Positions 1 through 64,000 of a stretch of DNA of 64,000 nucleotides are shown here, one piece after another (the first letter of the stretch is position 1; every line of letters begins with the position of its first letter). The DNA comes from Clostridiales bacterium. Lineage in GTDB: Bacteria > Bacillota > Clostridia > Christensenellales > Aristaeellaceae. A program made the translations under genes and the position numbers. The notes under the pieces were generated by a model. It ran no database searches and was not told the DNA's origin. It was given only the letters and a program-made list of their open reading frames with translations. The stretch spans positions 124,001 through 188,000 of the forward strand of contig SVGM01000003.1 of assembly GCA_015056365.1 (NCBI GenBank). The letters run 5' to 3'.

Positions 1-333
1 GCTATGCTGGTACAGGTGGTTGAAATTGCTCTTAAGAAGATCAGCGTTTCACTGTATCAGGCTCTGGGTGTGTATCTGCCACTGATCACGACCAACTGCG
101 CTGTGCTGGGCGTTGCGTTGCTTAACGTACGAGAAGGCTATAACCTGATCGAGTCTGTGGTCAACGGTATCAGCGGCGCTCTTGGCTTTACGCTGGCCAT
201 CGTGCTGTTTGCCAGCATCCGCGAACGACTGGCGGTCAGCAATTTGCCCAAATGGATGAGTGGTTTTCCCGGTGCCCTGATTACTGCCGGTCTGATGGCT
301 CTGGCGTTCTCGGGCTTCTCCGGACTGCTGTAA
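1..333 (+). CDS. rnfA: RnfA, C-terminal part (cut by window start)
   Basis: This is the C-terminal 110 residues of a membrane subunit of the Rnf complex, which couples ferredoxin:NAD+ oxidoreduction to Na+ or H+ transport. The reading frame is open to the window edge. The motif [18 protein letters not shown] is the RnfA signature; the RnfE paralogue differs at these positions. Two further hydrophobic segments follow, and the last residues (GFSGLL) form a typical short RnfA end. rnfB follows after 21 bp, so this is the tail of the usual rnfCDGEAB operon. The rest of the operon lies outside the window. Confidence 0.93.
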
Positions 334-354
334 AAGGAGAAAGGAGCGTACAAT

Positions 355-1419
355 ATGAGTAATTTGACTCCTATTTTGATTGCGGCAGCTGTATTAGGTG
401 TCTTGGGCATGCTGTGCGGCCTGCTGCTTACACTCGCCAATAAAGTATTTGAAGTACCCAGCAATCCTAAGCGCGACGCTGTTCGTGGCTGTCTGCCCGG
501 CGCAAATTGCGGTGGCTGTGGCTTTGCCGGCTGTGACGCTTTGGCTGATGCCATCGTTGAGAACAAAGCGCCTATCAGTGCCTGTCCTGTAGGTGGCAAG
601 CCTGTTGCCGATCAGATCGCCGAGATCATGGGTATCGAAAGTCTGCCTGATCAGGTCAGAAATATTGCTACTGTGGTTTGCCAGGGCAGCAACGAACGCT
701 GCCGGACCAAGTTTCCGTATCATGGCATTAAGGATTGCGTAGCCGCTTCGTTGGTTAACGACGGTAATCGCTCCTGCAAATATGCATGTTTGGGTCTGGG
801 CACCTGCGTTCGTGTTTGCCAGTTTGACGCCATCCATATCGATCCCTATACCGGCATTGCTAAAGTTGATCCTGAAAAGTGTCAGAGCTGCGGCGCCTGC
901 GTGAATGCCTGCCCCAAGAATGTACTTAGTCTTCAGCCGGAAACGGTCCCTGTACGTCTGCTGTGCCGCGCTGCCGAAGAAGGCTTTCTGGTCAGCGATA
1001 ACTGCAAGATTGGCTGTATTGGCTGCGAACTTTGCGCGAAATCCTGCAAATTCGGTGCTATCGAGATTGTCAACCACCTGCCCGTTTTTGATATGAGCAA
1101 GTGCGTTGGCTGCATGATGTGTGCTGAAGAGTGTCCCACCGGCGCAATCTGGGGTGATTTTGATAATCGTCAAATCGCTGAGATTGACCGTGATCTTTGC
1201 ATCGGTTGCACCATTTGTAAGAAGACCTGTCAGTTTGAAGCCATTTCCGGTGAGCTTAAGCAGGTTCATGAGGTGAATGAAGCTTGCACCGGCTGCGGCG
1301 CTTGCGCTAAGAAGTGTCCCAAGAAGGCCATTACCATGCACGTGCGTAAGCATGTGCGCGACGCGAATGCTAAGGTAGGCACTACGATTACTGATTACGC
1401 CGTCCCGAAGGGCAACTGA
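355..1419 (+). CDS. rnfB: Rnf complex iron-sulfur subunit RnfB
   Basis: RnfB takes electrons from ferredoxin into the Rnf complex at the inner face of the membrane. The 354-residue protein has an N-terminal hydrophobic anchor (about 5-28). An Fes-type [4Fe-4S] domain follows with C46, C52, C55, C60 and C77 (motif CGGCGFAGC). After that come about six cysteine clusters of ferredoxin type, near residues 141-155, 176-190, 217-231, 250-260, 282-292 and 311-321. This multi-cluster form is usual in Clostridia and longer than proteobacterial RnfB. An AAAGGAG sequence lies upstream of the ATG. A strong terminator follows, so rnfB ends the operon. Confidence 0.95.
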   Translation: MSNLTPILIAAAVLGVLGMLCGLLLTLANKVFEVPSNPKRDAVRGCLPGANCGGCGFAGCDALADAIVENKAPISACPVGGKPVADQIAEIMGIESLPDQVRNIATVVCQGSNERCRTKFPYHGIKDCVAASLVNDGNRSCKYACLGLGTCVRVCQFDAIHIDPYTGIAKVDPEKCQSCGACVNACPKNVLSLQPETVPVRLLCRAAEEGFLVSDNCKIGCIGCELCAKSCKFGAIEIVNHLPVFDMSKCVGCMMCAEECPTGAIWGDFDNRQIAEIDRDLCIGCTICKKTCQFEAISGELKQVHEVNEACTGCGACAKKCPKKAITMHVRKHVRDANAKVGTTITDYAVPKGN

Positions 1420-1436
1420 TCAGAAAATTCACATTC

Positions 1437-1474
1437 AAAAATGCCGAACGCGGTAAATCCCGTTCGGCATTTTT
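1437..1474 (+). terminator. Rho-independent terminator of the rnf operon
   Basis: A perfect 13-bp stem (AAAATGCCGAACG paired with CGTTCGGCATTTT) has a 10-nt loop and ends in a T run. It lies 17 bp after the rnfB stop and 20 bp before proC. Confidence 0.9.
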
Positions 1475-1494
1475 GAAACAATGGGGGAAGCAAT

Positions 1495-2307
1495 ATGAAG
1501 TTTGGTTTGATCGGCGCTGGAAATATGGGCGGAACCTTGCTGAAGGCCGCGCTGAAGAAGGGGTTTCTCACCGAAAAAGAAGCGATCATCTACGATGTGA
1601 ATGATACACAGATTGCGAAGTTTCAGTCTGATTATCCGGTAAAGGCAGCAGAAAATAACGTGGAGCTTGTGAAGGAAGCAGACGTTGTATTGCTGGGGGT
1701 GAAACCCGTGTTTTTGGGCGGTGTGCTGGAAGAGATCAAGGCTGTTTCTGGTGGAAAAGCACTGATTTCAATTGCAGCCGGCTGGTCGCTGGATATGATC
1801 AATGATGCGCTTGGCGAGGACCATTCCGCCATGGTGATGCGCGTCATGCCCAATACGCCGGCGCTGGTAGGGGAAGGGTACACCGCCATTTGTGAGGAAA
1901 CTTCCTTTACTGAAGAATGGATCGAATGGGCAAGGGCATTCTTTGCTTGTTCCGGTCAGTTCGCCACGATTCCTGAGCGTCTGATTGATGCGGTGATTGC
2001 CGTCACCGGGAGCAGCCCTGCGTATATTTACACGCTGATCGATGCGATGGCAATGGGCGGCGTGAAGCTGGGAATGCCCCGCGCAATGGCTGTTCAAGCA
2101 GCTGCTCAGGCTGTCCTGGGTTCTGCAAAGATGGTTTTGGAAACCGGTGAGCATCCTTGTAAATTGCGAGATGATGTGTGTTCGCCCGGCGGAACAACAA
2201 TCGTTGCAGTGGACGTGCTGAAGGAAACTGGTTATGAAAGCAGCATTATAAAAGCAATGACCGCTTGTGCGGAGCGAAATCGCGAGATGACCTCGAAGAA
2301 GGTGTAA
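1495..2307 (+). CDS. proC: Pyrroline-5-carboxylate reductase
   Basis: Last step of proline synthesis: NAD(P)H-dependent reduction of 1-pyrroline-5-carboxylate in the cytoplasm. The 270-residue length is standard. The N-terminal Rossmann motif GAGNMGG (residues 7-13) and the later GVKP and MRVMPNTPA segments are family hallmarks. The C-terminal half carries the conserved VTGSSPAY and DDVCSPGGTTI stretches of the substrate-binding helical domain. A GGGGGAAG ribosome site precedes the ATG. rnhA starts 3 bp after the stop, so the two genes are probably cotranscribed although functionally unrelated. Confidence 0.96.
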   Translation: MKFGLIGAGNMGGTLLKAALKKGFLTEKEAIIYDVNDTQIAKFQSDYPVKAAENNVELVKEADVVLLGVKPVFLGGVLEEIKAVSGGKALISIAAGWSLDMINDALGEDHSAMVMRVMPNTPALVGEGYTAICEETSFTEEWIEWARAFFACSGQFATIPERLIDAVIAVTGSSPAYIYTLIDAMAMGGVKLGMPRAMAVQAAAQAVLGSAKMVLETGEHPCKLRDDVCSPGGTTIVAVDVLKETGYESSIIKAMTACAERNREMTSKKV

Positions 2308-2310
2308 TCT

Positions 2311-2838
2311 ATGAGTGAATTGAAACCCAAAAAGAAAGTGTTGCTGTATACTGACGGGGCCTGTTCAGGGAATCCTGGTCCGGGCGGTTGGGGCTGTGTC
2401 CTGTCCTTTAATGGAAAAACGAAAGAAATGTCCGGCTTTATGCCGTCTACCACCAATAACCGCATGGAGATCTTCGCAGTCATTAGCGGTATCGGCGCGC
2501 TGAAAGAGCCCTGTCAGGTCGAAGTATATTCCGATTCTGCGTATACCGTGAATGCTTTCAGGGAACACTGGATAGACAACTGGCAGAGCAACGGCTGGAT
2601 GAACAGTAAGAAGCAGCCAGTAGAGAACAGCGATCTTTGGAAATTGCTTTTGCAGATCATTAGAATCAAGAAGCATGATGTGACTTTTCATAAGGTGAAA
2701 GGCCACGCTGACGATCCATTGAATATTCGTTGTGACGAGTTGGCAACATCGGCCATCAAGGAGTACCGTAGGATCAATGGGGAAGAGGTAGAAGAAGAGA
2801 AAAAGCCTGCCAACGTGCTTCAACAAACAAGCAAATGA
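2311..2838 (+). CDS. rnhA: Ribonuclease HI
   Basis: Degrades the RNA strand of RNA-DNA hybrids. The 175-residue protein shows all the type 1 RNase H catalytic elements: first Asp in LLYTDGACSGNPGPGG, Glu in NNRMEIFAVI, second Asp in VYSDSAYTV, and the HADDPLN...D segment carrying the catalytic His and last Asp. The WQSNGWMNSKKQPVEN handle resembles that of E. coli RNase HI. About 20 charged C-terminal residues (EEVEEEKKPAN) are an extension of no recognised function. The window also carries a type 2 enzyme (rnhB near 26 kb). Confidence 0.95.
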   Translation: MSELKPKKKVLLYTDGACSGNPGPGGWGCVLSFNGKTKEMSGFMPSTTNNRMEIFAVISGIGALKEPCQVEVYSDSAYTVNAFREHWIDNWQSNGWMNSKKQPVENSDLWKLLLQIIRIKKHDVTFHKVKGHADDPLNIRCDELATSAIKEYRRINGEEVEEEKKPANVLQQTSK

Positions 2839-2848
2839 TGAATCGATC

Positions 2849-2886
2849 AAACCCGTAGTGATGAAATCGGTCGCTGCGGGTTTATT
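2849..2886 (+). terminator. Terminator after proC-rnhA
   Basis: A 12-bp stem pairs AAACCCGTAGTG with CGCTGCGGGTTT using two G-U pairs, around an 11-nt loop, and is followed by a T-rich stretch. It lies 11 bp after the rnhA stop. Confidence 0.75.
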
Positions 2887-2928
2887 GATCATTGGACAGA
2901 CCAACACATCCGAAATCCCCGGAAAACC

Positions 2929-2957
2929 TTGACAGAAAAGAGAGAGTAGTATATAAT
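2929..2957 (+). promoter_or_regulatory. Consensus sigma-A promoter for the tyrosine recombinase gene
   Basis: TTGACA (2929-2934), exactly 17 bp, then TATAAT (2952-2957). Both hexamers match the consensus perfectly. Transcription would begin near 2964, just before the 28-bp inverted repeat and 66 bp before the recombinase start codon. Confidence 0.88.
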
Positions 2958-2967
2958 CATTATGAAC

Positions 2968-2995
2968 TATTCGCTAAAGAATACTTTTACGAATA
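2968..2995. repeat. 28-bp imperfect inverted repeat, dif-sized
   Basis: Arms TATTCGCTAAAG (2968-2979) and CTTTTACGAATA (2984-2995) are inverted copies with 10 of 12 positions matching, around a 4-bp centre. Read as 11-bp arms and a 6-bp centre it has the geometry of a Xer/dif core site. It sits in the leader between the promoter and the start codon of a tyrosine recombinase. It may be the binding or recombination site of that enzyme, or an operator. Sequence identity to known dif sites is low, so this is inference. Confidence 0.5.
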
Positions 2996-3029
2996 ATTAG
3001 TAACAAAAATGCTGAAATGAGGCGTACGT

Positions 3030-4145
3030 ATGGCAAACGATCAATATTACGAGCAACTGAGCGCCGAACGCACCGAGCGCACCCGCAGAATGCTCCAGGA
3101 TCTTCCGCTCGCATGCAGTGACTTTATTCGCAGCATTACCATGACCACCAGTCCGCTTACGCGCATGGCATATACGATCGATTTAGGCACGTTTTGTGAA
3201 TACGCAACCAAGGAATTGCCCTCCTTCTCCTCCAAAACGCCGCGAGAATGGACTGATGAAGATCTCTCTTGTTTTACTGCCAGGGACCTTCATGGCTATG
3301 CTGACTATCTGACGCTTTATCTGAAAGATGGCGACGACGAACAGCGGATCATACGAAACCATGAATGCGGTGTGATGAGAAAACTTTCGTCCCTCCGATC
3401 CTTTTTTGACTTTCTCTTCAAGCAGGAGCGTATCCCGGGCAACATTGCTGCGTTGGTTTCGTTGCCTAAGCTCCATGAGAAACCTATTCTGTATTTGATC
3501 AACGAGGAAGTCGATCGCCTTCTTTCTGCGGCCAATGGTGGCGAAGCCTTGTCGGTTGGTCAGAAAAAGTACCACAAATTGACCCGAACCAGAGATGTAG
3601 CGATTTTGATGCTCTTTCTGGGCACGGGTATTCGTGTGAGCGAATGCGTGGGTATTGATATCGATGATCTAGATTTTCAGCTCAATGCTGTTTTGGTAAC
3701 GCGAAAAGGCGGTAACCAGGTGATTCTGTATTTTCCTCAGGAAGTGGCAGATGCTCTCAAGGAATATCTTGCAGAGAGGAAAAAAATTGAAACGGACAAG
3801 GAACATCAGAATGCATTGTTTCTTTCCTTACAAAAGAAACGTATTACCCAACGAGCTGTACAGCTGATGGTGAAAAAATATTGTGCAGTCGCAGTTCCGC
3901 TGAAAAAACGTATGAGCCCGCATAAACTGCGCAGCACTTACGCAACAAGACTTTATCATGAAACGGAAGATATTTATCTTGTCGCGGATGCGCTTGGACA
4001 TTCTGACGTCAATACCACTCGTAAGCATTACGCAGCCATGAGCGATCAGAGACGGCGTGAAGCAGCCAGAAATGTCTATTTGCCGAGTTTTTCTGGTTCT
4101 TCCGATGAAGAAACGATCATTTTCGATGAAAACAAACATAAATAG
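3030..4145 (+). CDS. XerC/XerD-like tyrosine recombinase
   Basis: Site-specific recombinase of the tyrosine (phage integrase) family, 371 residues. That is longer than the roughly 300 of XerC/XerD because of N-terminal and inter-domain extensions. The N-terminal SAM-like DNA-binding domain spans roughly residues 20-135. The catalytic domain shows Arg in GTGIRVSEC, Lys in the VTRKGGNQ hairpin, His and Arg in SPHKLRSTYAT, His in DALGHSDVNTT and the nucleophile Tyr in RKHYA, so the catalytic set is complete. It has its own consensus promoter and lies directly upstream of lexA. No phage or integron genes are nearby, so a housekeeping Xer-like role is more likely than a mobile element. In Bacillus the Xer gene codV sits between trmFO and hslV, a place taken here by another gene. 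Confidence 0.88.
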   Translation: MANDQYYEQLSAERTERTRRMLQDLPLACSDFIRSITMTTSPLTRMAYTIDLGTFCEYATKELPSFSSKTPREWTDEDLSCFTARDLHGYADYLTLYLKDGDDEQRIIRNHECGVMRKLSSLRSFFDFLFKQERIPGNIAALVSLPKLHEKPILYLINEEVDRLLSAANGGEALSVGQKKYHKLTRTRDVAILMLFLGTGIRVSECVGIDIDDLDFQLNAVLVTRKGGNQVILYFPQEVADALKEYLAERKKIETDKEHQNALFLSLQKKRITQRAVQLMVKKYCAVAVPLKKRMSPHKLRSTYATRLYHETEDIYLVADALGHSDVNTTRKHYAAMSDQRRREAARNVYLPSFSGSSDEETIIFDENKHK

Positions 4146-4195
4146 AAACATTCGTTCGCAAAAAGCTTGCAAATGTAGGAAGCATAAGGTATACT
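4145..4195 (+). promoter_or_regulatory. lexA promoter with a degenerate LexA-box candidate
   Basis: TTGCAA (4167-4172), 17 bp, TATACT (4190-4195) forms a good sigma-A promoter. Just upstream, at 4145-4158, GAAAC-ATTC-GTTCG resembles the Firmicute LexA box CGAAC-N4-GTTCG. The right half is intact and the left half matches 3 of 5. Autoregulation is typical of lexA, but the operator call is tentative. Confidence 0.55.
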
Positions 4196-4226
4196 TACGC
4201 TATGAAGCATAAAGGAGGAAGGATGA

Positions 4227-4835
4227 ATGGCAAACCAGCGCGGTGACACACAGGCCAAAATCCTTGCATATATCGAAAAAGCCTCTCTCCAGAACGGCTA
4301 TCCACCCTCTGTTCGCGAGATTTGTGATGCGATCGGTTTAAAAAGTACGTCCACGGTACATGGCCATCTGATTCGTCTCGAAAAAAAGGGGCTTCTTTAC
4401 CGTAATTCGATGAAGCCACGTGCCATTACTGTTCCTACGGATCACCAGATGTACAAAACAGAAATGGTCAATGTCCCGATCGTTGGCCGCGTGACTGCCG
4501 GTGCGCCTATTCTGGCCATTGAGAATATTGAAGATTATATTCCCTTGCCCCAAACCATGCTTGGCGAAGGTGAACACTATATTCTTTCCGTCGCCGGTGA
4601 AAGCATGATTGACGCCGGCATTATGGATGGAGACTATGTGGTCGTACGCAAACAATCCACAGCCTATAATGGCGAGATCGTTGTCGCCATGATCGAAGAC
4701 GACGCGACAGTAAAACGTTTTTACAAGGAGAACGGCCACTTCCGTCTTCAGCCCGAAAACACGACCATGGAGCCGATCATCGTGCCCGAGGTGACAATTC
4801 TCGGCAAGGTGGTTTCTCTGTATCGTCTCTTTTAA
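4227..4835 (+). CDS. lexA: SOS repressor LexA
   Basis: Transcriptional repressor of DNA-damage genes, inactivated by RecA-stimulated self-cleavage. The 202-residue length is standard. Residues 1-65 are the winged helix ([25 protein letters not shown]). The cleavage site A91-G92 lies in VGRVTAGAP. The S24-type peptidase domain has the catalytic Ser126 in GESMIDAG and Lys163 in DATVKRFY. An AAAGGAGG ribosome site precedes the ATG. psuK follows 47 bp later with no visible terminator, so readthrough is possible. Confidence 0.97.
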
Positions 4836-4882
4836 CCTCTGTGCCACATCCGGTGATCATGTAAAAAGATGGAGGTTCAGTC

Positions 4883-5824
4883 ATGGCAAAGGCAGCGTCT
4901 TTCGTGGTTGTTGGCGGCTGCAATCTTGACATCTACGCCACATCAGCCAAGGAACTTATTTGCTGTGATTCCAATCCAGGCACAGTTTCCACGTCTCCTG
5001 GCGGCGTCGGACGGAATATCGCTGAAAATCTTGCGCGTCTTGGGCACTGTACAAGTATGCTCACCGCTCTGGGCAGCGATGCTTTTGCAATCGACATTCT
5101 TCAAAAGGCAGAAGAAGTCAAGCTTGACCTTTCCCGCAGCTTACGTCTCCCCCATCTTTCCACTTCCGTATATGTCTGCTTGAACAATCCTGATGGCGAT
5201 ATTGCATTGGCCGTATCGGCAATGGACATCTGCGATCAGATCGATGCAGGTTATATGGCTGACAACCAAGCATTTCTTGACCAGGCAAAATTGATCGTTG
5301 CAGACGCCAACCTACCGGTTGAAACCATTTGTTTTTTGACTGAGTACTACGCCAATAAGCTCTGCTTCGACTGCGTATCAACCATTAAAGCGCCCAAAGT
5401 GTTGCAATCGTTGGCTGGTCTCTTTTGTTTAAAAGCGAATATGCCCGAAGCTGCGACCCTAACAGGGCTTCCTGTGACGAACTCGGACGAAGCAGCAACA
5501 GCAGCAAAGGTTCTGCATCAGAAAGGCGTATCTATTGTGATCATTACCCTTGGTCAGGATGGCGCCTTTATTTCAGATGGTAAACAAGCCTATTGTATGC
5601 CATTGATGAACGGTGATACAGTCAATACAAGCGGCTGTGGAGATGCTTTTTTTGCCGGCGCTGTTGCATCCATTGCAAATGGCGAAGAGCTTCCTCAAAC
5701 CCTTCGGACTGGACTGGCTATGGCCCGACTCTGTGCTGCATCAAGCTGTGCCGTTTCGCCGGAAGTAAGTCAAACCACCCTGAATCAAACGCTGAATCAT
5801 TTTCGAGGAGGAAAATGGAAATGA
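4883..5824 (+). CDS. psuK: PfkB-family kinase, probably pseudouridine kinase
   Basis: Probably phosphorylates pseudouridine to pseudouridine 5'-phosphate, the first step in reuse of modified RNA nucleosides. The 313-residue protein has the ribokinase-family signature GGVGRNIAENLARLG (about 40-54) and the second signature TSGCGDAFFAGA (249-260), with D254 as catalytic base. The motif reads GCGD instead of the commoner GAGD. Family membership alone would leave the substrate open. The call rests on its 4-bp ATGA overlap with psuG, which acts on the product of PsuK. Confidence 0.85.
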   Translation: MAKAASFVVVGGCNLDIYATSAKELICCDSNPGTVSTSPGGVGRNIAENLARLGHCTSMLTALGSDAFAIDILQKAEEVKLDLSRSLRLPHLSTSVYVCLNNPDGDIALAVSAMDICDQIDAGYMADNQAFLDQAKLIVADANLPVETICFLTEYYANKLCFDCVSTIKAPKVLQSLAGLFCLKANMPEAATLTGLPVTNSDEAATAAKVLHQKGVSIVIITLGQDGAFISDGKQAYCMPLMNGDTVNTSGCGDAFFAGAVASIANGEELPQTLRTGLAMARLCAASSCAVSPEVSQTTLNQTLNHFRGGKWK

Positions 5825-6744
5825 ACCTGAATAAGTTTCTCTGGGTTTCTGATGAAGTAAAGGATGCGCTTGCCAGCAACCGCCCGGTGGTTGCGCTGGA
5901 ATCCACCATTATTTCCCATGGTATGCCCTATCCTCAGAATGTAGAGACTGCGCTTCTCGTTGAGAAGACGGTACGCGAATATGGAGCCGTTCCTGCTACC
6001 ATCGCAATCATCGGCGGCACGATTTCCGTTGGCATCTCTGCTGAGCAGATTGAATATCTTGGAAAAAAAGGACTTGCTGTAACCAAGGCCAGCCGCCGCG
6101 ACCTGCCTGTACTGCTTGCCCGCGGCGAAGATGGCGCTACCACAGTAGCTACTACGATGATCGGCGCATCGTTGGCTGGTGTCCAAGTCTTTGCTACTGG
6201 CGGCATTGGCGGTGTTCATCGCGGCGCAGAGATCACCATGGACATTTCTGCCGACCTGGAAGAACTCTCTCAGACGGATGTTACGGTGGTTTGTGCCGGT
6301 GCCAAGTCCATTCTGGATCTTGGCCTAACGCTGGAATACCTTGAAACCAAAGGCGTCACCGTCATCGGTTACGGCACCAAGGAGCTGCCTGCTTTCTACT
6401 GCAGAAAGAGCGGCTATCAGGTTGACTATCGCTTGGATACGGCAGCTGAGATTGCTGCAGCAATCCATGTAAAAGAGACCTGCGGACTGAAGGGCGGCCT
6501 ACTGGTGACCAATCCTATCCCTGAAGAATATGCGATGAATGAAGAGGAGATGGCCGAACAGATTGATAAGGCAGTGGCTATGGCCAACGAGTTGGGCATT
6601 AAAGGAAAGGAAATCACGCCTTTCCTGCTTGACAAGATCAAGACGCTCACAGAAGGCCGCTCTCTTGCCGCCAATATCAAACTGGTTCTTAATAACGCTA
6701 AACTAGGCGCTGCTATCGCCTGTGAATTGTGCAAACTGAAATAA
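5821..6744 (+). CDS. psuG: Pseudouridine-5'-phosphate glycosidase
   Basis: Cleaves the C-C glycosidic bond of pseudouridine 5'-phosphate to uracil and ribose 5-phosphate. The 307-residue protein matches the family throughout: ALESTIISHGMPYPQN near the start, GGTISVG, TKASRRDLP, GATTVATTM, FATGGIGGVHRG, and the C-terminal GKEITPFLLDKI. The ATG at 5821 is preferred because GAGGAGG lies 8 bp upstream and because it forms an ATGA overlap with the psuK stop; the ATG at 5815 is too close to the ribosome site. A terminator ends the unit. Confidence 0.95.
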   Translation: MNLNKFLWVSDEVKDALASNRPVVALESTIISHGMPYPQNVETALLVEKTVREYGAVPATIAIIGGTISVGISAEQIEYLGKKGLAVTKASRRDLPVLLARGEDGATTVATTMIGASLAGVQVFATGGIGGVHRGAEITMDISADLEELSQTDVTVVCAGAKSILDLGLTLEYLETKGVTVIGYGTKELPAFYCRKSGYQVDYRLDTAAEIAAAIHVKETCGLKGGLLVTNPIPEEYAMNEEEMAEQIDKAVAMANELGIKGKEITPFLLDKIKTLTEGRSLAANIKLVLNNAKLGAAIACELCKLK

Positions 6745-6760
6745 ACTTTTCATGGCTTTG

Positions 6761-6791
6761 TGCCGCTGCAGAATACCTGTAGCGGCATTTT
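6761..6791 (+). terminator. Terminator after psuG
   Basis: TGCCGCTGCAG pairs with CTGTAGCGGCA (one G-U pair) around AATAC, followed by TTTTC. It lies 16 bp past the psuG stop. Confidence 0.85.
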
Positions 6792-6864
6792 CATACACAC
6801 TTTTCCTTTCTCTGCATACTTTGTAGCATGCAGATCAGACAAGGGTCTGAGAAAGGAGAAAGCA

Positions 6865-7221
6865 ATGGCAAAGAAGGTATCTCCCTTTGCGGCTTTGACA
6901 AACGATGAAAAACAGATTCGATGGCTGGAATATCAAAGCGTTCAGCTGCCCTATGTCAAAGGCGACGTTGATCCCATCCCCGATGAAGGACAAACGCCAG
7001 AAGTCTGTAAGCAGCAGACACCAGACGCTGAATCAGATTGCATGTCTCAAAGAATGCAATCTGAGGCTCCTACATCGAATATCAGTCGTTCACGTACATC
7101 ATCATTGTATCAGGAGCAACCATATGAACAAAAATCACGGCACCGTCAGTACGATGCCGTGATTGCACGGATGAAACAGGCAGAAAAGCGTGCCAGCAGC
7201 TACTTTACATTAAATCAATGA
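6865..7221 (+). CDS. Small hydrophilic protein of unknown function
   Basis: The gene is not recognised. It encodes 118 residues from the ATG at 6865, chosen because GAAAGGAG lies 8 bp upstream; the open frame continues 5' without a better start. The protein is hydrophilic, rich in Gln, Ser and Arg, and has no signal peptide or membrane segment. A moderately conserved-looking start (FAALTNDEKQIRWLEYQ) is followed by a low-complexity middle and a basic C-terminus (KSRHRQYDAVIARMKQAEKR) that could be helical. Its last 12 bp overlap the convergent glycosyltransferase gene. The clear ribosome site argues that it is translated. Confidence 0.6.
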   Translation: MAKKVSPFAALTNDEKQIRWLEYQSVQLPYVKGDVDPIPDEGQTPEVCKQQTPDAESDCMSQRMQSEAPTSNISRSRTSSLYQEQPYEQKSRHRQYDAVIARMKQAEKRASSYFTLNQ

Positions 7222-8418
7222 ACGCAGGAAGCTGACCAGTTTCTGACATTGTGCTTGTGGGTTTTTGGTGGCAAGCACATATTGACGCGCTGACGTACCC
7301 AGTTCCTCTCTCTGTGCAGAGGTAAGACGGAATAGTGACTGAACGGCAGCTGCAATTCCCTCCTTACCGGGAGCAGAAATATAGTGCAAAAATGGATCGT
7401 AATCCGCAGGGATCCCTTCCAGATGATAGCAAATGACGGGCTTACCGGAGCGCATGTATTCCAGGGTTTTACTGGGGAAAGAGTACTTGGTAAACAGTCC
7501 GGAAGGGGAGCGCGGATTGATCAGTGCGGCGGCTTCAGCCTGAAAAGCAAGTGCTTGCTCGTGCGATACAAAGCCTTCGTATTGAATATTCGCGTGTTCG
7601 TCGGCAAACTGGCGTACTTGCTGCTCCAACTCCCCCGTTCCGCATATTCTCAAGCGGAATTGCGGCAGATCAGCGAAGGCCTGCATCATCTCCATGATCC
7701 CCAGCTCACTGCTTAAGGTGCCAGTGTACAAAACGGTAGGTACTCCTTCATTCTCATGAACCGAACGATTGATGGCGGATTCAGTGGAGATAAGTCCTTC
7801 AATGACAATGCGGGGTTTATCTTCGCATTGCAAAACCTCCGCCATTGGTTCAGTAAGCAGAACAAAGCCATCCATCGCCTTGCACAGCGCTAGCTGCTTC
7901 CTGCCCCTGCTGTATTCGATTCGCTTAAAGAGCCCTTTACGTCCTGAGGAAAGACCAAACTCGTTAGGAAGATCGGTCACAATGACCGATACTTTCAGAT
8001 CAGGTACTTTCTTCTTCACGCGAAGAATCGCCTGTAAATACGGCAGATAGATCGTATAAATCAGCACGGTTCGGTTGGCAGAAGACTCCTGGGTCCATTT
8101 GAGAAGAGCCTTCTCTGCGCGGTGCATACGCATCTTTTGCTTTACCCAGGGCAGATTGATACCGCCAAGTTCAAGCAGTCTGCCGTGATCGTAGGTTGCA
8201 CTTTTGAGGAAGAGCTTCCGGTAGTGACGGGGAAATATACCAACTGGCAGCGCATTGACAATGGAAAGGCTTTCTCCATCTTCCAGACAAGCGTCAATTC
8301 CCTCGATAAAGGCTTTCTGATAGCTGTTGATCTGGTTTTGGATCCCTGTTTTTGCATTGGCGCATGCTTCTGCATACAGTTCATCAGGATATAGCAGCGT
8401 CATAAACAGAACATTCAT
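7210..8418 (-). CDS. Glycosyltransferase, GT4-like
   Basis: Probably transfers a sugar to a cell-surface polysaccharide or lipid carrier; donor and acceptor are unknown. The 402-residue protein has two Rossmann-like halves with GT-B features. These include TGTLSSELGIMEMMQAFADLP, the GTGELE and YEGFVSHEQALAFQAEA segments, and the donor-side SFPSKTLEYMRSGKPVI, in which a Glu replaces part of the E-x7-E motif. The ATG at 8418 is chosen because it forms an ATGA overlap with the upstream glycosyltransferase; a TTG six bases earlier is possible. It is the last gene of a three-gene glycosyltransferase run. It converges on the small protein gene with no clear terminator. Confidence 0.85.
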   Translation of the reverse strand: MNVLFMTLLYPDELYAEACANAKTGIQNQINSYQKAFIEGIDACLEDGESLSIVNALPVGIFPRHYRKLFLKSATYDHGRLLELGGINLPWVKQKMRMHRAEKALLKWTQESSANRTVLIYTIYLPYLQAILRVKKKVPDLKVSVIVTDLPNEFGLSSGRKGLFKRIEYSRGRKQLALCKAMDGFVLLTEPMAEVLQCEDKPRIVIEGLISTESAINRSVHENEGVPTVLYTGTLSSELGIMEMMQAFADLPQFRLRICGTGELEQQVRQFADEHANIQYEGFVSHEQALAFQAEAAALINPRSPSGLFTKYSFPSKTLEYMRSGKPVICYHLEGIPADYDPFLHYISAPGKEGIAAAVQSLFRLTSAQREELGTSARQYVLATKNPQAQCQKLVSFLRSLI

Positions 8419-9620
8419 TGGCAAAGCTCCTTATAGAGGGAAAGGTACGCCTGAAAGGTAGAACGGCAATCAAAGGATGCGGCGCGTTGGACGCAGGCTG
8501 TTCGCATACTGGCGTTATTTTCGCACACCACCGCAATACTACTGCAAAGTGCGTCCAAATCGCCCTTCGGAACGATCAGACCGCATTCCGGAGTGACTGC
8601 TTCTGGGCACCCACCGGTGGAAAAGACAACAACAGGCGTACCGCATGCCAATGCTTCCAGATTGACCATTGGCATATTGTCTTCCAGCGTTGGATTGGCA
8701 AAGCAATCAGCAGTGGAATACCAGGCGGCCAATTCCATACTGTCAGCGGTGTTGGTCAGCCCGATCATGCCTTGAGGCAACTGCTCAATTTGCGCAGAAG
8801 TAAGGCCGATCAAGACGAAGGTAAAACTTTCCCCCATCTTCTGTGCGGCTTCGATCAGATAGGACAGGCCCTTTCGTTCGTCCCAGTCCGAAGCCACCGA
8901 AAGAACGACTTTTTTGCCTTTAAGTCCGTATTTTGTCCTAAGCTTGGACTCGACGGGGTGAAAAACATCACGGTTAACGCCGTTGTAAATCACACGAGTG
9001 GGATAATGGCTGAGATAAGAACGGGAAAAATGACTGTTGAGCCACTGACAAGGAAGAACGAACGTCATGTCTTCTGGCTTGCACAACACGCGTTTCTTCA
9101 TTCGATGATTGCGCCTGCTGCCATCAATGCCAAGGCATACCGGATACTGTCTTTGGCTTGGACAATGATTGCACTCACTGAGCCATTGCTGACAGCCGGA
9201 CGCATCAAAATAGGCACAATGACCGGTAAAGGGCCAGCAATCATGCAGCGTCCATAGCACTGGAACCTTCGCTTCCTGCAAGTAGGTAAAAAGTGAAGGA
9301 ATATGCAGATAGGCGCCATGAATATTGTGCAAATGGATCAAATCAGGGGAAAAGTCGCGTATATCATGAATCAGTCGTTGGGTTCCATGATAGCTGCCAT
9401 ATCCCTCTGCGTCAAATAGTTTGCGAATGGCACCATGAATTTTGCGTTCAAGCGGATTGCCGATACGGTAGGCATATGGTGCTGCTTCCGGGGGTACGTC
9501 ACCGGCTCCGTAACCAATACGGCATTCTCCCCCATCCTCTTTGACCAGATTGGCAATCTCCAACGCAATTTTACCGGTGCTTTTGATACCGCAAAAGGTG
9601 TTCAGCTGATAAATCCGCAT
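8415..9620 (-). CDS. Glycosyltransferase family 4 (colanic-acid type)
   Basis: The 401-residue GT-B glycosyltransferase resembles the WcaL/WcaC-like enzymes of exopolysaccharide synthesis. Visible features are the N-terminal NTFCGIKSTGKIALEIA, HLHNIHGAYLH and the TLHDCWPFTGHCAYF segment with its Cys-rich follow-on (CQQW..CNHCPSQ). The C-terminal half has VASDWDERKGLSYLIEA and the donor-binding PTLEDNMPMVNLEALACGTPVV, which holds an E-x7-E motif. AAGGAG precedes the ATG. It lies 3 bp after the neighbouring glycosyltransferase and overlaps the next by 4 bp, so the three are an operon. The sugar specificity cannot be read from sequence. Confidence 0.9.
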   Translation of the reverse strand: MRIYQLNTFCGIKSTGKIALEIANLVKEDGGECRIGYGAGDVPPEAAPYAYRIGNPLERKIHGAIRKLFDAEGYGSYHGTQRLIHDIRDFSPDLIHLHNIHGAYLHIPSLFTYLQEAKVPVLWTLHDCWPFTGHCAYFDASGCQQWLSECNHCPSQRQYPVCLGIDGSRRNHRMKKRVLCKPEDMTFVLPCQWLNSHFSRSYLSHYPTRVIYNGVNRDVFHPVESKLRTKYGLKGKKVVLSVASDWDERKGLSYLIEAAQKMGESFTFVLIGLTSAQIEQLPQGMIGLTNTADSMELAAWYSTADCFANPTLEDNMPMVNLEALACGTPVVVFSTGGCPEAVTPECGLIVPKGDLDALCSSIAVVCENNASMRTACVQRAASFDCRSTFQAYLSLYKELCQ

Positions 9621-9623
9621 GAG

Positions 9624-10823
9624 TTACTCCTTCCCGGTAAGCGTGTTAAGTACCTTCTCCAGATTGTCCATATGCGTTTGCTTGGTGAAATGGGCAAGAT
9701 AGTAGGCTTTGCCGTTTTCGCCCATAGACGCATGCTGCTCTCTTAACGCCATAAAGCGCTTCACCACATCAGCAAATGCGTATTCATCATCAGGAACAGC
9801 GCACAATCCGCAACCGGCCTGCTCAATCACATAGGTCGCCTCGCCGGCGATGGAACCAAGAACAGGCTTCCCGGCAGCCATGTAGCTCTGCACTTTACCC
9901 GGCAACGTATCATTGACGCTAATGTCGTTGCGCATACTCACCAGCATGGTATCAGCCATCGCATAAAAAGCAGGCATCTCTTCCAGGGGCCTGCGGCCGT
10001 AGAAAGTAACCTGGTTCTCCAGCGACAGGTCTGCAACCAGCTGCTTACAGCTTTCCAGATTCGCCCCATCCCCAACAATATGCCAGTGCAGCGGCTGCTC
10101 CTTTAAGAGTGCTGCTGCCTTGAGCAGTACCTCCACATTTTGCATCTTGCCAATATTGCCCGCAAACACGAGATTAAGAATTTTTGAATCGTCCCGAGCT
10201 GGTAAAGAATCCTCAAAGAGATCGTCTGCAAACTGTGGCATGTAGTGTTCGTCCGCCAGCTGGATATCATGAACCTCGTGCATGTACTTCTGAAAGCGTT
10301 TTGATGAATACAAAAGCACGTCGGCGCGCTGATAAATCCACTTGCTGACCTTCTTCATCACCCGGTAAAGGAGCGAGCTTTCCCCTACGTTCATCGCCGC
10401 CAGACACGCAGGCCAGATATCAAGCACATAGATGATATAGGGTTTTTTGGACAGCAGCTTGAGAATGGCGCCCGGAAGGCTCATCAGCACAGGAGACGTT
10501 GAAAACGAATAAATCACGTCAAAGTCCCTTTTGATGAAAAGCGCTTTCCATGTAGCTGAAAGCATATAGCTTACATAGTTGATCGCAAGACCAGTCTTTC
10601 CCGGCTTTCGACCGATTTCGAAGCACCGGCGGATATGAACGCCGTTTCTTTCCTGCCTGCGGTTGCGAAACCATCGATATTCCTTGGGGATCTTTCCTGT
10701 GGGATAGTTGGGTAGACCAACCAAGGCCGTCACGTCATGTCCGCGGGCAGCCAACGCTTCACAAATCTCTGTTACGCGAAAGTTCTCGGGCCAATAGTGC
10801 TGGTTAATCACCAGAATTTTCAT
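9624..10823 (-). CDS. Glycosyltransferase family 4, WbuB-like
   Basis: The 399-residue GT4 enzyme has the start typical of WbuB/WcaI-type transferases (INQHYWPENFRVTEICEALAARGHDVT, then GLPNYPTGKIP). These enzymes often add an amino sugar such as fucosamine in O-antigen or capsule synthesis. The C-terminal half has FAGNIGKMQNVEVLLKAA, HIVGDG, FYGRRPLEEMP and the donor-site PGKVQSYMAAGKPV. A hydrophobic stretch around residues 105-120 suggests membrane association. It starts 5 bp after the deaminase gene, with a weak ribosome site (GAAGTGA), so it is probably translated from a shared transcript. Confidence 0.9.
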   Translation of the reverse strand: MKILVINQHYWPENFRVTEICEALAARGHDVTALVGLPNYPTGKIPKEYRWFRNRRQERNGVHIRRCFEIGRKPGKTGLAINYVSYMLSATWKALFIKRDFDVIYSFSTSPVLMSLPGAILKLLSKKPYIIYVLDIWPACLAAMNVGESSLLYRVMKKVSKWIYQRADVLLYSSKRFQKYMHEVHDIQLADEHYMPQFADDLFEDSLPARDDSKILNLVFAGNIGKMQNVEVLLKAAALLKEQPLHWHIVGDGANLESCKQLVADLSLENQVTFYGRRPLEEMPAFYAMADTMLVSMRNDISVNDTLPGKVQSYMAAGKPVLGSIAGEATYVIEQAGCGLCAVPDDEYAFADVVKRFMALREQHASMGENGKAYYLAHFTKQTHMDNLEKVLNTLTGKE

Positions 10824-10828
10824 TTACA

Positions 10829-12142
10829 TCACTTCGCTCTTCCGGCTCTTGTCATCAGTCCAAGGGCTTCCTTATGGGCGGTTTCCAATACCCGCTTGGG
10901 ATCCATGGTCGTGAACACTCCATTATGATACAAAACCTTTCCATCGACCATCGTCATTTTCACGTTGCGGGATTCAACCGCATAAATCAGGTTGCCTTCC
11001 ATCTCGCTGGAAGGACACATGTTCAGATCGCCTACGTCCACGAGGATGATATCGGCAAGATAGCCCTCCTTCAGCAGGCCCAGGTCGTCGTAGCCAAGCG
11101 CTTTTGCACCAATGCTGGTAGCAGCTGCGAGGGTCTGGGCGGGGGTGACGACCGTCGGATCAAGCAGCGTGCCCTTCTGAAGCAAAGGCATCAGCTTGAT
11201 CTCTTCCCAAAGGTTCAAATTGTTGTTACTGGCGACGCCGTCGGTACCGAGGGTTACACGACATCCGGCATTGAGCATCTTGGAGATCGGTGCGATGCCG
11301 CTGGCCAGCTTCAGATTGCTCACGGGATTGTGGGCAATATAAACGCCATGCTTGGAAAAGATCTCGATGTCCGGATCGTCCATCCATACGCAGTGGGCAG
11401 CAATCATCGGGACGTCAAGCAGCCCCAGCTTTTCCAGGTAAGCAGCAGCTGTCATACCATGACGTTCGATGCACCCCGTACGATCCAGACTGGTTTCGCA
11501 GATATGGATGTGAAGTGGTACTTCCATCTCCTCTGCTACTTCCTTGGATCGCAGAAGGAGCTTCTCAGTGGTGGCGGCTTCGCTGTGGGGTGCGATATTC
11601 ACGCGAATGCGGTCACCGGCAGCATGTTGCCATTTCATTGCAAATTCGATACCGGGAATCAGGTCAGCGCAGCTCTCGTCAAAGTCGATGACGCCGTAGC
11701 CCAGCATGGCGCGGATGCCGCTTGTCTCTACGCTTTCAGCCAGACGATCCATACGGAAATACATATCATTGAAGGAAGTGGTACCGCAGCGGATCATCTC
11801 CAGAATACCCAGATCACTGCCTGCCTTGACAGAATCATCGGTCAAGAATTTCTCTACTGGCCAGACCATTTCGTTAAGCCAGCGTTCCAAAGGAAGATCG
11901 CTGCCAGCGCTGCGCATCATGGTCATCGGCGTATGAGTATGCAGATTGCAAAGGCCGGGCATGGCAAGCGCACCTTCGCCATCGATTACCTGATCTGCCT
12001 CGAAGCGCGGGGCGTTTTCCTTAGCACCCGCATAAACAATGCGATGATCATCAATCTGAATCTCTGCGTTGTGAATAAAGGGAATCTGCGTTTCGGTAGT
12101 AACACCGGGCGTCATGATGATGTTGGTAATCAGTGTACGCAT
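10829..12142 (-). CDS. mtaD: Amidohydrolase: 5-methylthioadenosine / S-adenosylhomocysteine deaminase type
   Basis: Zinc amidohydrolase of the TrzN/MtaD group, 437 residues, predicted to deaminate MTA, SAH or adenosine-like nucleosides in purine and methyl-cycle salvage. The metal ligands are visible: HTHTPM (first His pair, near 67-69), HICETSLD and HCVWMD (further His), and Asp in LGTDGVASNNNLNLWEE. The substrate-side HSEAATTE is also present. The C-terminal small beta domain (ADIILVDVGD) is typical. AAGGAGGG precedes the ATG. It lies between hslU and the glycosyltransferase run on the same strand. Substrate preference within this family cannot be settled by sequence. Confidence 0.88.
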   Translation of the reverse strand: MRTLITNIIMTPGVTTETQIPFIHNAEIQIDDHRIVYAGAKENAPRFEADQVIDGEGALAMPGLCNLHTHTPMTMMRSAGSDLPLERWLNEMVWPVEKFLTDDSVKAGSDLGILEMIRCGTTSFNDMYFRMDRLAESVETSGIRAMLGYGVIDFDESCADLIPGIEFAMKWQHAAGDRIRVNIAPHSEAATTEKLLLRSKEVAEEMEVPLHIHICETSLDRTGCIERHGMTAAAYLEKLGLLDVPMIAAHCVWMDDPDIEIFSKHGVYIAHNPVSNLKLASGIAPISKMLNAGCRVTLGTDGVASNNNLNLWEEIKLMPLLQKGTLLDPTVVTPAQTLAAATSIGAKALGYDDLGLLKEGYLADIILVDVGDLNMCPSSEMEGNLIYAVESRNVKMTMVDGKVLYHNGVFTTMDPKRVLETAHKEALGLMTRAGRAK

Positions 12143-12173
12143 CCAAAGCCCTCCTTGGTTTTTTCTGAAGGAA

Positions 12174-13547
12174 TCAAAGAATGTAGCGTTTCATATCCAG
12201 CGTGACTTCATCCTTGCCCAGATGATCGATCACATAGTCGCCGTTTATGTTGAGATAAACATTGGGCATTTCGTCGCCGCCAGCATTAAAGCTGATGTCC
12301 TCCAGCAGTTTTTCAAAAACTGCATGAAGTCTGCGCGCGCCAATGTCTTCTTTGCTCTCATTGAGCACATAGGCAGCGTTGGCAATTGCATCGATAGCGC
12401 TGTCTTCAAAGGAGATAAACACCTTATCAACAGCCAGCAACGCTTCATACTGACGGGTCAAAGCATTCTCAGGCTGAGTGAGAATTGCTTTGAAATCTTC
12501 CTTTGTCAGGCTTTTCAGCGTGACGTGCACAGGAAAACGTCCCTGTAGTTCGGGAATCAGATCTGTCACTTTGGCTACATGGAACGCACCGGCGGCGATG
12601 AACAGCATAAAATCCGTACGCACGGCGCCGTATTTGGTATTGACGGTACTGCCTTCCACGATCGGCAGAATATCACGCTGAACACCTTCGCGGCTCACAT
12701 CAGGACCATGCCCACCGACGGAACGGCCGGCGACCTTGTCAATCTCGTCGATAAAGACAATGCCTTGCTGCTCTGCGCGGCGAATGGCTTCTTCGCGAAC
12801 TGCATCTTCATCAATCAGTTTCGCAGCCTCTTCATCCAGCAGGAGCTTGCGCGCTTCCTTGACCTTCACGCGGCGGATTTTGGTCTTCTTAGGCATCATG
12901 CCGCCCATCATATCGCCAAGTTTGATGGAATTACCGCCAAGCTCCAGCTCCGGCATATTCTCTTCCACTTCGATCTCGATCTCGCGTTCCTCCAGCTGTC
13001 CTTCGCGCAACATTTGGAGCATGTCTCCACGACGAACGGCCAGTTTTTCCTGTTCGGCCTGGGTAGGCTCGGGTTCCTTTTTGCCTCCAAGCAGGAATTC
13101 AAAAGGATTGTTAGTGCCGCTGTTATGCTTTGGAGGATTCACAAGCAACGATACCAGCCGGTCTTCAGCAAGAACTGACGCCCGCGTACGAACACGCTCG
13201 GTGAACTCGTCACGAACCATTCGAATGGCGTTCTCCATCAGATCACGGATGATGCTTTCCACATCGCGCCCAACATAGCCAACTTCGGTGAACTTTGTGG
13301 CTTCCACCTTGACAAAAGGTGCACGAACCAGCTTGGCCAGTCTTCTGGCGATTTCGGTCTTACCAACGCCAGTGGGGCCGATCATGAGGATGTTCTTGGG
13401 GCTGATCTCATTGCGTAATTCTTCAGAAAGCATGGAGCGGCGGTAGCGATTACGCAGGGCGATCGCGACGGCACGTTTTGCCTCATCCTGTCCAACAATG
13501 AAACGATCAAGCTCTCGCGTGATCTCTCTGGGCGTTAACTCTTTCAT
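12174..13547 (-). CDS. hslU: HslU (ClpY) ATPase of the HslVU protease
   Basis: AAA+ unfoldase that feeds proteins to the HslV peptidase. The 457-residue protein begins MKELTPREITRELDRFIVG; the frame is open further 5', but this ATG has a TAGGAGGC ribosome site and a family-matching start. Walker A GPTGVGKT is at residues 57-64 and Walker B VFIDEID near 255. The I domain between them is shorter and more charged than in E. coli. The C-terminus ends MKRYIL, the peptide that docks into HslV. It lies 10 bp after hslV. Confidence 0.97.
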   Translation of the reverse strand: MKELTPREITRELDRFIVGQDEAKRAVAIALRNRYRRSMLSEELRNEISPKNILMIGPTGVGKTEIARRLAKLVRAPFVKVEATKFTEVGYVGRDVESIIRDLMENAIRMVRDEFTERVRTRASVLAEDRLVSLLVNPPKHNSGTNNPFEFLLGGKKEPEPTQAEQEKLAVRRGDMLQMLREGQLEEREIEIEVEENMPELELGGNSIKLGDMMGGMMPKKTKIRRVKVKEARKLLLDEEAAKLIDEDAVREEAIRRAEQQGIVFIDEIDKVAGRSVGGHGPDVSREGVQRDILPIVEGSTVNTKYGAVRTDFMLFIAAGAFHVAKVTDLIPELQGRFPVHVTLKSLTKEDFKAILTQPENALTRQYEALLAVDKVFISFEDSAIDAIANAAYVLNESKEDIGARRLHAVFEKLLEDISFNAGGDEMPNVYLNINGDYVIDHLGKDEVTLDMKRYIL

Positions 13548-13557
13548 GAAAAGCCTC

Positions 13558-14091
13558 CTAGATGGTTTCAACGGAAATATGATCGTTGGTGAAGACGCAA
13601 ATAGACGCAGCGACCTCCAACGCTTTGACAGCGATATCCTCAGCGGAAAGGTCAGTGTTTTCAATAAGTGCACGGGCGGCTGCAAGTGCGAAGTTGCCGC
13701 CGGAACCGATGGCAGCGACGCCGCCGTCAGGATCAATCACTTCACCGTTGCCGCTGAGCACCAGCATGGAATGCCGATCCGCGACGATCATCATACTTTC
13801 CAGTTTACGGGCGACTTGATCGCCGCGCCAGTCCTGCGCAAGGCTGACGGCTGCGCGTTCCAGGTTGCCACCGCACTGGGTCAGCTTTTCTTCGAAACGT
13901 TCGCACAGAGAAAAAGCATCTGCAACAGAACCCGCGAAGCCGACCGCCACCTGACCGTTATAGATCCGGCGTACCTTTTTGGCGGTAGATTTAAAGACTG
14001 TGTTTTCCCCCATGGTTACCTGTCCATCGCCGGCGATGGCAACTTGATTGCCGCGGCGGACAGCACAGATGGTTGTACCCATCATTTTCAT
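13558..14091 (-). CDS. hslV: HslV (ClpQ) peptidase subunit
   Basis: Threonine peptidase of the bacterial proteasome-like HslVU complex. The 177-residue protein starts [13 protein letters not shown]. Processing before the first of the two threonines would give the N-terminal catalytic Thr. Conserved segments are [47 protein letters not shown] and the end of the fold, [12 protein letters not shown]. The ATG at 14091 has AGGAGGT just upstream. The open frame extends further 5' but has no family match there. Confidence 0.96.
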
Positions 14092-14108
14092 TATCCTACC
14101 TCCTGAAT

Positions 14109-15479
14109 TCAAGGCTGAATGCCGAAAATCCACTGACCAATGTCGCGTACAGCAGGAATGTTGATTTCTGCATCAACGGCGTACTGAGGCATTCCATTTT
14201 CATCGGTGCTCAGATCGTTGGAAAGCATATGATTCAAGCCCTGATAGCAGTTATAGTTGACAAAATCGCCATAGTTCTTCAGTTCTTCGCGATAGGCACG
14301 CCATCCGTCCTCTTCAGAGACGTGATGGTCGCGCTGACCCTGGACGATATAGGTAGGCAGACCCAGTCGCTGGATCAGGCTGATCGCGCCGAACTGCTCC
14401 ATCTCCCAGAAGTAGTAGCCATTGCGGCCAAACAATTCCAGACTGCGCGCCTCGTTCTCATCAAGCTCCTCGATATCAATCACAAGCTCGCGGAAAGCGC
14501 CGGCTTCTTTGCTGGTCATACCAGAAAGATCCGCTTTTTCAAGAAGCTGATTGGTATAGGAAACAGGACGGCCGCCGATGAGGACCATGCCGTCAAAAAT
14601 CCCTTCGGATTGGGATACAATGCGGGGCGTCAAAAGCGCGCCAAAGCCGTGACCAATGACGACAATCGCGTCGGTATCTACGCGTTCATCATCTGCAAGC
14701 ATCTTGCCAGCCAGAATCGCGTCCTCAACAACTTCGTCCCACGCGGAAGTTACATCGTCTTCACCATAAACATATGTACGTTTGTCATACCGGATGCTGG
14801 CGATCCCCATTTCGGCGAGTTCATGAGCAAGATCTTCAAAAAACGCAGTAGCGCCCACGGTAGCGTTCATGTCCATAGGGCCTTCGTCATGAACCAGAAC
14901 CACAGCAGGAATCTTTTCTCCCTGGGCTACAATAGCAGGCATGGTGAGCACGCCGCTCAGGGGATACTCATTGCCCACTGTCACAGGAGTTTCCACATAG
15001 CTTAGCGCAGCATAAGTCTCAGCATCTACGCCATATTCTGCATTCAAGTCGGCTTTCACAGCAGGAATGAAGTCAAGGCCCATGACTTCCCAGTCGTCTT
15101 CATAATTCTTGTGGGTGAAGTATACCTCCAGATCCTGCTTCTCCATGTGCAGGTGAACCACGTGTGTCTTGGAATTTCTTTCGGGCTCTTCAAAGCAGAA
15201 ATAGTCTCCCTGCTGAATGAATGCACCGGTCATCCACTCCAGCTCAGTCAGCATGCATTCATAGGTTACCTGGGGCATATAGCGGCGAATCTGCAGGTCA
15301 TAATAACCATACAGAGTGCTCAGATTATTGCCTGCAATGTAGTCATCCAGATAGGCGCGAACCGTCTCTTCCGTCCAGACAGGCACGCCGGCTTCCATTT
15401 TCTTGGCGGCCGCCACTGAAGGCAGCATACAAGCCAGCAGCATAGTAACAGTAAGAATCAGTGAAATCAACCGTTTCAT
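14109..15479 (-). CDS. Secreted alpha/beta-hydrolase-like protein lacking the nucleophile serine
   Basis: A 456-residue protein with a signal peptide (residues 1-25, ending SVAAA). Its N-terminal region of about 120 residues resembles the small domain that precedes many clostridial alpha/beta-hydrolases. A hydrolase fold follows from about 155: [10 protein letters not shown] (oxyanion strand), RYDKRTY, then the nucleophile elbow. The elbow reads GHGFGA instead of G-x-S-x-G; the codons are GGT CAC GGC TTT GGC. The acid (VQGQRDHH) and histidine (GLNHML) positions are kept. It may be a pseudoenzyme with a binding role, or use another residue. It sits between trmFO and hslV, where Bacillus has the Xer gene codV. 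GAGGAGG precedes the ATG. Confidence 0.8.
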
Positions 15480-15523
15480 GATCTTGACCTCCTCAAAAAG
15501 AGAGTAATCGTAGCGTTCGTATG

Positions 15524-16843
15524 TTAGATGCTGTTTTTCATTTCAGCAGCAATTGCATCAACTTCCTCAAGGGCTCGCTGCGCAATCTTTTCGTAACGCT
15601 GCTGCTTGTTTCGAATGCGCTTCTCCCCCGGTTTCACTTCCAACTGATCAATCAGACCGAAGGCGCAATTCATTGGCTGGAAACGTTTATTAGGCGTGCT
15701 AACATGACGTCCCATCGCCCCTATGGCAGTCTTTCCACTGAAATGTGGCGCTTGCTTGCCAAGAACACGGTACGCCGTCGCAATGCCGCACAGGAGACCG
15801 CTCGCGGCACTTTCCACATAGCCTTCTACGCCTGTGATCTGTCCGGCAAAGGCAATTCGCGGATTAGATATCACCCGATAGGTATCATCCAGAAATCCGG
15901 GACTGTTTAAAAACGTATTGCGGTGCATGACACCATAACGCGCAAATTCGGCATTTTCCAGTCCAGGGATCATGCCAAAAACGCGACGCTGTTCGGGGAA
16001 CATCAGCCTTGTCTGGAAACCCACCAGGTTATAAAGAGAACCTGACAGGTTTTCACACCGAAGCTGAACCACAGCAAAGGGTTCTTTGCCTGTGCGCGGA
16101 TCCTTTAGCCCTACAGGTTTCATGGGACCAAAGGCCATAACCATATCACCGCGTTTGGCCATGCTTTCAATGGGCATACACCCTTCAAAAACCGACTTTT
16201 CTTCAAAGCCATGCACTGGCGCAGTCTCTGCATTCTTGAGCTCATTCACAAATGCCATGTACTCGTCACGGGTCATGGGACAATTGAGATAATCATCGCC
16301 GCGCTCGTAGCGGGACATTCTGAAAACCTTGGTCATATCCAAGCTTTCAGCGGTAACGATAGGAGCTGCTGCGTCATAAAAATGTAACGTAGACAGTCCT
16401 TCCAGCTGGCCGATCGCCTCTGACAGCGCATCGCTGGTCAAAGGACCGGTGGCAATGATCACTTCGCCCTCCGGAATCTCGGTGATTTCCTCAGCCACAA
16501 CCGTGATCAGCGGATGGCTTCGTATGAGGCGATCGACACCTTGAGAAAAGTCGTTGCGGTCAACCGCCAGCGCACCGCCGGCAGGAACTGCGCTTGCGTC
16601 TGCTGCCCTCATGATTACAGAATCAAGACGGCGCATTTCTTCCTTAAGCAAGCCAACAGCATTGGACAGGCGATTGCTTCGCAAGCTGTTGCTGCATACC
16701 AGTTCAGCCATTGTATTCATGGTATGGGCAGGAGATTTTTTCAGCGGTTTCATCTCATAGAGGGTAACGGGAACACCGCGTTGAGCAAGCTGCCAGGCAG
16801 CCTCGCAGCCAGCAAGACCCGCACCAATAACCTTTACACTCAT
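15524..16843 (-). CDS. trmFO: tRNA (uracil-54-C5) methyltransferase, folate-dependent (TrmFO)
   Basis: FAD- and methylenetetrahydrofolate-dependent enzyme that makes ribothymidine at position 54 of tRNA. The 439-residue protein starts with the FAD-binding VIGAGLAGCEAAWQLAQRGVPV. Family segments follow: ELVCSNSLRSN, LKEEMRRLDS, VPAGGALAVDR, GCMPIESMAKRG, MKPVGL and the C-terminal GQITGVEGYVESAASGLL. The ATG at 16843 forms an ATGA overlap with the topA stop. The topA-trmFO adjacency is conserved in Firmicutes. Confidence 0.96.
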   Translation of the reverse strand: MSVKVIGAGLAGCEAAWQLAQRGVPVTLYEMKPLKKSPAHTMNTMAELVCSNSLRSNRLSNAVGLLKEEMRRLDSVIMRAADASAVPAGGALAVDRNDFSQGVDRLIRSHPLITVVAEEITEIPEGEVIIATGPLTSDALSEAIGQLEGLSTLHFYDAAAPIVTAESLDMTKVFRMSRYERGDDYLNCPMTRDEYMAFVNELKNAETAPVHGFEEKSVFEGCMPIESMAKRGDMVMAFGPMKPVGLKDPRTGKEPFAVVQLRCENLSGSLYNLVGFQTRLMFPEQRRVFGMIPGLENAEFARYGVMHRNTFLNSPGFLDDTYRVISNPRIAFAGQITGVEGYVESAASGLLCGIATAYRVLGKQAPHFSGKTAIGAMGRHVSTPNKRFQPMNCAFGLIDQLEVKPGEKRIRNKQQRYEKIAQRALEEVDAIAAEMKNSI

Positions 16844-18972
16844 TCCTCCTGCTCCTTTGCATCCTCTTTGACCGTTACTTTGCAGCGGCAGGTTTCGTTT
16901 GCGCACAGATGGATGCGCTCGCCGTGCTTTCCTCGCTTTTCCACCATGTAGCTGCCGCACTGGGGACAACGATCGACAATGGGCATCTCCCAGCTGACAA
17001 AGTCACATTCAGGGTACTTTTCACAGCCAAAGAACTTGCGGTTCTTTTTGCTCGTTTTCTCCATCAGACGCGCACCGCACTTGGGGCAAGGTGCTTGAAT
17101 AAAATGGACAATTGGTTTAGCGTTACGACACTCGGGGAAATTGGGACAAGCAAGGAACTTGCCAAAACGCCCCATCTTGTACACCATCATTGCGCCGCAT
17201 TTTTCACATTTCTCGTTGCTGACTTCGTCCTTTACCTGGATTTTCTCGATCTTGCTTTCTGCCACGGCGAGGGTTTTGGAAAAGTCCGGATAGAAATCTC
17301 TGAGGATCTGCTTCCACTCGGACTGACCTTCTTCAATGGTGTCCAGCTTCTCTTCCAGCTGTGCCGTAAATTCAACGTCCACGATGTCGGCGAAGTATTC
17401 TTTCATCATATCCGTGACCATGCAGCCAAGTTCCGTGGGATAGAGACGCTTCTTTTCACGGGTAACGTAGCCGCGGGATATAATCGTGGTAATCGTGGGG
17501 GCATAAGTGCTGGGGCGTCCGATGCCCTTTTCCTCCAGTGTACGTACCAGAGAGGCTTCTGTAAATCTCGCCGGGGGCTGTGTAAAGTGCTGAAGGGCGT
17601 CGACGGATGTAAAGGAGACAGGGTCGTTTTCCTTCAACACAGGAAGAATGCTTTCCTTGGGCTCCTGCTCGTCATCCGTGCTCTCGGTGTAAACGGCTCG
17701 ATAGCCGGCAAAATACATGTGCTCGCCATAATAACGCATGGTCAGGCGTTCAGCACAAATGTCTACACTCATGGTGCCAAAGGCGGCAGGTTTCATTTGG
17801 CTTGCCATGAAACGGCTATAGATCAGTTTGTAGAGGTTATATTGCTCTCTGGTCAGGTGCTCCTTAACGCTCTCGGGCGTATGCTCCATGTAGGTGGGGC
17901 GAATGGCTTCATGGGCATCCTGTGCGTTTTTGCGCCCCTTGTAGACATTGGGCGTGGCGGGAATATATTCCTGACCGAACTGCGCGGTAATGGTGGCACG
18001 CGCAGAGGCAACTGCTTCATCGGACACACGTACACTATCCGTACGGATGTAGGTAACCAAACCCACGGTTCCAGCCTTGCCAAGGTCAATACCTTCATAA
18101 AGCTGCTGCACAACCTGCATCGTCTTAGCGGTAGAGAAATTCAGTTTCCGGCTGGCTTCCTGCTGCAGGCTCGAGGTGGTGAAAGGAGGCTGTGGCTTTT
18201 TGAGCTTATCGCCGGTTTTGATGCTTTGAATGGTAAAGTTAGAGGCAAGGATACGTTTCTTGGCAGCCTTTGCATCCTTCTCGTTCGTAATGGCAGCTTT
18301 CTTTCCATCAATGCTGACGAGCTTTGCTTCGCAGTTGATTTTCCTTCCCTTGAGGGTAGGGGCAGAGAAAACAGCCGTAACATCCCAGTATTCCTCAGGA
18401 ATAAATGCTTCAATCTCGCGTTCACGCTCGACCACCAATCTGGTGGCTACGCTTTGCACGCGTCCTGCAGAGAGACCCTTTTTGACTTTTGCCCACAGCA
18501 GCGGGCTGATTTTATAACCTACCAACCGGTCCAGGGCGCGTCGGGCCTGCTGCGCGTCTACCCGGTCCATATCGATCGCCCGGGGATGATCAATGGCTTC
18601 CTTGACGGCCTTCTTGGTGATTTCATTGAATTCAATACGGCACGCCTTGGTAGGATCGATCTCCAGAAGGTTGGCAAGATGCCAGGAAATAGCTTCTCCT
18701 TCGCGGTCAGGGTCTGTTGCCAGATAGATACGGGAAGCAGCCTTTGCTTCCTTACGGATCTTGGCCAGAATTTTGCCACGACCACGAATGGTAATATATT
18801 TGGGGTCGAAATCATTCTCTGTGTCAATACCCAGCTGAGACTTGGGAAGGTCGCGCACATGTCCCTGAGATGCTTCTACACGATACCCCTTTCCAAGGAA
18901 TTTCTCTATGGTTTTAGCCTTTGCGGGAGATTCGACGATAACAAGTTTGGGCGTTTGCGTTGCAGCTGCCAT
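16840..18972 (-). CDS. topA: DNA topoisomerase I
   Basis: Type IA topoisomerase that relaxes negative supercoils. The 710-residue protein opens with the TOPRIM strand KLVIVESPAKAKTIEKFLG and has DPDREGEAISWHL (acidic triad). The active-site Tyr lies in GLVTYIRTDSVRVS, and the GRPSTYAPTI segment follows. Three C-terminal zinc-ribbon units carry paired cysteines: CEKCGAMM, CPKCGARL and CPQCGSYM, with their partner pairs. GGAGGA precedes the ATG. Gene order dprA-topA-trmFO is as in Bacillus. Confidence 0.97.
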   Translation of the reverse strand: MAAATQTPKLVIVESPAKAKTIEKFLGKGYRVEASQGHVRDLPKSQLGIDTENDFDPKYITIRGRGKILAKIRKEAKAASRIYLATDPDREGEAISWHLANLLEIDPTKACRIEFNEITKKAVKEAIDHPRAIDMDRVDAQQARRALDRLVGYKISPLLWAKVKKGLSAGRVQSVATRLVVEREREIEAFIPEEYWDVTAVFSAPTLKGRKINCEAKLVSIDGKKAAITNEKDAKAAKKRILASNFTIQSIKTGDKLKKPQPPFTTSSLQQEASRKLNFSTAKTMQVVQQLYEGIDLGKAGTVGLVTYIRTDSVRVSDEAVASARATITAQFGQEYIPATPNVYKGRKNAQDAHEAIRPTYMEHTPESVKEHLTREQYNLYKLIYSRFMASQMKPAAFGTMSVDICAERLTMRYYGEHMYFAGYRAVYTESTDDEQEPKESILPVLKENDPVSFTSVDALQHFTQPPARFTEASLVRTLEEKGIGRPSTYAPTITTIISRGYVTREKKRLYPTELGCMVTDMMKEYFADIVDVEFTAQLEEKLDTIEEGQSEWKQILRDFYPDFSKTLAVAESKIEKIQVKDEVSNEKCEKCGAMMVYKMGRFGKFLACPNFPECRNAKPIVHFIQAPCPKCGARLMEKTSKKNRKFFGCEKYPECDFVSWEMPIVDRCPQCGSYMVEKRGKHGERIHLCANETCRCKVTVKEDAKEQEE

Positions 18973-18997
18973 AACCAGTCCTCCTGTCAGGATTTGT

Positions 18998-20089
18998 TTA
19001 TAAGTTTACGACGAAGCGATTACCGGCTTCGCGTCGGATAAGCCCCATGATCTCCATCAGCCCCGTTTCACTGATCAGCAGTTCTGTGTTAAGACCGGAA
19101 CGTACAGAAAGGTCATCAATGCTCATTGGTTCAATACGCAGAAGTTCAGCAATCTGCTTTTGTACGGGTGATAAGGCGTTGGCCGTCATGCTTTGCGAAG
19201 CAGCTTGCTGCTTCCTAGGGACAATAGCCAGATCCTCAAGAATATCAGCGGCGCCAGTGATCAGCCGTGCACCTTCACGCATAATGGCCAGCGGGCCTTC
19301 CGCTCCAAGGTAACCGGTCTGACCCGGAACTGCGAAAACCTCCCGGCCTTGATCCAGCGCCGATGAAACCGTATGCATTCCCCCGCTTTTGATACGACCT
19401 TCAACAAACACTGTGGCTACGCACAAGCCGGAAATGATGCGGTTGCGATACGGGAAGTGGTAGGTTGTTGGGGTAGCATCCAGAGGGAATTCGCTGAGAA
19501 TCAGCCCTTTTCCACCTGCGATCTTTCGCATAGTGGGCGCGTGCTCTGATGGATAGGGAACATTGATGCCACTGCCAAGTATACCCACGGTTGTACCATC
19601 TGCATCCAGTACCCCCTGATGGGCAGCAATATCGATGCCGCGGGCAAGACCGCTGACAACGCACACGCCCGCCTGCGCAAGGTCACGACCAAGCACACGG
19701 GCCATATGACGGCCATATTCGCTGGGCGTCCGGGTGCCAACAACTGCAATACAAGGCATCTGCAGGCAGGAAAGATTGCCTGAATAATAAAGCAGATAAG
19801 GTGGATCCTGAATTTCGTTTAAGAGCAATGGATAGCGATCGTCGCTTTGAAACAGCAGATGAACGTGAGATTTTTCGAGACGCTCAACCAAACGATCGAT
19901 CGCCTCCGGATTGTGGTACTCGTCCAAAATGGCTTTGTTTTTATGAGCACTGGTGATAGAAATTTCGCCATACCTTCTCCAAATCTCTTCAGCGCTGCCA
20001 TAGCGCGCCGTTAACGAAGCCACACGCTTTGCTGGGATCTCTGCGGTTGATAACCAAAGCAGGCATCGCTGTTCAAAGCTTAATTCCAT
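18998..20089 (-). CDS. dprA: DNA-processing protein DprA (Smf)
   Basis: Binds incoming single-stranded DNA during natural transformation and loads RecA. The 363-residue protein has the Rossmann-like DprA core: VVGTRTPSEYGRHMARVLGRDLAQAG, SGLARGIDIAAHQGVL, LGSGINVPYPSEH, SEFPLDATPTTYHFPYRNRIISGL and AVPGQ. An N-terminal SAM-like domain and a C-terminal winged-helix domain (LLRIEPMSIDDLSVRSGL) flank it. The ATG at 20089 has GGGAG upstream; the open frame reaches 72 bp further without a better start. yifB/comM is directly upstream in the same direction, a competence-linked pairing. Confidence 0.95.
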   Translation of the reverse strand: MELSFEQRCLLWLSTAEIPAKRVASLTARYGSAEEIWRRYGEISITSAHKNKAILDEYHNPEAIDRLVERLEKSHVHLLFQSDDRYPLLLNEIQDPPYLLYYSGNLSCLQMPCIAVVGTRTPSEYGRHMARVLGRDLAQAGVCVVSGLARGIDIAAHQGVLDADGTTVGILGSGINVPYPSEHAPTMRKIAGGKGLILSEFPLDATPTTYHFPYRNRIISGLCVATVFVEGRIKSGGMHTVSSALDQGREVFAVPGQTGYLGAEGPLAIMREGARLITGAADILEDLAIVPRKQQAASQSMTANALSPVQKQIAELLRIEPMSIDDLSVRSGLNTELLISETGLMEIMGLIRREAGNRFVVNL

Positions 20090-20280
20090 CAGTACACTCC
20101 CATCGTTTGGAATGCAGACAAAACAAATTCCGGTAAAATCGTCAAAACATAAATAAATCAATGCTTTGACGATTGTTTTCGCAAATCAAGTTCCTTAAGA
20201 AAAACAGAACTTTTTGCCTGATTATCTTATCACAGAATATACCACTTGACAATGGTTAGAAAATGCTGAAAAAACAACGT

Positions 20281-21813
20281 TTATTTCCAATATTGTCCCT
20301 GAACGTTGCGAAATTGAATGGCTCTGGCAACGTGCTCACGACGAACAACATCGCTCCCTGCCAAATCGGCAATGGTGAGAGCTACTTTTCGGATTCTTGC
20401 ATAAGAACGCATGCTCAGTCCAAAGCGATGAACAGCCTGCAAAAGTAGTTCTTTGGCGGAGGGATCCATCAGGCAGTATCTGTCCAACGTCTGCTGGTCA
20501 AGCTGTGCGTTGCAGTAGATATGACTACCTTGATAGCGGTTCAATTGCCTCTCCCTTGCTGCAATCACACGCTGACGGACAGTTGTACTATCCTCCTGAG
20601 GTAAACTGGTTTCGATTTCTTCAACAGTGACAGCGTCCATCTCGACCTGCATATCGATACGATCCAGCAAAGGACCGCTGATTCTTGCTAAATAGCGCTT
20701 GATCTCACCCGAAGTACAGGTGCAGTTCTTTCGCTTGCTGCCAAAATTGCCGCAAGGACAGGGATTCATGCCAGCAATGAGCATACAACGGCTCATATAG
20801 CGGTTTTGCCCATTGACCCGCGTGACATTCACAGCGCCATCTTCTAATGGCTGTCTGAGGGCTTCAAGCGTCATTCTCTGAAACTCGGGCAGCTCATCCA
20901 GAAAGAGCACGCCGTTGTGGGCGAGAGAGACTTCACCCGGTTTGGCTTTTGCACCGCCGCCAATCATCGCTGGGACAGATACATTATGATGAGGGGCCCT
21001 GAAAGGCCGCTGCGTGAGCAATGAGCTGTCTACGGCAAGCTCGCCGGAGGCGGAATGAATGAGTGTTGTTTCCAGTGACTCCTCATAGGTCAGCGGCGGC
21101 AGAATACCGGGTAGACATCTGGCCAGCATGGTCTTGCCGCTGCCGGGAACGCCGATCATCAGCAGATTGTGTCCGCCTGCTGCTGCCACCTCCAACGCAG
21201 AGCGTGCCAGCGATTGGCCTTTTACATCTTTCAGGTCAGATGAGAGGTTCGCAGCATGCATCAGCTGATTATAGCCAATGACTGGCTGGGCGGTCAATGT
21301 AGATTGTCCGGAGAGATGTTCGCATACCTGAGCCAGCGTTTCGGCAGGGATGACGTCAATGCCTTCGATACAGGCGACCTCTTTTGCATTTACTCCAGGC
21401 AGGATCAGCTGTTTTACCCCATTCTCAACCGCAGTAATCGCCATGGCCAGCGCACCACGCACAGGCATCAACCGGCCCTGAAGGGACAATTCCCCCAGCA
21501 GCATGGTACTTTCTAACCCCTGAAGCTGTACGCTGCCCTTGGCGGCGATCAACGCGACGGCAACAGCTAACTCATAGCTGGTACCTTCTTTGCGTACGTC
21601 AGCCGGAGCAAGATTGACTGTCACCTTGCCGAAGGGAAATTCAAGTCCGCTGTTCAGCAGCGCAGCACGGACACGGTCTCTGCTTTCTTTTACCGCAGCA
21701 CTGGGAAGGCCGACAATATCAAAGCCCATCATGCCGTTGCTGATGTATGCTTCTACTTCGACCAGAAACCCATTTACGCCTTCCAAACCGCAGGTAATGC
21801 TCTTGGCCAGCAT
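20281..21813 (-). CDS. comM: YifB/ComM-family Mg-chelatase-like AAA+ ATPase
   Basis: The 510-residue protein matches the ComM/YifB family, which in transforming bacteria acts as a branch-migration helicase during recombination of incoming DNA. It has an N-terminal Lon-like fold (MGFDIVGLPSAAVKESRDRVRAAL). The AAA+ domain carries Walker A GVPGSGKTMLAR (about 218-229) and Walker B LFLDELPEF. The Cys-rich insert NPCPCGNFGSKRKNCTC and the C-terminal RSYARIRKVALTIADL are also typical. GAGGTGAG precedes the ATG. The 191 bp between it and dprA hold no visible gene, terminator or clear promoter. Confidence 0.95.
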   Translation of the reverse strand: MLAKSITCGLEGVNGFLVEVEAYISNGMMGFDIVGLPSAAVKESRDRVRAALLNSGLEFPFGKVTVNLAPADVRKEGTSYELAVAVALIAAKGSVQLQGLESTMLLGELSLQGRLMPVRGALAMAITAVENGVKQLILPGVNAKEVACIEGIDVIPAETLAQVCEHLSGQSTLTAQPVIGYNQLMHAANLSSDLKDVKGQSLARSALEVAAAGGHNLLMIGVPGSGKTMLARCLPGILPPLTYEESLETTLIHSASGELAVDSSLLTQRPFRAPHHNVSVPAMIGGGAKAKPGEVSLAHNGVLFLDELPEFQRMTLEALRQPLEDGAVNVTRVNGQNRYMSRCMLIAGMNPCPCGNFGSKRKNCTCTSGEIKRYLARISGPLLDRIDMQVEMDAVTVEEIETSLPQEDSTTVRQRVIAARERQLNRYQGSHIYCNAQLDQQTLDRYCLMDPSAKELLLQAVHRFGLSMRSYARIRKVALTIADLAGSDVVRREHVARAIQFRNVQGQYWK

Positions 21814-21825
21814 GGTCTCACCTCA

Positions 21826-24800
21826 TTAGTAGTACAGTCTGGGGAACCATTTCATTGCATCCAGCCATGAAGTAGGCGTAAGCAAACCAGATGCATACGG
21901 GAAGAACATCACAAAGAACACCAGAGCGCCAATCAGGTAGACAGCCATCATCAGACGCATCAGCTTCTGCCGCTTAGGCGCAAGCAGACCAAAGACCCAT
22001 GCGGTTGCCATAATGATGAAGGGTACGCTGGCGAAATAGTGATAGATGTACATGCTTCGCGGAACCAGTACCCAGGGCAGATACTGCGACAGGAATGCTA
22101 TTACAAGGGTATAGACGGCCAGATTGCCGTCTCCTTGGCGAAGTGACAGCTTGCGATCCTTAAGCTGCAGATGCCGGGCAAACAAAGCGATCAATACTGC
22201 GGCCATGCAAATAGCACCAATGTAGAACACCCAGGGATTACCCATGCACATAATGGTAGATGCATAGCCCGCAGGCTCGAAATTATCCTGTGCAAACCAC
22301 ATGGGTTTGAGGATGAACGGCCACTGCCACCAAGGGGACTGGAAGGGGTGATCCATGCCAAGTCCTGGGGTACTGTGGTAATCCAGCATACCTACCTGTG
22401 CATCGATCACACGCTGAATGGTCACTCTTCCGCCGGGAGCAAGGTATGGAATGTAGCTCAGATAGTACACAACGCAAGGAACGAGGATGAAGAACAACAC
22501 GCAGAAACCGCAGGTGATGAAGATGCGGTTCAGCGCATGATCCTGGGCACCAAGAACACGTTTCCTTGCCTGTTCATCCATGGTGTCAGAAGCTTCATCG
22601 ACAGGGTAGTTGAAAGCGATATTGCCAACTCGATACTGACGATAAACAGTTGTAAAGAACAGAATCGCCAGACCAGCCGCAGAGTAAATACCGATCCACT
22701 TACTGGCGATGGAAAAGCCCATCATCAGACCAGAAAGAGCCAGAGGAATCAAACTCTTCCAGAAGGCCTTTGTAAAAAGCACAGGCTGTTCATCTTCCCC
22801 AACGGCAAAGACGTCGGTTTGCATATAGCGTACCATAAACCAGTAGCTGAGCAGGATGAAAAACACCGGGAATGAGTCAATGGTTGCAATGCGTGTCTGG
22901 GTAAAGTGCATCAGGTCCAGCGCAAAAGCACACATGCTGAATGCAGCCAGGTCACGGCGTCTAAAAAGTTGACGAGCCAACAGATAAATGGCAGGCAGCA
23001 TCAAAGCGCCAATCAGTGCGCCGGCAAAGCGCCAGCCAAACGGCGTCATGCCAAAGAGCGCAACACCGACTGCGATGAGCAGCTTGCCCAGCGGCGGATG
23101 GGTCGTCTCGTAGGGGCGCTGACCGTGCAAATGCTCATATGCTGTTCTTGCATGGTAGATCTCGTCAAAATAGGTGCCGGTAAACCAGCCAGGTTCACCT
23201 ACACAGGTGTTTTGCTCATCGATCAAGTACTCAGGCAGGGTTTCGGCGTCCAGTATGGACGGATTGGCGCCTTGATGGTCCACAACCTGCATTGTCAGGT
23301 TGTGGCCTTCCTGATCACGCACAGCGATTTCAAACAGATTCAGTCCAGCACGTTCGGCGTTAAGGCGCAGATATTTGCCGCGCAGCCACAGAATACCATC
23401 AGGACGGTTGCCGGCATAGATCGGGCCATTTTCCCCCTGCTCTGATTGCAGCGCATAATTCCAGCGGTAGCAGAGCCCTTCGCGCATCTCGCAGGGGAAG
23501 TTGGCGGACCAGTTTTCGCCGTCTTCGCTAACAGAAATAGAGAAGCTGTAATTGCTGACGCCGGCATAATACAGAACGCTGACGTCGGTGCTCTCTTCCA
23601 GCTCGAAGGTAATGGTTTCAGACGCAGAAGAAGAGATCCAACCATGCTGCGGAGCAACAAAGCTACCCAGGTTGGTCAGGGTCAAAACAGTGTACAGAAC
23701 CGTTACCACACCCATGATCAGCCAATCCTTGCCCGTCAGATGGATACGGTGATCCCTGGGCTTAAAGAGCATGGTTTCATAGGATGAGGGAATGTGGTTC
23801 ACCGGTTGGTCGTCTGCATTTGCCTTGTTGGCAGATGCGCTGGCCGTATCGTGTACACCGGAGAACAAACGTCCTTCAAGCACAGAAATGCTTGAATTCT
23901 CGCGCAAGCCAGTATAGCCGATCCAAAGGGCATAGGCAAGCAGACACATATTAGCAATGCACAGCAATACGTTCAGCAATAGTGTGTCGTCATTCAGGTG
24001 ACCCATCGTTGAGCCAAAGAGTATGGAATTGTCCAAAACGATCGCTGTGTTGATGAACGTCGTAGCAGACAGGCCAGCCATCAGCAGGAGCACCCTGCTA
24101 TCGCGACCCCGCAGATAGGCCAGCAGCAATAGCGGCAACGCAGCAAAGAGATAACGCTCATGGATTTTGACGCCCACCATATAGACAAGGATCAAGGCAA
24201 AGGCAAGGTAAAACGGAAGATGCCCGGCTTTCTGATCGTTGAGCATCATCAAGATAGCCGCTGTAAAGCCGAATATCATCATGGTATAGCCATAGATGGA
24301 ATAATCCACCCAGCCCGTGGCAAAGGATAGTCCAGTAAAAAGCAACTGCAAAACTGCCAGGACTGCCGTAAGCTGCCCCAAACGGCCATTCTGACTGGTC
24401 AAAAGCGATGCTTCTTCTTTTCGTGTCTTAATGAGGAGATACGCGCTCAGCCCGGCAGCAGTCAGACAGGTTAGCAGCGGAAGCGTAGGCGTTACAGAGG
24501 AGATCAACGGTCGCCAGTTCGCAGCAAAAAGATAATAGAGGTTTGCTGTGTTCAGCGTTGCGTACGAGTAAGAAGACAGTGTCTTCTGATACAGCTCAAT
24601 CAACCAGCCTATAGGCTTTTCTTGATGGATCGAGAAAGGAACAATCACGATTGCCGCAGCGGTAACGCCGATTCCAAGCCCTCCAAGGAGTGCCTTCCAT
24701 TGTTCTTTGAGGGATCGCCCCTGTTTGCCAAACAGGCAAAGCAGCAGCCAGATGCCGGCAACGGGTGCGAAAAGCAATGCCTGCGGCTTGATCAGGATTG

Positions 24801-26046
24801 AAAGAATATAGAGCGGAAGTGCGGCAAGCCAGCGCTGTTCAATAGCGTAGACAGCGCACAAAATCAGCATCATCGCCAGCACGCTATCCACCTGTCCCCA
24901 TGCTGCGCCATTGACGAGAACAGCAGGATTGAGCAGATACAACGAGCCGACAAAAGCGGCTTTCTTATCACCGATTGTTTTTTTGCCATAGAAGAAAAGG
25001 AGAAACGCAATGATAAGATCGCAAAGGATGGGGACGCACTTGACCAAGAGCAAAGAAAGACCTGTATTGCCTGCAGCCATTGCGCCTCTAAGCATCAGCC
25101 CCACAGGCCACAGCAGCAGCATATATCCAGGGGGATAATCGCAGAAGTAGTCCGGCGAATAAAAACCAGCCGGGCCACGTTCTGCCATACGCAGACTCCA
25201 TGCCTGGAAGCAGCCAATATCGACCTGATAGCCGCTGACAGAAACAGCAAGTATGATCCGTACCATTACCCCAACGGCTATCAGGATCATAAAAAGAATC
25301 GTATGGTCCATGTTCTTCAGGAAATCTAGTTTCTTCAGGTAATAGGGAAGCCAGAGGATAGCCGTAACAAACAGTAAGCCAATACCAAGAAACGCAATTG
25401 AATTCCAGATGTGCTTCGTTTCATCGCTTGTTGGGGCTTTTTCCACAGCAGCCGCTCGGTCTGTATACCATGCAGAAGCTGAAATACCATCAGGCAAAAC
25501 ATTGACCTTTTCAAGGGAAATATCATCGAAATAGGCTTTTCCGGTGCTCTCGGAGCCATAGCCGCCTACGCGTACGCCAATGGTTACGCTTTTTTGTTTG
25601 GCACCGGTTTTACCATACCACTCGATATATTGCCATTCACCGTTGGTATCAAAGACACGCTCAGAAAAGGCATATACATCTTCAATGGCCAGATTGGCTC
25701 CATTACCTTCTGGATCCATGTGGTCCACAAGCACATAGCCGGACAGTTTATACGTACTTGACGGCTGTACGGAAACCGAGCAGATATATCTGGCATCATT
25801 GGGACTGGCGTTTTCAACCATAACGCTGTAACTGCCGCTGTGCGCATAATCCGAAGAAATGGACAGCCGCGAATAGCCAATCTCGTCGTAATATGCATTT
25901 TCGTACCAATCGACAGGCGAACCGGTTCCATCCAATTGTTCAAAACTGCCATTGGATAGCAAATTGTTTTCAGCAAAGGCACAGGATGATACGAGCGCAA
26001 GAAGCAGCACACCGATCAGCCCAAATACCGTCAGCCGGTTTTTCAT
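21826..26046 (-). CDS. Giant membrane glycosyltransferase: CBM + GT-C + discoidin-like + PMT (GT39) fusion
   Basis: A 1406-residue membrane protein with four parts. After a signal peptide (1-25), residues about 27-186 form a carbohydrate-binding-module-like beta domain (LLSNGSFEQLDGTGSPVDWY ... AYFDDISLEKV). Residues about 215-745 are a multi-spanning GT-C glycosyltransferase with DIGCFQAWS near 277 and a YPPGYMLLLWPVG loop. Residues about 810-930 look like a second extracellular beta-sandwich (FSISVSEDGENWS). Residues about 930-1406 are a dolichyl-phosphate-mannose mannosyltransferase-like (GT39) half with DEIYHARTAYEH near 960 and THPPLGK. Each GT-C half would use a polyprenyl-phosphate sugar and add it outside the membrane. 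It overlaps rnhB by 4 bp (ATGA). Acceptor and sugar are unknown. Confidence 0.85.
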   Translation of the reverse strand: MKNRLTVFGLIGVLLLALVSSCAFAENNLLSNGSFEQLDGTGSPVDWYENAYYDEIGYSRLSISSDYAHSGSYSVMVENASPNDARYICSVSVQPSSTYKLSGYVLVDHMDPEGNGANLAIEDVYAFSERVFDTNGEWQYIEWYGKTGAKQKSVTIGVRVGGYGSESTGKAYFDDISLEKVNVLPDGISASAWYTDRAAAVEKAPTSDETKHIWNSIAFLGIGLLFVTAILWLPYYLKKLDFLKNMDHTILFMILIAVGVMVRIILAVSVSGYQVDIGCFQAWSLRMAERGPAGFYSPDYFCDYPPGYMLLLWPVGLMLRGAMAAGNTGLSLLLVKCVPILCDLIIAFLLFFYGKKTIGDKKAAFVGSLYLLNPAVLVNGAAWGQVDSVLAMMLILCAVYAIEQRWLAALPLYILSILIKPQALLFAPVAGIWLLLCLFGKQGRSLKEQWKALLGGLGIGVTAAAIVIVPFSIHQEKPIGWLIELYQKTLSSYSYATLNTANLYYLFAANWRPLISSVTPTLPLLTCLTAAGLSAYLLIKTRKEEASLLTSQNGRLGQLTAVLAVLQLLFTGLSFATGWVDYSIYGYTMMIFGFTAAILMMLNDQKAGHLPFYLAFALILVYMVGVKIHERYLFAALPLLLLAYLRGRDSRVLLLMAGLSATTFINTAIVLDNSILFGSTMGHLNDDTLLLNVLLCIANMCLLAYALWIGYTGLRENSSISVLEGRLFSGVHDTASASANKANADDQPVNHIPSSYETMLFKPRDHRIHLTGKDWLIMGVVTVLYTVLTLTNLGSFVAPQHGWISSSASETITFELEESTDVSVLYYAGVSNYSFSISVSEDGENWSANFPCEMREGLCYRWNYALQSEQGENGPIYAGNRPDGILWLRGKYLRLNAERAGLNLFEIAVRDQEGHNLTMQVVDHQGANPSILDAETLPEYLIDEQNTCVGEPGWFTGTYFDEIYHARTAYEHLHGQRPYETTHPPLGKLLIAVGVALFGMTPFGWRFAGALIGALMLPAIYLLARQLFRRRDLAAFSMCAFALDLMHFTQTRIATIDSFPVFFILLSYWFMVRYMQTDVFAVGEDEQPVLFTKAFWKSLIPLALSGLMMGFSIASKWIGIYSAAGLAILFFTTVYRQYRVGNIAFNYPVDEASDTMDEQARKRVLGAQDHALNRIFITCGFCVLFFILVPCVVYYLSYIPYLAPGGRVTIQRVIDAQVGMLDYHSTPGLGMDHPFQSPWWQWPFILKPMWFAQDNFEPAGYASTIMCMGNPWVFYIGAICMAAVLIALFARHLQLKDRKLSLRQGDGNLAVYTLVIAFLSQYLPWVLVPRSMYIYHYFASVPFIIMATAWVFGLLAPKRQKLMRLMMAVYLIGALVFFVMFFPYASGLLTPTSWLDAMKWFPRLYY

Positions 26047-26681
26047 GCCTTATCCTCCCCAATTAGCTTGCCAATAAAGCTTTTGCGATGGTACGGAGTT
26101 GGTCCGTAAGTGCGAAGCGCAGCAATATGTTCGGCGGTGCCATAGCCCATGTTGCGCTCAAATCCGTATTCCGGATACAGCTTGGCCATCCTGCACATTT
26201 CTTGGTCGCGGGTCACTTTGGCAACAATGCTGGCAGCAGCTACATTGTAACTGGTGCTGTCGCCGCGTATGATGGCAGTCGTGGGAAACGGCAAGTGCAG
26301 ATCCCGAACAGCGTCAACGATACAAAGTGTTGCAGGGGCGTTCATGGCGGCTCTTTCCATAGCCAGCTTTGTTGCATTGAGGATGTTCATGCTGTCGATC
26401 TCTTCGGGCGATGCTTCCCCTATACCGACGTATATAGCGGACGCAAGAATTTGCTCATACACTTCTTCCCGTCTTGCCGCGCTAAGTTTTTTACTGTCGT
26501 CGATCCACGGAAAAAGCGGTTCGGCGGGCATGATTACGCAGGCGGTGACCACATTGCCGCAAAGCGGGCCACGGCCCACCTCGTCCATGCCAGCAAGGGA
26601 TACGCCAAAAGCTTCATATTTCTGATCATAAGCTACCATATCCAGATGGTGCTGCAGTCTTTTTGCAGAGGGTTTAGTCAT
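26043..26681 (-). CDS. rnhB: Ribonuclease HII
   Basis: Cleaves RNA in RNA-DNA hybrids and at single ribonucleotides in DNA. The 212-residue protein has the type 2 signature AGMDEVGRGPLCG carrying the first Asp and Glu, DDSKKLS, CIVDAVRDLHLP, and SIVAKVTRDQEM with the C-terminal YGFERNMGYGTAEHIAAL. The ATG at 26681 is chosen because AGGAG lies 9 bp upstream; another ATG 9 bp earlier abuts the ribosome site. It overlaps rbgA by 8 bp. The rbgA-rnhB pair is conserved in Firmicutes. Confidence 0.96.
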   Translation of the reverse strand: MTKPSAKRLQHHLDMVAYDQKYEAFGVSLAGMDEVGRGPLCGNVVTACVIMPAEPLFPWIDDSKKLSAARREEVYEQILASAIYVGIGEASPEEIDSMNILNATKLAMERAAMNAPATLCIVDAVRDLHLPFPTTAIIRGDSTSYNVAAASIVAKVTRDQEMCRMAKLYPEYGFERNMGYGTAEHIAALRTYGPTPYHRKSFIGKLIGEDKA

Positions 26682-27570
26682 TACTCCCATCTCCTGCTGT
26701 TTCAATGGATTTGACGGGTTCTTTCTCGGGTACGGGCACATCCTCCAAGGTGAGCTTTCCCACCTTTCCCGCGCGGAATTCGTCCAAAACAACGGAACAG
26801 CCGCGGTCCGTATCGCACACACCGCCGCGCATCAGAAAACCACGGCCTCGGCACACAGCTTCCAGCAGTTCATAGCCGCGCAATGAAGTATCTTTGATCT
26901 TGAAGCGCTCGGCCGTTTGCTGGGGACGTACTTCAAGCAAATCTTCCAACAGACTGATGCACAGTTCTTCCTGGTTGTAGACGGCATCCTTGATGGTTCC
27001 GATATAAGCCAGTCGGGTCGCTGCTAGCTGATCGTTCAGCTTAGGCCAGAGCATACCGGGGGTGTCCAGTACCTCCAGATAGGGAGAGACCTTCACCCAC
27101 TGATTGCTCTTTGTCACGCCCGGACGGTCGCCAGTTTGCGCAATGCTGCCGCCATAGAGCCGATTAATAAAAGTACTTTTACCAACATTGGGCACTCCAA
27201 CCACGATTGCACGGATAGTTTTGGCAATACCACGCCGTTCACCGCGCTCAATCACTTCTTTGGCAGCCTGTTCAATGAAAAGCTTAGCCTCTTTGGTCTT
27301 GTGAGGTGATGCATCATACGCCATGGCAGCGATTCCCTGTGCGCGGAAAAAAGCAAGCCACTTCTGCGTTTTTGCATTTTCAGCAAGATCGGCTTTGCAC
27401 AACAGAAGAATTCTGCGTTTATGCTGCAGCATCGCGCCCAGGGCAGGATTACGACTGGACAGCGGGAGTCTGGCGTCACAAAGCTCGACCACCAGATCAA
27501 CTTTACTCAGCTGAGCAGCCAGTAGTCGTTTGGCTTTCGCCATATGTCCAGGATACCATTGAATATCCAA
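26674..27570 (-). CDS. rbgA: Ribosome biogenesis GTPase RbgA (YlqF)
   Basis: Circularly permuted GTPase needed for late 50S subunit assembly. The 298-residue protein starts DIQWYPGHMAKAKRLL, the family start, at a TTG codon with a perfect AGGAGG 8 bp upstream. G motifs appear in permuted order: LCKADL (G4-like), the Ser-containing G5 region, VVGVPNVGKSTFIN (G1) and DTPGMLWP (G3). A C-terminal RNA-binding helical domain follows. It is the first gene of the long minus-strand run. Confidence 0.95.
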   Translation of the reverse strand: MDIQWYPGHMAKAKRLLAAQLSKVDLVVELCDARLPLSSRNPALGAMLQHKRRILLLCKADLAENAKTQKWLAFFRAQGIAAMAYDASPHKTKEAKLFIEQAAKEVIERGERRGIAKTIRAIVVGVPNVGKSTFINRLYGGSIAQTGDRPGVTKSNQWVKVSPYLEVLDTPGMLWPKLNDQLAATRLAYIGTIKDAVYNQEELCISLLEDLLEVRPQQTAERFKIKDTSLRGYELLEAVCRGRGFLMRGGVCDTDRGCSVVLDEFRAGKVGKLTLEDVPVPEKEPVKSIETAGDGSND

Positions 27571-27607
27571 AAGGCAGACCTCCTAAAAGGCATAATCATT
27601 CATTCTT

Positions 27608-27636
27608 ATTAAAGCACCCTTTTGAAAAAAGCGCAA
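27608..27636 (-). promoter_or_regulatory. Putative promoter for the rbgA operon
   Basis: On the minus strand TTGCGC (27636-27631), 17 bp, TTTAAT (27613-27608). The -10 is good and the -35 weak. It lies 38 bp upstream of the rbgA start codon. Confidence 0.4.
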
Positions 27637-27689
27637 GCTTTTCCGGCATCGGGCATGTAAAGATCCCGCGAATCTGATGTCATTCCTGC

Positions 27690-27722
27690 AAAAAGAAGCA
27701 GCGGCAGGTTTCTCCTGCCGCT
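27690..27722 (-). terminator. Terminator of the methyltransferase gene
   Basis: A 10-bp perfect stem (CAGCGGCAGG with CCTGCCGCTG) around 4 nt is followed on the minus strand by CTTCTTTTT. It starts 6 bp after the stop codon. Confidence 0.9.
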
Positions 27723-27727
27723 GGTAT

Positions 27728-28549
27728 TCATGGCTTCCTGCGTCCTATATACATCGCATGACCGCACATTTCAACGATTTCTTTCAGCTCAGAGGTTTCC
27801 TCGATCAAACGTTTGATTTCCTCCAGCATCCCAGCATCCTGAATGCTATCGATCTGATCCTCCTTCTCGTAGGCAAAACCGCGGATGGAAGAAACTTGAA
27901 TTGTCATGAAACGATGACCTTCAAACAATTCAACAATTTCATCCGAAGTAGGATAGTAGCCTTCCTGAAATCCCCACTGGGCATTGTTGTTAAACCTGCC
28001 AGAGGAAAACACTTCGCGTAGGTTTTCCAGCCCTACTTGATCCGGCGAGCGGAAATACCGGTCTACGATTGCAATGCTGCCGGAAAGGTATGGTATAAAG
28101 CTGGCAAATACCATGCCATCGGGTTTCAGCACACGCCTGATCTCACTGACGCATTGATGTCTCTCTTTTGCATCCAGCAAGTGATACAGCGGTCCGAAAA
28201 GGAGAACCACATCAAATTGATCATCAGGATAAAGCGACAAGTCAATAGCGTTCACTATATCGCAGGAAATCAGGTTATGGGTGTTTCTTTGTTCCTTTTT
28301 CTCTCTTGCCAACTGGATCAACCGTTCCGACAGATCTGCCAAGTAAACACGATACCCCATCTCCGCAAGAGGAAACGCATATACGCCTGTCGCACCACCC
28401 AAGTCAAGAATCGTACCAGAGGCGGGCAGGTTTTTGAGCAGCTTTTTCATGGTCATTTCATATTCCAATCTGCCGCTGTTATCGTTGGACAGTCGCTGAT
28501 CCTCATCGAAATACTGATAATAGCCTTTCACACGTTCAAAATCTGTCAT
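27728..28549 (-). CDS. Class I SAM-dependent methyltransferase
   Basis: A 273-residue cytoplasmic methyltransferase with the Rossmann motifs I (ILDLGGATGVYAFPLAEMG, about 45-63), post-I (VYLADLSERLIQLA) and the IV/V region (DQFDVVLLFGPLYHLLD, VLKPDGMVFASF). It resembles the UbiE/COQ5-like Methyltransf_11 group, but nothing in the sequence shows the substrate. It stands alone between its own terminator and a candidate promoter. A GGGAGGTG ribosome site precedes the ATG. Confidence 0.88.
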   Translation of the reverse strand: MTDFERVKGYYQYFDEDQRLSNDNSGRLEYEMTMKKLLKNLPASGTILDLGGATGVYAFPLAEMGYRVYLADLSERLIQLAREKKEQRNTHNLISCDIVNAIDLSLYPDDQFDVVLLFGPLYHLLDAKERHQCVSEIRRVLKPDGMVFASFIPYLSGSIAIVDRYFRSPDQVGLENLREVFSSGRFNNNAQWGFQEGYYPTSDEIVELFEGHRFMTIQVSSIRGFAYEKEDQIDSIQDAGMLEEIKRLIEETSELKEIVEMCGHAMYIGRRKP

Positions 28550-28580
28550 GAAAGCACCTCCCTATCTGATATTGAGAAGT

Positions 28581-28609
28581 ATTTAATCATAGATCTTTCC
28601 AAAATGCAA
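28581..28609 (-). promoter_or_regulatory. Putative promoter for the methyltransferase gene
   Basis: Minus strand TTGCAT (28609-28604), 17 bp, TTAAAT (28586-28581). It lies just after the hydrogenase operon terminator. Confidence 0.45.
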
Positions 28610-28623
28610 GGCATTACGACATA

Positions 28624-28651
28624 GAAAAAGCGGCGGGATTTCTCCCGCCGC
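28624..28651 (-). terminator. Terminator of the hnd hydrogenase operon
   Basis: Nine-bp GC-rich stem (GCGGCGGGA with TCCCGCCGC) around 4 nt, with a T5 tail on the minus strand, 14 bp past the hndD stop. Confidence 0.92.
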
Positions 28652-28665
28652 CGGTGACTATGAAA

Positions 28666-30414
28666 TTAGTCGATGTAGAGATCGCGCTTCTCGTAGGTGG
28701 TGTGGAGCAGCTCATGGCTCTTGTGGCCGTTGGGCTTGCCCAGGAACTCGTCGTAGATGGCCTTGATCTCGGGGTTGAGGTGGCTCTTGCGCAGGGTCTT
28801 GGCAGCATCCTCATCGTAGAGAGCCTTCGCGCGGGCCACACGGATGTCGGTCCAGTTGCGCACAGCAGAGGACACGATGGGCTGACCGCCGCCATTGACG
28901 CAGCCGCCGGGGCAACCCATAACCTCGATAAAGGTGTAGTTCTTCTCGCCTGCCTTGATGGCGTCGAGGAGCTCAGCAGCCTTACCGGTGGAGGAGCAAA
29001 CGGCAACGTTCACATCCAGGTCGCCAACCTTAACGGTAGCTTCTTTGATGCCTTCCATGCCGCGCACGTCGTGCAGATCGAGGCTGGCCAGCTCGGTGCC
29101 GGTGATCAGCTCGTAAGCGGTACGCAGAGCAGCTTCCATAACGCCGCCGGTAGCGCCGAAGATGACGGCAGCGCCGGTGGATTCGCCCATCAGCTTGTCG
29201 AAGTCTTCATCGGGCAGGTTCTCGAAATCGATGCCGGCAGCCTTGATCATCTTGGCCAGCTCACGGGTGGTGATGACGTGATCCACGTCCATCAGGCCGT
29301 TGTTGCTCATTTCGGGACGCTTGGCCTCGAACTTCTTGGCGGTGCAGGGCATGACAGAGACGGTAACGATATCCTTGGGATCGATACCAGCCTTCTCGGC
29401 GTAGTAGGACTTGATCAGAGCGCCGGTCATCTGGTGAGGAGACTTGCAGGTGCTCAGATTCGGGATGAACTCAGGATAGTAGTGCTCGCAGAACTTGATC
29501 CAGCCGGGAGAGCAGCTGGTGATCATGGGCAGTACGCCGCCGTTCTGGATGCGGTTGATCAGCTCAGTGCCTTCTTCCATGATGGTCAGGTCAGCGCCGA
29601 AGTCGGTGTCGAACACCTTATCGAAGCCCAGACGACGGAGGGCAGCAGCCATCTTGCCGGTCACGCCAGTGCCGATGGGCATGCCGAATTCCTCGCCCAG
29701 AGCGGCGCGGACAGCGGGAGCAGGCTGCACGACCACATGCTTGGTGGAGTCGGCCAGAGCTTCCCAAACGGGCTTGGTCTCGTCACGCTCGGTCAGAGCG
29801 CCAACGGGGCAGGCGGTGATGCACTGGCCGCAATTGATGCAGGCCATCTCGCCCAGACCCTTGTCCCAGGGGCTCTCGATGGAGGTGCGGAAACCGCGCT
29901 TCACAGCGCCAATGACGCCGATCTTCTGCACGTTGGCGCAAGCGCCCACGCAGCGGCGGCACACGATGCACTTGTCGTTATCGCGAATGATGGAGGGAGA
30001 GCTCAGGTCGATGGTATGCTCAGTCTTAGCGCCATCGAAACGAGCGCCGTCCTCAACACCCATATCCAGGCACAGTTTCTGCAGTTCGCAGTTCTGGCTG
30101 CGGGAGCAGGTGAGGCACTTGCGGTCGTGGTTGCTCAGGATCAGCTCCAGGTTGGTCTTGCGAGCATCACGAACAGCAGGGGTATTGGTCTTAACAACCA
30201 TATTGGGGGTTACAGGCAGCACGCAGGCAGCCTGCAGGGTGCGGCCACCGCAGTCCACAACGCACAGACGGCAGTTGGCAGTCTCGTTGATGTCCTTCAG
30301 GTAGCACAGGGTGGGGATATTCACATTGGCTTTACGAGCCGCTTCAAGTACCGTCGAACCGGCAGGAACCTCTACCTGCACGCCGTCGATGGTAACATTG
30401 ATCATCTGGTCCAT
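28666..30414 (-). CDS. hndD: [FeFe]-hydrogenase catalytic subunit, HndD type
   Basis: Catalytic subunit of an NAD(P)-linked, possibly electron-bifurcating [FeFe]-hydrogenase. The 582-residue protein is modular. The [2Fe-2S] domain has C37, C48, C51 and C64. The His-Cys cluster region has H96, C100, C103 and C109. Two [4Fe-4S] clusters lie at about 149-159 and 192-202. The H-cluster domain follows: L1 TSCSPGW (299-305), L2 MPCTAKKFE (355-363) and L3 EVMGCPGGCVNGG (497-509). A C-terminal small-subunit-like tail (KSHELLHTTY) ends it. L1 has Ser where single-subunit enzymes have a second Cys, a common form in multimeric enzymes. The ATG at 30414 has AAAGGAG 8 bp upstream. Codons are strongly C/G-ending, suggesting high expression. 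Confidence 0.96.
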   Translation of the reverse strand: MDQMINVTIDGVQVEVPAGSTVLEAARKANVNIPTLCYLKDINETANCRLCVVDCGGRTLQAACVLPVTPNMVVKTNTPAVRDARKTNLELILSNHDRKCLTCSRSQNCELQKLCLDMGVEDGARFDGAKTEHTIDLSSPSIIRDNDKCIVCRRCVGACANVQKIGVIGAVKRGFRTSIESPWDKGLGEMACINCGQCITACPVGALTERDETKPVWEALADSTKHVVVQPAPAVRAALGEEFGMPIGTGVTGKMAAALRRLGFDKVFDTDFGADLTIMEEGTELINRIQNGGVLPMITSCSPGWIKFCEHYYPEFIPNLSTCKSPHQMTGALIKSYYAEKAGIDPKDIVTVSVMPCTAKKFEAKRPEMSNNGLMDVDHVITTRELAKMIKAAGIDFENLPDEDFDKLMGESTGAAVIFGATGGVMEAALRTAYELITGTELASLDLHDVRGMEGIKEATVKVGDLDVNVAVCSSTGKAAELLDAIKAGEKNYTFIEVMGCPGGCVNGGGQPIVSSAVRNWTDIRVARAKALYDEDAAKTLRKSHLNPEIKAIYDEFLGKPNGHKSHELLHTTYEKRDLYID

Positions 30415-30438
30415 TATTTCCACTCCTTTATGCAGATA

Positions 30439-32232
30439 TTAGTTCTTGACGATGGCGCCGAAACGGCACTTCTCCATACAAGAACCGCACTTGATGCACT
30501 TGGCGGTGTCGATGGTGTGCATTTCCTTCACGTTGCCACTGATGGCATTGACGGGGCACACACGGGCGCAAGCGGTACAGCCGCGGCACTTGTCAGTGAT
30601 CTCGTAGTTGAGCAGTTTCTGGCAGTGGTGGGCGGGGCAGCGCTTTTCCTTGATGTGGGCTTCGTACTCATGGCGGAAGTACTTCAGCGTGGAGAGAACG
30701 GGGTTGGGAGCAGTCTGGCCCAGACCGCACAGAGCGGTAGCCTTGATGTTGGCAGCCAGAGCTTCCAGCTTCTCGATGTCGCCTTCCTCGCCCTTGCCCT
30801 CGGTGATGCGCTCCAGGATCTCCAGCATACGCTTGGTGCCGATACGGCAGGGAGTGCACTTACCGCAGCTCTCGTCAACGGTGAAGTCCAGGAAGAAGCG
30901 GGCGATGTCAACCATACAGTTGTCTTCGTCCATAACGATCATACCGCCGGAACCCATCATGGAACCGATGGCAGTCAGCGTATCGTACTCAATGGGGGTA
31001 TCCAGCAGTTCAGCGGGAATGCAGCCGCCGGAGGGACCGCCGGTCTGCACAGCCTTGAAGGCCTTGCCACCGGGAATGCCGCCGCCGATCTTGTAGATGA
31101 TGTCGCGCAGGGGGGTGCCCATGGGAACTTCTACCAGACCGGTATTGTTGATCTTGCCGCCCAGAGCGAACACCTTGGTGCCGGGGCTCTTCTCGGTACC
31201 GATGGAGGTGAACCAGTCGGCGCCCTTGAGGATGATCTGGGGAATGTTGGCATAGGTTTCAACATTGTTGATATTGCTGGGCTGATCGAACAGACCACGC
31301 ACAGCGGGGAACGGAGGCTTGGGAGTGGGTTCGCCACGCTTGCCTTCGATGGAGCGCATCAGAGCGGTTTCTTCGCCGCAGACGAAGGCGCCGGCGCCCA
31401 GACGGATGTACATATCAAAGTCGAAGCCGGTGCCGAAGATGTTCTTGCCCAGCAGACCGTATTCGCGAGCCTGGTCGATGGCCAGCTGCAGGCGCTTAAC
31501 GGCGATGGGATACTCAGCACGGACATACACATAACCTTCGGTAGCGCCGATGGCGTAGCCGCCGATGGCCATGGCTTCGATGACGGAATGCGGGTCGCCT
31601 TCCAGAATGGAACGATCCATGAAAGCGCCGGGGTCGCCTTCGTCAGCGTTGCAGATGATGTACTTCTGATCAGCCTTGGAAGCTGCAGCGAACTTCCACT
31701 TGGTGCCGGTGGGGAAACCGCCGCCGCCACGGCCACGCAGACCGGACTTGATCATCTCGTTGATAACATCCTCGGGAGACATCTCGGTCAGCACCTTGGC
31801 CAGGGCCTGGTAGCCGTCAAAAGCGATGTACTCGTCGATGTTTTCGGGGTCGATCACACCGCAGTTACGCAGGGCCACACGGCGCTGGTCACGGTAGAAG
31901 TCGATGTCGTCCAGAGACAGGTGAGCGTCTTCGTGCTCTTCCTTCTCCTTGTAGACCAGATGCTGGGCAATACGGCCCTTGAGCAGATGCTCTGCAACGA
32001 TGGTATCAACATCTTCTACCTTGATGCGGCTGTAGAAAGTGCCTTCGGGATACACGATAACCACGGGGCCGGCTTCGCACAGACCGAAGCAGCCGGTGCG
32101 GACGACCTTAACTTCCTTGTCCAGACCGTGCTTGGCGATCTGCTCTTCAAAGCGCTCGATCAGCTGGTTGGAACCGCTGGAAGTACAGCCGGTACCGCCG
32201 CAGACAAGCACATGTGCGCGATAAAGATCCAT
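30439..32232 (-). CDS. hndC: NuoF-like NAD(P)/FMN subunit of the hydrogenase, HndC type
   Basis: Carries the NAD(P)-binding flavin site and passes electrons to HndD. The 597-residue protein has an N-terminal thioredoxin-like [2Fe-2S] domain (CGGTGCTSSGS and TGCFGLCEAGP). The NuoF core has GRGGGGFPTGTKW (NADH/FMN site), ADEGDPGAFMDR, GAGAFVCGEETALM, and the cluster ligands in DESCGKCTPCRIG. Two C-terminal ferredoxin clusters follow (CRGCTACARVCP and CIKCGSCMEKC). AAGGAGGA precedes the ATG. It shares the hnd operon and the codon bias of hndD. Confidence 0.95.
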   Translation of the reverse strand: MDLYRAHVLVCGGTGCTSSGSNQLIERFEEQIAKHGLDKEVKVVRTGCFGLCEAGPVVIVYPEGTFYSRIKVEDVDTIVAEHLLKGRIAQHLVYKEKEEHEDAHLSLDDIDFYRDQRRVALRNCGVIDPENIDEYIAFDGYQALAKVLTEMSPEDVINEMIKSGLRGRGGGGFPTGTKWKFAAASKADQKYIICNADEGDPGAFMDRSILEGDPHSVIEAMAIGGYAIGATEGYVYVRAEYPIAVKRLQLAIDQAREYGLLGKNIFGTGFDFDMYIRLGAGAFVCGEETALMRSIEGKRGEPTPKPPFPAVRGLFDQPSNINNVETYANIPQIILKGADWFTSIGTEKSPGTKVFALGGKINNTGLVEVPMGTPLRDIIYKIGGGIPGGKAFKAVQTGGPSGGCIPAELLDTPIEYDTLTAIGSMMGSGGMIVMDEDNCMVDIARFFLDFTVDESCGKCTPCRIGTKRMLEILERITEGKGEEGDIEKLEALAANIKATALCGLGQTAPNPVLSTLKYFRHEYEAHIKEKRCPAHHCQKLLNYEITDKCRGCTACARVCPVNAISGNVKEMHTIDTAKCIKCGSCMEKCRFGAIVKN

Positions 32233-32261
32233 GTTTGCTCCTCCTTAACGTTTGCTTACGG

Positions 32262-32630
32262 TTACTCAGCAGCGCCGATGGTGTATTCCTGAACAGGACG
32301 GCCATTGACGATGTGCTCAGCCACGATGCGGGAAACCATTTCGGGCTTCACCTTCACGTAGGTGACCTTTTCCTTGCCGGGAACCAGCACGTCCAGCATG
32401 GGCTCGAGACGGCACATGCCGATGCAGCCGGTCTGGGACACGGTCACATTCTGGAGACCACGGGTCTGGATTTCGTCCATGAACTTGAGCATGACGGGGC
32501 GAGCGCCGGCAGCGATGCCGCAGGTAGCCATACCGATAACGATACGGGTGCCTTCGTCAGCGTCCTTACGCATGGAAATCTTGCCCAGAGTCTTTTCGCG
32601 GATAGCCTGCAATTCAGCCAGGGATTTCAT
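32262..32630 (-). CDS. hndB: [2Fe-2S] subunit of the hydrogenase, HndB type
   Basis: A 122-residue thioredoxin-like ferredoxin subunit. The two cysteine pairs are an N-terminal single Cys region (GMATCGIAAGA) and QTGCIGMCRLEP. Matching HndB proteins sit between HndA and HndC in NADP-reducing hydrogenases and transfer electrons within the complex. GGAGGTG lies 9 bp upstream of the ATG. It is located 29 bp before hndC. Confidence 0.88.
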   Translation of the reverse strand: MKSLAELQAIREKTLGKISMRKDADEGTRIVIGMATCGIAAGARPVMLKFMDEIQTRGLQNVTVSQTGCIGMCRLEPMLDVLVPGKEKVTYVKVKPEMVSRIVAEHIVNGRPVQEYTIGAAE

Positions 32631-32633
32631 TGC

Positions 32634-33182
32634 TTATGACACCTCCAAGATAGGTTTGAATTCTTCTTCAATGCTTTCTTTCATCCATACATAGATGTCG
32701 GGTTCGTTGAGCGGAATGCCGCCCAGTGCCTCGCGCACCATTCGGGTATCGAACAGCGCTTCGGCTTCCCCTGCCCGAGCTTCAAAGACGAAGTCGGGCT
32801 TTTCCGGATTCAGCGTGACCAGCGTCAGCAGCGTATCGCAGATATCCCCCATGGGGATGCAATCGATATGCCCCAGATGGAACGTAGCGGAGATGGTTGT
32901 CCCCACGTTAACGGTACTCTGGATGGAGAAGGCGCCATCGCTCATCTCCGCGCTTTGCTTGAGCATCGGGATCCCCAGACCCACCTTGCGTGTGGTACGT
33001 GTGGTGGTGAAGGGGTCTGTCACCTTTTGGAGGAATTCTTCGCTCATACCGCAGCCATCATCGATGACGGTGAAGCGGAGCATGTTCTGCTCGTCCTTCT
33101 CAAAGGTGATGGTAACCAGCGTTGCGCCGGCTTTGATGCTGTTCTGCGCAATATCCAGAACATGCATGGATAAATCTCTCAT
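32634..33182 (-). CDS. HATPase_c (GHKL) domain protein inside the hydrogenase operon
   Basis: A 182-residue protein with a histidine-kinase-type ATP-binding domain over residues 1-110: N box DIAQNSIKAGA, G1 DDGCGM, and the G2-like GLGIPM. It lacks the phospho-accepting His domain, transmembrane segments and any receiver. The C-terminal 70 residues have no recognised domain. It is 3 bp from both neighbours, so it is translated with the hydrogenase subunits. Similar proteins accompany clostridial hydrogenase operons, and a regulatory or sensing role is likely. The partner may be one of the proteins of the adjacent operon, which includes a second GHKL protein. Confidence 0.85.
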   Translation of the reverse strand: MRDLSMHVLDIAQNSIKAGATLVTITFEKDEQNMLRFTVIDDGCGMSEEFLQKVTDPFTTTRTTRKVGLGIPMLKQSAEMSDGAFSIQSTVNVGTTISATFHLGHIDCIPMGDICDTLLTLVTLNPEKPDFVFEARAGEAEALFDTRMVREALGGIPLNEPDIYVWMKESIEEEFKPILEVS

Positions 33183-33185
33183 AGC

Positions 33186-33659
33186 TTACATCGCCTTGTA
33201 CTTTTCGAGGATACCGGGGATTTCAGCGGGAGTCAGACGACCAAAGACATCGTCATTGATCATCATAACGGGAGCCAGACCGCAAGCGCCGAGGCAGCGG
33301 GTGGCCTGCACGGTGAACTTGCCATCTTTGGTGGTGTCGCCGGGCTGGATCTCCAGTTCTTCACAGAGCTTGTCCAGAACAGCCTGAGAACCCTTGACGT
33401 AGCAAGCGGTACCGAGGCAGACGCCGCAGACGTACTCGCCCTTGGGCTGCAGAGAGAACTGAGAGTAGAAGGTAGCAACGCCGTAGACTTCGCTCAGCGT
33501 GACACCCAGACCATCAGCAATGATCTTCTGCACGTCTTCGGACACGCAGCCGAAGATGTTCTGCGCTTCCTGCAGAACAGGCATCAGTGCGCCCTTTTGC
33601 TCTTTGTGATCCTGGATTACCTGTGCCAGCTTTTCAAACTTTTCGTTACGATCGGACAT
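33186..33659 (-). CDS. hndA: NuoE-like [2Fe-2S] subunit of the hydrogenase, HndA type
   Basis: A 157-residue thioredoxin-like ferredoxin subunit homologous to the 24-kDa NuoE subunit. The first helical bundle (ALMPVLQEAQNIFGCVSEDVQKIIADGLG) and EVYGVATFYSQF are typical. The four cluster cysteines are CLGTAC (first pair) and CLGAC in RCLGACGLAPV. It is the first gene of the operon. The ATG at 33659 is family-consistent; GGAGGAGG lies 12 bp upstream, rather far. An earlier frame-open ATG abuts that ribosome site. Confidence 0.93.
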   Translation of the reverse strand: MSDRNEKFEKLAQVIQDHKEQKGALMPVLQEAQNIFGCVSEDVQKIIADGLGVTLSEVYGVATFYSQFSLQPKGEYVCGVCLGTACYVKGSQAVLDKLCEELEIQPGDTTKDGKFTVQATRCLGACGLAPVMMINDDVFGRLTPAEIPGILEKYKAM

Positions 33660-33700
33660 GGCAGTATAAGACCTCCTCCATAGTTGAATCACTGTAACGT

Positions 33701-33749
33701 GTGCTTGAACAGCACAAATCTATTATATAATATCATACTCTCAGCCAAA
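33701..33749 (-). promoter_or_regulatory. hnd operon promoter region with palindrome at the start site
   Basis: On the minus strand a perfect -10 TATAAT lies at 33727-33722. The -35 is weak (TTGGCT or TTTTGG near 33743-33749, spacing 15-17). The 17-bp element TGTGCT-N5-AGCACA at about 33700-33716 is centred just downstream of the predicted start site. It could be an operator or a leader hairpin. A TTGTGAA half site at 33761-33767 resembles half of a Rex operator, but the second half is not recognisable. Confidence 0.5.
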
Positions 33750-33795
33750 AATCACGCATTTTGTGAAAAAATAATCATTTTTATTTGATGGTATC

Positions 33796-33830
33796 AAAAG
33801 ACGACGGTTTTTGTTGGACAAACCGCCGTC
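33796..33830 (-). terminator. Terminator of the SPOR-PHP operon
   Basis: Minus strand stem GACGGCGGTTT with AAACCGTCGTC (one G-U pair), 9-nt loop, then TTTTG. It lies 23 bp past the PHP gene stop and separates the two redox operons. Confidence 0.82.
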
Positions 33831-33853
33831 TTACATCTTGTGTATGTAGAAAA

Positions 33854-34561
33854 TCATCCGTGATAAAGCTTTTTGAGAAACTGAAAGGCAGCCTCAGGGG
33901 TTGCTTCCTCCAAGGGCAAGGAGAACACCTGATCCTGGATATCCTCCAGCCGATGGGCATCGCTTGAATGCAGCTGGAAACGTCCTTTGGTAGCATAAGC
34001 AGGGCAGTCCAGATTTGCGTATACCTCAACAATGGGAAACTGGGGCAGAAAAGGCATCAAACCCAAAGCGCCGATCATGCCGTTGTTGCCACGGTTGATG
34101 TGTGCAGGCACGGTTACACCATGATGCTTTTTGACCAGTGCTTCCACCTCATCCACACTCAGATCTGTCGCGTTAATCAGCAGTTTGTCAAGAATTCCTC
34201 CGGGTTCATCCCCATTGGTCTTGATCAATTGGTTACCAAATAGCGCAGGCTGATTCTGAATATCCGGCAAATGTGCATAGACCTCTTCCCCTGCATCCAG
34301 CGCATCTTTTAGCGTTGGAAAATATCCGAGAATATGGGCTTCTTCCTTGCTGGTGATTTCCATACCCGGAAGCACTGCCACGCCGTATTCAGCGCCCGCT
34401 GCGATGGCTTCAGGCACATTGCGCGTGGTGTTGTGATCTGTGAGCGCGATGAGTGACAATCCGTTTACGCACGCCATCCCTACCAGATTCCACGGTGTCA
34501 TCTCGTCATCTCCGCAGGGCGAAAGACAACTGTGCAGATGCAGGTCGCAGAAAACCTCCAT
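33854..34561 (-). CDS. PHP-domain phosphoesterase
   Basis: A 235-residue metal-dependent phosphoesterase of the PHP family. Metal-ligand motifs are visible: DLHLHSCLSPCG (HxH, near residue 8), ALTDHNT, PGMEIT, VPAHINR and the C-terminal SSDAHR. Relatives include nucleotide phosphatases and histidinol phosphatase. Because this copy belongs to a redox/signalling operon, hydrolysis of a nucleotide signal is an attractive inference but unproven. The ATG at 34561 is one base after the upstream stop. A TTG at 34570 is an alternative, and both have weak ribosome sites. Confidence 0.88.
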   Translation of the reverse strand: MEVFCDLHLHSCLSPCGDDEMTPWNLVGMACVNGLSLIALTDHNTTRNVPEAIAAGAEYGVAVLPGMEITSKEEAHILGYFPTLKDALDAGEEVYAHLPDIQNQPALFGNQLIKTNGDEPGGILDKLLINATDLSVDEVEALVKKHHGVTVPAHINRGNNGMIGALGLMPFLPQFPIVEVYANLDCPAYATKGRFQLHSSDAHRLEDIQDQVFSLPLEEATPEAAFQFLKKLYHG

Positions 34562-34562
34562 C

Positions 34563-34910
34563 TTACTCAACGGGCGCTGCGATACCAGCTTTGTTCATAA
34601 TACCGCATACTTCATAGGCCGTTTTGGTGGTAGACAGCACGGGCATGCCTTCGTCGATCGCCTTCTTCAGAGAGGCCTCTTCAGCTTCCACGCCTTCGAC
34701 CAAAATAACGCAGGCCATTTCCATTAACACAGAAACGGCGATCACGTTCACATGGGTCTGCACGGTACACCAGGCCATGCCCTGCTTGCCGTGAGCCAAC
34801 ACCCAGCTGAGCAGGTCGCAGCTGTATCCGCAGGAAATCTCCGCTTCCAGATCGGCATTTTCCGTAACGCACTTTGCATCCAGCAAAGCAAGCAACTCTT
34901 TTACTTTCAT
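34563..34910 (-). CDS. DRTGG-domain protein 1
   Basis: A 115-residue protein that is essentially one DRTGG-type domain (KVKELLALLDAKCVTENADLEAEISCGYSCDLLSWVLA), the regulatory domain also found in some phosphotransacetylases and CBS proteins. It is paralogous to the protein at 36713-37072: both share the start V-x-x-L-L/I-x-x-LDAK, the acidic -E-V/I-x-CG- segment and a C-terminal CG-hydrophobic-AGI. It has no catalytic motif and is probably a ligand-binding or partner protein. AGGAGAG lies 7 bp upstream of the ATG. Confidence 0.8.
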   Translation of the reverse strand: MKVKELLALLDAKCVTENADLEAEISCGYSCDLLSWVLAHGKQGMAWCTVQTHVNVIAVSVLMEMACVILVEGVEAEEASLKKAIDEGMPVLSTTKTAYEVCGIMNKAGIAAPVE

Positions 34911-34922
34911 GTTATTTCTCTC

Positions 34923-36227
34923 CTATTCTCTTGTGCTTTTGGCCAGCTCAACCATCTGCTGTGCCATCACTTTCAGTTGTTCCTTCAAAATGTGAATGCA
35001 ATCCATCTTGTTGCAGTATCCACGGACAATGTCCTCAGCAAAAGTGCGGCAGGTAGGACTTCCGCAGCTTCCGCAGTCATAGCCCGGAAGACTACGCACG
35101 ATCTCTTCCATTTGCTCCATCTTGCGCATGGCTTCTACGATATCATCATCCAGACGCATGACGCTGTTGGGCAAAACGGGCTGTTCTGCGATCAAAGGAT
35201 ACTTGCCGAGATAGGAAGCGTTCACTTTCTCGTCGGGATGCGTGATATCGCAGCCGCTCATCAATGCCTGGACAGCATTGCGGGCAACGTAGCTGTTTTC
35301 GAACGTCAGGGGACCGCCTACGCAACCGCCTGTACAAGCAGCACCCTCAAAGAAGACCAAATCCTGCAACTTATTGTTTTCGATCTCTTCAAGCACACGA
35401 ATGACGTTTTCGATACCATCAACAGCCATACTGTGCTCTGGGCAGACCGCATTGGCCTCACCGCCGCTGTTCGCCCAACCGACACCATACGCGCTGGCGG
35501 TTGCCGTGTTGGTATTGGTATGGATCTTCTTCATATGGCTGGCAAGCAAGCCGTAGATTTCCATCATGGAGATCGCGCCATCCACAGCGGAGGTCTCATG
35601 TCCGATGGGATTTCGAATGGCCGTCATCTTGGCTGCACAGGGTGTGATAAAGAAACAGCCAACGTCTTTGGGATCAACCTTGTGTTTCTTACAAAACTCC
35701 TGCTTGGCAACCATGGCAGCCACTTCCATGGGCTGGCGGATATCGATGATGTGCGAAAGCAGATCAGGAAAACGTACCCGGATCAGGCGTACGATGGCCG
35801 GACAAGCGGAAGAAATAATGGGATAATCCTCCGGTTGTGCATTGCGCATTCTCTCGCGGATTGCGCGTGTGACGATATCTGCGCCTTCTGCCACTTCGTA
35901 TACATGGTCGAATCCCATTGCGAGCAGGCCATCCAGTACCTGAGACGGGCTGATGAGATGCTTGAACTGTCCATACAGCGACGGAGCAGGCAGTGCGATC
36001 TTATACTTGAACTCTCCCAGCGACGAAAGAGGATCTGTTTGTGCATATTTGGCATGATAATCGCAAACACGAATGCACTCACCGCAGTCGATGCAGCGTT
36101 CATCAATGATATGCGCCCGGCCACCGCGAACACGGATCGCTTCCGTAGGGCAACGTTTCAAACAGTTGGTACAGGCCTTGCATTTGTCCTTATCCAGCCT
36201 TACAGAATGAAATCTTTTGTCCTGCAT
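34923..36227 (-). CDS. Divergent [FeFe]-hydrogenase-like iron-sulfur protein (sensory/HfsB-like)
   Basis: A 434-residue protein. Two N-terminal [4Fe-4S] clusters (CKACTNCLKRCP and CIDCGECIRVC) lead into a hydrogenase large-subunit-like domain. The H-cluster motifs are altered: L1 reads SSACPAI (about 139-145), L2 TPCAAKMTA (C197, K200) and L3 EGAACTGGC (C298, C302). The MxC and terminal Glu features of L2 and L3 are lost. A C-terminal Fes-type cluster (CGSCGSPTCRTFAEDIVRG, near 385-403) resembles the one in RnfB. This layout matches the non-canonical hydrogenases thought to sense H2 or redox state. The ATG at 36227 has GGAGG 8 bp upstream. It is flanked by DRTGG and ATPase genes. Confidence 0.88.
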   Translation of the reverse strand: MQDKRFHSVRLDKDKCKACTNCLKRCPTEAIRVRGGRAHIIDERCIDCGECIRVCDYHAKYAQTDPLSSLGEFKYKIALPAPSLYGQFKHLISPSQVLDGLLAMGFDHVYEVAEGADIVTRAIRERMRNAQPEDYPIISSACPAIVRLIRVRFPDLLSHIIDIRQPMEVAAMVAKQEFCKKHKVDPKDVGCFFITPCAAKMTAIRNPIGHETSAVDGAISMMEIYGLLASHMKKIHTNTNTATASAYGVGWANSGGEANAVCPEHSMAVDGIENVIRVLEEIENNKLQDLVFFEGAACTGGCVGGPLTFENSYVARNAVQALMSGCDITHPDEKVNASYLGKYPLIAEQPVLPNSVMRLDDDIVEAMRKMEQMEEIVRSLPGYDCGSCGSPTCRTFAEDIVRGYCNKMDCIHILKEQLKVMAQQMVELAKSTRE

Positions 36228-36257
36228 GTTCATTTCCTCCGAAAGAAAACCATTGGA

Positions 36258-36689
36258 TTATCTCTTGAGGGCAAAACCCATCTTAATGGTGGTGCCTTCC
36301 CCCACCTGACTTTGAATATCGAAGCTGTCAGCGTTGCGCTTCATGTTGGGCAGACCCATACCTGCGCCAAAACCAAGATCACGTGCTTCTTCGCTGGCAG
36401 TTGAATACCCCTCCTCCAGCGCCTTGCTGATATCCGGAATGCCAGGGCCAACATCCTTGGAGATGAGCAGCACTTCTTCAGGGCTCATTTCCATGATCAG
36501 ATTTCCGCCATTGCTGTGAATGATCAAGTTGAGTTCAGCCTCATAGCTGGCTACGGCCACTCTGCGAAGGGTGACCGCATCGATACCCAGCTGTTTGAGC
36601 TTTCGCTTGATACTGGCAGATGCATCGCCGGCAGTCTGAAAAGCGCCGGAAGCAACATCGTAGCTGTCAACAAACAGATTATTTGACAT
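36258..36689 (-). CDS. RsbW-like anti-sigma-factor-type ATPase
   Basis: A 143-residue GHKL ATP-binding protein. Motifs: the N box in VASYEAELNLIIHSNGG, G1 in SKDVGPGIPDI, and G2 in GLGFGAGMGLPNMKRNAD. It has the compact single-domain form of RsbW/SpoIIAB-type serine kinases, not of full histidine kinases. Such proteins bind or phosphorylate a partner (sigma factor or STAS protein); none is in the window. It lies between a DRTGG gene and the hydrogenase-like gene. Together with the GHKL protein inside the hnd operon it makes two such ATPases in about 4 kb. Confidence 0.85.
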   Translation of the reverse strand: MSNNLFVDSYDVASGAFQTAGDASASIKRKLKQLGIDAVTLRRVAVASYEAELNLIIHSNGGNLIMEMSPEEVLLISKDVGPGIPDISKALEEGYSTASEEARDLGFGAGMGLPNMKRNADSFDIQSQVGEGTTIKMGFALKR

Positions 36690-36712
36690 GGTAACTCCCT
36701 CTCTTTTGCAGA

Positions 36713-37072
36713 TTATGCGCCGGTACGGGCTGCGCTTCCCTTGATGCCTGCCTGATACAGCAGACCACAGGTGGTGTAGTTGGTATGCTCTGTCGCAAGA
36801 ACTGCAATGCCGATCTCACGTGCTTCCTCAAGGATGTCTTCGGAAGGAATTTTGCCTCGGGCGAAAATCACGCAATGAATATCCAGCATTTCCGCTGTAC
36901 GCATCACGTGGACATTGGTCAGACCGGTAATCAAAACGCACTTTTCCTTCACAAAAGCAAGCACGTCGCTCATCAGATCGCTTCCGCAAGCCATCTTGAC
37001 TTCCTCGTCAAGGCGTTCCTCGCCACAAAGTACTTTGGCATCCAGAATAGGGATCAAATCTCGGATGGTCAC
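36713..37072 (-). CDS. DRTGG-domain protein 2
   Basis: A 119-residue single DRTGG-type domain, paralogue of the protein at 34563-34910. The GTG at 37072 is preferred as start: AGGAGGG is 6 bp upstream, and the product then begins TIRDLIPILDAKVL like its relatives. The ATG 6 bp earlier directly abuts the ribosome site. The C-terminal part (HTNYTTCGLLYQAGIKG) mirrors the other copy. It probably senses a small ligand or interacts with the iron-sulfur protein. Confidence 0.8.
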   Translation of the reverse strand: MTIRDLIPILDAKVLCGEERLDEEVKMACGSDLMSDVLAFVKEKCVLITGLTNVHVMRTAEMLDIHCVIFARGKIPSEDILEEAREIGIAVLATEHTNYTTCGLLYQAGIKGSAARTGA

Positions 37073-37083
37073 AGTCATCCCTC

Positions 37084-37911
37084 CTATGTGTTTCCCAGTA
37101 TATCGTAAACCTGCTTGAGCAGGTTCAGCGAGCGAATGGTCTGATATTTCAGCTGCGCGCCGAAGGAGACGCTGCTGAGGTCATCTTCTATACTATCACA
37201 GAAGCCGGCATAATCGTCCAGCAGCGTCAGAAGGCATTCGACGCTTGGATCCCTCGGCAGAGGAAAACGCTGCTGCATCCTGAGAGACACCAGGCTCGTC
37301 TGGTCTCGCAGCGTCAGAAGCTTTAACCGCATTTCCTCCGCCGATAGCTCGGAACGGTCTGACGCAATGCCCAGCTGCTGCAGCGACAGGATGAGATCGT
37401 CTGCATGAAGAAAAGCCGCCTGGAGGATCTCGATCTGGCCGCGCATTCCCTGTATGCTCACGGCAATCGGTGGAAGCTTAATATGAAAGAGATACGAATC
37501 CACTTCATGACGCTGGCTGATCTGCTCACGTACACTTCGCGCATCCTCCTCGGTGGGATAGACAGCAGCCAGTACACGATAGCGCTGATCCTGCCATAAA
37601 TAGCCGGCAGCACCGCGATTTTGGAATTGGTAAGCAAAGTCTTTAGCAGATGCTTCATCCTCAAAAGCGCCGAGCTGAAGTGCGTACCACTGAACCTCAG
37701 GCAATGTCCATTCAACAGCTGTGATGGTTTCATCAAAGCTTTCATCCAGTGGAAACGGCGTAGCAGTTGGCAGAGGACTTACATTGCCCGCAGGACTTCT
37801 TGAGGCAAGTAGACCCGAGAGAAAAACGATTCCTGCTATTAACAAAAGCAGATAGCTCATCCATTTCCCGGGTGCATGTCCACTCGGGTATACCTTTTTT
37901 TGCTCCTGCAT
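37084..37911 (-). CDS. Membrane-anchored SPOR-domain protein
   Basis: A 275-residue protein with one transmembrane segment (about 18-36, SYLLLLIAGIVFLSGLLAS) and a Pro/Thr linker. A SPOR domain follows (about 75-145: WYALQLGAFEDEASAKDFAYQFQNRG ... RVLAAVYPTEEDARSVREQI). SPOR domains bind denuded peptidoglycan at division or spore septa. A C-terminal helical region of about 125 residues has no recognised domain. It is the first gene of the operon that ends with the PHP gene, which is an unusual partner set for a SPOR protein. GGGAGGG lies 7 bp upstream of the ATG. Confidence 0.85.
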   Translation of the reverse strand: MQEQKKVYPSGHAPGKWMSYLLLLIAGIVFLSGLLASRSPAGNVSPLPTATPFPLDESFDETITAVEWTLPEVQWYALQLGAFEDEASAKDFAYQFQNRGAAGYLWQDQRYRVLAAVYPTEEDARSVREQISQRHEVDSYLFHIKLPPIAVSIQGMRGQIEILQAAFLHADDLILSLQQLGIASDRSELSAEEMRLKLLTLRDQTSLVSLRMQQRFPLPRDPSVECLLTLLDDYAGFCDSIEDDLSSVSFGAQLKYQTIRSLNLLKQVYDILGNT

Positions 37912-38016
37912 ACCAATACCCTCCCATATTCCTGTGAGGACACCCTATGCCCGGGCAAAGCAGGTTATGACAGAATCGCTATTCTTGTTGCATTTGGTCG
38001 TTTCTGAGTCAAAGTT

Positions 38017-38045
38017 ATTATACTGTATGTCCTTCAATTATGCAA
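38017..38045 (-). promoter_or_regulatory. Promoter of the SPOR-to-PHP operon
   Basis: Minus strand TTGCAT (38045-38040), 17 bp, TATAAT (38022-38017). It is 106 bp upstream of the SPOR gene. No other feature is visible in this leader. Confidence 0.72.
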
Positions 38046-38081
38046 CCTTGTTTGCCGAACGAAAGGAAATGCGAAAGAGAA

Positions 38082-38111
38082 AAAACGAGAACAAAGCCTC
38101 GTTCTCGTTTT
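38082..38111 (-). terminator. Terminator of the panE-type gene
   Basis: Perfect 11-bp stem (AAAACGAGAAC with GTTCTCGTTTT) around 8 nt, with T-rich flanks on both strands, so it may act bidirectionally. It lies 21 bp after the stop. Confidence 0.88.
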
Positions 38112-38131
38112 CAAAAGTGATTCAATTCAAA

Positions 38132-39145
38132 TCAGAGCAGATCATCGAAGAGATGAATATTTTCTGCCTTCAAACTGATTTCTCCGCGTTCCGCCTTTTT
38201 GATCAGTTCCACGATTCGGTCATTGATGGGCGTGGGCACGCCGTATTTCGTGCCATAAGCGCATACGATGCCATTGATGGCGTCCACCTCGCATGCTTTA
38301 CCTGCTTTCAAATCCTGTAGCATAGACGGTTCAATGGCACGATGCTTCTTCATGGCAATTGGAATAAGCAGCGTACCAATCTCGCGCTTGAAAGCATTCC
38401 GATAATCAAAGAGTTTGGTGATATTCTTGCCCTGTACTGGAGCGAACGTAACACCAGCAACGTGTCCAACATCGATGCACTCTTTCATGCAGCGAATGGC
38501 AACTTTCCGCGCGCCTTTGTTTTCGCTTACGTCGCCGAAGGTACCGCCCACAACGGTGCCAAGGCCAGAGAAGGTAGCGTTGATCAGCAGTTTGGACCAG
38601 CGCGCGCCCAGCAGGTTTTCTTCTTCATGAACAGGGCACATGCGTTCAAGCAACTCCTTGACCATGTTGTACTGTGCATCGGAAATGCCGTCCATCTTAC
38701 CCATATGGAACGACAGGCTGTCAGGCGTACTGGTAAGCGTGCACACACCCGGTTCAGACAGCGTAGCTCCCCACTCTACCACGCAGCCCATCGTACGGTT
38801 GGAGCCTACAATGGCAGCAATGCCAGGCTCAGGCAACCCGTTTTGCAGTGTAACGATGACGCCTTCCTCAGACAAATAGTCCTTGAGCATGGAAACTACT
38901 TCTGCGTTATGCAACTGTTTGGTCATCAGCAGAATCACGTCATACGTTCCCGTCATTTCGTCAGGCGTGATGGCCTTGACGGGCACATTCATCTCCACCG
39001 TACCCGTGATCCGGGCACCGTGTTCATTCAATGCATTCACATGGGCTTGGTTACGATTGATCAGATCAATTTCGTCGCCATTTTGGGTAATATACGCGCC
39101 AAGAACAGTACCAAGAGAACCCGCTCCATAAATTGCATATCTCAT
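38132..39145 (-). CDS. panE: Ketopantoate reductase family protein (ApbA/PanE)
   Basis: NAD(P)H-dependent reductase of the 2-dehydropantoate 2-reductase family, 337 residues; the classical role is pantoate synthesis for coenzyme A. The N-terminal Rossmann motif GAGSLGTVLGAYI (7-19) and the catalytic Lys region ARWSKLLINATFSGLGTVVG are present. The C-terminal domain carries EVDAINGIVCAYGTKYGVPTPIND. The ATG at 39145 has AAGGAGGA 8 bp upstream; the longer open frame has no match. No panB, panC or panD is nearby, and the family includes paralogues with other substrates. The specific activity is therefore less certain than the family. Confidence 0.85.
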   Translation of the reverse strand: MRYAIYGAGSLGTVLGAYITQNGDEIDLINRNQAHVNALNEHGARITGTVEMNVPVKAITPDEMTGTYDVILLMTKQLHNAEVVSMLKDYLSEEGVIVTLQNGLPEPGIAAIVGSNRTMGCVVEWGATLSEPGVCTLTSTPDSLSFHMGKMDGISDAQYNMVKELLERMCPVHEEENLLGARWSKLLINATFSGLGTVVGGTFGDVSENKGARKVAIRCMKECIDVGHVAGVTFAPVQGKNITKLFDYRNAFKREIGTLLIPIAMKKHRAIEPSMLQDLKAGKACEVDAINGIVCAYGTKYGVPTPINDRIVELIKKAERGEISLKAENIHLFDDLL

Positions 39146-39171
39146 TTCATCATTCCTCCTTATGATTTTGC

Positions 39172-39200
39172 AGTATAACACATGTATCCAATTTATGAAA
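39172..39200 (-). promoter_or_regulatory. Putative promoter for the panE-type gene
   Basis: Minus strand TTTCAT, 17 bp, TATACT (39177-39172). The -10 is good and the -35 weak. It lies in the divergent intergenic region shared with the DUF6062 gene. Confidence 0.4.
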
Positions 39201-39223
39201 GTAAACCACTTACCGATTTTGCA

Positions 39224-39253
39224 ATGGCACATATCAAAGGGATATGGTATACT
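39224..39253 (+). promoter_or_regulatory. Putative promoter for the DUF6062 gene
   Basis: ATGGCA (39224-39229), 18 bp, TATACT (39248-39253), about 50 bp upstream of the start codon. Confidence 0.35.
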
Positions 39254-39304
39254 TGATTACGTCACAAACGCATTTTCATCACCAAGAGAGAAGTGAATTC
39301 ATTT

Positions 39305-40036
39305 ATGCAGTACCATCTTGAAACCATTCCCGTTTGGGAAGCCATGGAAGCAGAAACGCCCTGCCCCTTCTGTTACCTGAAAGAGAAATTGGAGATCAAC
39401 GAAGTGGAACGTTCATTGGGCGGAAGCGTTATGGAACCCGATTCCCGTATCCGTGTCAACAAAACCGGTATTTGCGCGCATCATCACACCCAACTTTTTG
39501 CAATGCATAATCGTCTTGGCCATGCCTTACTCTGCGATTCTCACTCCAAAGAGATTCTGGAGACGCTTGACAAGGTAAAGGTATCTGGCAAAAGCGGTCG
39601 AGGTCTGTTCTCCTCCTCTGCCACCGCATGTGAAAAGCTGGCACAGGAACTAGACGCCCTGGCCAGCGGTTGTGTTATTTGCGAAGATATCGCCTCTCAC
39701 ATGAAACGCTATCTGTACACCTTTATTCACTTGTGGAAGACGGACCGCGCTTTCCTACGCAAATGGGAAGAATCCAACGGCCTTTGTTTTCCGCATGCAA
39801 TCGAACTTCTGCAGATGGCCTCCCGTCAGCTCGGCTCCAGTCAGGAGCAGCAGTTCGCTCAGGCTGTACTGGACAGCATGAAAAAGACTCTCTCTGTGGA
39901 TGAAAGCGATCTTGAATGGTTCACGCTGAAGTTTGACTACCGCAACCAGCAAAAGCCTTGGGGCAACAGCCGCAATGCGCTTGAGCGCACGGTGAACCGC
40001 CTGCGTGGAAAGTGCGTTAGCAGCACAGAGAATTAA
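39305..40036 (+). CDS. DUF6062 family protein
   Basis: A 243-residue cytoplasmic protein of a Firmicute family with no known function. It has two Cys-based pairs that may bind metal: CPFCYLKEKLE near residue 20, and SGCVICEDIASHMKR near residue 120. A His-rich segment (CAHHHTQLFAMHNR) lies around residue 57. The rest is predicted helical. The ATG at 39305 matches the family start (MxxxxxTIPVxEA). A GTG 12 bp earlier is possible, and neither has a strong ribosome site. It converges on the dCMP deaminase gene with a 4-bp overlap. Confidence 0.75.
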   Translation: MQYHLETIPVWEAMEAETPCPFCYLKEKLEINEVERSLGGSVMEPDSRIRVNKTGICAHHHTQLFAMHNRLGHALLCDSHSKEILETLDKVKVSGKSGRGLFSSSATACEKLAQELDALASGCVICEDIASHMKRYLYTFIHLWKTDRAFLRKWEESNGLCFPHAIELLQMASRQLGSSQEQQFAQAVLDSMKKTLSVDESDLEWFTLKFDYRNQQKPWGNSRNALERTVNRLRGKCVSSTEN

Positions 40037-40491
40037 TCCAGCGGTTCTTCGAACCGTTCCAGCAAAACGCCAGCCTGTTCAAACAGCTCAATGGAGAATG
40101 GATCCGGATACCCCTGCTGATAGACCACGCGCCGAATGCCTACGTTGATGATCATCTTGGCGCAGACAGAGCAGGGCTGATGAGTGCAGTACAACGTTGC
40201 ACCGTCGATGGAGATTCCCAGTTTGGCTGCCTGTAGGATGGCGTTTTGTTCTGCATGGATGGCATAGCAAACTTCCGCACGCGTACCAGATTCGATGTTC
40301 ATCTGATCTCTGAGACAGACGCGGCGTTCCTTGCAAGTGAGCAGACCGGCAGGCGCGCCATTATAGCCGGTGGTCATGATGCGCTTATCCTTGACGATCA
40401 CGGCGCCGATGCTTCTTCCCTCACGATAGCAGCTGGACCATTCCGAAATCAGGTAGGCCATTTTCATAAACCGAATATCCCATTTATCCAT
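40033..40491 (-). CDS. comEB: Deoxycytidylate deaminase (ComEB-like)
   Basis: Zinc enzyme that deaminates dCMP to dUMP for thymidylate synthesis. The 152-residue protein has the cytidine-deaminase-fold metal site: HAEQNAIL (His and catalytic Glu) and PCSVCAKMIINVG (two Cys). The N-terminal dCMP-deaminase features GAVIVKDKRIMTTGYNGAP and CYAIHAEQ are also present. The ATG at 40491 has AGGGGGGA upstream. The gene has its own promoter and converges on the DUF6062 gene. Confidence 0.93.
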   Translation of the reverse strand: MDKWDIRFMKMAYLISEWSSCYREGRSIGAVIVKDKRIMTTGYNGAPAGLLTCKERRVCLRDQMNIESGTRAEVCYAIHAEQNAILQAAKLGISIDGATLYCTHQPCSVCAKMIINVGIRRVVYQQGYPDPFSIELFEQAGVLLERFEEPLD

Positions 40492-40515
40492 TAGTATCCC
40501 CCCTATTACTCCTGC

Positions 40516-40545
40516 ATCATAGCACAACGCCAACCTTTATGGCAA
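40516..40545 (-). promoter_or_regulatory. Promoter of the dCMP deaminase gene
   Basis: Minus strand TTGCCA (40545-40540), 18 bp, TATGAT (40521-40516), 25 bp upstream of the start codon. Confidence 0.6.
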
Positions 40546-40593
40546 GGCATAGGGTTCATCATCCTTTCATACTTTCTCCACGGAGGCGAAGGT

Positions 40594-41892
40594 ATGAAGG
40601 ACGGAGCAAAAAGACAGACGATCCTGCTGACTGGCTTAAATGGTTTGATCCGAGCGTTGGGCTTCCTTCTCAGGGTAATGATGTCCCGTATCCTCGGGGC
40701 AGAGGTTATGGGAATTGCCGAGCTTGCGCAAAGCGTGCATATGCTCGCGATTACGCCGTTGACATCCGGCCTTCCCCTTGCCATCAGCAGACTCACCGCC
40801 AAAGAACAAAAAGAAAACAAAGTTTTTCCCCTCATGGCGGGCATGTCTCTGGTTCGGCAACTTTCCCTGGTGCTGATTCCCCCGTTTTTGATTCTCTCGC
40901 CGGCCCTGGCGCGTTTATCTGGCGATGTACGAGTTCTTCCTTCGCTGTGGTTTACGGCGCCATGCATGCTGATTCTGGGTTATTCAGGGGCCTACAACGG
41001 TTATTGTTACGGCACGCGGCGAAGTTATCTTCCTGCGGTTTCAGAATTGACCGAGCAAACCCTTCGTATGGGCTTTACGCTGCTCCTGCTGCCTGTTCTT
41101 GGCAGGCTGTCAGTTGCGTGGCTGGCCGCTGTGCCCGTTGCCGCTACAATGGTTGCGGAAGTAATCGGTCTTGGGCTGGTGGTGCTGGTATTGCGGCTTC
41201 CCACTATACGAGGCAGCTCGATCAACAAATGGAAAAAACCCATTGTCCGTCTGGCGGCTCCCGCCACTGCTACTCGCCTGATCCACACCTTGCTCCGTTC
41301 AGCAACAGCCATCATTATTCCCATGCGCCTTGTTGCTTCCGGACTGCCTGCGTCAGAGGCCACTGCGCGCCTTGGGATGCTGAACGGTATGGTTTTTCCG
41401 CTGATGATGCTCCCCTGCATTTTCACAGGTGCGCTTTCGATGGTCATGATCCCCAGACTGGCGCAAAGCGAAGAAAATGCCCGGTCATGCAAAGAAATGT
41501 TACTCAAACTCTTTGCAGCCGGGCTGTTGGTTTCGCTTGTGTGTATGGGATGCTTGATCCTTCTTGCACCATTTATTGCCGTCAAAATTTATCGATTGGC
41601 AGAACTGCAGGCGTTGCTTTTGGCCGCTTCACCTCTGTGCTTCCTCTGCGCGGCTGAAAACCTGACTGGAGGCGCTATTGCAGCGCTTGGACTGCAAAAG
41701 TATTCCATGTATGGTTCCATCCCCAGTTCCCTACTTGCGCTGCTCCTTACCTGGATGCTGACTTCACGGCCGGAACTCCGCCTTCTGGGCGTGATCCTCA
41801 GCCAATGTATCGGGCATGGCTTCGGAATCGCTTGGAACGGCGGCGTCATCGTCCGCTGGTGGCGCAGCCATCAGGCAAACTCGCCTTTGTGA
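40594..41892 (+). CDS. SpoVB/MurJ-like polysaccharide flippase
   Basis: A 432-residue integral membrane protein of the MOP flippase superfamily with about 12-14 predicted membrane segments. The start (GLIRALGFLLRVMMSRILGAEVMGIAELAQSV) matches SpoVB-like proteins, which move lipid-linked precursors across the membrane for spore cortex or wall synthesis. A GLASLPLAISRL-like segment (SGLPLAISRLTAKE) follows. GGAGG lies 7 bp upstream of the ATG. Its 3' end overlaps the convergent methyltransferase gene by 22 bp. It is slightly short for SpoVB (about 500), so a related Wzx-type role is possible. Confidence 0.82.
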   Translation: MKDGAKRQTILLTGLNGLIRALGFLLRVMMSRILGAEVMGIAELAQSVHMLAITPLTSGLPLAISRLTAKEQKENKVFPLMAGMSLVRQLSLVLIPPFLILSPALARLSGDVRVLPSLWFTAPCMLILGYSGAYNGYCYGTRRSYLPAVSELTEQTLRMGFTLLLLPVLGRLSVAWLAAVPVAATMVAEVIGLGLVVLVLRLPTIRGSSINKWKKPIVRLAAPATATRLIHTLLRSATAIIIPMRLVASGLPASEATARLGMLNGMVFPLMMLPCIFTGALSMVMIPRLAQSEENARSCKEMLLKLFAAGLLVSLVCMGCLILLAPFIAVKIYRLAELQALLLAASPLCFLCAAENLTGGAIAALGLQKYSMYGSIPSSLLALLLTWMLTSRPELRLLGVILSQCIGHGFGIAWNGGVIVRWWRSHQANSPL

Positions 41893-42620
41893 TAAATCCT
41901 GTCCATCTCAGGCGTTTCATTTCCCTGCTCGTCATAAACGACCAGCGGCGGCATCCACAGCAGGGCCGGTTTGGCATTTTTCATTCCTTCCAGCATCACC
42001 AGATACGGTGCGCGATCAACCTTTGCACACACCAGGCGGATTCGCTTGGGTTCGATCCGAAAGTGACGGTAGGCGTCCATCAATTCCAGCATGCGCTGTG
42101 CAGGAAAAACCATACACAACCGTCCTTGATTGCGCAATACCGCTGCACAAGATTCGACCCAGCTATCAATAGTCAGTTCATCTTCGTGACGTGCGATCTG
42201 AACACTCTCATTTGGATTTTTGAGTGTTGCGCCTCTTTTACCGTAGGGAGGATTGCACGTGACCAAATCAGCGCATTCATAACCAATTACCTTGGCCGCC
42301 TGTCTCATATCCACAGCGTGAATGCGTATTCTGTGCTCCAGATGATTGTACTGCACGCTCCTTGACGCCATGTCTGCCATCTGCGGCTGGATTTCAAAGG
42401 CGTCAAAACGGGTATCTTCCCGCTGAATACTCATCAAAATAGGCAGGATACCCGTGCCGGTGCCCATGTCAACAATGTGTTCCCGCGGGCGGACACGTGC
42501 AAAATCGCTCAGCAAAACCGCATCCATTCCAAAACGGAAGCCACTTTCATTTTGAATGATGAACAGCCCGTTTCGCTGTAGATCATCCATCCGTTCGCCG
42601 GGCAAGAGTATCTCATTCAT
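41871..42620 (-). CDS. tRNA1(Val) adenine-N6-methyltransferase-like protein (TrmN6/YabB family)
   Basis: A 249-residue SAM-dependent N6-adenine methyltransferase. Motif I is VDMGTGTGILPILMS, the post-I acid lies in FDAFEIQPQMADMA, and the catalytic NPPY motif is in LVTCNPPYGKRGA. This is the family that modifies A37 of tRNA-Val1 in E. coli. The ATG at 42620 is preferred because GAGGAG lies 7 bp upstream. The ATG at 42635, which would overlap the previous gene by ATGA, is an alternative. It is downstream of the SpoIID-like gene on one transcript. Confidence 0.9.
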   Translation of the reverse strand: MNEILLPGERMDDLQRNGLFIIQNESGFRFGMDAVLLSDFARVRPREHIVDMGTGTGILPILMSIQREDTRFDAFEIQPQMADMASRSVQYNHLEHRIRIHAVDMRQAAKVIGYECADLVTCNPPYGKRGATLKNPNESVQIARHEDELTIDSWVESCAAVLRNQGRLCMVFPAQRMLELMDAYRHFRIEPKRIRLVCAKVDRAPYLVMLEGMKNAKPALLWMPPLVVYDEQGNETPEMDRIYHKGEFA

Positions 42621-42631
42621 CGGCAATCTCC

Positions 42632-45346
42632 TCATCCATTGAGCGAATCATCATCCGGGTGGATGCTTTCTCGCTCCACATAACCGGTAAAATCATTGTA
42701 CTCGACCAGCGCCCATTCATCATCAAGGGCAATCACCCAGCAGACCTCTCCCGAAGGAACGGTCAGGAGCACTTCTGATTCTTTTGTTGCAGAAAGATAG
42801 ATATTGGTATACGGTGCTGAAAACCATGCAAGGGATTCTTGGAGAACTTGGCCGAAGGGCGGCTGAACGGGCGGATTGACCACTTCTGTCGACGGCACGT
42901 CCTGCCATGAATCCGCGTTCTGATCACGGAACGTCAGGTATTTGCTCATCACATATCCTGCTGTATTGCGATAACTCACCATCGACCAGTCGGATCCCTG
43001 TGAATACACCTCTACCTGCGCACTGCGCGGAATCGTGCGAATAATCGCGCTGCCTACGGTAGGGCTCATCCTGAGATTGAGGGAACCGCTGGTCGTGGTC
43101 ACGGTAGCCATTCTCACCGTGTCAGGCGTTGAAGGAATTTCGGGAATATCCGGCGGAGCGGTATCCGGCTGACTATGCGCAGTGAGATACGTACTCATTA
43201 CATATCCACTGAAGCCATTATAGCGCACCCGTGACCATTGAGTAGAGTCAAAAGCAGCTTCCACAACAGCATACTGAGGAATCTGCACTAGAACTCTGGC
43301 ACTCAGGCTGGGCGACTGTCGCAGATTCAGCGATCCGCCGGGCGTAAGTACCATAGCTGTGACGAATTGATCTTCCGAAGGAAGCTCCTCCTCAGGAAGC
43401 TGCTGAGGCGGCTGTTGACTCCACTGGTCAAACTGCAAAAAAGACGTCATGATATATCCACGGATTCCCTGATAACTGACGGTAGAGAAGGGTTCTGCTT
43501 TTTCGATCACTTCTACCTGGTTGCCATGACGAATCTGCATCATGACACGTCCATTGAGGCTTGGACTTTCGCGGAAATTCACCGTACCAGACCCCGAGGG
43601 GATCGCTACGGTCGCCGTCACCGTTTCCTGATCCGGCAATGGTGTTTCTTCCGCAGGAGGCAAGCCAGATGCAGCGGATCGGAGCGCGGAAAGCAGGCTT
43701 CTGACCGCATAGGCACGAATGCCGTTGTATTCGACATATGCCCAGTCGTTTTCAAGGCTCAATACAGTAAGATCTTCCCCCTCAGGCGCCGTGGTCAGCA
43801 CAGGCGCGCTCATGGAAGGCGCCTGTCTCAGATTGATGTAACGGGAAGCAAGTACCGTCATGTAGCCGATGATTTCCATTGGCTGATCCGGCGTTTGCGC
43901 AGGGAAATCTGCATCAGGCTGAGACTCCTGCGGCGGTGCAGGCATGCTGGTCCCGGCATCGCCGAGAATACCCCCAACGAAGTTCATCGTAACCCCTTTG
44001 CATCCCGGGTAGTAAAAGCCAAGAATTTGCTCATGAGAATAACCTTCTCTTGCCATCTGCATCGCACCGTTTTGGCTCATACCCACGCCGTGACCGTATC
44101 GACCGGCACGCAGGATAAAAGAAGACTGTTTGTCCTCTACGCGCCACAGTTCATTGCTGGATGATTGCAGACTCATACCCAGCATGCTTTCCAGTTCGCC
44201 AAACACGTCACAGGTCACCGTAACAGATACGGTAACACTCTGTCCGCCTGCACCCTGGGTCTGAACCGTCAAAGCAAAATCAGCCTTTGTGTAGAGCGTG
44301 CTAGGCGACTTGTATTTCGGGGTGTGTAGTGTGATGCTCTCCAGCCATTGAAGGCTGGTATTGCTGCTGGTGGCAGAATATCCCTGATTCTTCAAAGCGG
44401 AGACGGCTTTGTTTTTCAGCAGTGATAAGAGAGCGGAGGCGTTGTTCCCGTGAGCAAGATCCTTATAGATGATCTTGGAGACGGTTTTGGCGCTGCTGCT
44501 TAGGTCAAAGGGATCATCTTTCACCGTCAGATAATCATACCCGTTGCTTCCCCAGATATTCTTGGCCGATTCTGTCTGGCCGCCGTTGCTGGAGGCAAAG
44601 TAGGTTTCTGCATATTTGTTACCGTACTTAAGCACAATGCCGCGTGTAGCCTCTATGGCGGAATTACAGTTGGCATTCCCACTGCTGGTACCCCGGTACA
44701 GCTGATCGGATGACGTGTCCGTTACGTCGTAATCCTTGGATGAACGGTTTTCCATCATCCGTACTGTATAGGTACGTGCAGCAATGGCCTGCGCCTGCAG
44801 GGCTTGCGCGGGAGCGCTATTGCCCATTTCATAAGGCAGCACGCCCTGAAGATAGTCCTCGATATAAATATGTGCGATAGGATAGAGCTGATACCCTCCG
44901 CCGGATTTGCTGACCGAATGAAAAGAAAAATCACCAGGGTATAGATTTGTACTGTTTTTCGCCTGTGCAATGGTCAGGCCGCCGCTTTGTGCAGCACGGC
45001 GAAGCGTAAAAAACGTGCCCATATTTCTGGTTACGCCATTGACCGTCAGCGTCATTTGACCGGTGGAAGCATTGAATTTGAGAGACAGTTTGCTTCCAGA
45101 ATGATACGTGGCTTCTCCGTTATTCAGCGTGTAGCTCCCTTTCAGGGTCAGATCCAGTTGCTGAGGGCTTCCCAGGGAGGAAAGATAGACCCGCACCATG
45201 CCGTCCCGGCTGGCATGATCCCGTTCGATGGTGATCGGATTGACCTGAACAGAGGCTGCTTCCGCGCCCGATTGTGTGAGCATCAATGCTGCTATGCAAA
45301 GAAAACATAGTACCGTTCTGAATGCGCGTATTCGGCCCAAATGCAT
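42632..45346 (-). CDS. SpoIID/LytB-domain protein with five C-terminal SH3-like repeats
   Basis: A 904-residue exported protein (signal peptide 1-30, ending SGAEA). Residues about 150-460 are a SpoIID/LytB domain: YIEDYLQGVLPYEMG, AQALQAQAIAARTYTVR and GHGVGMSQNGAMQMA. SpoIID is a lytic transglycosylase acting during spore engulfment; LytB relatives enhance autolysins. The C-terminal half has five SH3-like units (near 495-560, 583-645, 660-722, 740-805 and 830-895). Four show the pattern NLRxSPS...V...I...W/TxVxYNGxxGYVMSxYL, typical wall-binding repeats. The first 145 residues may be another beta domain. GAGGTGAG precedes the ATG. It is longer than sporulation SpoIID (about 340 residues). 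Confidence 0.9.
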   Translation of the reverse strand: MHLGRIRAFRTVLCFLCIAALMLTQSGAEAASVQVNPITIERDHASRDGMVRVYLSSLGSPQQLDLTLKGSYTLNNGEATYHSGSKLSLKFNASTGQMTLTVNGVTRNMGTFFTLRRAAQSGGLTIAQAKNSTNLYPGDFSFHSVSKSGGGYQLYPIAHIYIEDYLQGVLPYEMGNSAPAQALQAQAIAARTYTVRMMENRSSKDYDVTDTSSDQLYRGTSSGNANCNSAIEATRGIVLKYGNKYAETYFASSNGGQTESAKNIWGSNGYDYLTVKDDPFDLSSSAKTVSKIIYKDLAHGNNASALLSLLKNKAVSALKNQGYSATSSNTSLQWLESITLHTPKYKSPSTLYTKADFALTVQTQGAGGQSVTVSVTVTCDVFGELESMLGMSLQSSSNELWRVEDKQSSFILRAGRYGHGVGMSQNGAMQMAREGYSHEQILGFYYPGCKGVTMNFVGGILGDAGTSMPAPPQESQPDADFPAQTPDQPMEIIGYMTVLASRYINLRQAPSMSAPVLTTAPEGEDLTVLSLENDWAYVEYNGIRAYAVRSLLSALRSAASGLPPAEETPLPDQETVTATVAIPSGSGTVNFRESPSLNGRVMMQIRHGNQVEVIEKAEPFSTVSYQGIRGYIMTSFLQFDQWSQQPPQQLPEEELPSEDQFVTAMVLTPGGSLNLRQSPSLSARVLVQIPQYAVVEAAFDSTQWSRVRYNGFSGYVMSTYLTAHSQPDTAPPDIPEIPSTPDTVRMATVTTTSGSLNLRMSPTVGSAIIRTIPRSAQVEVYSQGSDWSMVSYRNTAGYVMSKYLTFRDQNADSWQDVPSTEVVNPPVQPPFGQVLQESLAWFSAPYTNIYLSATKESEVLLTVPSGEVCWVIALDDEWALVEYNDFTGYVERESIHPDDDSLNG

Positions 45347-45389
45347 CCGTATCTCACCTCAAAACTTTCGTAGCATATTCATGACTAAA

Positions 45390-45418
45390 ATTGTATCATA
45401 CGGTTGCTTTATTGTCCA
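45390..45418 (-). promoter_or_regulatory. Promoter of the SpoIID-like gene
   Basis: Minus strand TGGACA (45418-45413), 17 bp, TACAAT (45395-45390); each hexamer is one base from consensus. Its -35 overlaps the last codons of spoIVFB. Confidence 0.7.
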
Positions 45419-46278
45419 CGAACATGATTTTCCTGTGTTTTTGTGTCAAACAGTTGTGCCGTAAGCGTTTGCTCTGTCTTGCAGTCGATGAGCTGCCCGG
45501 TCACAGGATTGACAACCTGTAACAAAACATAGTGTTTTTCTGCGGTTTTTTTCATGATCTTGACTACGTCTGCCGTCAGTGGCTCCCCAAGCGAGACATA
45601 GTTCACTGCTTGAAACACGCCATCTTTCCTGTTCTGCAAACGATACGCAGCAAGCCGCATCGCTTCCATATCTGTATCGATGGTACTCTGCCGCGCCGCA
45701 TAAGCAAGATACGGTCCAAGAAGTAACAGTGTCGGATTGAATACGCCCTGCGCGGCGCCAGCGATGAAAACAGCGATCAAAGCAAAACTGAATCCGTAGG
45801 AAATGATCAGCAATACTTTCTCAACCATACGTTCGCATCCGGCATAAGCCGCCACAGCAAGCACAACCCGAGCACCGTCCAACGGAAGCACTGGCAGACA
45901 GTTGACCACAAACAATGCCAAATTGGCTTTCAAAGACTGATAAGCCCAAACAAAGCGCATAGAAAGCGGCAAACAAACGAGCGTCAGCCCACCGCTTACC
46001 AGGATACCCGCCGCCGCAATCCATCCTCGACGACTGCAGCTCAGCTGTGCGTATCCAGCTGCATCCGCCACTGCACCAAAAGGCGTCCACTCCAGCTGGC
46101 AACGCTTGACGGCGCATAGAGCCATCGCAATGATATGCGCGCATTCATGCAGGAGGAGCGCAAGAAGCGTGAGCAGCAATTGCGGCAACGGAAAGAACAA
46201 TACAGAAAACGCAAAAAAGACAAGCGCGATCGGATGAACGGACAGTCTGATCCTCATACCAAAACAAACAATGTTCAT
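45409..46278 (-). CDS. spoIVFB: Intramembrane metalloprotease SpoIVFB
   Basis: Site-2-protease-family membrane zinc protease (M50); in Bacillus it cleaves pro-sigma-K in the mother cell. The 289-residue protein has the metal motif HECAH (near 43-47, in a transmembrane helix) and the second ligand region NCLPVLPLDGAR. Around them are hydrophobic segments, and a C-terminal CBS-like region of about 80 residues ends the protein. The ATG overlaps the spoIVFA stop (ATGA), so the two are translationally coupled; its own ribosome site is weak. No sigK is in the window. Confidence 0.9.
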   Translation of the reverse strand: MNIVCFGMRIRLSVHPIALVFFAFSVLFFPLPQLLLTLLALLLHECAHIIAMALCAVKRCQLEWTPFGAVADAAGYAQLSCSRRGWIAAAGILVSGGLTLVCLPLSMRFVWAYQSLKANLALFVVNCLPVLPLDGARVVLAVAAYAGCERMVEKVLLIISYGFSFALIAVFIAGAAQGVFNPTLLLLGPYLAYAARQSTIDTDMEAMRLAAYRLQNRKDGVFQAVNYVSLGEPLTADVVKIMKKTAEKHYVLLQVVNPVTGQLIDCKTEQTLTAQLFDTKTQENHVRGQ

Positions 46279-46982
46279 TCTGTCAGCGCGACCATTTGAT
46301 TCTGCGGATCGATCGAGCGCCCGTCGACACGCAGTTCAAACGCTAGCGGTTCTCCGGGAATCAATGCAGCAAAAATCTCGCCTGTTTCCACCCAGTCTCC
46401 CACTTCCACAAAGCAGGTTTCCAGATTACCATATAGCGTCTCGCTATCATCCGCATGCCTGATTCGTACGATCCTTTCTTCCTCCAAACCATGAGCAATA
46501 CTCATGACCTCTCCCGCAGCAGCTGCACGCACATCCGAAACGGCTCCCTGCAGTTCCAGGTACGGTTCCTGCTCCGACCAGGCATGGAGTGTTTCGCCAG
46601 TGATGGGGGCCATCACCTGAACCGCAGGCACTTCACTCCAAACAGCGCGGATCTCAGCAGGTAACAAGTCGCTTACAAAGCTAAGCCTGCCTACGTTCTC
46701 GTCCCACTTCATATCCATCTCACTCCGAAGCGCAGAAAAAACCGTTTGAGTTTCGTCGTTGCGAATGCTGTGCAGCGCAAGCACCACCAGCGCCAGACAA
46801 CCCACCGTTGCCAGATTGCGAACAAGCTGGTCTGGCTGGAAAAAACTTCTAAGCCCGGTGGGTCTTGAAGGGAGTTCGATCAGCGTAGCGCTTGTTTGCT
46901 TTTCTTCATGGGTTGTTTCTATTCTGAGCCTTTCCTGTCCGCTTCGTATCCTGATCCGGTTCACCCGCGTCTGCTCGTCCAA
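46275..46982 (-). CDS. spoIVFA: SpoIVFA-like membrane regulator with degenerate M23 domain
   Basis: A 235-residue protein with one membrane segment (about 53-73) and a C-terminal LytM/M23-like domain. The metal ligands of active M23 peptidases are missing: the HxH position reads AFELRVDG and the YGHL position reads YGNLE. The domain is therefore probably inactive, as in SpoIVFA, which anchors and inhibits SpoIVFB. The start is TTG at 46982, with AGGAGGG 7 bp upstream. That ribosome site lies in the 3' arm of a strong hairpin. The spoIVFA-spoIVFB order and ATGA overlap support the call. Confidence 0.85.
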   Translation of the reverse strand: MDEQTRVNRIRIRSGQERLRIETTHEEKQTSATLIELPSRPTGLRSFFQPDQLVRNLATVGCLALVVLALHSIRNDETQTVFSALRSEMDMKWDENVGRLSFVSDLLPAEIRAVWSEVPAVQVMAPITGETLHAWSEQEPYLELQGAVSDVRAAAAGEVMSIAHGLEEERIVRIRHADDSETLYGNLETCFVEVGDWVETGEIFAALIPGEPLAFELRVDGRSIDPQNQMVALTE

Positions 46983-46983
46983 A

Positions 46984-47028
46984 ACAAATCCCTCCTCTGG
47001 CAGAACGTATGCCCGCCAAAGGAGGGAT
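46984..47028 (-). promoter_or_regulatory. Hairpin that ends ynbB transcription and covers the spoIVFA ribosome site
   Basis: On the minus strand ATCCCTCCT pairs with AGGAGGGAT (9 bp). After one mismatch, TGGC pairs with GCCA around a 13-nt loop. TTTGTTTTG follows, so it resembles a terminator for the upstream mutS-to-ynbB operon. Its 3' arm contains the AGGAGGG that would serve the spoIVFA TTG start 7 bp downstream. Readthrough transcripts would thus have that ribosome site hidden. Confidence 0.65.
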
Positions 47029-47035
47029 AGAACAA

Positions 47036-48280
47036 TTAGAGACAGCCTTTTTTCTGCATATATTCCAGCGTACGGATCAGCGCAAGCTTTCCGTGACTGT
47101 AGCTCAATCCGCCCTGCAGGAAAGCGGTATAGGGTTCGCGCATGGGCGCGTCTGCACTGAGCTCGATGGAGGCGCCGCTGACAAAGGTACCAGCCGCCAT
47201 GATCACCTGATGCTGATAGCCCGGCATGTCCCAGGGTTCAGGCAGGGCCATGCTGTCAATAGGAGAGGCAGTCTGAATGCCCTGACAGAAAGCGACAAGC
47301 CTTTCAGGGGTGACAAGATCCAGCGCCTGAATGATATCGGTACGTGGGGCGCTGTAATGGGGCGTGGTATGCATGCCCATAGCGTCGAAAACGGCCGCTG
47401 CCAGCGTTGCGGTCTTCACGGCCTGGGCAACTACATGAGGCGCCATAAACAGCCCCTGATAGAAAGGCTGATAGCTTCCGGCATAGCTGCCCACTTCCAG
47501 ACCGATACCGGGAGCCGTCAAACGATAGCTGATTCTTTCGATCAGGTCCTGGCGGCCGACGATATACCCGCCAGTTGGCGCCATGCCACCGCCGGGGTTC
47601 TTGATCAGGCTGCCAACGCACACATCTGCTCCGTAATGACTGGGTTCTTTTTCACAGACGAACTCGCCGTAGCAGTTGTCCACCATCAGGCAGGCATTGG
47701 GAAACTCTTCCTTGAGCATTTTCGAAAGAGGCGCAATATCCTCAGGCATCAGGCTGGGGCGGGAAGAATAGCCGCGGCTTCGCTGCACAGCCACCACGCG
47801 GGTATTGGGCTTCATGGCATTGCGGATGCCTGCCAGATCCAACCGGCCGTCCTCCGTCATCTCCACCTGCGCGTAGCTTACCCCCATCTCTTTGAGGGAA
47901 CCCACGCCGGAGCCGCGAATACCGATGACTTCCTCAAGGGTATCGTAGGGGCCGCTGGAGGCATACATCAGCTCGTCGCCGGGACGGAGAAGTCCGAACA
48001 GGCATAGGCTCAGCGCATGGGTACCGGATGCAATCTGCGGGCGGACGATCGCGGCATCTGCCTCAAAAAGATCGGCAAAGATGCGTTCAAGGGTATCGCG
48101 TCCCACGTCGTCATAACCGTAGCCGGTAGTTGGCGCAAAATGACGCGCGGCTACCTGGTGATTCTGAAACGCATCCAGGACCTTGCCGGTATTCACAAGA
48201 GCAATCTGATCGATTCTTTGAAAAGCGTCGCGGCAGGCCTCCTGCGCTGCCTCAACCGCTTTGATAATCTCGCTGTTCAT
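47036..48280 (-). CDS. ynbB: PLP-dependent methionine gamma-lyase / aluminium-resistance family protein
   Basis: A 414-residue fold-type I PLP enzyme of the family called aluminium resistance protein or methionine-gamma-lyase-like (YnbB). Recognisable segments are FAPTTGYGYDDVGRDTLERIFA, RPQIASGTHAL, RSRGYSSRPS, MVDNCYGEFV and the PLP-lysine region GSLIKNPGGGMAPTGGYIVG. The biological substrate is not established. It is placed downstream of miaA as in Bacillus. GAGGAG precedes the ATG. It is the last gene of the repair/RNA operon. Confidence 0.9.
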   Translation of the reverse strand: MNSEIIKAVEAAQEACRDAFQRIDQIALVNTGKVLDAFQNHQVAARHFAPTTGYGYDDVGRDTLERIFADLFEADAAIVRPQIASGTHALSLCLFGLLRPGDELMYASSGPYDTLEEVIGIRGSGVGSLKEMGVSYAQVEMTEDGRLDLAGIRNAMKPNTRVVAVQRSRGYSSRPSLMPEDIAPLSKMLKEEFPNACLMVDNCYGEFVCEKEPSHYGADVCVGSLIKNPGGGMAPTGGYIVGRQDLIERISYRLTAPGIGLEVGSYAGSYQPFYQGLFMAPHVVAQAVKTATLAAAVFDAMGMHTTPHYSAPRTDIIQALDLVTPERLVAFCQGIQTASPIDSMALPEPWDMPGYQHQVIMAAGTFVSGASIELSADAPMREPYTAFLQGGLSYSHGKLALIRTLEYMQKKGCL

Positions 48281-48309
48281 GGGACTCTCCTCATTCCTAT
48301 GTAAGATTG

Positions 48310-49233
48310 TTATTCGTTTCGCAAAAAACGTCGAACTGCTTCTAAAGCTTGCAGGTACGCAAGCTCTGTATCAAGCCATACCACTTTTTCTTCGCCGCGG
48401 AACCAGGTTTCCTGCCGCTTTGCATAATGCTTGGTATGGAGAATCAGCTGTTTTCTCGCTTCGGAAACAGGCATCTGCCCCAGCGCAACCGGTACTAGTT
48501 CCTTATAGCCGATCCCCTGCATGGACTGAGCATCCCCTGGTAAACCGCCCGCCAGCAACCTGCGCACTTCCTCCAAAAGACCCATCGCAAACATCTGATC
48601 TATCCGTTTTTCGATCCGGGCATATAGTTGCTCTCTTTCCATACGGATCGCCAGCGGAAGGACATCAAATGCTCCTGCATAGGCTTCTGTCTGTGCCTCG
48701 CTCATGGGCTTTCCAGTCAGCTCATAGATCTCCAGCGCACGAATGACGCGTCGGAGGTCGTTTGGATGAAGACGCTGGGCGCTGGGGCAATCCACCTGAG
48801 CAAGCATATCGTGAAGGCGGTTTTTCCCATTGGGCTCGTTTGCAATGGCTTCGTATCTGGCGCGGATGGCAGGATCGCTCTTGGCGACACCAAGGGAAAG
48901 GCCGTGCATCAGCGCCTTGAGATAAAGGCCGGTACCGCCCACGAGCATGGGCAGTTTTCCTCTGCCGATGATGTCGGTGATCACATTTTGTGCCATATCG
49001 GCATAATCGGCAACCGCAAATGGTTCATCCGGCGAAACGATATCCAGCATGTGATGCCGGATCCTTTGCTGCTCTTCCGCGGTGGGTTTTGCGGTGCCGA
49101 TGTCCATTCCGCGATAGATCTGCATGGAGTCCATACAGACGATCTCCGCGTTCAGCGTCTCTGCCAGACGCATGCTCAGCGAACTTTTTCCGCTGGCGGT
49201 TGCGCCCACAATAGCTATCACTTGGGGTTTCAT
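48310..49233 (-). CDS. miaA: tRNA dimethylallyltransferase
   Basis: Adds a dimethylallyl group to N6 of A37 in tRNAs reading UNN codons; MiaB, encoded upstream in the same operon, then methylthiolates it. The 307-residue protein has the P-loop IVGATASGKSSLSMRLAE (8-25), DSMQIYRGMDIGTAKP, VGGTGLYLKALMHGL and the C-terminal KRQETWFRGEEKVVWLD. GGGAGCG precedes the ATG. It starts 11 bp after mutL. Confidence 0.96.
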   Translation of the reverse strand: MKPQVIAIVGATASGKSSLSMRLAETLNAEIVCMDSMQIYRGMDIGTAKPTAEEQQRIRHHMLDIVSPDEPFAVADYADMAQNVITDIIGRGKLPMLVGGTGLYLKALMHGLSLGVAKSDPAIRARYEAIANEPNGKNRLHDMLAQVDCPSAQRLHPNDLRRVIRALEIYELTGKPMSEAQTEAYAGAFDVLPLAIRMEREQLYARIEKRIDQMFAMGLLEEVRRLLAGGLPGDAQSMQGIGYKELVPVALGQMPVSEARKQLILHTKHYAKRQETWFRGEEKVVWLDTELAYLQALEAVRRFLRNE

Positions 49234-49244
49234 TGGTTCGCTCC

Positions 49245-51425
49245 CTACTGCACGCGCTTGAAACGCTTTTCCAGCGCGTAACGGGTCATTTCGGTAACGA
49301 TGGGTCTGCCGTGGGGACAGGTTGGCATGGACTGCGACGCCAACATTTCTTTCAGGAACCCGTGAATCTCATCTTTGCTGAGAGAATCACCACCCTTGAT
49401 GGCATGCTTGCACGCCATTTGTGCGATCTGCCTGCGCATCCTCTCGCGGGTCACAGCGCCTCTTCCGGCCTGCCACTCATCCAGCGCTTCCAGCAGCAGC
49501 ATTCTGGGATCCTCATTCTTGCCGAAGAAGGTAGGTATCGCATGAATGGCAGCGCTGCTTTCATCGAACCGCTGTACATCAAAACCAGCGTCAGACAAAA
49601 CATCTCTGAGTTCGTCCACCAGTGCCAGATCGTGCTGGGTCATCTCCACCAGTACAGGCGTGAGCAGTCGTTGAGAAACAGAGGTTCCTTCAAACTGCTG
49701 CATCAGGCGATCAAAAAGGATACGCTCATGAGCCGCATGCTGATCCAAAAGGAGCAGTTTGTCCCCGCACTCAAAGATCCAGTAGGTAGAGAACGCGATG
49801 CCAATCAAGCGCAGTTCGTTTACTGCATCCACTTTGGGCAACAGACTGGTTTGTTCTTCTTCGTAGCCCGTGGTCGGATCTACTGCCTTTGTTTCGGGCA
49901 GAGGGGGCCGAAGCTCAGGCGCAACTTGGTTGATGATATTTACGGCAGTATCAGGCGTTTTTGCCTTTTCCTTCATAAAAGGCTGCTTTTCAGCTTCCTG
50001 CAGCGTTTTATCCTTCGTCGAAGCCTGCATCTTCAACATGGCCTTCGCCACAATAGGCGAGGACGAAGATTCGTGGAGCATACTTGCGCCAAGAGGCCTT
50101 TGCGGCACAATGATCGGCGGAGGCATCTTAGGAACCGTCTTTACAGCGGATTCTTCTGGCTGTACGGCTGCCGATTCACGTTTTGGTTTTGGATCAGCTG
50201 CTGGCTTTGGCTCTTTGACTGCTGCAGAAACTGACAGGCTTGATGAAGAATTGTTTGTTTCATCTTTTTCAAGCGCCACCGGTTTTTCAAGCGGCTTTTC
50301 TTCGCGAAAATTCTTTTCTTCTTCGGGTTCGTCGCCTAGACGAATCACTGTGAAACCGCTGGAAGAAACCTGAGCGGCTGTCTCCTTCACTTCGGCAGCA
50401 GCCGTTGCAGCACCGCCTATGAGCTGCATTCCCAGCGTCTGTCCGTGTAAGGCCTCGCGTACGATGGTTCGAACCGCCTCTGCAATTCCGTTTTCATTTT
50501 GGAAGCGGACTTCCAGTTTGTTGGGGTGGACGTTAACATCCACCAATGAATACGGAAGCTGCAAAAAGAGCGCACACATCGGGAAGCGGCCAACCATCAC
50601 TCGCCCTTCGCAGCCCATTTCGAGTGCACGGCTAATGACGCTGCTTCTGAAATAGCGCCCGTTGATAAAGAAAGACTGCTGCTGGCGATTGCCGCGGCTG
50701 AGTTCCCCCACGCCGACGTATCCTTCCAGAATTAGGCCGTTCATGTTTCCGCTAACACGGTGCAGCTGAGAAAACGCGTCTTTACCGTACACGCTGTAGA
50801 GAACTGACTCCAGCTTTCCGTCGCCAACGCTTTGGTAGAGGGTTTTCCCCTGACTCACAAACCGGAAAGCGATCTCTGGATGAGAAAGCATCAACCGAAG
50901 CATATAGTCCGAAACCAGGGATGCTTCCATGCCGGGTTTCTTCAAAAACTTACGCCGGACCGGCGTATTGTAGAAAAGATCCTCCACCACAAATGTGGTG
51001 CCTACAGAGGAAGCAGCCTGGCGGATATCTACAAACTCGCCACCCTCCACCTTTACCCGAACGCCAAGAGAGGCACCTGCTGTTTTGGTGGTACAGGTCA
51101 CCTTGGCCACGGCGGCAACGGAAGCCAAAGCCTCGCCACGAAAACCAAGTGTATGGATATCGAAAAGCTGCTCAGCGCTGGTGAGCTTGCTGGTGGCGTG
51201 GCGTTCAAAAGCCATGCGGATTTCTTCGGCAGGAATGCCCTTGCCGTCGTCGGTGATGCGCAGATATTCCACACCGCCGCCGCGAATCTCAACGGTAACA
51301 TGAGAAGCTCCCGCGTCAATGGCGTTTTCAACTAATTCCTTAACGACAGAGGCCGGACGTTCCACCACTTCGCCAGCGGCAATTCGTCCGATGATTTCCT
51401 GCGACAGCTTGCGAATAGCCGCCAT
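49245..51425 (-). CDS. mutL: DNA mismatch repair protein MutL
   Basis: The 726-residue MutL has the GHKL ATPase domain at residues 1-330: NAIDAGA, DDGKGIP, HTLGFRGEALAS. A low-complexity linker (about 340-520) follows, then the dimerisation/endonuclease domain. The latter shows DQHAAHERILFD (the DQHA-x2-E-x4-E motif with a final Asp), the ACKHAIKGGD motif and CPHGRP, so nicking activity is likely, as in other Gram-positive MutL. It starts 12 bp from mutS and shares its operon. Confidence 0.96.
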   Translation of the reverse strand: MAAIRKLSQEIIGRIAAGEVVERPASVVKELVENAIDAGASHVTVEIRGGGVEYLRITDDGKGIPAEEIRMAFERHATSKLTSAEQLFDIHTLGFRGEALASVAAVAKVTCTTKTAGASLGVRVKVEGGEFVDIRQAASSVGTTFVVEDLFYNTPVRRKFLKKPGMEASLVSDYMLRLMLSHPEIAFRFVSQGKTLYQSVGDGKLESVLYSVYGKDAFSQLHRVSGNMNGLILEGYVGVGELSRGNRQQQSFFINGRYFRSSVISRALEMGCEGRVMVGRFPMCALFLQLPYSLVDVNVHPNKLEVRFQNENGIAEAVRTIVREALHGQTLGMQLIGGAATAAAEVKETAAQVSSSGFTVIRLGDEPEEEKNFREEKPLEKPVALEKDETNNSSSSLSVSAAVKEPKPAADPKPKRESAAVQPEESAVKTVPKMPPPIIVPQRPLGASMLHESSSSPIVAKAMLKMQASTKDKTLQEAEKQPFMKEKAKTPDTAVNIINQVAPELRPPLPETKAVDPTTGYEEEQTSLLPKVDAVNELRLIGIAFSTYWIFECGDKLLLLDQHAAHERILFDRLMQQFEGTSVSQRLLTPVLVEMTQHDLALVDELRDVLSDAGFDVQRFDESSAAIHAIPTFFGKNEDPRMLLLEALDEWQAGRGAVTRERMRRQIAQMACKHAIKGGDSLSKDEIHGFLKEMLASQSMPTCPHGRPIVTEMTRYALEKRFKRVQ

Positions 51426-51437
51426 GGTGATCCCTCC

Positions 51438-54035
51438 TTACAGACGACGGGCTTTTTCTCTGAGGGTAAACAGGATGTTCAGCGCATCCATGGGGGTAAC
51501 GGAAAGTACGTCCAGATTCTGCAACTCCTCGATCAGGTCATCCTGCGGCAGATGGAACATATCCGTCTGGCGATCCTGTTTTTTCTTTTTCTCAAGGATG
51601 TTGGAAGAGATGCTCTCCTGATTGATCTCGCTTACTTCCAAGCGTGCCTGGATCTCGTGTGCCCTTGCAACAACAGAAGCAGGTACACCGGCCAGCCGAG
51701 CCACGTGAACGCCGTAGCTCTTATCAGCGCCGCCGGGAATGATCTTGCGAAGGAAGATCACATCTTCGCCGTGCTCCAAAACCGTAATGCAGTAGTTCTT
51801 TACGCCTTGGAACCGTCCTTCCAGTTCGCTTAGTTCATGATAGTGAGTAGCAAAAAGGGTTTTTGCGCCCACTTTCTTTTGATCCAGCAGATGCTCCACA
51901 ACCGCCCAAGCAATGGCCAGCCCGTCAAAGGTGCTGGTTCCTCGGCCAATCTCGTCAAGAATGACCAGCGACTTACTGGTGGCGTTTCGCAAGATGCCTG
52001 CGGTTTCACTCATTTCCACCATAAAGGTGCTCTGGCCGGATGAGAGATCGTCCGACGCGCCGATTCGGGTAAAAATGCGGTCGCAAAGGCTGATATTGGC
52101 ACTCTTGGCAGGAACAAAACTTCCGATATGAGCCATCAGAGTGATCAAGGCAGTCTGACGCATATAGGTACTCTTACCCGCCATGTTGGGACCGGTAATG
52201 ATCAGCATACGGTTTTCGTCGCTGTCCAGATTGGTGTCGTTGGGAACGAACGGAGTGTCCGTGACTGTGCGCTCCACAATGGGATGTCTGCCTTCTTCAA
52301 TGGTCAGAACGCCACTGTCGTTCAGCTCAGGCTTGATGTAGCCATAGTCCCGCGCAACGGTGGCAAGGGACAAAAGCGCGTCGGCTGTCTTCAGTGCCTG
52401 AGCGTTTTGCTGGATGGCACCGATTTCGTGGGCAATGGCATCCCGGACTTCGTTGAACAAATTCTGTTCCAGTGCCAGCGAAAGCTGCTGCGCATGGGTA
52501 ATCTTTTCTTCAATTTCCTTGAGTTCCGGCGTTGTGAAGCGCTCAGCAGTCGCCAGCGTTTGCTTGCGGGTATAGCGCAGCGGCACCATGCTGAGATTGC
52601 TCTTGGTGACCTCGATATAGTAGCCGAAAACACGATTTGACTGAATACGAAGGTTTTTGATGCCTGTGGCTTCCCTTTCAGCCGCTTCCATATTCAGCAG
52701 CCACTGCTTGCCATTCACCATGGCGTCGCGGTAGCTGTCCAGTTCAGGGCTGAAGCCGGCAGCAATCACGCCGCCGTCGCTGATCAGAATCGGCGCGTCT
52801 GGGCTGATGGCATCCTCGATCAGCTGACACAGCTCCGCAAGGGGCGTCATGGTTCGGGCAAGGGCGTTTAGATGGATAAGGTCAAACTCACCCAGCAGTT
52901 TTTTGACAGGTTCTACGCTTCTGAGGGATTTGAGCAGCGCAAGACAGTCACGGGGCGTAAGGCTGTTGTAACTGATTTTGCCCAGCAGTCTTTCCATATC
53001 TGCTACGCCTTTGAGCGACTCCCGAAGGCTCTCGCTACGTAGAAAGTCGTCTTTGAGGGCTTCCACACTGCCAAGGCGCGCCTCAATGCGGGATCGGTTG
53101 ATCAGCGGGCTTTCCACCCAGGTGCGCAGCAAACGGGCGCCCATGGCCGTTTCGGTCTTGTCCAAAAGCCACAGAAGGGAACCCTTGCGCTCACCGCTGC
53201 GGATGGATTGGGTCAGTTCCAGATTGCGCCGCGTTGCGCGGTCCAGGAACATGGTGTCCTCACCCTGATAAATCGTCAGCTGCGTAATATGGCTGAGAGC
53301 ATTCATCTGTGTTTCGCTCAGGTAACGCAGCAGCGCACCAGCGGCGATGGCGCGCTTGTCTTTGGCCTCCATGCCCAAGGAAGACAGATTCTGTACCCCA
53401 AAATGGGAAAAGAGTTCGCTTTCAGCCGCACGCTTGGAGAAAGCGCTTTCCGGCAGTGCAGACCGGGACAGATCGATACTGAGGAAGGCATTCAGTCGCT
53501 CAACGTCATTGGTGACGATCTCGCTAGGGGTAATGCGAACCAGCTCATCCCGCAATGTTTTTTCCGCGTCCAGCAGCAGATGAACCGTCAGTTCGCCGGT
53601 ACTTACATCCGCATAGGCAAGGGACGCTGCTTTGCCGGAAAAAGCGACGCACATCACGTAGCTGGAGCGTTTTTCATCCAGCATGGTAGGATCAACTACC
53701 GTGCCTGGGGTCACAATACGGATCACCTGCCGCTCTACCAAGCCCTTGCTGGCGGCGGGATCAGTCATCTGCTCGCAAATTGCGACCTTATGACCGTTCT
53801 CCACCAGACGGGAGATGTATGCCGTGGCAGCATGAAAAGGCACGCCGCACATGGGCGCGCGCTCTTCAAGACCGCATTCTTTTCCAGTCAGGGTAAGTTC
53901 CAGCTCCTTAGAAACCAGCACTGCATCCTCGAAAAACATCTCGTAGAAGTCACCGAGGCGATAAAAAAGGATGCAGTCAGCGTACTTCTGCTTGGTTTCC
54001 ACATAGTGCTGCATCATGGGCGACAATCCGGCCAT
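51438..54035 (-). CDS. mutS: DNA mismatch recognition protein MutS
   Basis: The 865-residue MutS1 binds mismatches and recruits MutL. The N-terminal mismatch-contact motif (Phe-x-Glu) lies in FYRLGDFYEMFFEDA. Walker A is GPNMAGKSTYMRQ (about 620) and Walker B LVILDEIGRGTSTFDG. The C-terminal helix-turn-helix and dimer region follows (GGADKSYGVHVARLAGVPASVV). It lies between ricA and mutL, as in Bacillus, though without the intervening cotE. Confidence 0.97.
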   Translation of the reverse strand: MAGLSPMMQHYVETKQKYADCILFYRLGDFYEMFFEDAVLVSKELELTLTGKECGLEERAPMCGVPFHAATAYISRLVENGHKVAICEQMTDPAASKGLVERQVIRIVTPGTVVDPTMLDEKRSSYVMCVAFSGKAASLAYADVSTGELTVHLLLDAEKTLRDELVRITPSEIVTNDVERLNAFLSIDLSRSALPESAFSKRAAESELFSHFGVQNLSSLGMEAKDKRAIAAGALLRYLSETQMNALSHITQLTIYQGEDTMFLDRATRRNLELTQSIRSGERKGSLLWLLDKTETAMGARLLRTWVESPLINRSRIEARLGSVEALKDDFLRSESLRESLKGVADMERLLGKISYNSLTPRDCLALLKSLRSVEPVKKLLGEFDLIHLNALARTMTPLAELCQLIEDAISPDAPILISDGGVIAAGFSPELDSYRDAMVNGKQWLLNMEAAEREATGIKNLRIQSNRVFGYYIEVTKSNLSMVPLRYTRKQTLATAERFTTPELKEIEEKITHAQQLSLALEQNLFNEVRDAIAHEIGAIQQNAQALKTADALLSLATVARDYGYIKPELNDSGVLTIEEGRHPIVERTVTDTPFVPNDTNLDSDENRMLIITGPNMAGKSTYMRQTALITLMAHIGSFVPAKSANISLCDRIFTRIGASDDLSSGQSTFMVEMSETAGILRNATSKSLVILDEIGRGTSTFDGLAIAWAVVEHLLDQKKVGAKTLFATHYHELSELEGRFQGVKNYCITVLEHGEDVIFLRKIIPGGADKSYGVHVARLAGVPASVVARAHEIQARLEVSEINQESISSNILEKKKKQDRQTDMFHLPQDDLIEELQNLDVLSVTPMDALNILFTLREKARRL

Positions 54036-54072
54036 GAAGGTACCTTCCTTTCGTATTTCAAAGAGTCAGCGA

Positions 54073-54483
54073 TCAGTGATGATGATGATGACCACAGCCG
54101 CTGCAGGTGCTGCAGGAACCGGTGCAGGCTTCCTCTTCTTCCTTTTCGCCAGTAACCACAAACTTGATGATGGCGTTGACGTTCTTCATCATTTCGTTAA
54201 ACGTGTCGCGGGTCTGGCGCATTTTGTTGAGGGCTTCATTGGCGTCGATCTCTTCTTCGATCTTCTGCAGCTCAGCGCCTGCGCGGGCCAGTTCGCCGGG
54301 ATCCATATTGGCGTCAGCCAGCAGATTCTCAACCTTGGTACGCTTCTCGGTGTAGGAAGCAATCAGCTGAGTGGCTGCTTCGTCGCGCATGGCAGCCTGC
54401 TCACTCAGTCGCATGGCAATGTATTCTTCGCTTTCCAGAATGGCTTCTCCCAACATTTCGGCCTGATTCAAAACTTTTTCCAT
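54073..54483 (-). CDS. ricA: YmcA/YlbF-family RNA-maturation factor (RicA-like) with Cys/His tail
   Basis: A 136-residue, mostly helical protein of the YlbF/YmcA family; in Bacillus these form an iron-sulfur complex that directs RNase Y and affects competence, sporulation and biofilm. Its place between miaB and mutS is that of ymcA (ricA). The core is a long acidic helical hairpin (LNQAEMLGEAILESEEY ... VNAIIKFVVTG). The tail CTGSCSTCSGCGHHHHH has four Cys and five terminal His, a likely metal or iron-sulfur site. The ATG at 54483 is preceded by AAAGGTGA at good spacing. A GTG 9 bp earlier would overlap the miaB stop. Confidence 0.85.
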   Translation of the reverse strand: MEKVLNQAEMLGEAILESEEYIAMRLSEQAAMRDEAATQLIASYTEKRTKVENLLADANMDPGELARAGAELQKIEEEIDANEALNKMRQTRDTFNEMMKNVNAIIKFVVTGEKEEEEACTGSCSTCSGCGHHHHH

Positions 54484-54488
54484 GATAA

Positions 54489-55886
54489 TCACCTTTCTGT
54501 TCTTTCTCCCCTAAGGGTGTTGACTGCAAGAGATGTAATGTGTACAGGGATGACCTTGCCGATATCTTCGGCAGTACCTTCAAACGTGACGGTGATATTG
54601 CGGGTGCCCTTGCCGGACACCATACCGTTGTCGCGTTTGGAAAGACCTTCTACCAGAACCTGCTCCGTAGCGCCCAGCAGGGTCTGGTGTGCACGGGCAG
54701 TGGAGGCTTCTACCTCCTGGATGAGGCGAGTGATGCGACGGGTGCTCTCCTCAGGTGCGATCCGTCCGTCCATTTGAGCGGCGCGGGTTCCGATTCGCGG
54801 AGAGTAGATAAACGTAAAGGCGGAATCGTACCCCACTTCACGCACCAGAGAGCAGGTATCCTCGAACTGTGCCTCCGTCTCCCCGGGGAAACTGACGATC
54901 AGGTCCGTGGTAAGTCCGATCCCTGGAATGGCACTGCGCAGCTTTTCCACCTTGCGCAGATACTCCTCGCGGGTGTAGCGCCGATTCATCTGCTCCAGAA
55001 TCTCATTATTTCCGCTTTGAACCGGCAAATGCAGGTGATTGCAAATGTGCCTGCTGCCTGCCATCACTTCGATGAGTTCATCGCTGAGATCCTTGGGATG
55101 GGAGGTCATGAAGCGAATCCTCGGCACGCCCATCTGATCCAGACGGCGCAGCAGTTCCGGAAAGGTTTCACATCCGTTGCCATAGCTGTTTACATTCTGA
55201 CCCAGCAGCATGATTTCCTGAACGCCGCTTGAAACGAGCTGATCAGCCTCGCGAAGAATATCATCCATCCTGCGGGAGCGTTCTCTGCCGCGCACATAGG
55301 GCACGATGCAATAGGAGCAGAAATTATCGCAGCCATACATGATGGTGATATAGGCATGGTGCTTACAAAGGCGCTTTACCGGCAGGTCTTCTACGATCAG
55401 ATTCTCCTGATCGCTCACAGAGACCAGCCGTCTGTTCTGTTCCAGAAGCGTATACAGAAGAGAAGGCAGCTGGTGCAGGTTGTGGGTACCAAAAGCCAGA
55501 TCAATGAAGCGGTATTGCTTGAGGATTTTCTCAGCCATCTCAGGCTGCTGCACCATACAGCCGCATACGCCGATGATCAGGTTAGGCTTGTCCTTCTTGA
55601 GCTCCTTAAGCCACGTCACATTGCCCAGCGCGCGACGTTCTGCATTGTCACGGACGCAGCAGGTGTTGAAGATCACAAGATCGGCATCGCGCCTGTCCCC
55701 TGCTTCCGCCATGCCCATACCAGAAAGCATGCCAGCCAGTTTTTCACTGTCATGTGCGTTCATCTGGCAGCCGTAGGTCACAATGTGATAGGTGGCAGGT
55801 CTGGCGGGATGAGCAGCAACGGCCTTCATCGCCTGCTTTTCTTCTTCCATTTGCTGAGGCGTAAGAAAAATGGGTGGTTGCTTCAC
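54489..55886 (-). CDS. miaB: tRNA-2-methylthio-N6-dimethylallyladenosine synthase
   Basis: Radical SAM methylthiotransferase that modifies i6A37 of tRNA. The 465-residue protein has the N-terminal UPF0004 domain with three cluster Cys (TYGCQMNAHDSEK, NTCCVRDNAE, GVCGCMVQ). The radical SAM motif is CDNFCSYC in YGCDNFCSYCIVPYVRGRE. A C-terminal TRAM domain ends it. The start is a GTG at 55886, with AAAGG about 9 bp upstream; an ATG 12 codons in is an alternative. miaA is in the same operon. Confidence 0.95.
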   Translation of the reverse strand: MKQPPIFLTPQQMEEEKQAMKAVAAHPARPATYHIVTYGCQMNAHDSEKLAGMLSGMGMAEAGDRRDADLVIFNTCCVRDNAERRALGNVTWLKELKKDKPNLIIGVCGCMVQQPEMAEKILKQYRFIDLAFGTHNLHQLPSLLYTLLEQNRRLVSVSDQENLIVEDLPVKRLCKHHAYITIMYGCDNFCSYCIVPYVRGRERSRRMDDILREADQLVSSGVQEIMLLGQNVNSYGNGCETFPELLRRLDQMGVPRIRFMTSHPKDLSDELIEVMAGSRHICNHLHLPVQSGNNEILEQMNRRYTREEYLRKVEKLRSAIPGIGLTTDLIVSFPGETEAQFEDTCSLVREVGYDSAFTFIYSPRIGTRAAQMDGRIAPEESTRRITRLIQEVEASTARAHQTLLGATEQVLVEGLSKRDNGMVSGKGTRNITVTFEGTAEDIGKVIPVHITSLAVNTLRGERTER

Positions 55887-55901
55887 GTTTCGTTTCCTTT
55901 C

Positions 55902-57101
55902 CTAAGGTTGATAGATACGACCTGTCTCCGAGCAGGTATGACACGGCACGGTGATCATTTCCTTCAGCATGGCGCCGCTGCGTCTCCTGGTGAGTTCCAG
56001 AAGTCCCAGCGTTGTAAAGCCGTGAATGACAGATTTGATACGGTCATGCGACAATGCTTCGCTTAGTGCTCCGATCACTTGTTCCTGCTCCTGGCAGGTG
56101 TTCATATCGATAAAGTCGATCAGGATGATGCCGCTGAGATTCCGAAGCCGGATCTGATGGGCGATCTCAGGCACCGCTGCGAGATTCTGCTCCAAAGGCA
56201 GCTGTGCTTCCTCCGAAGCATTCACGTTTCTGCCGCTGTTCACATCGATGGTGTGAAGGGCTTCCCGTTCATCGATGATCAGGCTGCCGCCGCGAGGCAG
56301 CACCACTTTTCGTGCCAGCGCTTGTTTCAGGCAGCGCTCTATCCCCTTGCCCTTCCACAGCGCGTCCATTTCGATGGAGGAAATGGCTTGAGCAGGTTCG
56401 CTCGGCGGAGATGCTTTGGCGATGGTTTCTTCCAAAAGCATGTTCACCTGATATCGGGCGCTGTAATCGCGCATCAACGCTTCGTGTGCCGGAACGTCTC
56501 TGAGCAGACAAACAGGCGGCTTTTGGCAGGACGCATGTTCCGTCGCCTTTAGCCAGCGTTGATAAAGCTCCTCAGCTTCGTTCATCACGTCTTCCCGTCG
56601 GGCATACAGCGCCGCATGACGAACAATCACACCAAACCGGTCGCCGGCGATGCTTTTGCCGAGCAGGCGGGCATTCTGGTTCTCCTGGTGATCGGTAATA
56701 CGTTTGCTGACGCCGATAAACCGGCTGTTGGGCAAAAGCAGCAGATACTGTCCTGCCAGGGATACATCCCTTGTGAGGAAAGCGCCTTTGCCGCCTTTCT
56801 CGTCCTTCTTTACTTGAACAATGACATCGTTACCGGTAATCAGCGGAGCTTTGCCGTGTACAGCATGAAAACTGTCGCTTTCACGAATGGGCAAAAAACC
56901 ATTGAGTCCTCTGCCGATATCTACAAAAGCAGCCTTGATATCCGGCAGCACGCGTTCCACTTTTCCCAGCATGATGCAGCCCACCAGACTGCCCAGCTGC
57001 TTTTCGCGACGGTCAAACTCGCTCAAACGATCGTTGATCAGGGCAGCTGTTTCGATGCTTTCGCCGTTTTCCCGAACCAGGATCTGCATCCGGTCAGCCA
57101 T
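55902..57101 (-). CDS. rng: Ribonuclease G (RNase E/G family)
   Basis: Endoribonuclease involved in rRNA and mRNA processing. The 399-residue protein starts with a short segment and an S1 domain (CIMLGKVERVLPDIKAAFVDIGRGLNGFLP). The RNase H-like catalytic part follows, with GGSLIIDEREALHTIDVNSGRN (first Asp) and GIILIDFIDM (second Asp). The zinc-link CHTCSETGR closes the protein. It is somewhat short because it ends at the zinc link. GGAGG lies 9 bp upstream of the ATG. It overlaps the DUF2344 gene by 8 bp. Confidence 0.93.
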   Translation of the reverse strand: MADRMQILVRENGESIETAALINDRLSEFDRREKQLGSLVGCIMLGKVERVLPDIKAAFVDIGRGLNGFLPIRESDSFHAVHGKAPLITGNDVIVQVKKDEKGGKGAFLTRDVSLAGQYLLLLPNSRFIGVSKRITDHQENQNARLLGKSIAGDRFGVIVRHAALYARREDVMNEAEELYQRWLKATEHASCQKPPVCLLRDVPAHEALMRDYSARYQVNMLLEETIAKASPPSEPAQAISSIEMDALWKGKGIERCLKQALARKVVLPRGGSLIIDEREALHTIDVNSGRNVNASEEAQLPLEQNLAAVPEIAHQIRLRNLSGIILIDFIDMNTCQEQEQVIGALSEALSHDRIKSVIHGFTTLGLLELTRRRSGAMLKEMITVPCHTCSETGRIYQP

Positions 57102-57786
57102 GGATATATTCCTCCATGGGAATCAACTGGTCATTGGCGTCCTTTGCTAGCACAACGTCGCGATAAATGATGTGGGCAGGGATGCTGGTCTCGGCAACAG
57201 TGCACAAGCAATCCAGCCACAGGGAAGGTTTCAGCGCTCCGTTTGCAAAAACGATGGTTTCCAGCTTGATTTCGTATCCCTCGTCTGTTTTGGAAATACT
57301 GCCAGCCTTGACAAAGGGACGGATATCACAGGGATTGTCGCCGCTTTTGGTTCGGCGGGTTGCCACGTAGGAATCCATGGCCATGAACTTGTCAAAAGCC
57401 GCGGCTGCACTATCCGCTTCAGGGCTGGCCATTAGTTTGATGGTGTAGCGGGAGCCTGCAACCAACGACATCAACGTGGGAAAGCTGTCGTCGATAGCTC
57501 TGGCGCTGACAATGTGCATACATTCAGGGAGCACACGGTTCAGCGCTTCGCAGTATGCTTCTTCCGTAACGCCCTCCTCTACGGGTACTTCCATCAGTTC
57601 ACGTCTGCCGACCACGCCTACGCTCAAGGGAGCGGCAAAGCTCAGACGGATATGAGGATTAAAACCGTTGGAATACTTCACAGGCAAATTGCTGCGGCGC
57701 AGCGCACGCTGCATAGTGCGCATCAGATCCAGATGGCCAATGAAGCGCAGCGCTTCCCCTTTTTCAAAAACAGTCATCATCCGCAT
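57094..57786 (-). CDS. DUF2344 (TIGR03936-type) radical-SAM-linked protein
   Basis: A 230-residue protein of the family that is either fused to, or follows, the TIGR03960-type radical SAM protein. The conserved start VFEKGEALRFIGHLDLMRTMQRALRRSNLPVKYSNGFNPHIRL leaves no doubt about the family; its reaction is unknown. Several in-frame ATGs compete (57858, 57822, 57786, 57780, 57777). The two at 57822 and 57786 each have GGGAG 10 bp upstream because a 36-bp unit is tandemly duplicated. Use of the earlier ones adds one or two copies of MRSAATEGSVQR. The ATG at 57780 would give an ATGA overlap with the upstream stop. Confidence 0.85.
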   Translation of the reverse strand: MRMMTVFEKGEALRFIGHLDLMRTMQRALRRSNLPVKYSNGFNPHIRLSFAAPLSVGVVGRRELMEVPVEEGVTEEAYCEALNRVLPECMHIVSARAIDDSFPTLMSLVAGSRYTIKLMASPEADSAAAAFDKFMAMDSYVATRRTKSGDNPCDIRPFVKAGSISKTDEGYEIKLETIVFANGALKPSLWLDCLCTVAETSIPAHIIYRDVVLAKDANDQLIPMEEYIHG

Positions 57787-59657
57787 ACGCTGCACACTCC
57801 CTTCAGTCGCTGCAGACCGCATACGCTGCACACTCCCTTCAGTCGCTGCAGACCGCATCCGTTGCAGCCTTCGCGGCAGTCGCGGGTGGTCTCCTCGCGC
57901 ATAGCCTTTTCGTATTCACGCCAAAGGAAGCTCTTGTCGATATAGGCGTTGATGTGGTCCCAGGGAAGCAGCTCGTCCTTGCCTCGGACACGGTGCGCAT
58001 AAAAATCCACGTCCAGGCCGCAATCTTCAAAGGCCTGCAGCCACAGATCATAGCGGAAGTATTCATTCCAGCCATCCAGCACACATCCCAGCTCCCATGC
58101 ACGGTACAGAACATCAGCCATGCGGCGGTCACCTACTGCGAAGCAGGCTTCGATGCGGCTGATGGCGGAGTCGTGATAGTTGAAGTGCGCAGACTGAAGG
58201 GGGCGGAACAATTCCTTTACCATATGCTGCTTACGCTTGACTTCATCCGGGCGATCCTGCGCACACCACTGGAAAGGCGTAAAAGGCTTGGGCACAAAGA
58301 CGCTGGCGCTGCAAGTGATCCTGAGTCCCTTCACCCGCTGACCCTTGGGGATGCTGTAATAAACACCGGCGGATTTTTTGGCAAGCTCAGCAATACCGGC
58401 CAGATCCTCGTCCGTTTCAGTAGGCAGACCGGTCATAAAGTACAGCTTAACCGCGCTCCAGCCATTGGAAAAAGCATTATGAAGGGTCTCCATCAGGTTT
58501 TCTTCCGTTACGCCTTTGTTGATGACGTCGCGAAGACGCTGCGTACCGGCTTCCGGTGCGAAGGTCAGGCTGCTTTTCTTCACGCGTTGGGTCTGGGTCA
58601 GGGTATCCTGAACAAACTTATCCACGCGCAGGCTGGGCAGAGACAAAGAAACACGCTTGTCGCTGAGTTCATCTGTCAGACGGGTGGCAAGTTCGTTAAT
58701 GTGGGAATAGTCACTGGAAGAAAGCGAGGAGAGCGAGATCTCTTCATAGCCGGTATTCTCGACACTTTCTTTGGCGAGCTGGCAGAGTTTGTCCACGCTG
58801 CGCTCACGGACAGGGCGATACAGCATACCAGCCTGACAAAAACGACAGCCGCGAGTGCAGCCGCGCATGATCTCTAGCATGATGCGATCAAACACAACCT
58901 GCATATAGGGAACGGGCGGGCAGGTTGGACAATAGGCGTCGTCCATATTCACATGAATACGCTTGTTGATGACTGCTGGCACGGTCTCATCCATTGGCGT
59001 CAGGCTCTTGAGGGTGCCGTCAGGGTTATATTCGTCAACATACAAAGACGGTATATACACGCCTTCAAGCTGGGACAGACGACGCAGGCATTCCTGACGG
59101 GAGGCGCCATTTTTGCGGCACTCTCGGACCACATTTGTAAATTCAACGATCAGCTCTTCCCCATCGCCCACCATGACGGCGTCTACAAAAGCATGCAGAG
59201 GCTCAGGATTGAACGCGCAGGGGCCGCCCGCTACTACAATGGGATCGGTTTCGCCACGCTGAGCGGACTTGACAGGAATGCCGCCCAGATGAAGCATATC
59301 CAGAATATTGGTATAACTCATTTCATACTGCAGCGTAAAACCGACAATATCAAATGCGTTCAGCGGCGTTTTGCTTTCCAAGGAAAATAAAGGAATCTGA
59401 TTTTCCATCAGTTCCTTTCGCATATCCACCCAGGGCATGCAGCAACGTTCGCATACTGCGTAGGGCAGCTCATTGAGCACGCCATACAGGATTTTGATCG
59501 CCAGATTGCTCATGGCAACTTCATAGGTATCGGGAAAGCAGAAGGCAAAGCTGACCTCTGCCTCAGAAAGCGGCTTAACGATTGCGTTCATTTCGCTGCC
59601 GGTATAGCGTGAGGGCTTCTCCACACGCTCCAGAAGCTGGTCAATGTTCAAAGGCAT
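57777..59657 (-). CDS. TIGR03960-family B12-binding-type radical SAM protein
   Basis: A 626-residue radical SAM protein with an N-terminal cobalamin-binding-like region (SFAFCFPDTYEVAMSNLAIK, VVAGGPCAFNPEP). The radical SAM core has the motif CTRGCRFC in IMRGCTRGCRFCQAGMLYRP, then SLSSLSSSDYSHI and FAPEAGTQRLRDVINKG. The substrate is unknown, and the C-terminal partner domain is the next gene. The C-terminus is Cys-rich and contains two copies of GLQRLKGVCSVC encoded by a 36-bp tandem repeat. The ATG at 59657 has AGGGAGG 6 bp upstream. It is the first gene of the operon running to ynbB. Confidence 0.9.
   Translation of the reverse strand: MPLNIDQLLERVEKPSRYTGSEMNAIVKPLSEAEVSFAFCFPDTYEVAMSNLAIKILYGVLNELPYAVCERCCMPWVDMRKELMENQIPLFSLESKTPLNAFDIVGFTLQYEMSYTNILDMLHLGGIPVKSAQRGETDPIVVAGGPCAFNPEPLHAFVDAVMVGDGEELIVEFTNVVRECRKNGASRQECLRRLSQLEGVYIPSLYVDEYNPDGTLKSLTPMDETVPAVINKRIHVNMDDAYCPTCPPVPYMQVVFDRIMLEIMRGCTRGCRFCQAGMLYRPVRERSVDKLCQLAKESVENTGYEEISLSSLSSSDYSHINELATRLTDELSDKRVSLSLPSLRVDKFVQDTLTQTQRVKKSSLTFAPEAGTQRLRDVINKGVTEENLMETLHNAFSNGWSAVKLYFMTGLPTETDEDLAGIAELAKKSAGVYYSIPKGQRVKGLRITCSASVFVPKPFTPFQWCAQDRPDEVKRKQHMVKELFRPLQSAHFNYHDSAISRIEACFAVGDRRMADVLYRAWELGCVLDGWNEYFRYDLWLQAFEDCGLDVDFYAHRVRGKDELLPWDHINAYIDKSFLWREYEKAMREETTRDCREGCNGCGLQRLKGVCSVCGLQRLKGVCSVCG
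57781..57866. repeat. 36-bp tandem repeat, two perfect copies plus a degenerate third
   Basis: Copies at 57781-57816 and 57817-57852 are identical, and 57853-57866 is a degenerate start of a third. The unit is a multiple of three, so it stays in frame in both overlapping genes: it encodes GLQRLKGVCSVC at the end of the radical SAM protein and MRSAATEGSVQR before the DUF2344 protein. Each unit contains a GGGAG ribosome-site-like sequence, and each is followed 10 bp later by ATG. Confidence 0.92.
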
Positions 59658-59690
59658 GAGCATCCTCCCTAAAAACAAACATACTCATTA

Positions 59691-59719
59691 ATGATAGCAT
59701 GATGAAAGGTGAGATGCAA
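59691..59719 (-). promoter_or_regulatory. Promoter of the radical SAM-to-ynbB operon
   Basis: Minus strand TTGCAT (59719-59714), 17 bp, TATCAT (59696-59691), 33 bp upstream of the radical SAM start codon. Confidence 0.65.
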
Positions 59720-59756
59720 ACATTTTTTCAAGTTTCACAGGTACTGCGTACAAAGC

Positions 59757-59793
59757 AAAAAACTGCCTCCTGTCCGTGCTGAACAGGAGGCAG
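59757..59793 (-). terminator. Terminator of the sugar operon
   Basis: Perfect 11-bp stem (CTGCCTCCTGT with ACAGGAGGCAG) around 9 nt, followed on the minus strand by T6. It lies 38 bp past the isomerase stop. A smaller hairpin (ACTCGC with GCGAGT, 59805-59820) precedes it. Confidence 0.92.
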
Positions 59794-59830
59794 CCGTTAA
59801 GCGGACTCGCTTACGCGAGTACTTTGTATC

Positions 59831-61309
59831 TTACTTGTTGAAGGGGTTCTCGGTGGGATAGGGCAGGTTGGCGGGCTGGTTGTAAGCGATGTCTTCCACG
59901 CCCAGGTACTTGAATACCTCGAACAGGGCCTTGCCATAGTGGCCGAAGGCAACCGCGCCGTGGTGGGGGTAGCGCTTCTGCACCAGCACGTGACGGTAGA
60001 AGCGAGCCATGTCCTTGATGGCGAACACGCCGATGCCGCCGAAGGAACGGGTAGCGACGTCCAGAACTTCGCCCTCGGCGATGTAGGAACGAAGCTTGCC
60101 TTCGCTGTCGCACTGGAGGCGATAGAAGGTGATGGGGCTGGCGGCGATGTCGCCTTCCAGGGTGCCGCGGCTGATGTCGGGCTCGCTGCCTTCGGGCTCG
60201 AGCACACGGTGCTGGATCAGCTGATACTTCACAGCACGATCAGCGCACATCTTGCAGCTGGGGGTGTTGCCGCAGTGGAAGCCCATGAAGGTATCGTTGA
60301 GAGCGTAGTCGTACTTGCCCTTGATATCCTCATCGTAGATGTACTGAGGCACGGAGTTGTTGATGTCCAGCAGAGTGACGGCGTCGCCGGAAACGCAAGC
60401 ACCGATGTACTCGCTCACAGCGCCGTAGATGTCCACTTCGCAGGCAACCGGGATGCCGCGGCTGGCCAGACGGGAGTTGACGTAGCAGGGCTCAAAGCCG
60501 AACTGAGACGGGAAAGCGGGCCAGCACTTGTCGGCGAAAGCGACATACTTGCGGGCGCCCTTGTGGTTCTCAGCCCAATCCAGCAGGGTCAGCTCGAACT
60601 GAGCCATACGGGCGTTCAGGTCGGCATAGTACTTGCCTTCGCCCATTTCCTTGGCCATCTCTTCGCACAGAGCGGGGATGCGGGGGTCGTTGGCATGCTC
60701 GCGATAGCTGACCAGCAGGTCCAGTTCGGAGTTCTCTTCGATTTCGATGCCCAGCTCGTACAGGCCCTTGATGGGAGCGTTGCAGGCAAAGAAGTCCTGA
60801 GGACGGGGACCGAAGGTGATGATCTTCAGGTTCTTCAGACCGATGATAGCGCGGGCGATCGGCACGAATTCCTTCATCATGTCAACGATCTCAGCAGCGG
60901 TGCCCACGGGATACTCGGGGATGTAGCCCTTCAGGTGACGCATGCCCAGGTTGTAGGAGCAGTTCAGCATGCCGCAGTAAGCGTCGCCGCGGCCGTTGAT
61001 CATGTCGCCATCGCCTTCAGCGGCAGCCACAAACATGCAGGGGCCGTCGAAGTTCTTGGCAATGAGGGTTTCGGGGGTTTCGGGGCCGAAGTTGCCCAGG
61101 AACACGACCAGAGCGTTGCACTCGGCGGCCTTCACATCTTCAACAGCCTTGAGCATATCCAGCTCGTTCTCCACGGTGACGGGGCACTCGTAGATGTCCT
61201 CGCCGTAAGCCTTAACGATGTTGGCGCGGCGCATTTCGGACAGGGTGATGGGGAAGCAGTCGCGGCTGACAGCCACGATACCGAGCTTTACCTGAGGAAT
61301 GTTGCTCAT
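59831..61309 (-). CDS. L-fucose/L-arabinose isomerase family protein
   Basis: A 492-residue sugar isomerase-like protein of the fucose/arabinose isomerase superfamily (COG2407 type). It has the N-terminal Rossmann-like domain (KLGIVAVSRDCFPITLSEMRRANIV, VVFLGNFGPETPETLIAKN). The central part carries acidic metal-site candidates (ACEVDIYGAVSEYIG), and FHCGNTPSC and PHHGAVAFGHYG hold conserved His residues. It probably interconverts an aldose and a ketose, and the xylulokinase upstream suggests a pentose. The ATG at 61309 has AAAGGAGA upstream. Strong C/G-ending codon bias suggests high expression. It is the last gene before a terminator. Confidence 0.85.
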   Translation of the reverse strand: MSNIPQVKLGIVAVSRDCFPITLSEMRRANIVKAYGEDIYECPVTVENELDMLKAVEDVKAAECNALVVFLGNFGPETPETLIAKNFDGPCMFVAAAEGDGDMINGRGDAYCGMLNCSYNLGMRHLKGYIPEYPVGTAAEIVDMMKEFVPIARAIIGLKNLKIITFGPRPQDFFACNAPIKGLYELGIEIEENSELDLLVSYREHANDPRIPALCEEMAKEMGEGKYYADLNARMAQFELTLLDWAENHKGARKYVAFADKCWPAFPSQFGFEPCYVNSRLASRGIPVACEVDIYGAVSEYIGACVSGDAVTLLDINNSVPQYIYDEDIKGKYDYALNDTFMGFHCGNTPSCKMCADRAVKYQLIQHRVLEPEGSEPDISRGTLEGDIAASPITFYRLQCDSEGKLRSYIAEGEVLDVATRSFGGIGVFAIKDMARFYRHVLVQKRYPHHGAVAFGHYGKALFEVFKYLGVEDIAYNQPANLPYPTENPFNK

Positions 61310-61344
61310 TGGAAATCTCTCCTTTTTATGTGATGGGGTTTTCA

Positions 61345-61977
61345 TTACAGGTCGTTCTGGATGTCGATATTTTCGCCCACCAGACCCACATACGCGCCGT
61401 CGGCAGCCTCGCTGGCGTCCGCATGGGCAAGCAGCCACTTGTTACGGGCCCAGAGGGTCTTATCCTCGGCATTGATGGGGTTGGCGAAACGGAAATCAGT
61501 GTTGGTCTCTGCGGGCAGGCCGATGAGCACCTGGAAGCCCTTGGAGGCGTCCGCGTGGCAGGGCGCATAGTGCAGAGAGGTGGCGTACACTTCCAGCAGC
61601 ACGCCAGCGGGGCAACGGAAAGCCTTCACCTTGGCGGTGTCCAGCTTGCCATCTACGATATCGTCCTGCTTGGCCAGCAAGAGGATAAAGTCCTGAGTGC
61701 CCAGGTTGAACTCGCTGTCGCGATGATACTCCAGGCAGTTCAGCTTGGTGTTGTGGCCGTTGCAATAGCCAAACTGGAAGGGCATGCCGCCGAACATGAG
61801 CTCGCCCAGATAGTCAGCGTTCTCAACAGCGTGCAGGCTTTCTACGCGGCCGATGTACTCAACGCCATCAGTCACAGGAGTAGCAGCCAGTGCCTTGAGC
61901 ATGGGCTCGACGGGGTAGCCTTCAACGATGCGGCCATAGGGAGCAAAGGAAGCGTCGGTTACGGGTACGATTTTCAT
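61345..61977 (-). CDS. DUF4867 family protein
   Basis: A 210-residue protein of a family of unknown function found beside sugar isomerase genes. It looks like a cupin-type beta fold: MPFQFGYCNGHNTKLNCLEYHRDSEFN carries clustered His and Glu that could bind metal, and GVLLEVYATSLHYAPCHA adds further His. An enzymatic role in sugar epimerisation or isomerisation is an inference from context only. The ATG at 61977 has AAAGGA 9 bp upstream; an ATG 9 bp earlier abuts it. It lies between the isomerase and xylulokinase genes, 25-35 bp from each. Confidence 0.8.
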   Translation of the reverse strand: MKIVPVTDASFAPYGRIVEGYPVEPMLKALAATPVTDGVEYIGRVESLHAVENADYLGELMFGGMPFQFGYCNGHNTKLNCLEYHRDSEFNLGTQDFILLLAKQDDIVDGKLDTAKVKAFRCPAGVLLEVYATSLHYAPCHADASKGFQVLIGLPAETNTDFRFANPINAEDKTLWARNKWLLAHADASEAADGAYVGLVGENIDIQNDL

Positions 61978-62002
61978 GGCTCTCATTCCTTTCTATGGTG
62001 CA

Positions 62003-63526
62003 TTACAGCTGCGCCAGTTCGCCATAGGCGCCCTTCAGCGCCGGATACAGGCTCTCGTACACACTGTAAACGCGTTCGTAGGCATTATGCTCGGCGGTGC
62101 CGGGAGTGAGAGGCTCATTCTCGCGGATCACCTGAGCACAAGCGGTGGGGATGTCCTTGTAGATACCTGCGGCAACGCCAGCCAGAATGGCAGCGCCCAG
62201 CGCGGGACCTTCGGTATTCTTCACGGTCTTGACGGGCATGTTGAACACATCAGCCATCATCTTACGCCAGAAGGGACTCTTGGCGCCGCCGCCGCAAGCC
62301 AGCATGGTTTCGGGGGCAACGTGCATCTGGCGAAGCACGTCCAGATTCTGACGCTGAGAGTAGGTAACGCCTTCCATAACGGCACGGAGCAGATCCTTGC
62401 GGGTATGGATAGCGGACAAACCAATGAACGCGCCGCGGGCATTGGAGTCCAGCAGGGGGCTGCGCTCACCCATCAGGTAGGGCAGGAAGATCAGGCGGTT
62501 GGCGCCGATGGGAGACTTCTCAGCCTGCTGATTCATCAGGATATAGGGATCAGTATCCATTTCCTTGGCAGCGTCGATCTCAGCCTGGCAGAAGGTATCG
62601 CGGTACCACTTCAGGGACAGACCAGCAGCCAGGGTGCAACTCATCACGGTGTAAGCACCGGGAACGGCAGCACAGAAGGTATGCACACGACCCTGAGGAT
62701 CGATCTGCACCTTATCAGAGTGGGCGAACACAACGCCAGAGGTGCCGATGGTGGTGAAAGCTTTGCCTTCGACCACAACGCCGGTACCCACAGCAGCGGC
62801 AGCATTGTCGCCAGCACCGCCGGCAACGGGCGTGCCGGGGATAAGGCCGGTCACCTGAGCGGCTTCGCTGGTAATGTAGCCAGCCACGTCAGAGCTCTCG
62901 GTCAGGCGGGGCATCAGGTTATCGTCGATGTTCAGCGCATCGAGGATCTCCTTGGACCAGCAGCGATTGGGCACATCCAGCAGGTTGGTGCCGCTGGCGT
63001 CGCTCATTTCGGAAGCGTACTCGCCGGTCAGCTTGAAGCGCACATAGTCCTTGGGCAGCAAAATGTGACGAACCTTGGCCCACAGTTCCGGCTCATGCTT
63101 ACGCACCCACAGAATCTTGCCAGCGGTGAAGCCGGTGAGAGCGGGGTTGGCGGTGATCTGGATCAGACGCTCGCGGCCGATGGTATTGGTGATCTCGTCG
63201 CATTCCTCCTGGGTACGGCCATCGCACCAGAGAATGGCTTCACGCAGCACGTTGCCGTCCGCATCCAGCAGTACCAGACCATGCATCTGGCCACTGATGC
63301 CCAGACCCTTGATGTCCTGGGCATTCACGCCGCTCTGATCGATGACGGAACGAATGGTGGTGCGGGCAGCATCCCACCAGTCTTCGGGAGCCTGCTCGGC
63401 CCAGCCGTTCTGGGGCTGATGAAGGGGATATTCAACCGTTTCACTGGCAATCGCCTGGCCGTTCACGTCGAACAGCACAGTTTTGGTACCGGAAGTACCG
63501 AGGTCAACACCAAGTAAATACTCCAT
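62003..63526 (-). CDS. xylB: Xylulokinase
   Basis: FGGY-family kinase that phosphorylates D-xylulose to D-xylulose 5-phosphate for the pentose phosphate pathway. The 507-residue protein starts YLLGVDLGTSGTKTVLFDVNG. It has GLGISGQMHGLVLLD (the MHG motif typical of xylulokinase), AILWCDGRTQEEC, GGAGDNAAAAVG (catalytic Asp), YLMGERSPL and ACGGGAKSPFWRKMMADVF. The ATG at 63526 has AAAGGA 9 bp upstream. It shares the operon with an isomerase that could supply its ketose. Confidence 0.95.
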   Translation of the reverse strand: MEYLLGVDLGTSGTKTVLFDVNGQAIASETVEYPLHQPQNGWAEQAPEDWWDAARTTIRSVIDQSGVNAQDIKGLGISGQMHGLVLLDADGNVLREAILWCDGRTQEECDEITNTIGRERLIQITANPALTGFTAGKILWVRKHEPELWAKVRHILLPKDYVRFKLTGEYASEMSDASGTNLLDVPNRCWSKEILDALNIDDNLMPRLTESSDVAGYITSEAAQVTGLIPGTPVAGGAGDNAAAAVGTGVVVEGKAFTTIGTSGVVFAHSDKVQIDPQGRVHTFCAAVPGAYTVMSCTLAAGLSLKWYRDTFCQAEIDAAKEMDTDPYILMNQQAEKSPIGANRLIFLPYLMGERSPLLDSNARGAFIGLSAIHTRKDLLRAVMEGVTYSQRQNLDVLRQMHVAPETMLACGGGAKSPFWRKMMADVFNMPVKTVKNTEGPALGAAILAGVAAGIYKDIPTACAQVIRENEPLTPGTAEHNAYERVYSVYESLYPALKGAYGELAQL

Positions 63527-63562
63527 AGTGGTCATTCCTTTCAGGTGTGATATATGAGTACA

Positions 63563-64000
63563 TTACAGCTCGATGGAGAGGGCCTCGTGGCCGGTGAGGG
63601 CCAGCGTACGGCTGTCAGGCTGACCGACGCCGACGTACAGCACGGGGGTGCCTTCAACGATGTAGTTGCCGTCGTTGTCAACAACTTTCAGCGTATCATC
63701 GGACACGGTCATGTTGACCTTAATGGTGGCGCCGGCCGGGCAGGTGACGCGCTGGAAGGCGCACAGGCGGGGATTCTTGGGGGCGTTGGCGCTGCCGTTG
63801 TTCTGGCAGTAAACCTGCACAACGTCCTGCGTATCGCAGGAACCGTCGTTGGTAACGGTGGCTTCCACCGTGTAGCCGCCTTCTGTCTTGGCAGCAGATA
63901 CGCCGCTGACGTACACATCGCCGTAGGTCAGACCGTAGCCGAAGGGATAGAGGGGTTCCTCTTCCATGAAGCGATAGGTGCGGCCTTTCATGGCGTAATC
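63563..64000 (-). CDS. Glycoside hydrolase family 3 protein, C-terminal part (cut by window end)
   Basis: Only the last 145 residues are in the window; the frame stays open to the edge. The stretch DYAMKGRTYRFMEEEPLYPFGYGLTY is the hallmark of GH3 beta-glucosidases and beta-xylosidases, just before the fibronectin-type-III-like end domain (YTVEATVTNDGSCDTQDVVQVYCQ). Position upstream of xylulokinase suggests a beta-xylosidase or related enzyme feeding pentoses into this operon, but specificity lies in the missing N-terminal part. Confidence 0.88.
   Translation of the reverse strand, partial: DYAMKGRTYRFMEEEPLYPFGYGLTYGDVYVSGVSAAKTEGGYTVEATVTNDGSCDTQDVVQVYCQNNGSANAPKNPRLCAFQRVTCPAGATIKVNMTVSDDTLKVVDNDGNYIVEGTPVLYVGVGQPDSRTLALTGHEALSIEL

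Follow-up and report, generated by a model that had tools for sequence, protein, structure and literature searches.

A conserved DRTGG–ATPase–HydD–DRTGG–PHP operon as a candidate ferredoxin/NADH redox-signalling module beside an NADH-linked complex

What could a hydrogenase-like iron-sulphur protein be doing in one operon with an anti-sigma-factor-like ATPase, two DRTGG proteins and a phosphoesterase, right next to an operon of the hydrogenase type? This question is raised by a locus in the window, i.e., the whole stretch of 64,000 nucleotides of a Clostridiales bacterium that was analysed. An earlier note on this DNA had described six tightly spaced genes and proposed that redox state or H2 is sensed by the iron-sulphur protein and relayed through the ATPase and the DRTGG proteins. 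The gene layout is borne out. All six open reading frames were located on the minus strand, with their Pfam domains, D2 falling just below its cut-off. For P, translation more likely begins at the ATG at 34561 than at the TTG at 34570. The operon consists of the following features.

38017–38045, minus strand: promoter-like site TTGCAT-17-TATAAT, 5' of the operon (pattern match)
37084–37911, minus strand: S, a SPOR-domain protein (Pfam SPOR, 31.6 bits) with an N-terminal hydrophobic stretch
36713–37078, minus strand: D1, a stand-alone DRTGG-domain protein (Pfam DRTGG, 44.1 bits; cut-off 25.2)
36258–36689, minus strand: K, a SpoIIAB/RsbW-like GHKL ATPase and probable kinase (Pfam HATPase_c_2)
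34923–36233, minus strand: H, or HydD, an [FeFe]-hydrogenase homologue (Pfam Fe_hyd_lg_C with Fer4 and FeS)
34563–34910, minus strand: D2, a second, more divergent DRTGG protein (Pfam, 23.9 bits; under the cut-off of 25.2)
33854–34561, minus strand: P, a PHP phosphoesterase (Pfam PHP, 30.3 bits; cut-off 26.4)
33798–33832, minus strand: terminator hairpin separating the module from the hnd-type operon (folding energy)

The promoter and terminator claimed for the operon fared less evenly. Targeted statistics favour both: the promoter pattern has two matches in 64 kb against 0.28 expected, and the hairpin (-18.4 kcal/mol, z -4.83) was equalled in stability by none of 200 shuffles. However, a general scan of 33000–45000 listed neither of them (-35 box 3/6; loop of 9), and it found no excess over shuffled sequence, with 10 promoter-like sites against 11.0 and 11 terminator-like sites against 11.0.

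The module is followed in the window by the hnd-type operon, which encodes an NADH-linked complex. The second GHKL ATPase reported inside it is indeed present as k.

33186–33692, minus strand: A, a NuoE/HndA-like 2Fe-2S subunit of the NADH-linked complex (sequence match)
32634–33182, minus strand: k, a second GHKL ATPase, of histidine-kinase type (sequence match)
32262–32630, minus strand: B, an HndB-like thioredoxin-fold 2Fe-2S subunit (Pfam, 20.4 bits; below the cut-off of 24.8)
30439–32232, minus strand: C, a NuoF/HndC-like NADH- and FMN-binding subunit (Pfam Complex1_51K, NADH_4Fe-4S, SLBB and Fer4)
28666–30423, minus strand: F, an HndD/HydA group A-type subunit (TSCSPGW, with Ser at the CpI Cys300 position)

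Conservation was followed in 110 HydD loci, in 299 genomes of the phylum and, at the level of the order, in 85 genomes that carry HydD. Among the 110 loci, the gene arrangement DRTGG–ATPase–HydD–DRTGG–PHP recurs, and all four partners of HydD are found in 88 of them. The extended order D-K-H-D-P(-A)-k-B-C-F is also seen, the NADH-linked complex usually lying 3' of the module. The genes are closely packed, with median gaps of -1 bp for D1–K, H–D2 and D2–P, and of 20 bp for K–H. HydD itself occurs in 118 of the 299 phylum genomes (~40%). The K family accompanies it in 117 of these 118 as against 9 of the 181 HydD-negative genomes, and P in 111 as against 5. Thus, the linkage expected across Clostridia holds for five of the six genes, which are deeply conserved. 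The SPOR gene, which lies 5' of the module in 37 of the 110 loci, is an optional neighbour and not part of the core, leaving a role in cell division through this protein unsupported. On the other hand, k is counted within the module, since it is present in 86 of the 110 loci, stands immediately behind P in 13 and is fused to P in one (L158).

Fusions bring the same proteins together. Each adjacent pair of DRTGG–ATPase–HydD–DRTGG is found fused somewhere: D1–K in L146, L154 and L171 (94–141 bits to D1 and 181–201 bits to K), K–H in L166, and H–D2 in L142 and L173. These favour a relay or complex of the iron-sulphur protein, the ATPase and the DRTGG proteins, as had been suggested, but H2 as its input is unsupported here. 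In four modules from three genomes (L213, L215, L216 and L217), no HydD match is present and K carries two CBS domains, an arrangement that suggests a swapped sensor.

The neighbouring enzyme is also exchangeable. Among the loci read on their downstream side, most have a hydrogenase-type operon adjoining the module. However, formate dehydrogenase is found beside it in L158, L163, L164, L170, L176 and L214 (a Sec codon being read only in L176), and Rnf follows k in L128 and, judged by size and order, in L135. Rnf also adjoins the HydD-less modules L216 and L217. The hydrogenase as a general target is, therefore, unsupported.

HydD had earlier been called a divergent hydrogenase-like protein. 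It is hydrogenase-like, and the label can be sharpened: as a sequence family, it is assigned to the group D/M2e (TamHydS-type) homologues of [FeFe]-hydrogenases. This assignment compares domain and motif features with those published (PMC8163306, PMC13104023), the HydD tree containing HydD rows alone. The protein has two N-terminal [4Fe-4S] motifs, an H-domain and a C-terminal Cx2Cx4Cx16C motif; Pfam found no PAS domain in it. The group D marks are A143 (non-Cys at C299), T197 (Ser/Thr at M353), R34, R36, E400 and D401. All 16 cluster cysteines are retained, including the four of the H-cluster (C144, C199, C300 and C304), and the 12 of the [4Fe-4S] and Cx2Cx4Cx16C motifs are invariant in 97 tallied rows except for one truncated row. 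HydD is under purifying selection in this lineage (dN/dS 0.012–0.020, with dS saturated).

Two maturases of the H-cluster, HydG and HydF, were searched for. This genome, which is 87.9% complete, gave no match to HydG and none over the cut-off to HydF, and the same was observed for G142, a genome of the same genus (95%). As regards a working hydrogenase in this genome, the four H-cluster cysteines are present, while neither maturase was found. No complete H-cluster is, therefore, expected in HydD, and the hnd hydrogenase, described earlier as catalytic, is probably not a working one here; H2 sensing in this organism is likewise unsupported. Within the order, HydG also stayed below the cut-off in 65 of the 85 HydD-positive genomes, as it did in about 37 of the 118 of the phylum sample, and HydF was found in 0 of 30 HydG-negative genomes tested as against 10 of 10 HydG-positive ones. 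Many carriers of HydD thus seem to be without the genes that complete a hydrogenase, and so the module probably reads redox state and not hydrogen gas. All 16 cluster cysteines are present in 29 of 29 HydD rows from HydG-negative genomes. The presumed TamHydS proton-path residues are mostly kept in the same rows (E289 in 29 of 29, E252 and D265 in 26 each), as is K358 (24 of 29, against 33 of 34 with HydG), although a simple redox relay would not require them.

As for the partners, the N, G1 and G2 boxes of K are conserved, the N-box Glu and Asn included. Its closest solved structures are those of the anti-sigma F factor SpoIIAB (E 3e-11), but it reaches only 48.8 bits against the spIIAB family model, whose cut-off is 135. 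The partners of K in the window are DRTGG proteins, whereas SpoIIAB and RsbW have STAS partners. D2 is 31% identical to D1, and D34 and S37 (D-L-x-S) are invariant across the aligned rows of both; in the predicted model, this D-x-x-S motif sits near a helix start. The AlphaFold model of D1 (pLDDT 93) comes closest to 2ioj (TM 0.76) and to the DRTGG domain of CBS-pyrophosphatase, matching DRTGG and HPr-kinase N-domains and not STAS. In P, the residues H11, H13, D45, H46, E71, H79, H157, D204 and H206 are invariant in 29 rows; we take these nine to be metal ligands, as in the PHP family. The fold of P matches 3e0f, 2yb1 (with bound AMP) and RNase AM at a TM of 0.42–0.45 (model pLDDT 74).

The best reading of this locus is a candidate ferredoxin/NADH redox-signalling module rather than an H2 sensor. 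That D1-K-H-D2-P-k reports the ferredoxin/NADH electron state to the adjacent NADH-linked oxidoreductase has, in our judgement, about even chances. HydD would be the input, with electrons entering via its ferredoxin-like domain; as HydF and HydG are missing, it probably carries only cubane clusters in this genome. Its redox state would be passed by direct contact to K, and also to D1 and D2, which may be phosphoacceptors or nucleotide-responsive switches. P would act as the phosphoesterase that reverses the signal, and k would couple it to the target complex, which may be hnd-type here and formate dehydrogenase or Rnf elsewhere. Against this reading, no candidate output stood out at the loci: none of the 17 unassigned ORF clusters that recur in at least 6 of the 110 loci resembles a sigma factor, a STAS protein or SpoIIE, as judged from the first 60 residues.

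The co-conservation also fits a role in assembly or maintenance. Eukaryotic Nar1 is a hydrogenase-like protein without an H-cluster that takes part in Fe-S assembly. HydD could be its counterpart, with K, k, D1, D2 and P building, loading or protecting flavin and Fe-S subunits of the NuoF/RnfC type; we regard this as rather unlikely. The hnd, formate dehydrogenase and Rnf neighbours have Complex1_51K-type flavin/Fe-S subunits in common, and the module adjoins such complexes irrespective of the catalytic subunit. Moreover, the cubane cysteines of HydD are retained where the maturation system is not always, and two ATPases could act in a chaperone-like manner. However, the CBS domains on K in HydD-less modules look like sensing, as does the presence of Rex at 11 of 122 loci, and PHP and DRTGG proteins are not known to have an assembly role.

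An H2 sensor, in which HydD with a complete H-cluster signals via K to the hydrogenase operon, appears improbable. Such a role has been proposed in print for group D, and TamHydS is reported, in the passages considered, to turn over H2 and to shift its secondary structure under H2 (PMC8163306, PMC13104023). The frequent hydrogenase-type neighbour agrees with it, as does HydG in 81 of the 118 HydD-positive phylum genomes (marginal in G735), i.e., in most of them. So does a group C-like protein encoded at L142, which joins Fe_hyd, FeS, PAS, HisKA and HATPase domains in one chain. By known chemistry, however, this sensor is impossible in the present genome, where neither HydG nor HydF was found; the many HydG-negative genomes of the order and the formate dehydrogenase and Rnf neighbours also speak against it. 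Classical partner switching, with K as an anti-sigma factor, D1 and D2 replacing STAS antagonists and a sigma factor encoded elsewhere as the output, is very unlikely: the SpoIIAB likeness, the intact ATP boxes and the placement of D-x-x-S suit it, but the low spIIAB score, the fold of D1 and the lack of a recurrent sigma or SpoIIE-like cluster do not.

Returning to the redox-signalling module, a family rule may tentatively be advanced, one that we hold to be possible rather than likely. The 'sensory hydrogenases' of group D might serve as a replaceable Fe-S input to a new system of six proteins, D1-K-H-D2-P-k. This system would gauge ferredoxin/NADH redox poise without needing an H-cluster, could swap its input for CBS domains and would be sited by the cell's NADH/ferredoxin enzyme, be it hydrogenase, formate dehydrogenase or Rnf. 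K would phosphorylate the DRTGG proteins at the invariant serine of D-x-x-S, and P would remove or hydrolyse the signal. If the redox-signalling reading is right, a redox-control system of fermentation would be present in about 40% of the sampled phylum genomes, adjoining the enzymes that set the fluxes of hydrogen, formate and ferredoxin in anaerobes. For much of the HydD family, the missing maturases call the H2-sensor reading into question.

Among known systems, TamHydS of Thermoanaerobacter mathranii shares with HydD, in the published portions compared, the domain order, the two N-terminal [4Fe-4S] motifs, Cx2Cx4Cx16C, the non-Cys at C299, the Ser/Thr at M353 and equivalents of R30, R32, E392 and D393 (PMC8163306, PMC13104023); unlike in TamHydS, no complete H-cluster is expected here. 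In the portions of both papers considered, DRTGG partners, PHP partners and the second ATPase go unmentioned, and the 2026 paper, in the part consulted, leaves the signalling partners of group D as work still to do (PMC13104023). The operon supplies named candidates, K, D1, D2, P and k. All of them are backed by the fusions, and K and P also by their close co-occurrence with HydD.

The group C sensor kinases of PAS type likewise tie a hydrogenase domain to a GHKL ATPase; HydD, in contrast, has no PAS domain, and K is separate and SpoIIAB-like, being fused only in L166. The electron-bifurcating HydABC provides the best match of F, 7q4v HydA1, at nearly full length and with TSCSPGW in both, but the present genome differs in its undetected HydF and HydG. 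K belongs to the same GHKL fold family as the SpoIIAB/RsbW anti-sigma kinases and has their boxes with the N-box Glu and Asn, but it scores below their family model and is adjoined by DRTGG and hydrogenase-like proteins. The gene list of the operon is already in print, without a mechanism, for Halanaerobium hydrogeniformans. There, Halsa_1862-1871 is given as a ten-gene operon of a putative hydrogenase, listing a hydrogenase, an NADH dehydrogenase, a ferredoxin-like protein, a histidine kinase, NuoE, PHP, an 'iron-sulfur binding hydrogenase', an iron-sulphur cluster protein, an anti-sigma factor/kinase and an unidentified ORF (PMC4237134). By order, this fits F-C-B-k-A-P-D2-H-K-D1, the assignment of D2 versus H being our inference; the account, in the part considered, covers one organism and gives no module, mechanism or maturase test (PMC4237134). 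Lastly, D1 has the fold of the DRTGG domains of CBS-pyrophosphatase (3l31/3l2b) and AF1212 (2ioj), with a TM by query length of 0.71–0.76. DRTGG is tied to CBS domains in CBS-pyrophosphatase, as it is in the HydD-less module variants. Unlike in these proteins, the DRTGG proteins of the module stand alone at 115–121 aa, in a D-K-H-D-P operon and with a conserved D-L-x-S.

In the window, the hydrogenase-like iron-sulfur protein HydD (H) is encoded in a tightly packed run of six open reading frames (ORFs), and the coordinates and six gene calls of the earlier note hold. The operon and the sites on its two sides are as follows.

37911-33854, minus strand: six tightly packed ORFs in the order SPOR protein (S), DRTGG protein (D1), SpoIIAB/RsbW-like GHKL ATPase (K), HydD, second DRTGG protein (D2), PHP phosphoesterase (P)
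38017-38045: promoter-like site on the 5' side of the operon
33798-33832: stable terminator hairpin on the 3' side of the operon

The promoter and terminator claimed for this operon are present as sites; nevertheless, a general promoter/terminator scan listed neither and found no excess of such sites. The PHP ORF is listed with a TTG start at 34570, and the ATG at 34561, right after the D2 stop, is likelier. Next after the terminator comes an hnd-type operon, A-k-B-C-F, for the NuoE/HndA-, HndB-, NuoF/HndC- and HndD/HydA-like subunits of an NADH-linked complex, with a second, histidine-kinase-type GHKL ATPase (k) within it.

Judged by its domains and residues, HydD matches the group D (M2e) [FeFe]-hydrogenases, the type of TamHydS of Thermoanaerobacter mathranii. 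Besides the H-domain, the protein carries a pair of ferredoxin-like cluster motifs and a C-terminal Cx2Cx4Cx16C, and it has no PAS domain; the residue equivalent to C299 is Ala and that equivalent to M353 is Thr, and none of the four H-cluster cysteines is missing. Against three close relatives, its dN/dS is 0.012-0.020, with dS saturated. The profiles used were strict enough to part HydD from HndD, which a looser iterative HMM had merged. At E <= 1e-60, HydD was present in 85 of the 200 order genomes sampled, in 138 of the 291 sampled from the class and in 118 of the 299 sampled from the phylum.

The flanks of 110 loci were compared: 99 from these samples, 10 from a separate search, and the window. 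They were chosen by hand from about 335 matched genomes, with room on both sides and, as a rule, one or two loci for each family code; L177 was dropped because it overlaps L147. On the same strand and within 3 kb of HydD, D1 and D2 were each found in 100 loci, K in 103 and P in 97, and all four together in 88, all these counts being conditional on HydD being found. The linkage across related genomes that the earlier note had put forward as a check is therefore borne out, SPOR excepted: S lies upstream in just 37 of the 110 loci, and its place as a core component is ruled out. Among the 22 loci without the full set are some with fusions, some at contig ends and some whose sets are dispersed or reduced. 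Gaps between neighbouring genes have a median of -1 bp in three pairs (D1-K, H-D2, D2-P) and of 20 bp in K-H. Further, k lies within 7 kb in 86 loci, and since it directly follows P in 13, it is counted within the module (D1-K-H-D2-P-k). A match to the C profile (which RnfC also hits) or the F profile is found downstream in 82 of 110.

Independently of HydD, the K profile matched 126 of the 299 phylum genomes at E <= 1e-20, every one below 1e-47, and the K family is thus discrete. HydD and K were both found in 117 of these genomes and neither in 172, with HydD alone in one and K alone in nine; for HydD and P, the numbers were 111 for both, 176 for neither, seven for HydD alone and five for P alone. 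Fisher P values for this co-occurrence ignore the relatedness of the genomes and were not relied upon. Among the nine genomes with K alone, G565 (L214) has HydD broken into two ORFs, K lies near the end of a short contig in L221 and L222, H and P are missing from G485 and G632 (L218, L219), where K is accompanied by a D gene, a weak D match and k, and K of G511 (L220) is not visible in the ORF display. HydD is also split in G477 (L224), which was scored as positive. A HydD in two ORFs within an otherwise intact module, possibly by frameshift or decay, is seen at L214:9597-10951, L224:9164-10542 and L042:9391-10764.

The genes of the module are also found fused, each fusion being a single ORF in its assembly. 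K is joined to H in L166, H to D2 in L142 and L173, and D1 to K in L146, L154 and L171 (D1 profile, 94 to 141 bits), so all neighbouring pairs of D1-K-H-D2 are joined somewhere; P is fused to k in L158. In the two D1-K fusions scanned, DRTGG was not reported by Pfam (E <= 1e-4). Such gene fusions suggest contact among the D1-K-H-D2 partners. In three further genomes with K alone, G564, G591 (two loci) and G623, two CBS domains are fused to K at loci with no HydD match.

L213:9879-10787, CBS-K fusion ORF
L215:8869-9783, CBS-K fusion ORF
L216:8970-9923, CBS-K fusion ORF
L217:10484-11455, CBS-K fusion ORF

D1, D2, P and k are retained in L213, L215 and L217, and L216 has only D1 and K. A CBS-K fusion also occurs alongside HydD in L149.

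The enzymes next to the module are of several kinds. An HndD-type subunit with an H-domain is found in most loci having a full F-type ORF. Downstream of L158, L163, L164, L170, L176 and L214, there is a formate dehydrogenase instead of the hydrogenase subunit, with a NuoG-like N-terminus and molybdopterin domains over two ORFs; in L176 (2292-4976), the only locus where the codon was read, the ORF break is an in-frame TGA reading as selenocysteine 354. In L128, k is followed by RnfC, D, G, E, A and B, and L135 is identical in sizes and order. RnfC comes after A-k-B-C in L123, RnfC and RnfD genes are near L216 and L217, and 9 of the 110 loci have an RnfD-like ORF no more than 9 kb away. In L134 (4962-10630) and L136 (9409-15597), HydD without D, K or P precedes an Nqr/Rnf-type operon with no RnfC beside it; in that of L134, Pfam shows an NqrF-like reductase besides RnfD- and RnfG-like genes. 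The thread common to these neighbours is NADH/ferredoxin chemistry, not H2. A gene for Rex, the NADH-responsive repressor, neighbours the module in 11 of 122 loci, including the following.

L163:1523-2140, Rex-type gene
L176:1001-1684, Rex-type gene
L213:11297-11926, Rex-type gene

HndD of the window (28666-30423) has the motif TSCSPGW, with Ser at the position of the CpI ligand Cys300. A pattern search of 78 HndD-type ORFs gave CS in 65, CC in one and no match in 12, and a looser pattern found TSCCPGW in L137, L167, L169 and L172. The solved HydA1 7q4v, which we take to be an active enzyme of Acetobacterium woodii, carries the same Ser motif, and the C300S change was therefore dropped as proof of a dead hydrogenase.

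The linkage, the fusions, the CBS-K variants, the varying neighbour enzymes and the missing maturases are shown by the data; for the chemistry of the signal and its target, we infer the following. HydD would act as a reader of electron pressure, its signal would be carried by K and the DRTGG proteins, P would reverse it, and k would act on the adjoining NADH/ferredoxin enzyme. The N, G1 and G2 boxes of K are intact, and the N-box Glu and Asn, which serve catalysis in SpoIIAB, are kept. In fold, the confident D1 model (pLDDT 93) resembles 2ioj and CBS-pyrophosphatase in its DRTGG part. All aligned D1 and D2 rows have D34 and S37; S37 is near a helix start in the D1 model and is, purely by analogy, a possible phosphosite. 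In P, nine invariant residues stand at PHP metal-ligand places and presumably have those roles. Its fold hits are weak (PHP phosphatases, RNase AM), and its model is moderately good (pLDDT 74; residues 157-199 below 50), which makes any guess at its substrate weak.

This signalling proposal has two main rivals. In one, the module would be an assembly or maintenance factor. Unassigned ORF clusters recurring in at least 6 of 110 loci number 17, and none of them pointed to a common output: the two most widespread (43 and 32 loci) consist of ORFs on the reverse strand across the operon, and the rest include dCMP-deaminase-like (17 loci), ABC ATPase (16), GroEL, RnfD-like (9), Rex and response-regulator-like (6) clusters. 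The proton-path residues that HydD retains are also a point against redox signalling. In the 29 aligned HydD rows from genomes negative for the H-cluster maturase HydG, E289 is kept in 29, E252 in 26 and D265 in 26 (TamHydS numbering). The 12 accessory-cluster and four H-cluster cysteines are kept in all 29. K358 is found in 24 of 29 HydG-negative vs 33 of 34 HydG-positive rows, and P354 in 26 of 29 vs 34 of 34. With these slightly lower and the cubane ligands fixed, the [2Fe] pocket without maturases would be slightly relaxed at most. The tally omits the fused HydD (L142, L166, L173) and keeps apart 34 loci of unknown HydG status; the 10 separate-search loci carry no HydG status.

The other rival is H2 sensing in the HydG-bearing species. 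In the phylum sample, 81 of the 118 HydD-positive genomes have HydG (G735 marginally) and 37 do not, by our own E-value cut, which puts 157 genomes over against 156 by the tool. HydG is over the curated cut-off in 34 of 200 order genomes, and among the 85 HydD-positive ones, 20 are with and 65 without it; in a draw from the window's family, 3 of 40 genomes exceed that cut-off for HydG, and G097 and G179 of the family are also positive. Some HydG-negative genomes, such as G041, G527 and G658 (E ~1e-56), have weaker matches below the cut-off. In 40 hand-picked HydD-positive genomes, the maturase HydF was found in 10 of 10 HydG-positive and 0 of 30 HydG-negative ones; the latter (23 of 30 at least 95% complete) include the one-contig G704 and the three-contig G527 and G035. 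A tree was built from 62 HydD proteins, omitting rows shorter than 380 aa and those without known HydG status; on it, the HydG label must change no fewer than 13 times, 9 of them required by starred branches, with gain and loss indistinguishable. In this genome (87.9% complete), HydF and HydG were not found, nor in its genus mate G142 (95%), and H2 sensing is therefore set aside for this organism. The canonical-hydrogenase check, which covers this genome only, gave two Fe_hyd hits in all.

In passages of PMC8163306, PMC13104023 and PMC3561251, group D is proposed to be sensory from nearby kinases and bifurcating hydrogenases; those of PMC13104023 also call for identifying interaction partners and report that H2 does not reduce the C-terminal cluster. 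Excerpts of PMC8924675, PMC12578642, PMC5886521 and PMC3990059 do not describe the module; in that of PMC5886521, the PHP gene Tsac_1856 is given a predicted Rex site. A Clostridium thermocellum strain in which active-site assembly of the hydrogenases is abolished has been reported (PMC4355364). DRTGG and hydrogenase were met together in an unrelated context only. For the neighbourhood, the excerpts hold only an operon gene list in Halanaerobium (PMC4237134) and flanking-gene remarks on TamHydS and by Carere; one search with narrow phrases gave no further hit, which is weak evidence of absence.

L142:13772-16072 and L173:14046-16379 each encode a second hydrogenase-like protein, 767-778 aa long; by Pfam, that of L142 has Fe_hyd, FeS, PAS, HisKA and HATPase in a single chain, like a group C hydrogenase sensor kinase. 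The closest solved structures to K are those of anti-sigma F factor, but K scores 48.8 bits against the SpoIIAB family cut-off of 135. HydD itself has the equivalents of R30, R32, E392 and D393, which excerpts of the literature report as conserved for group D.
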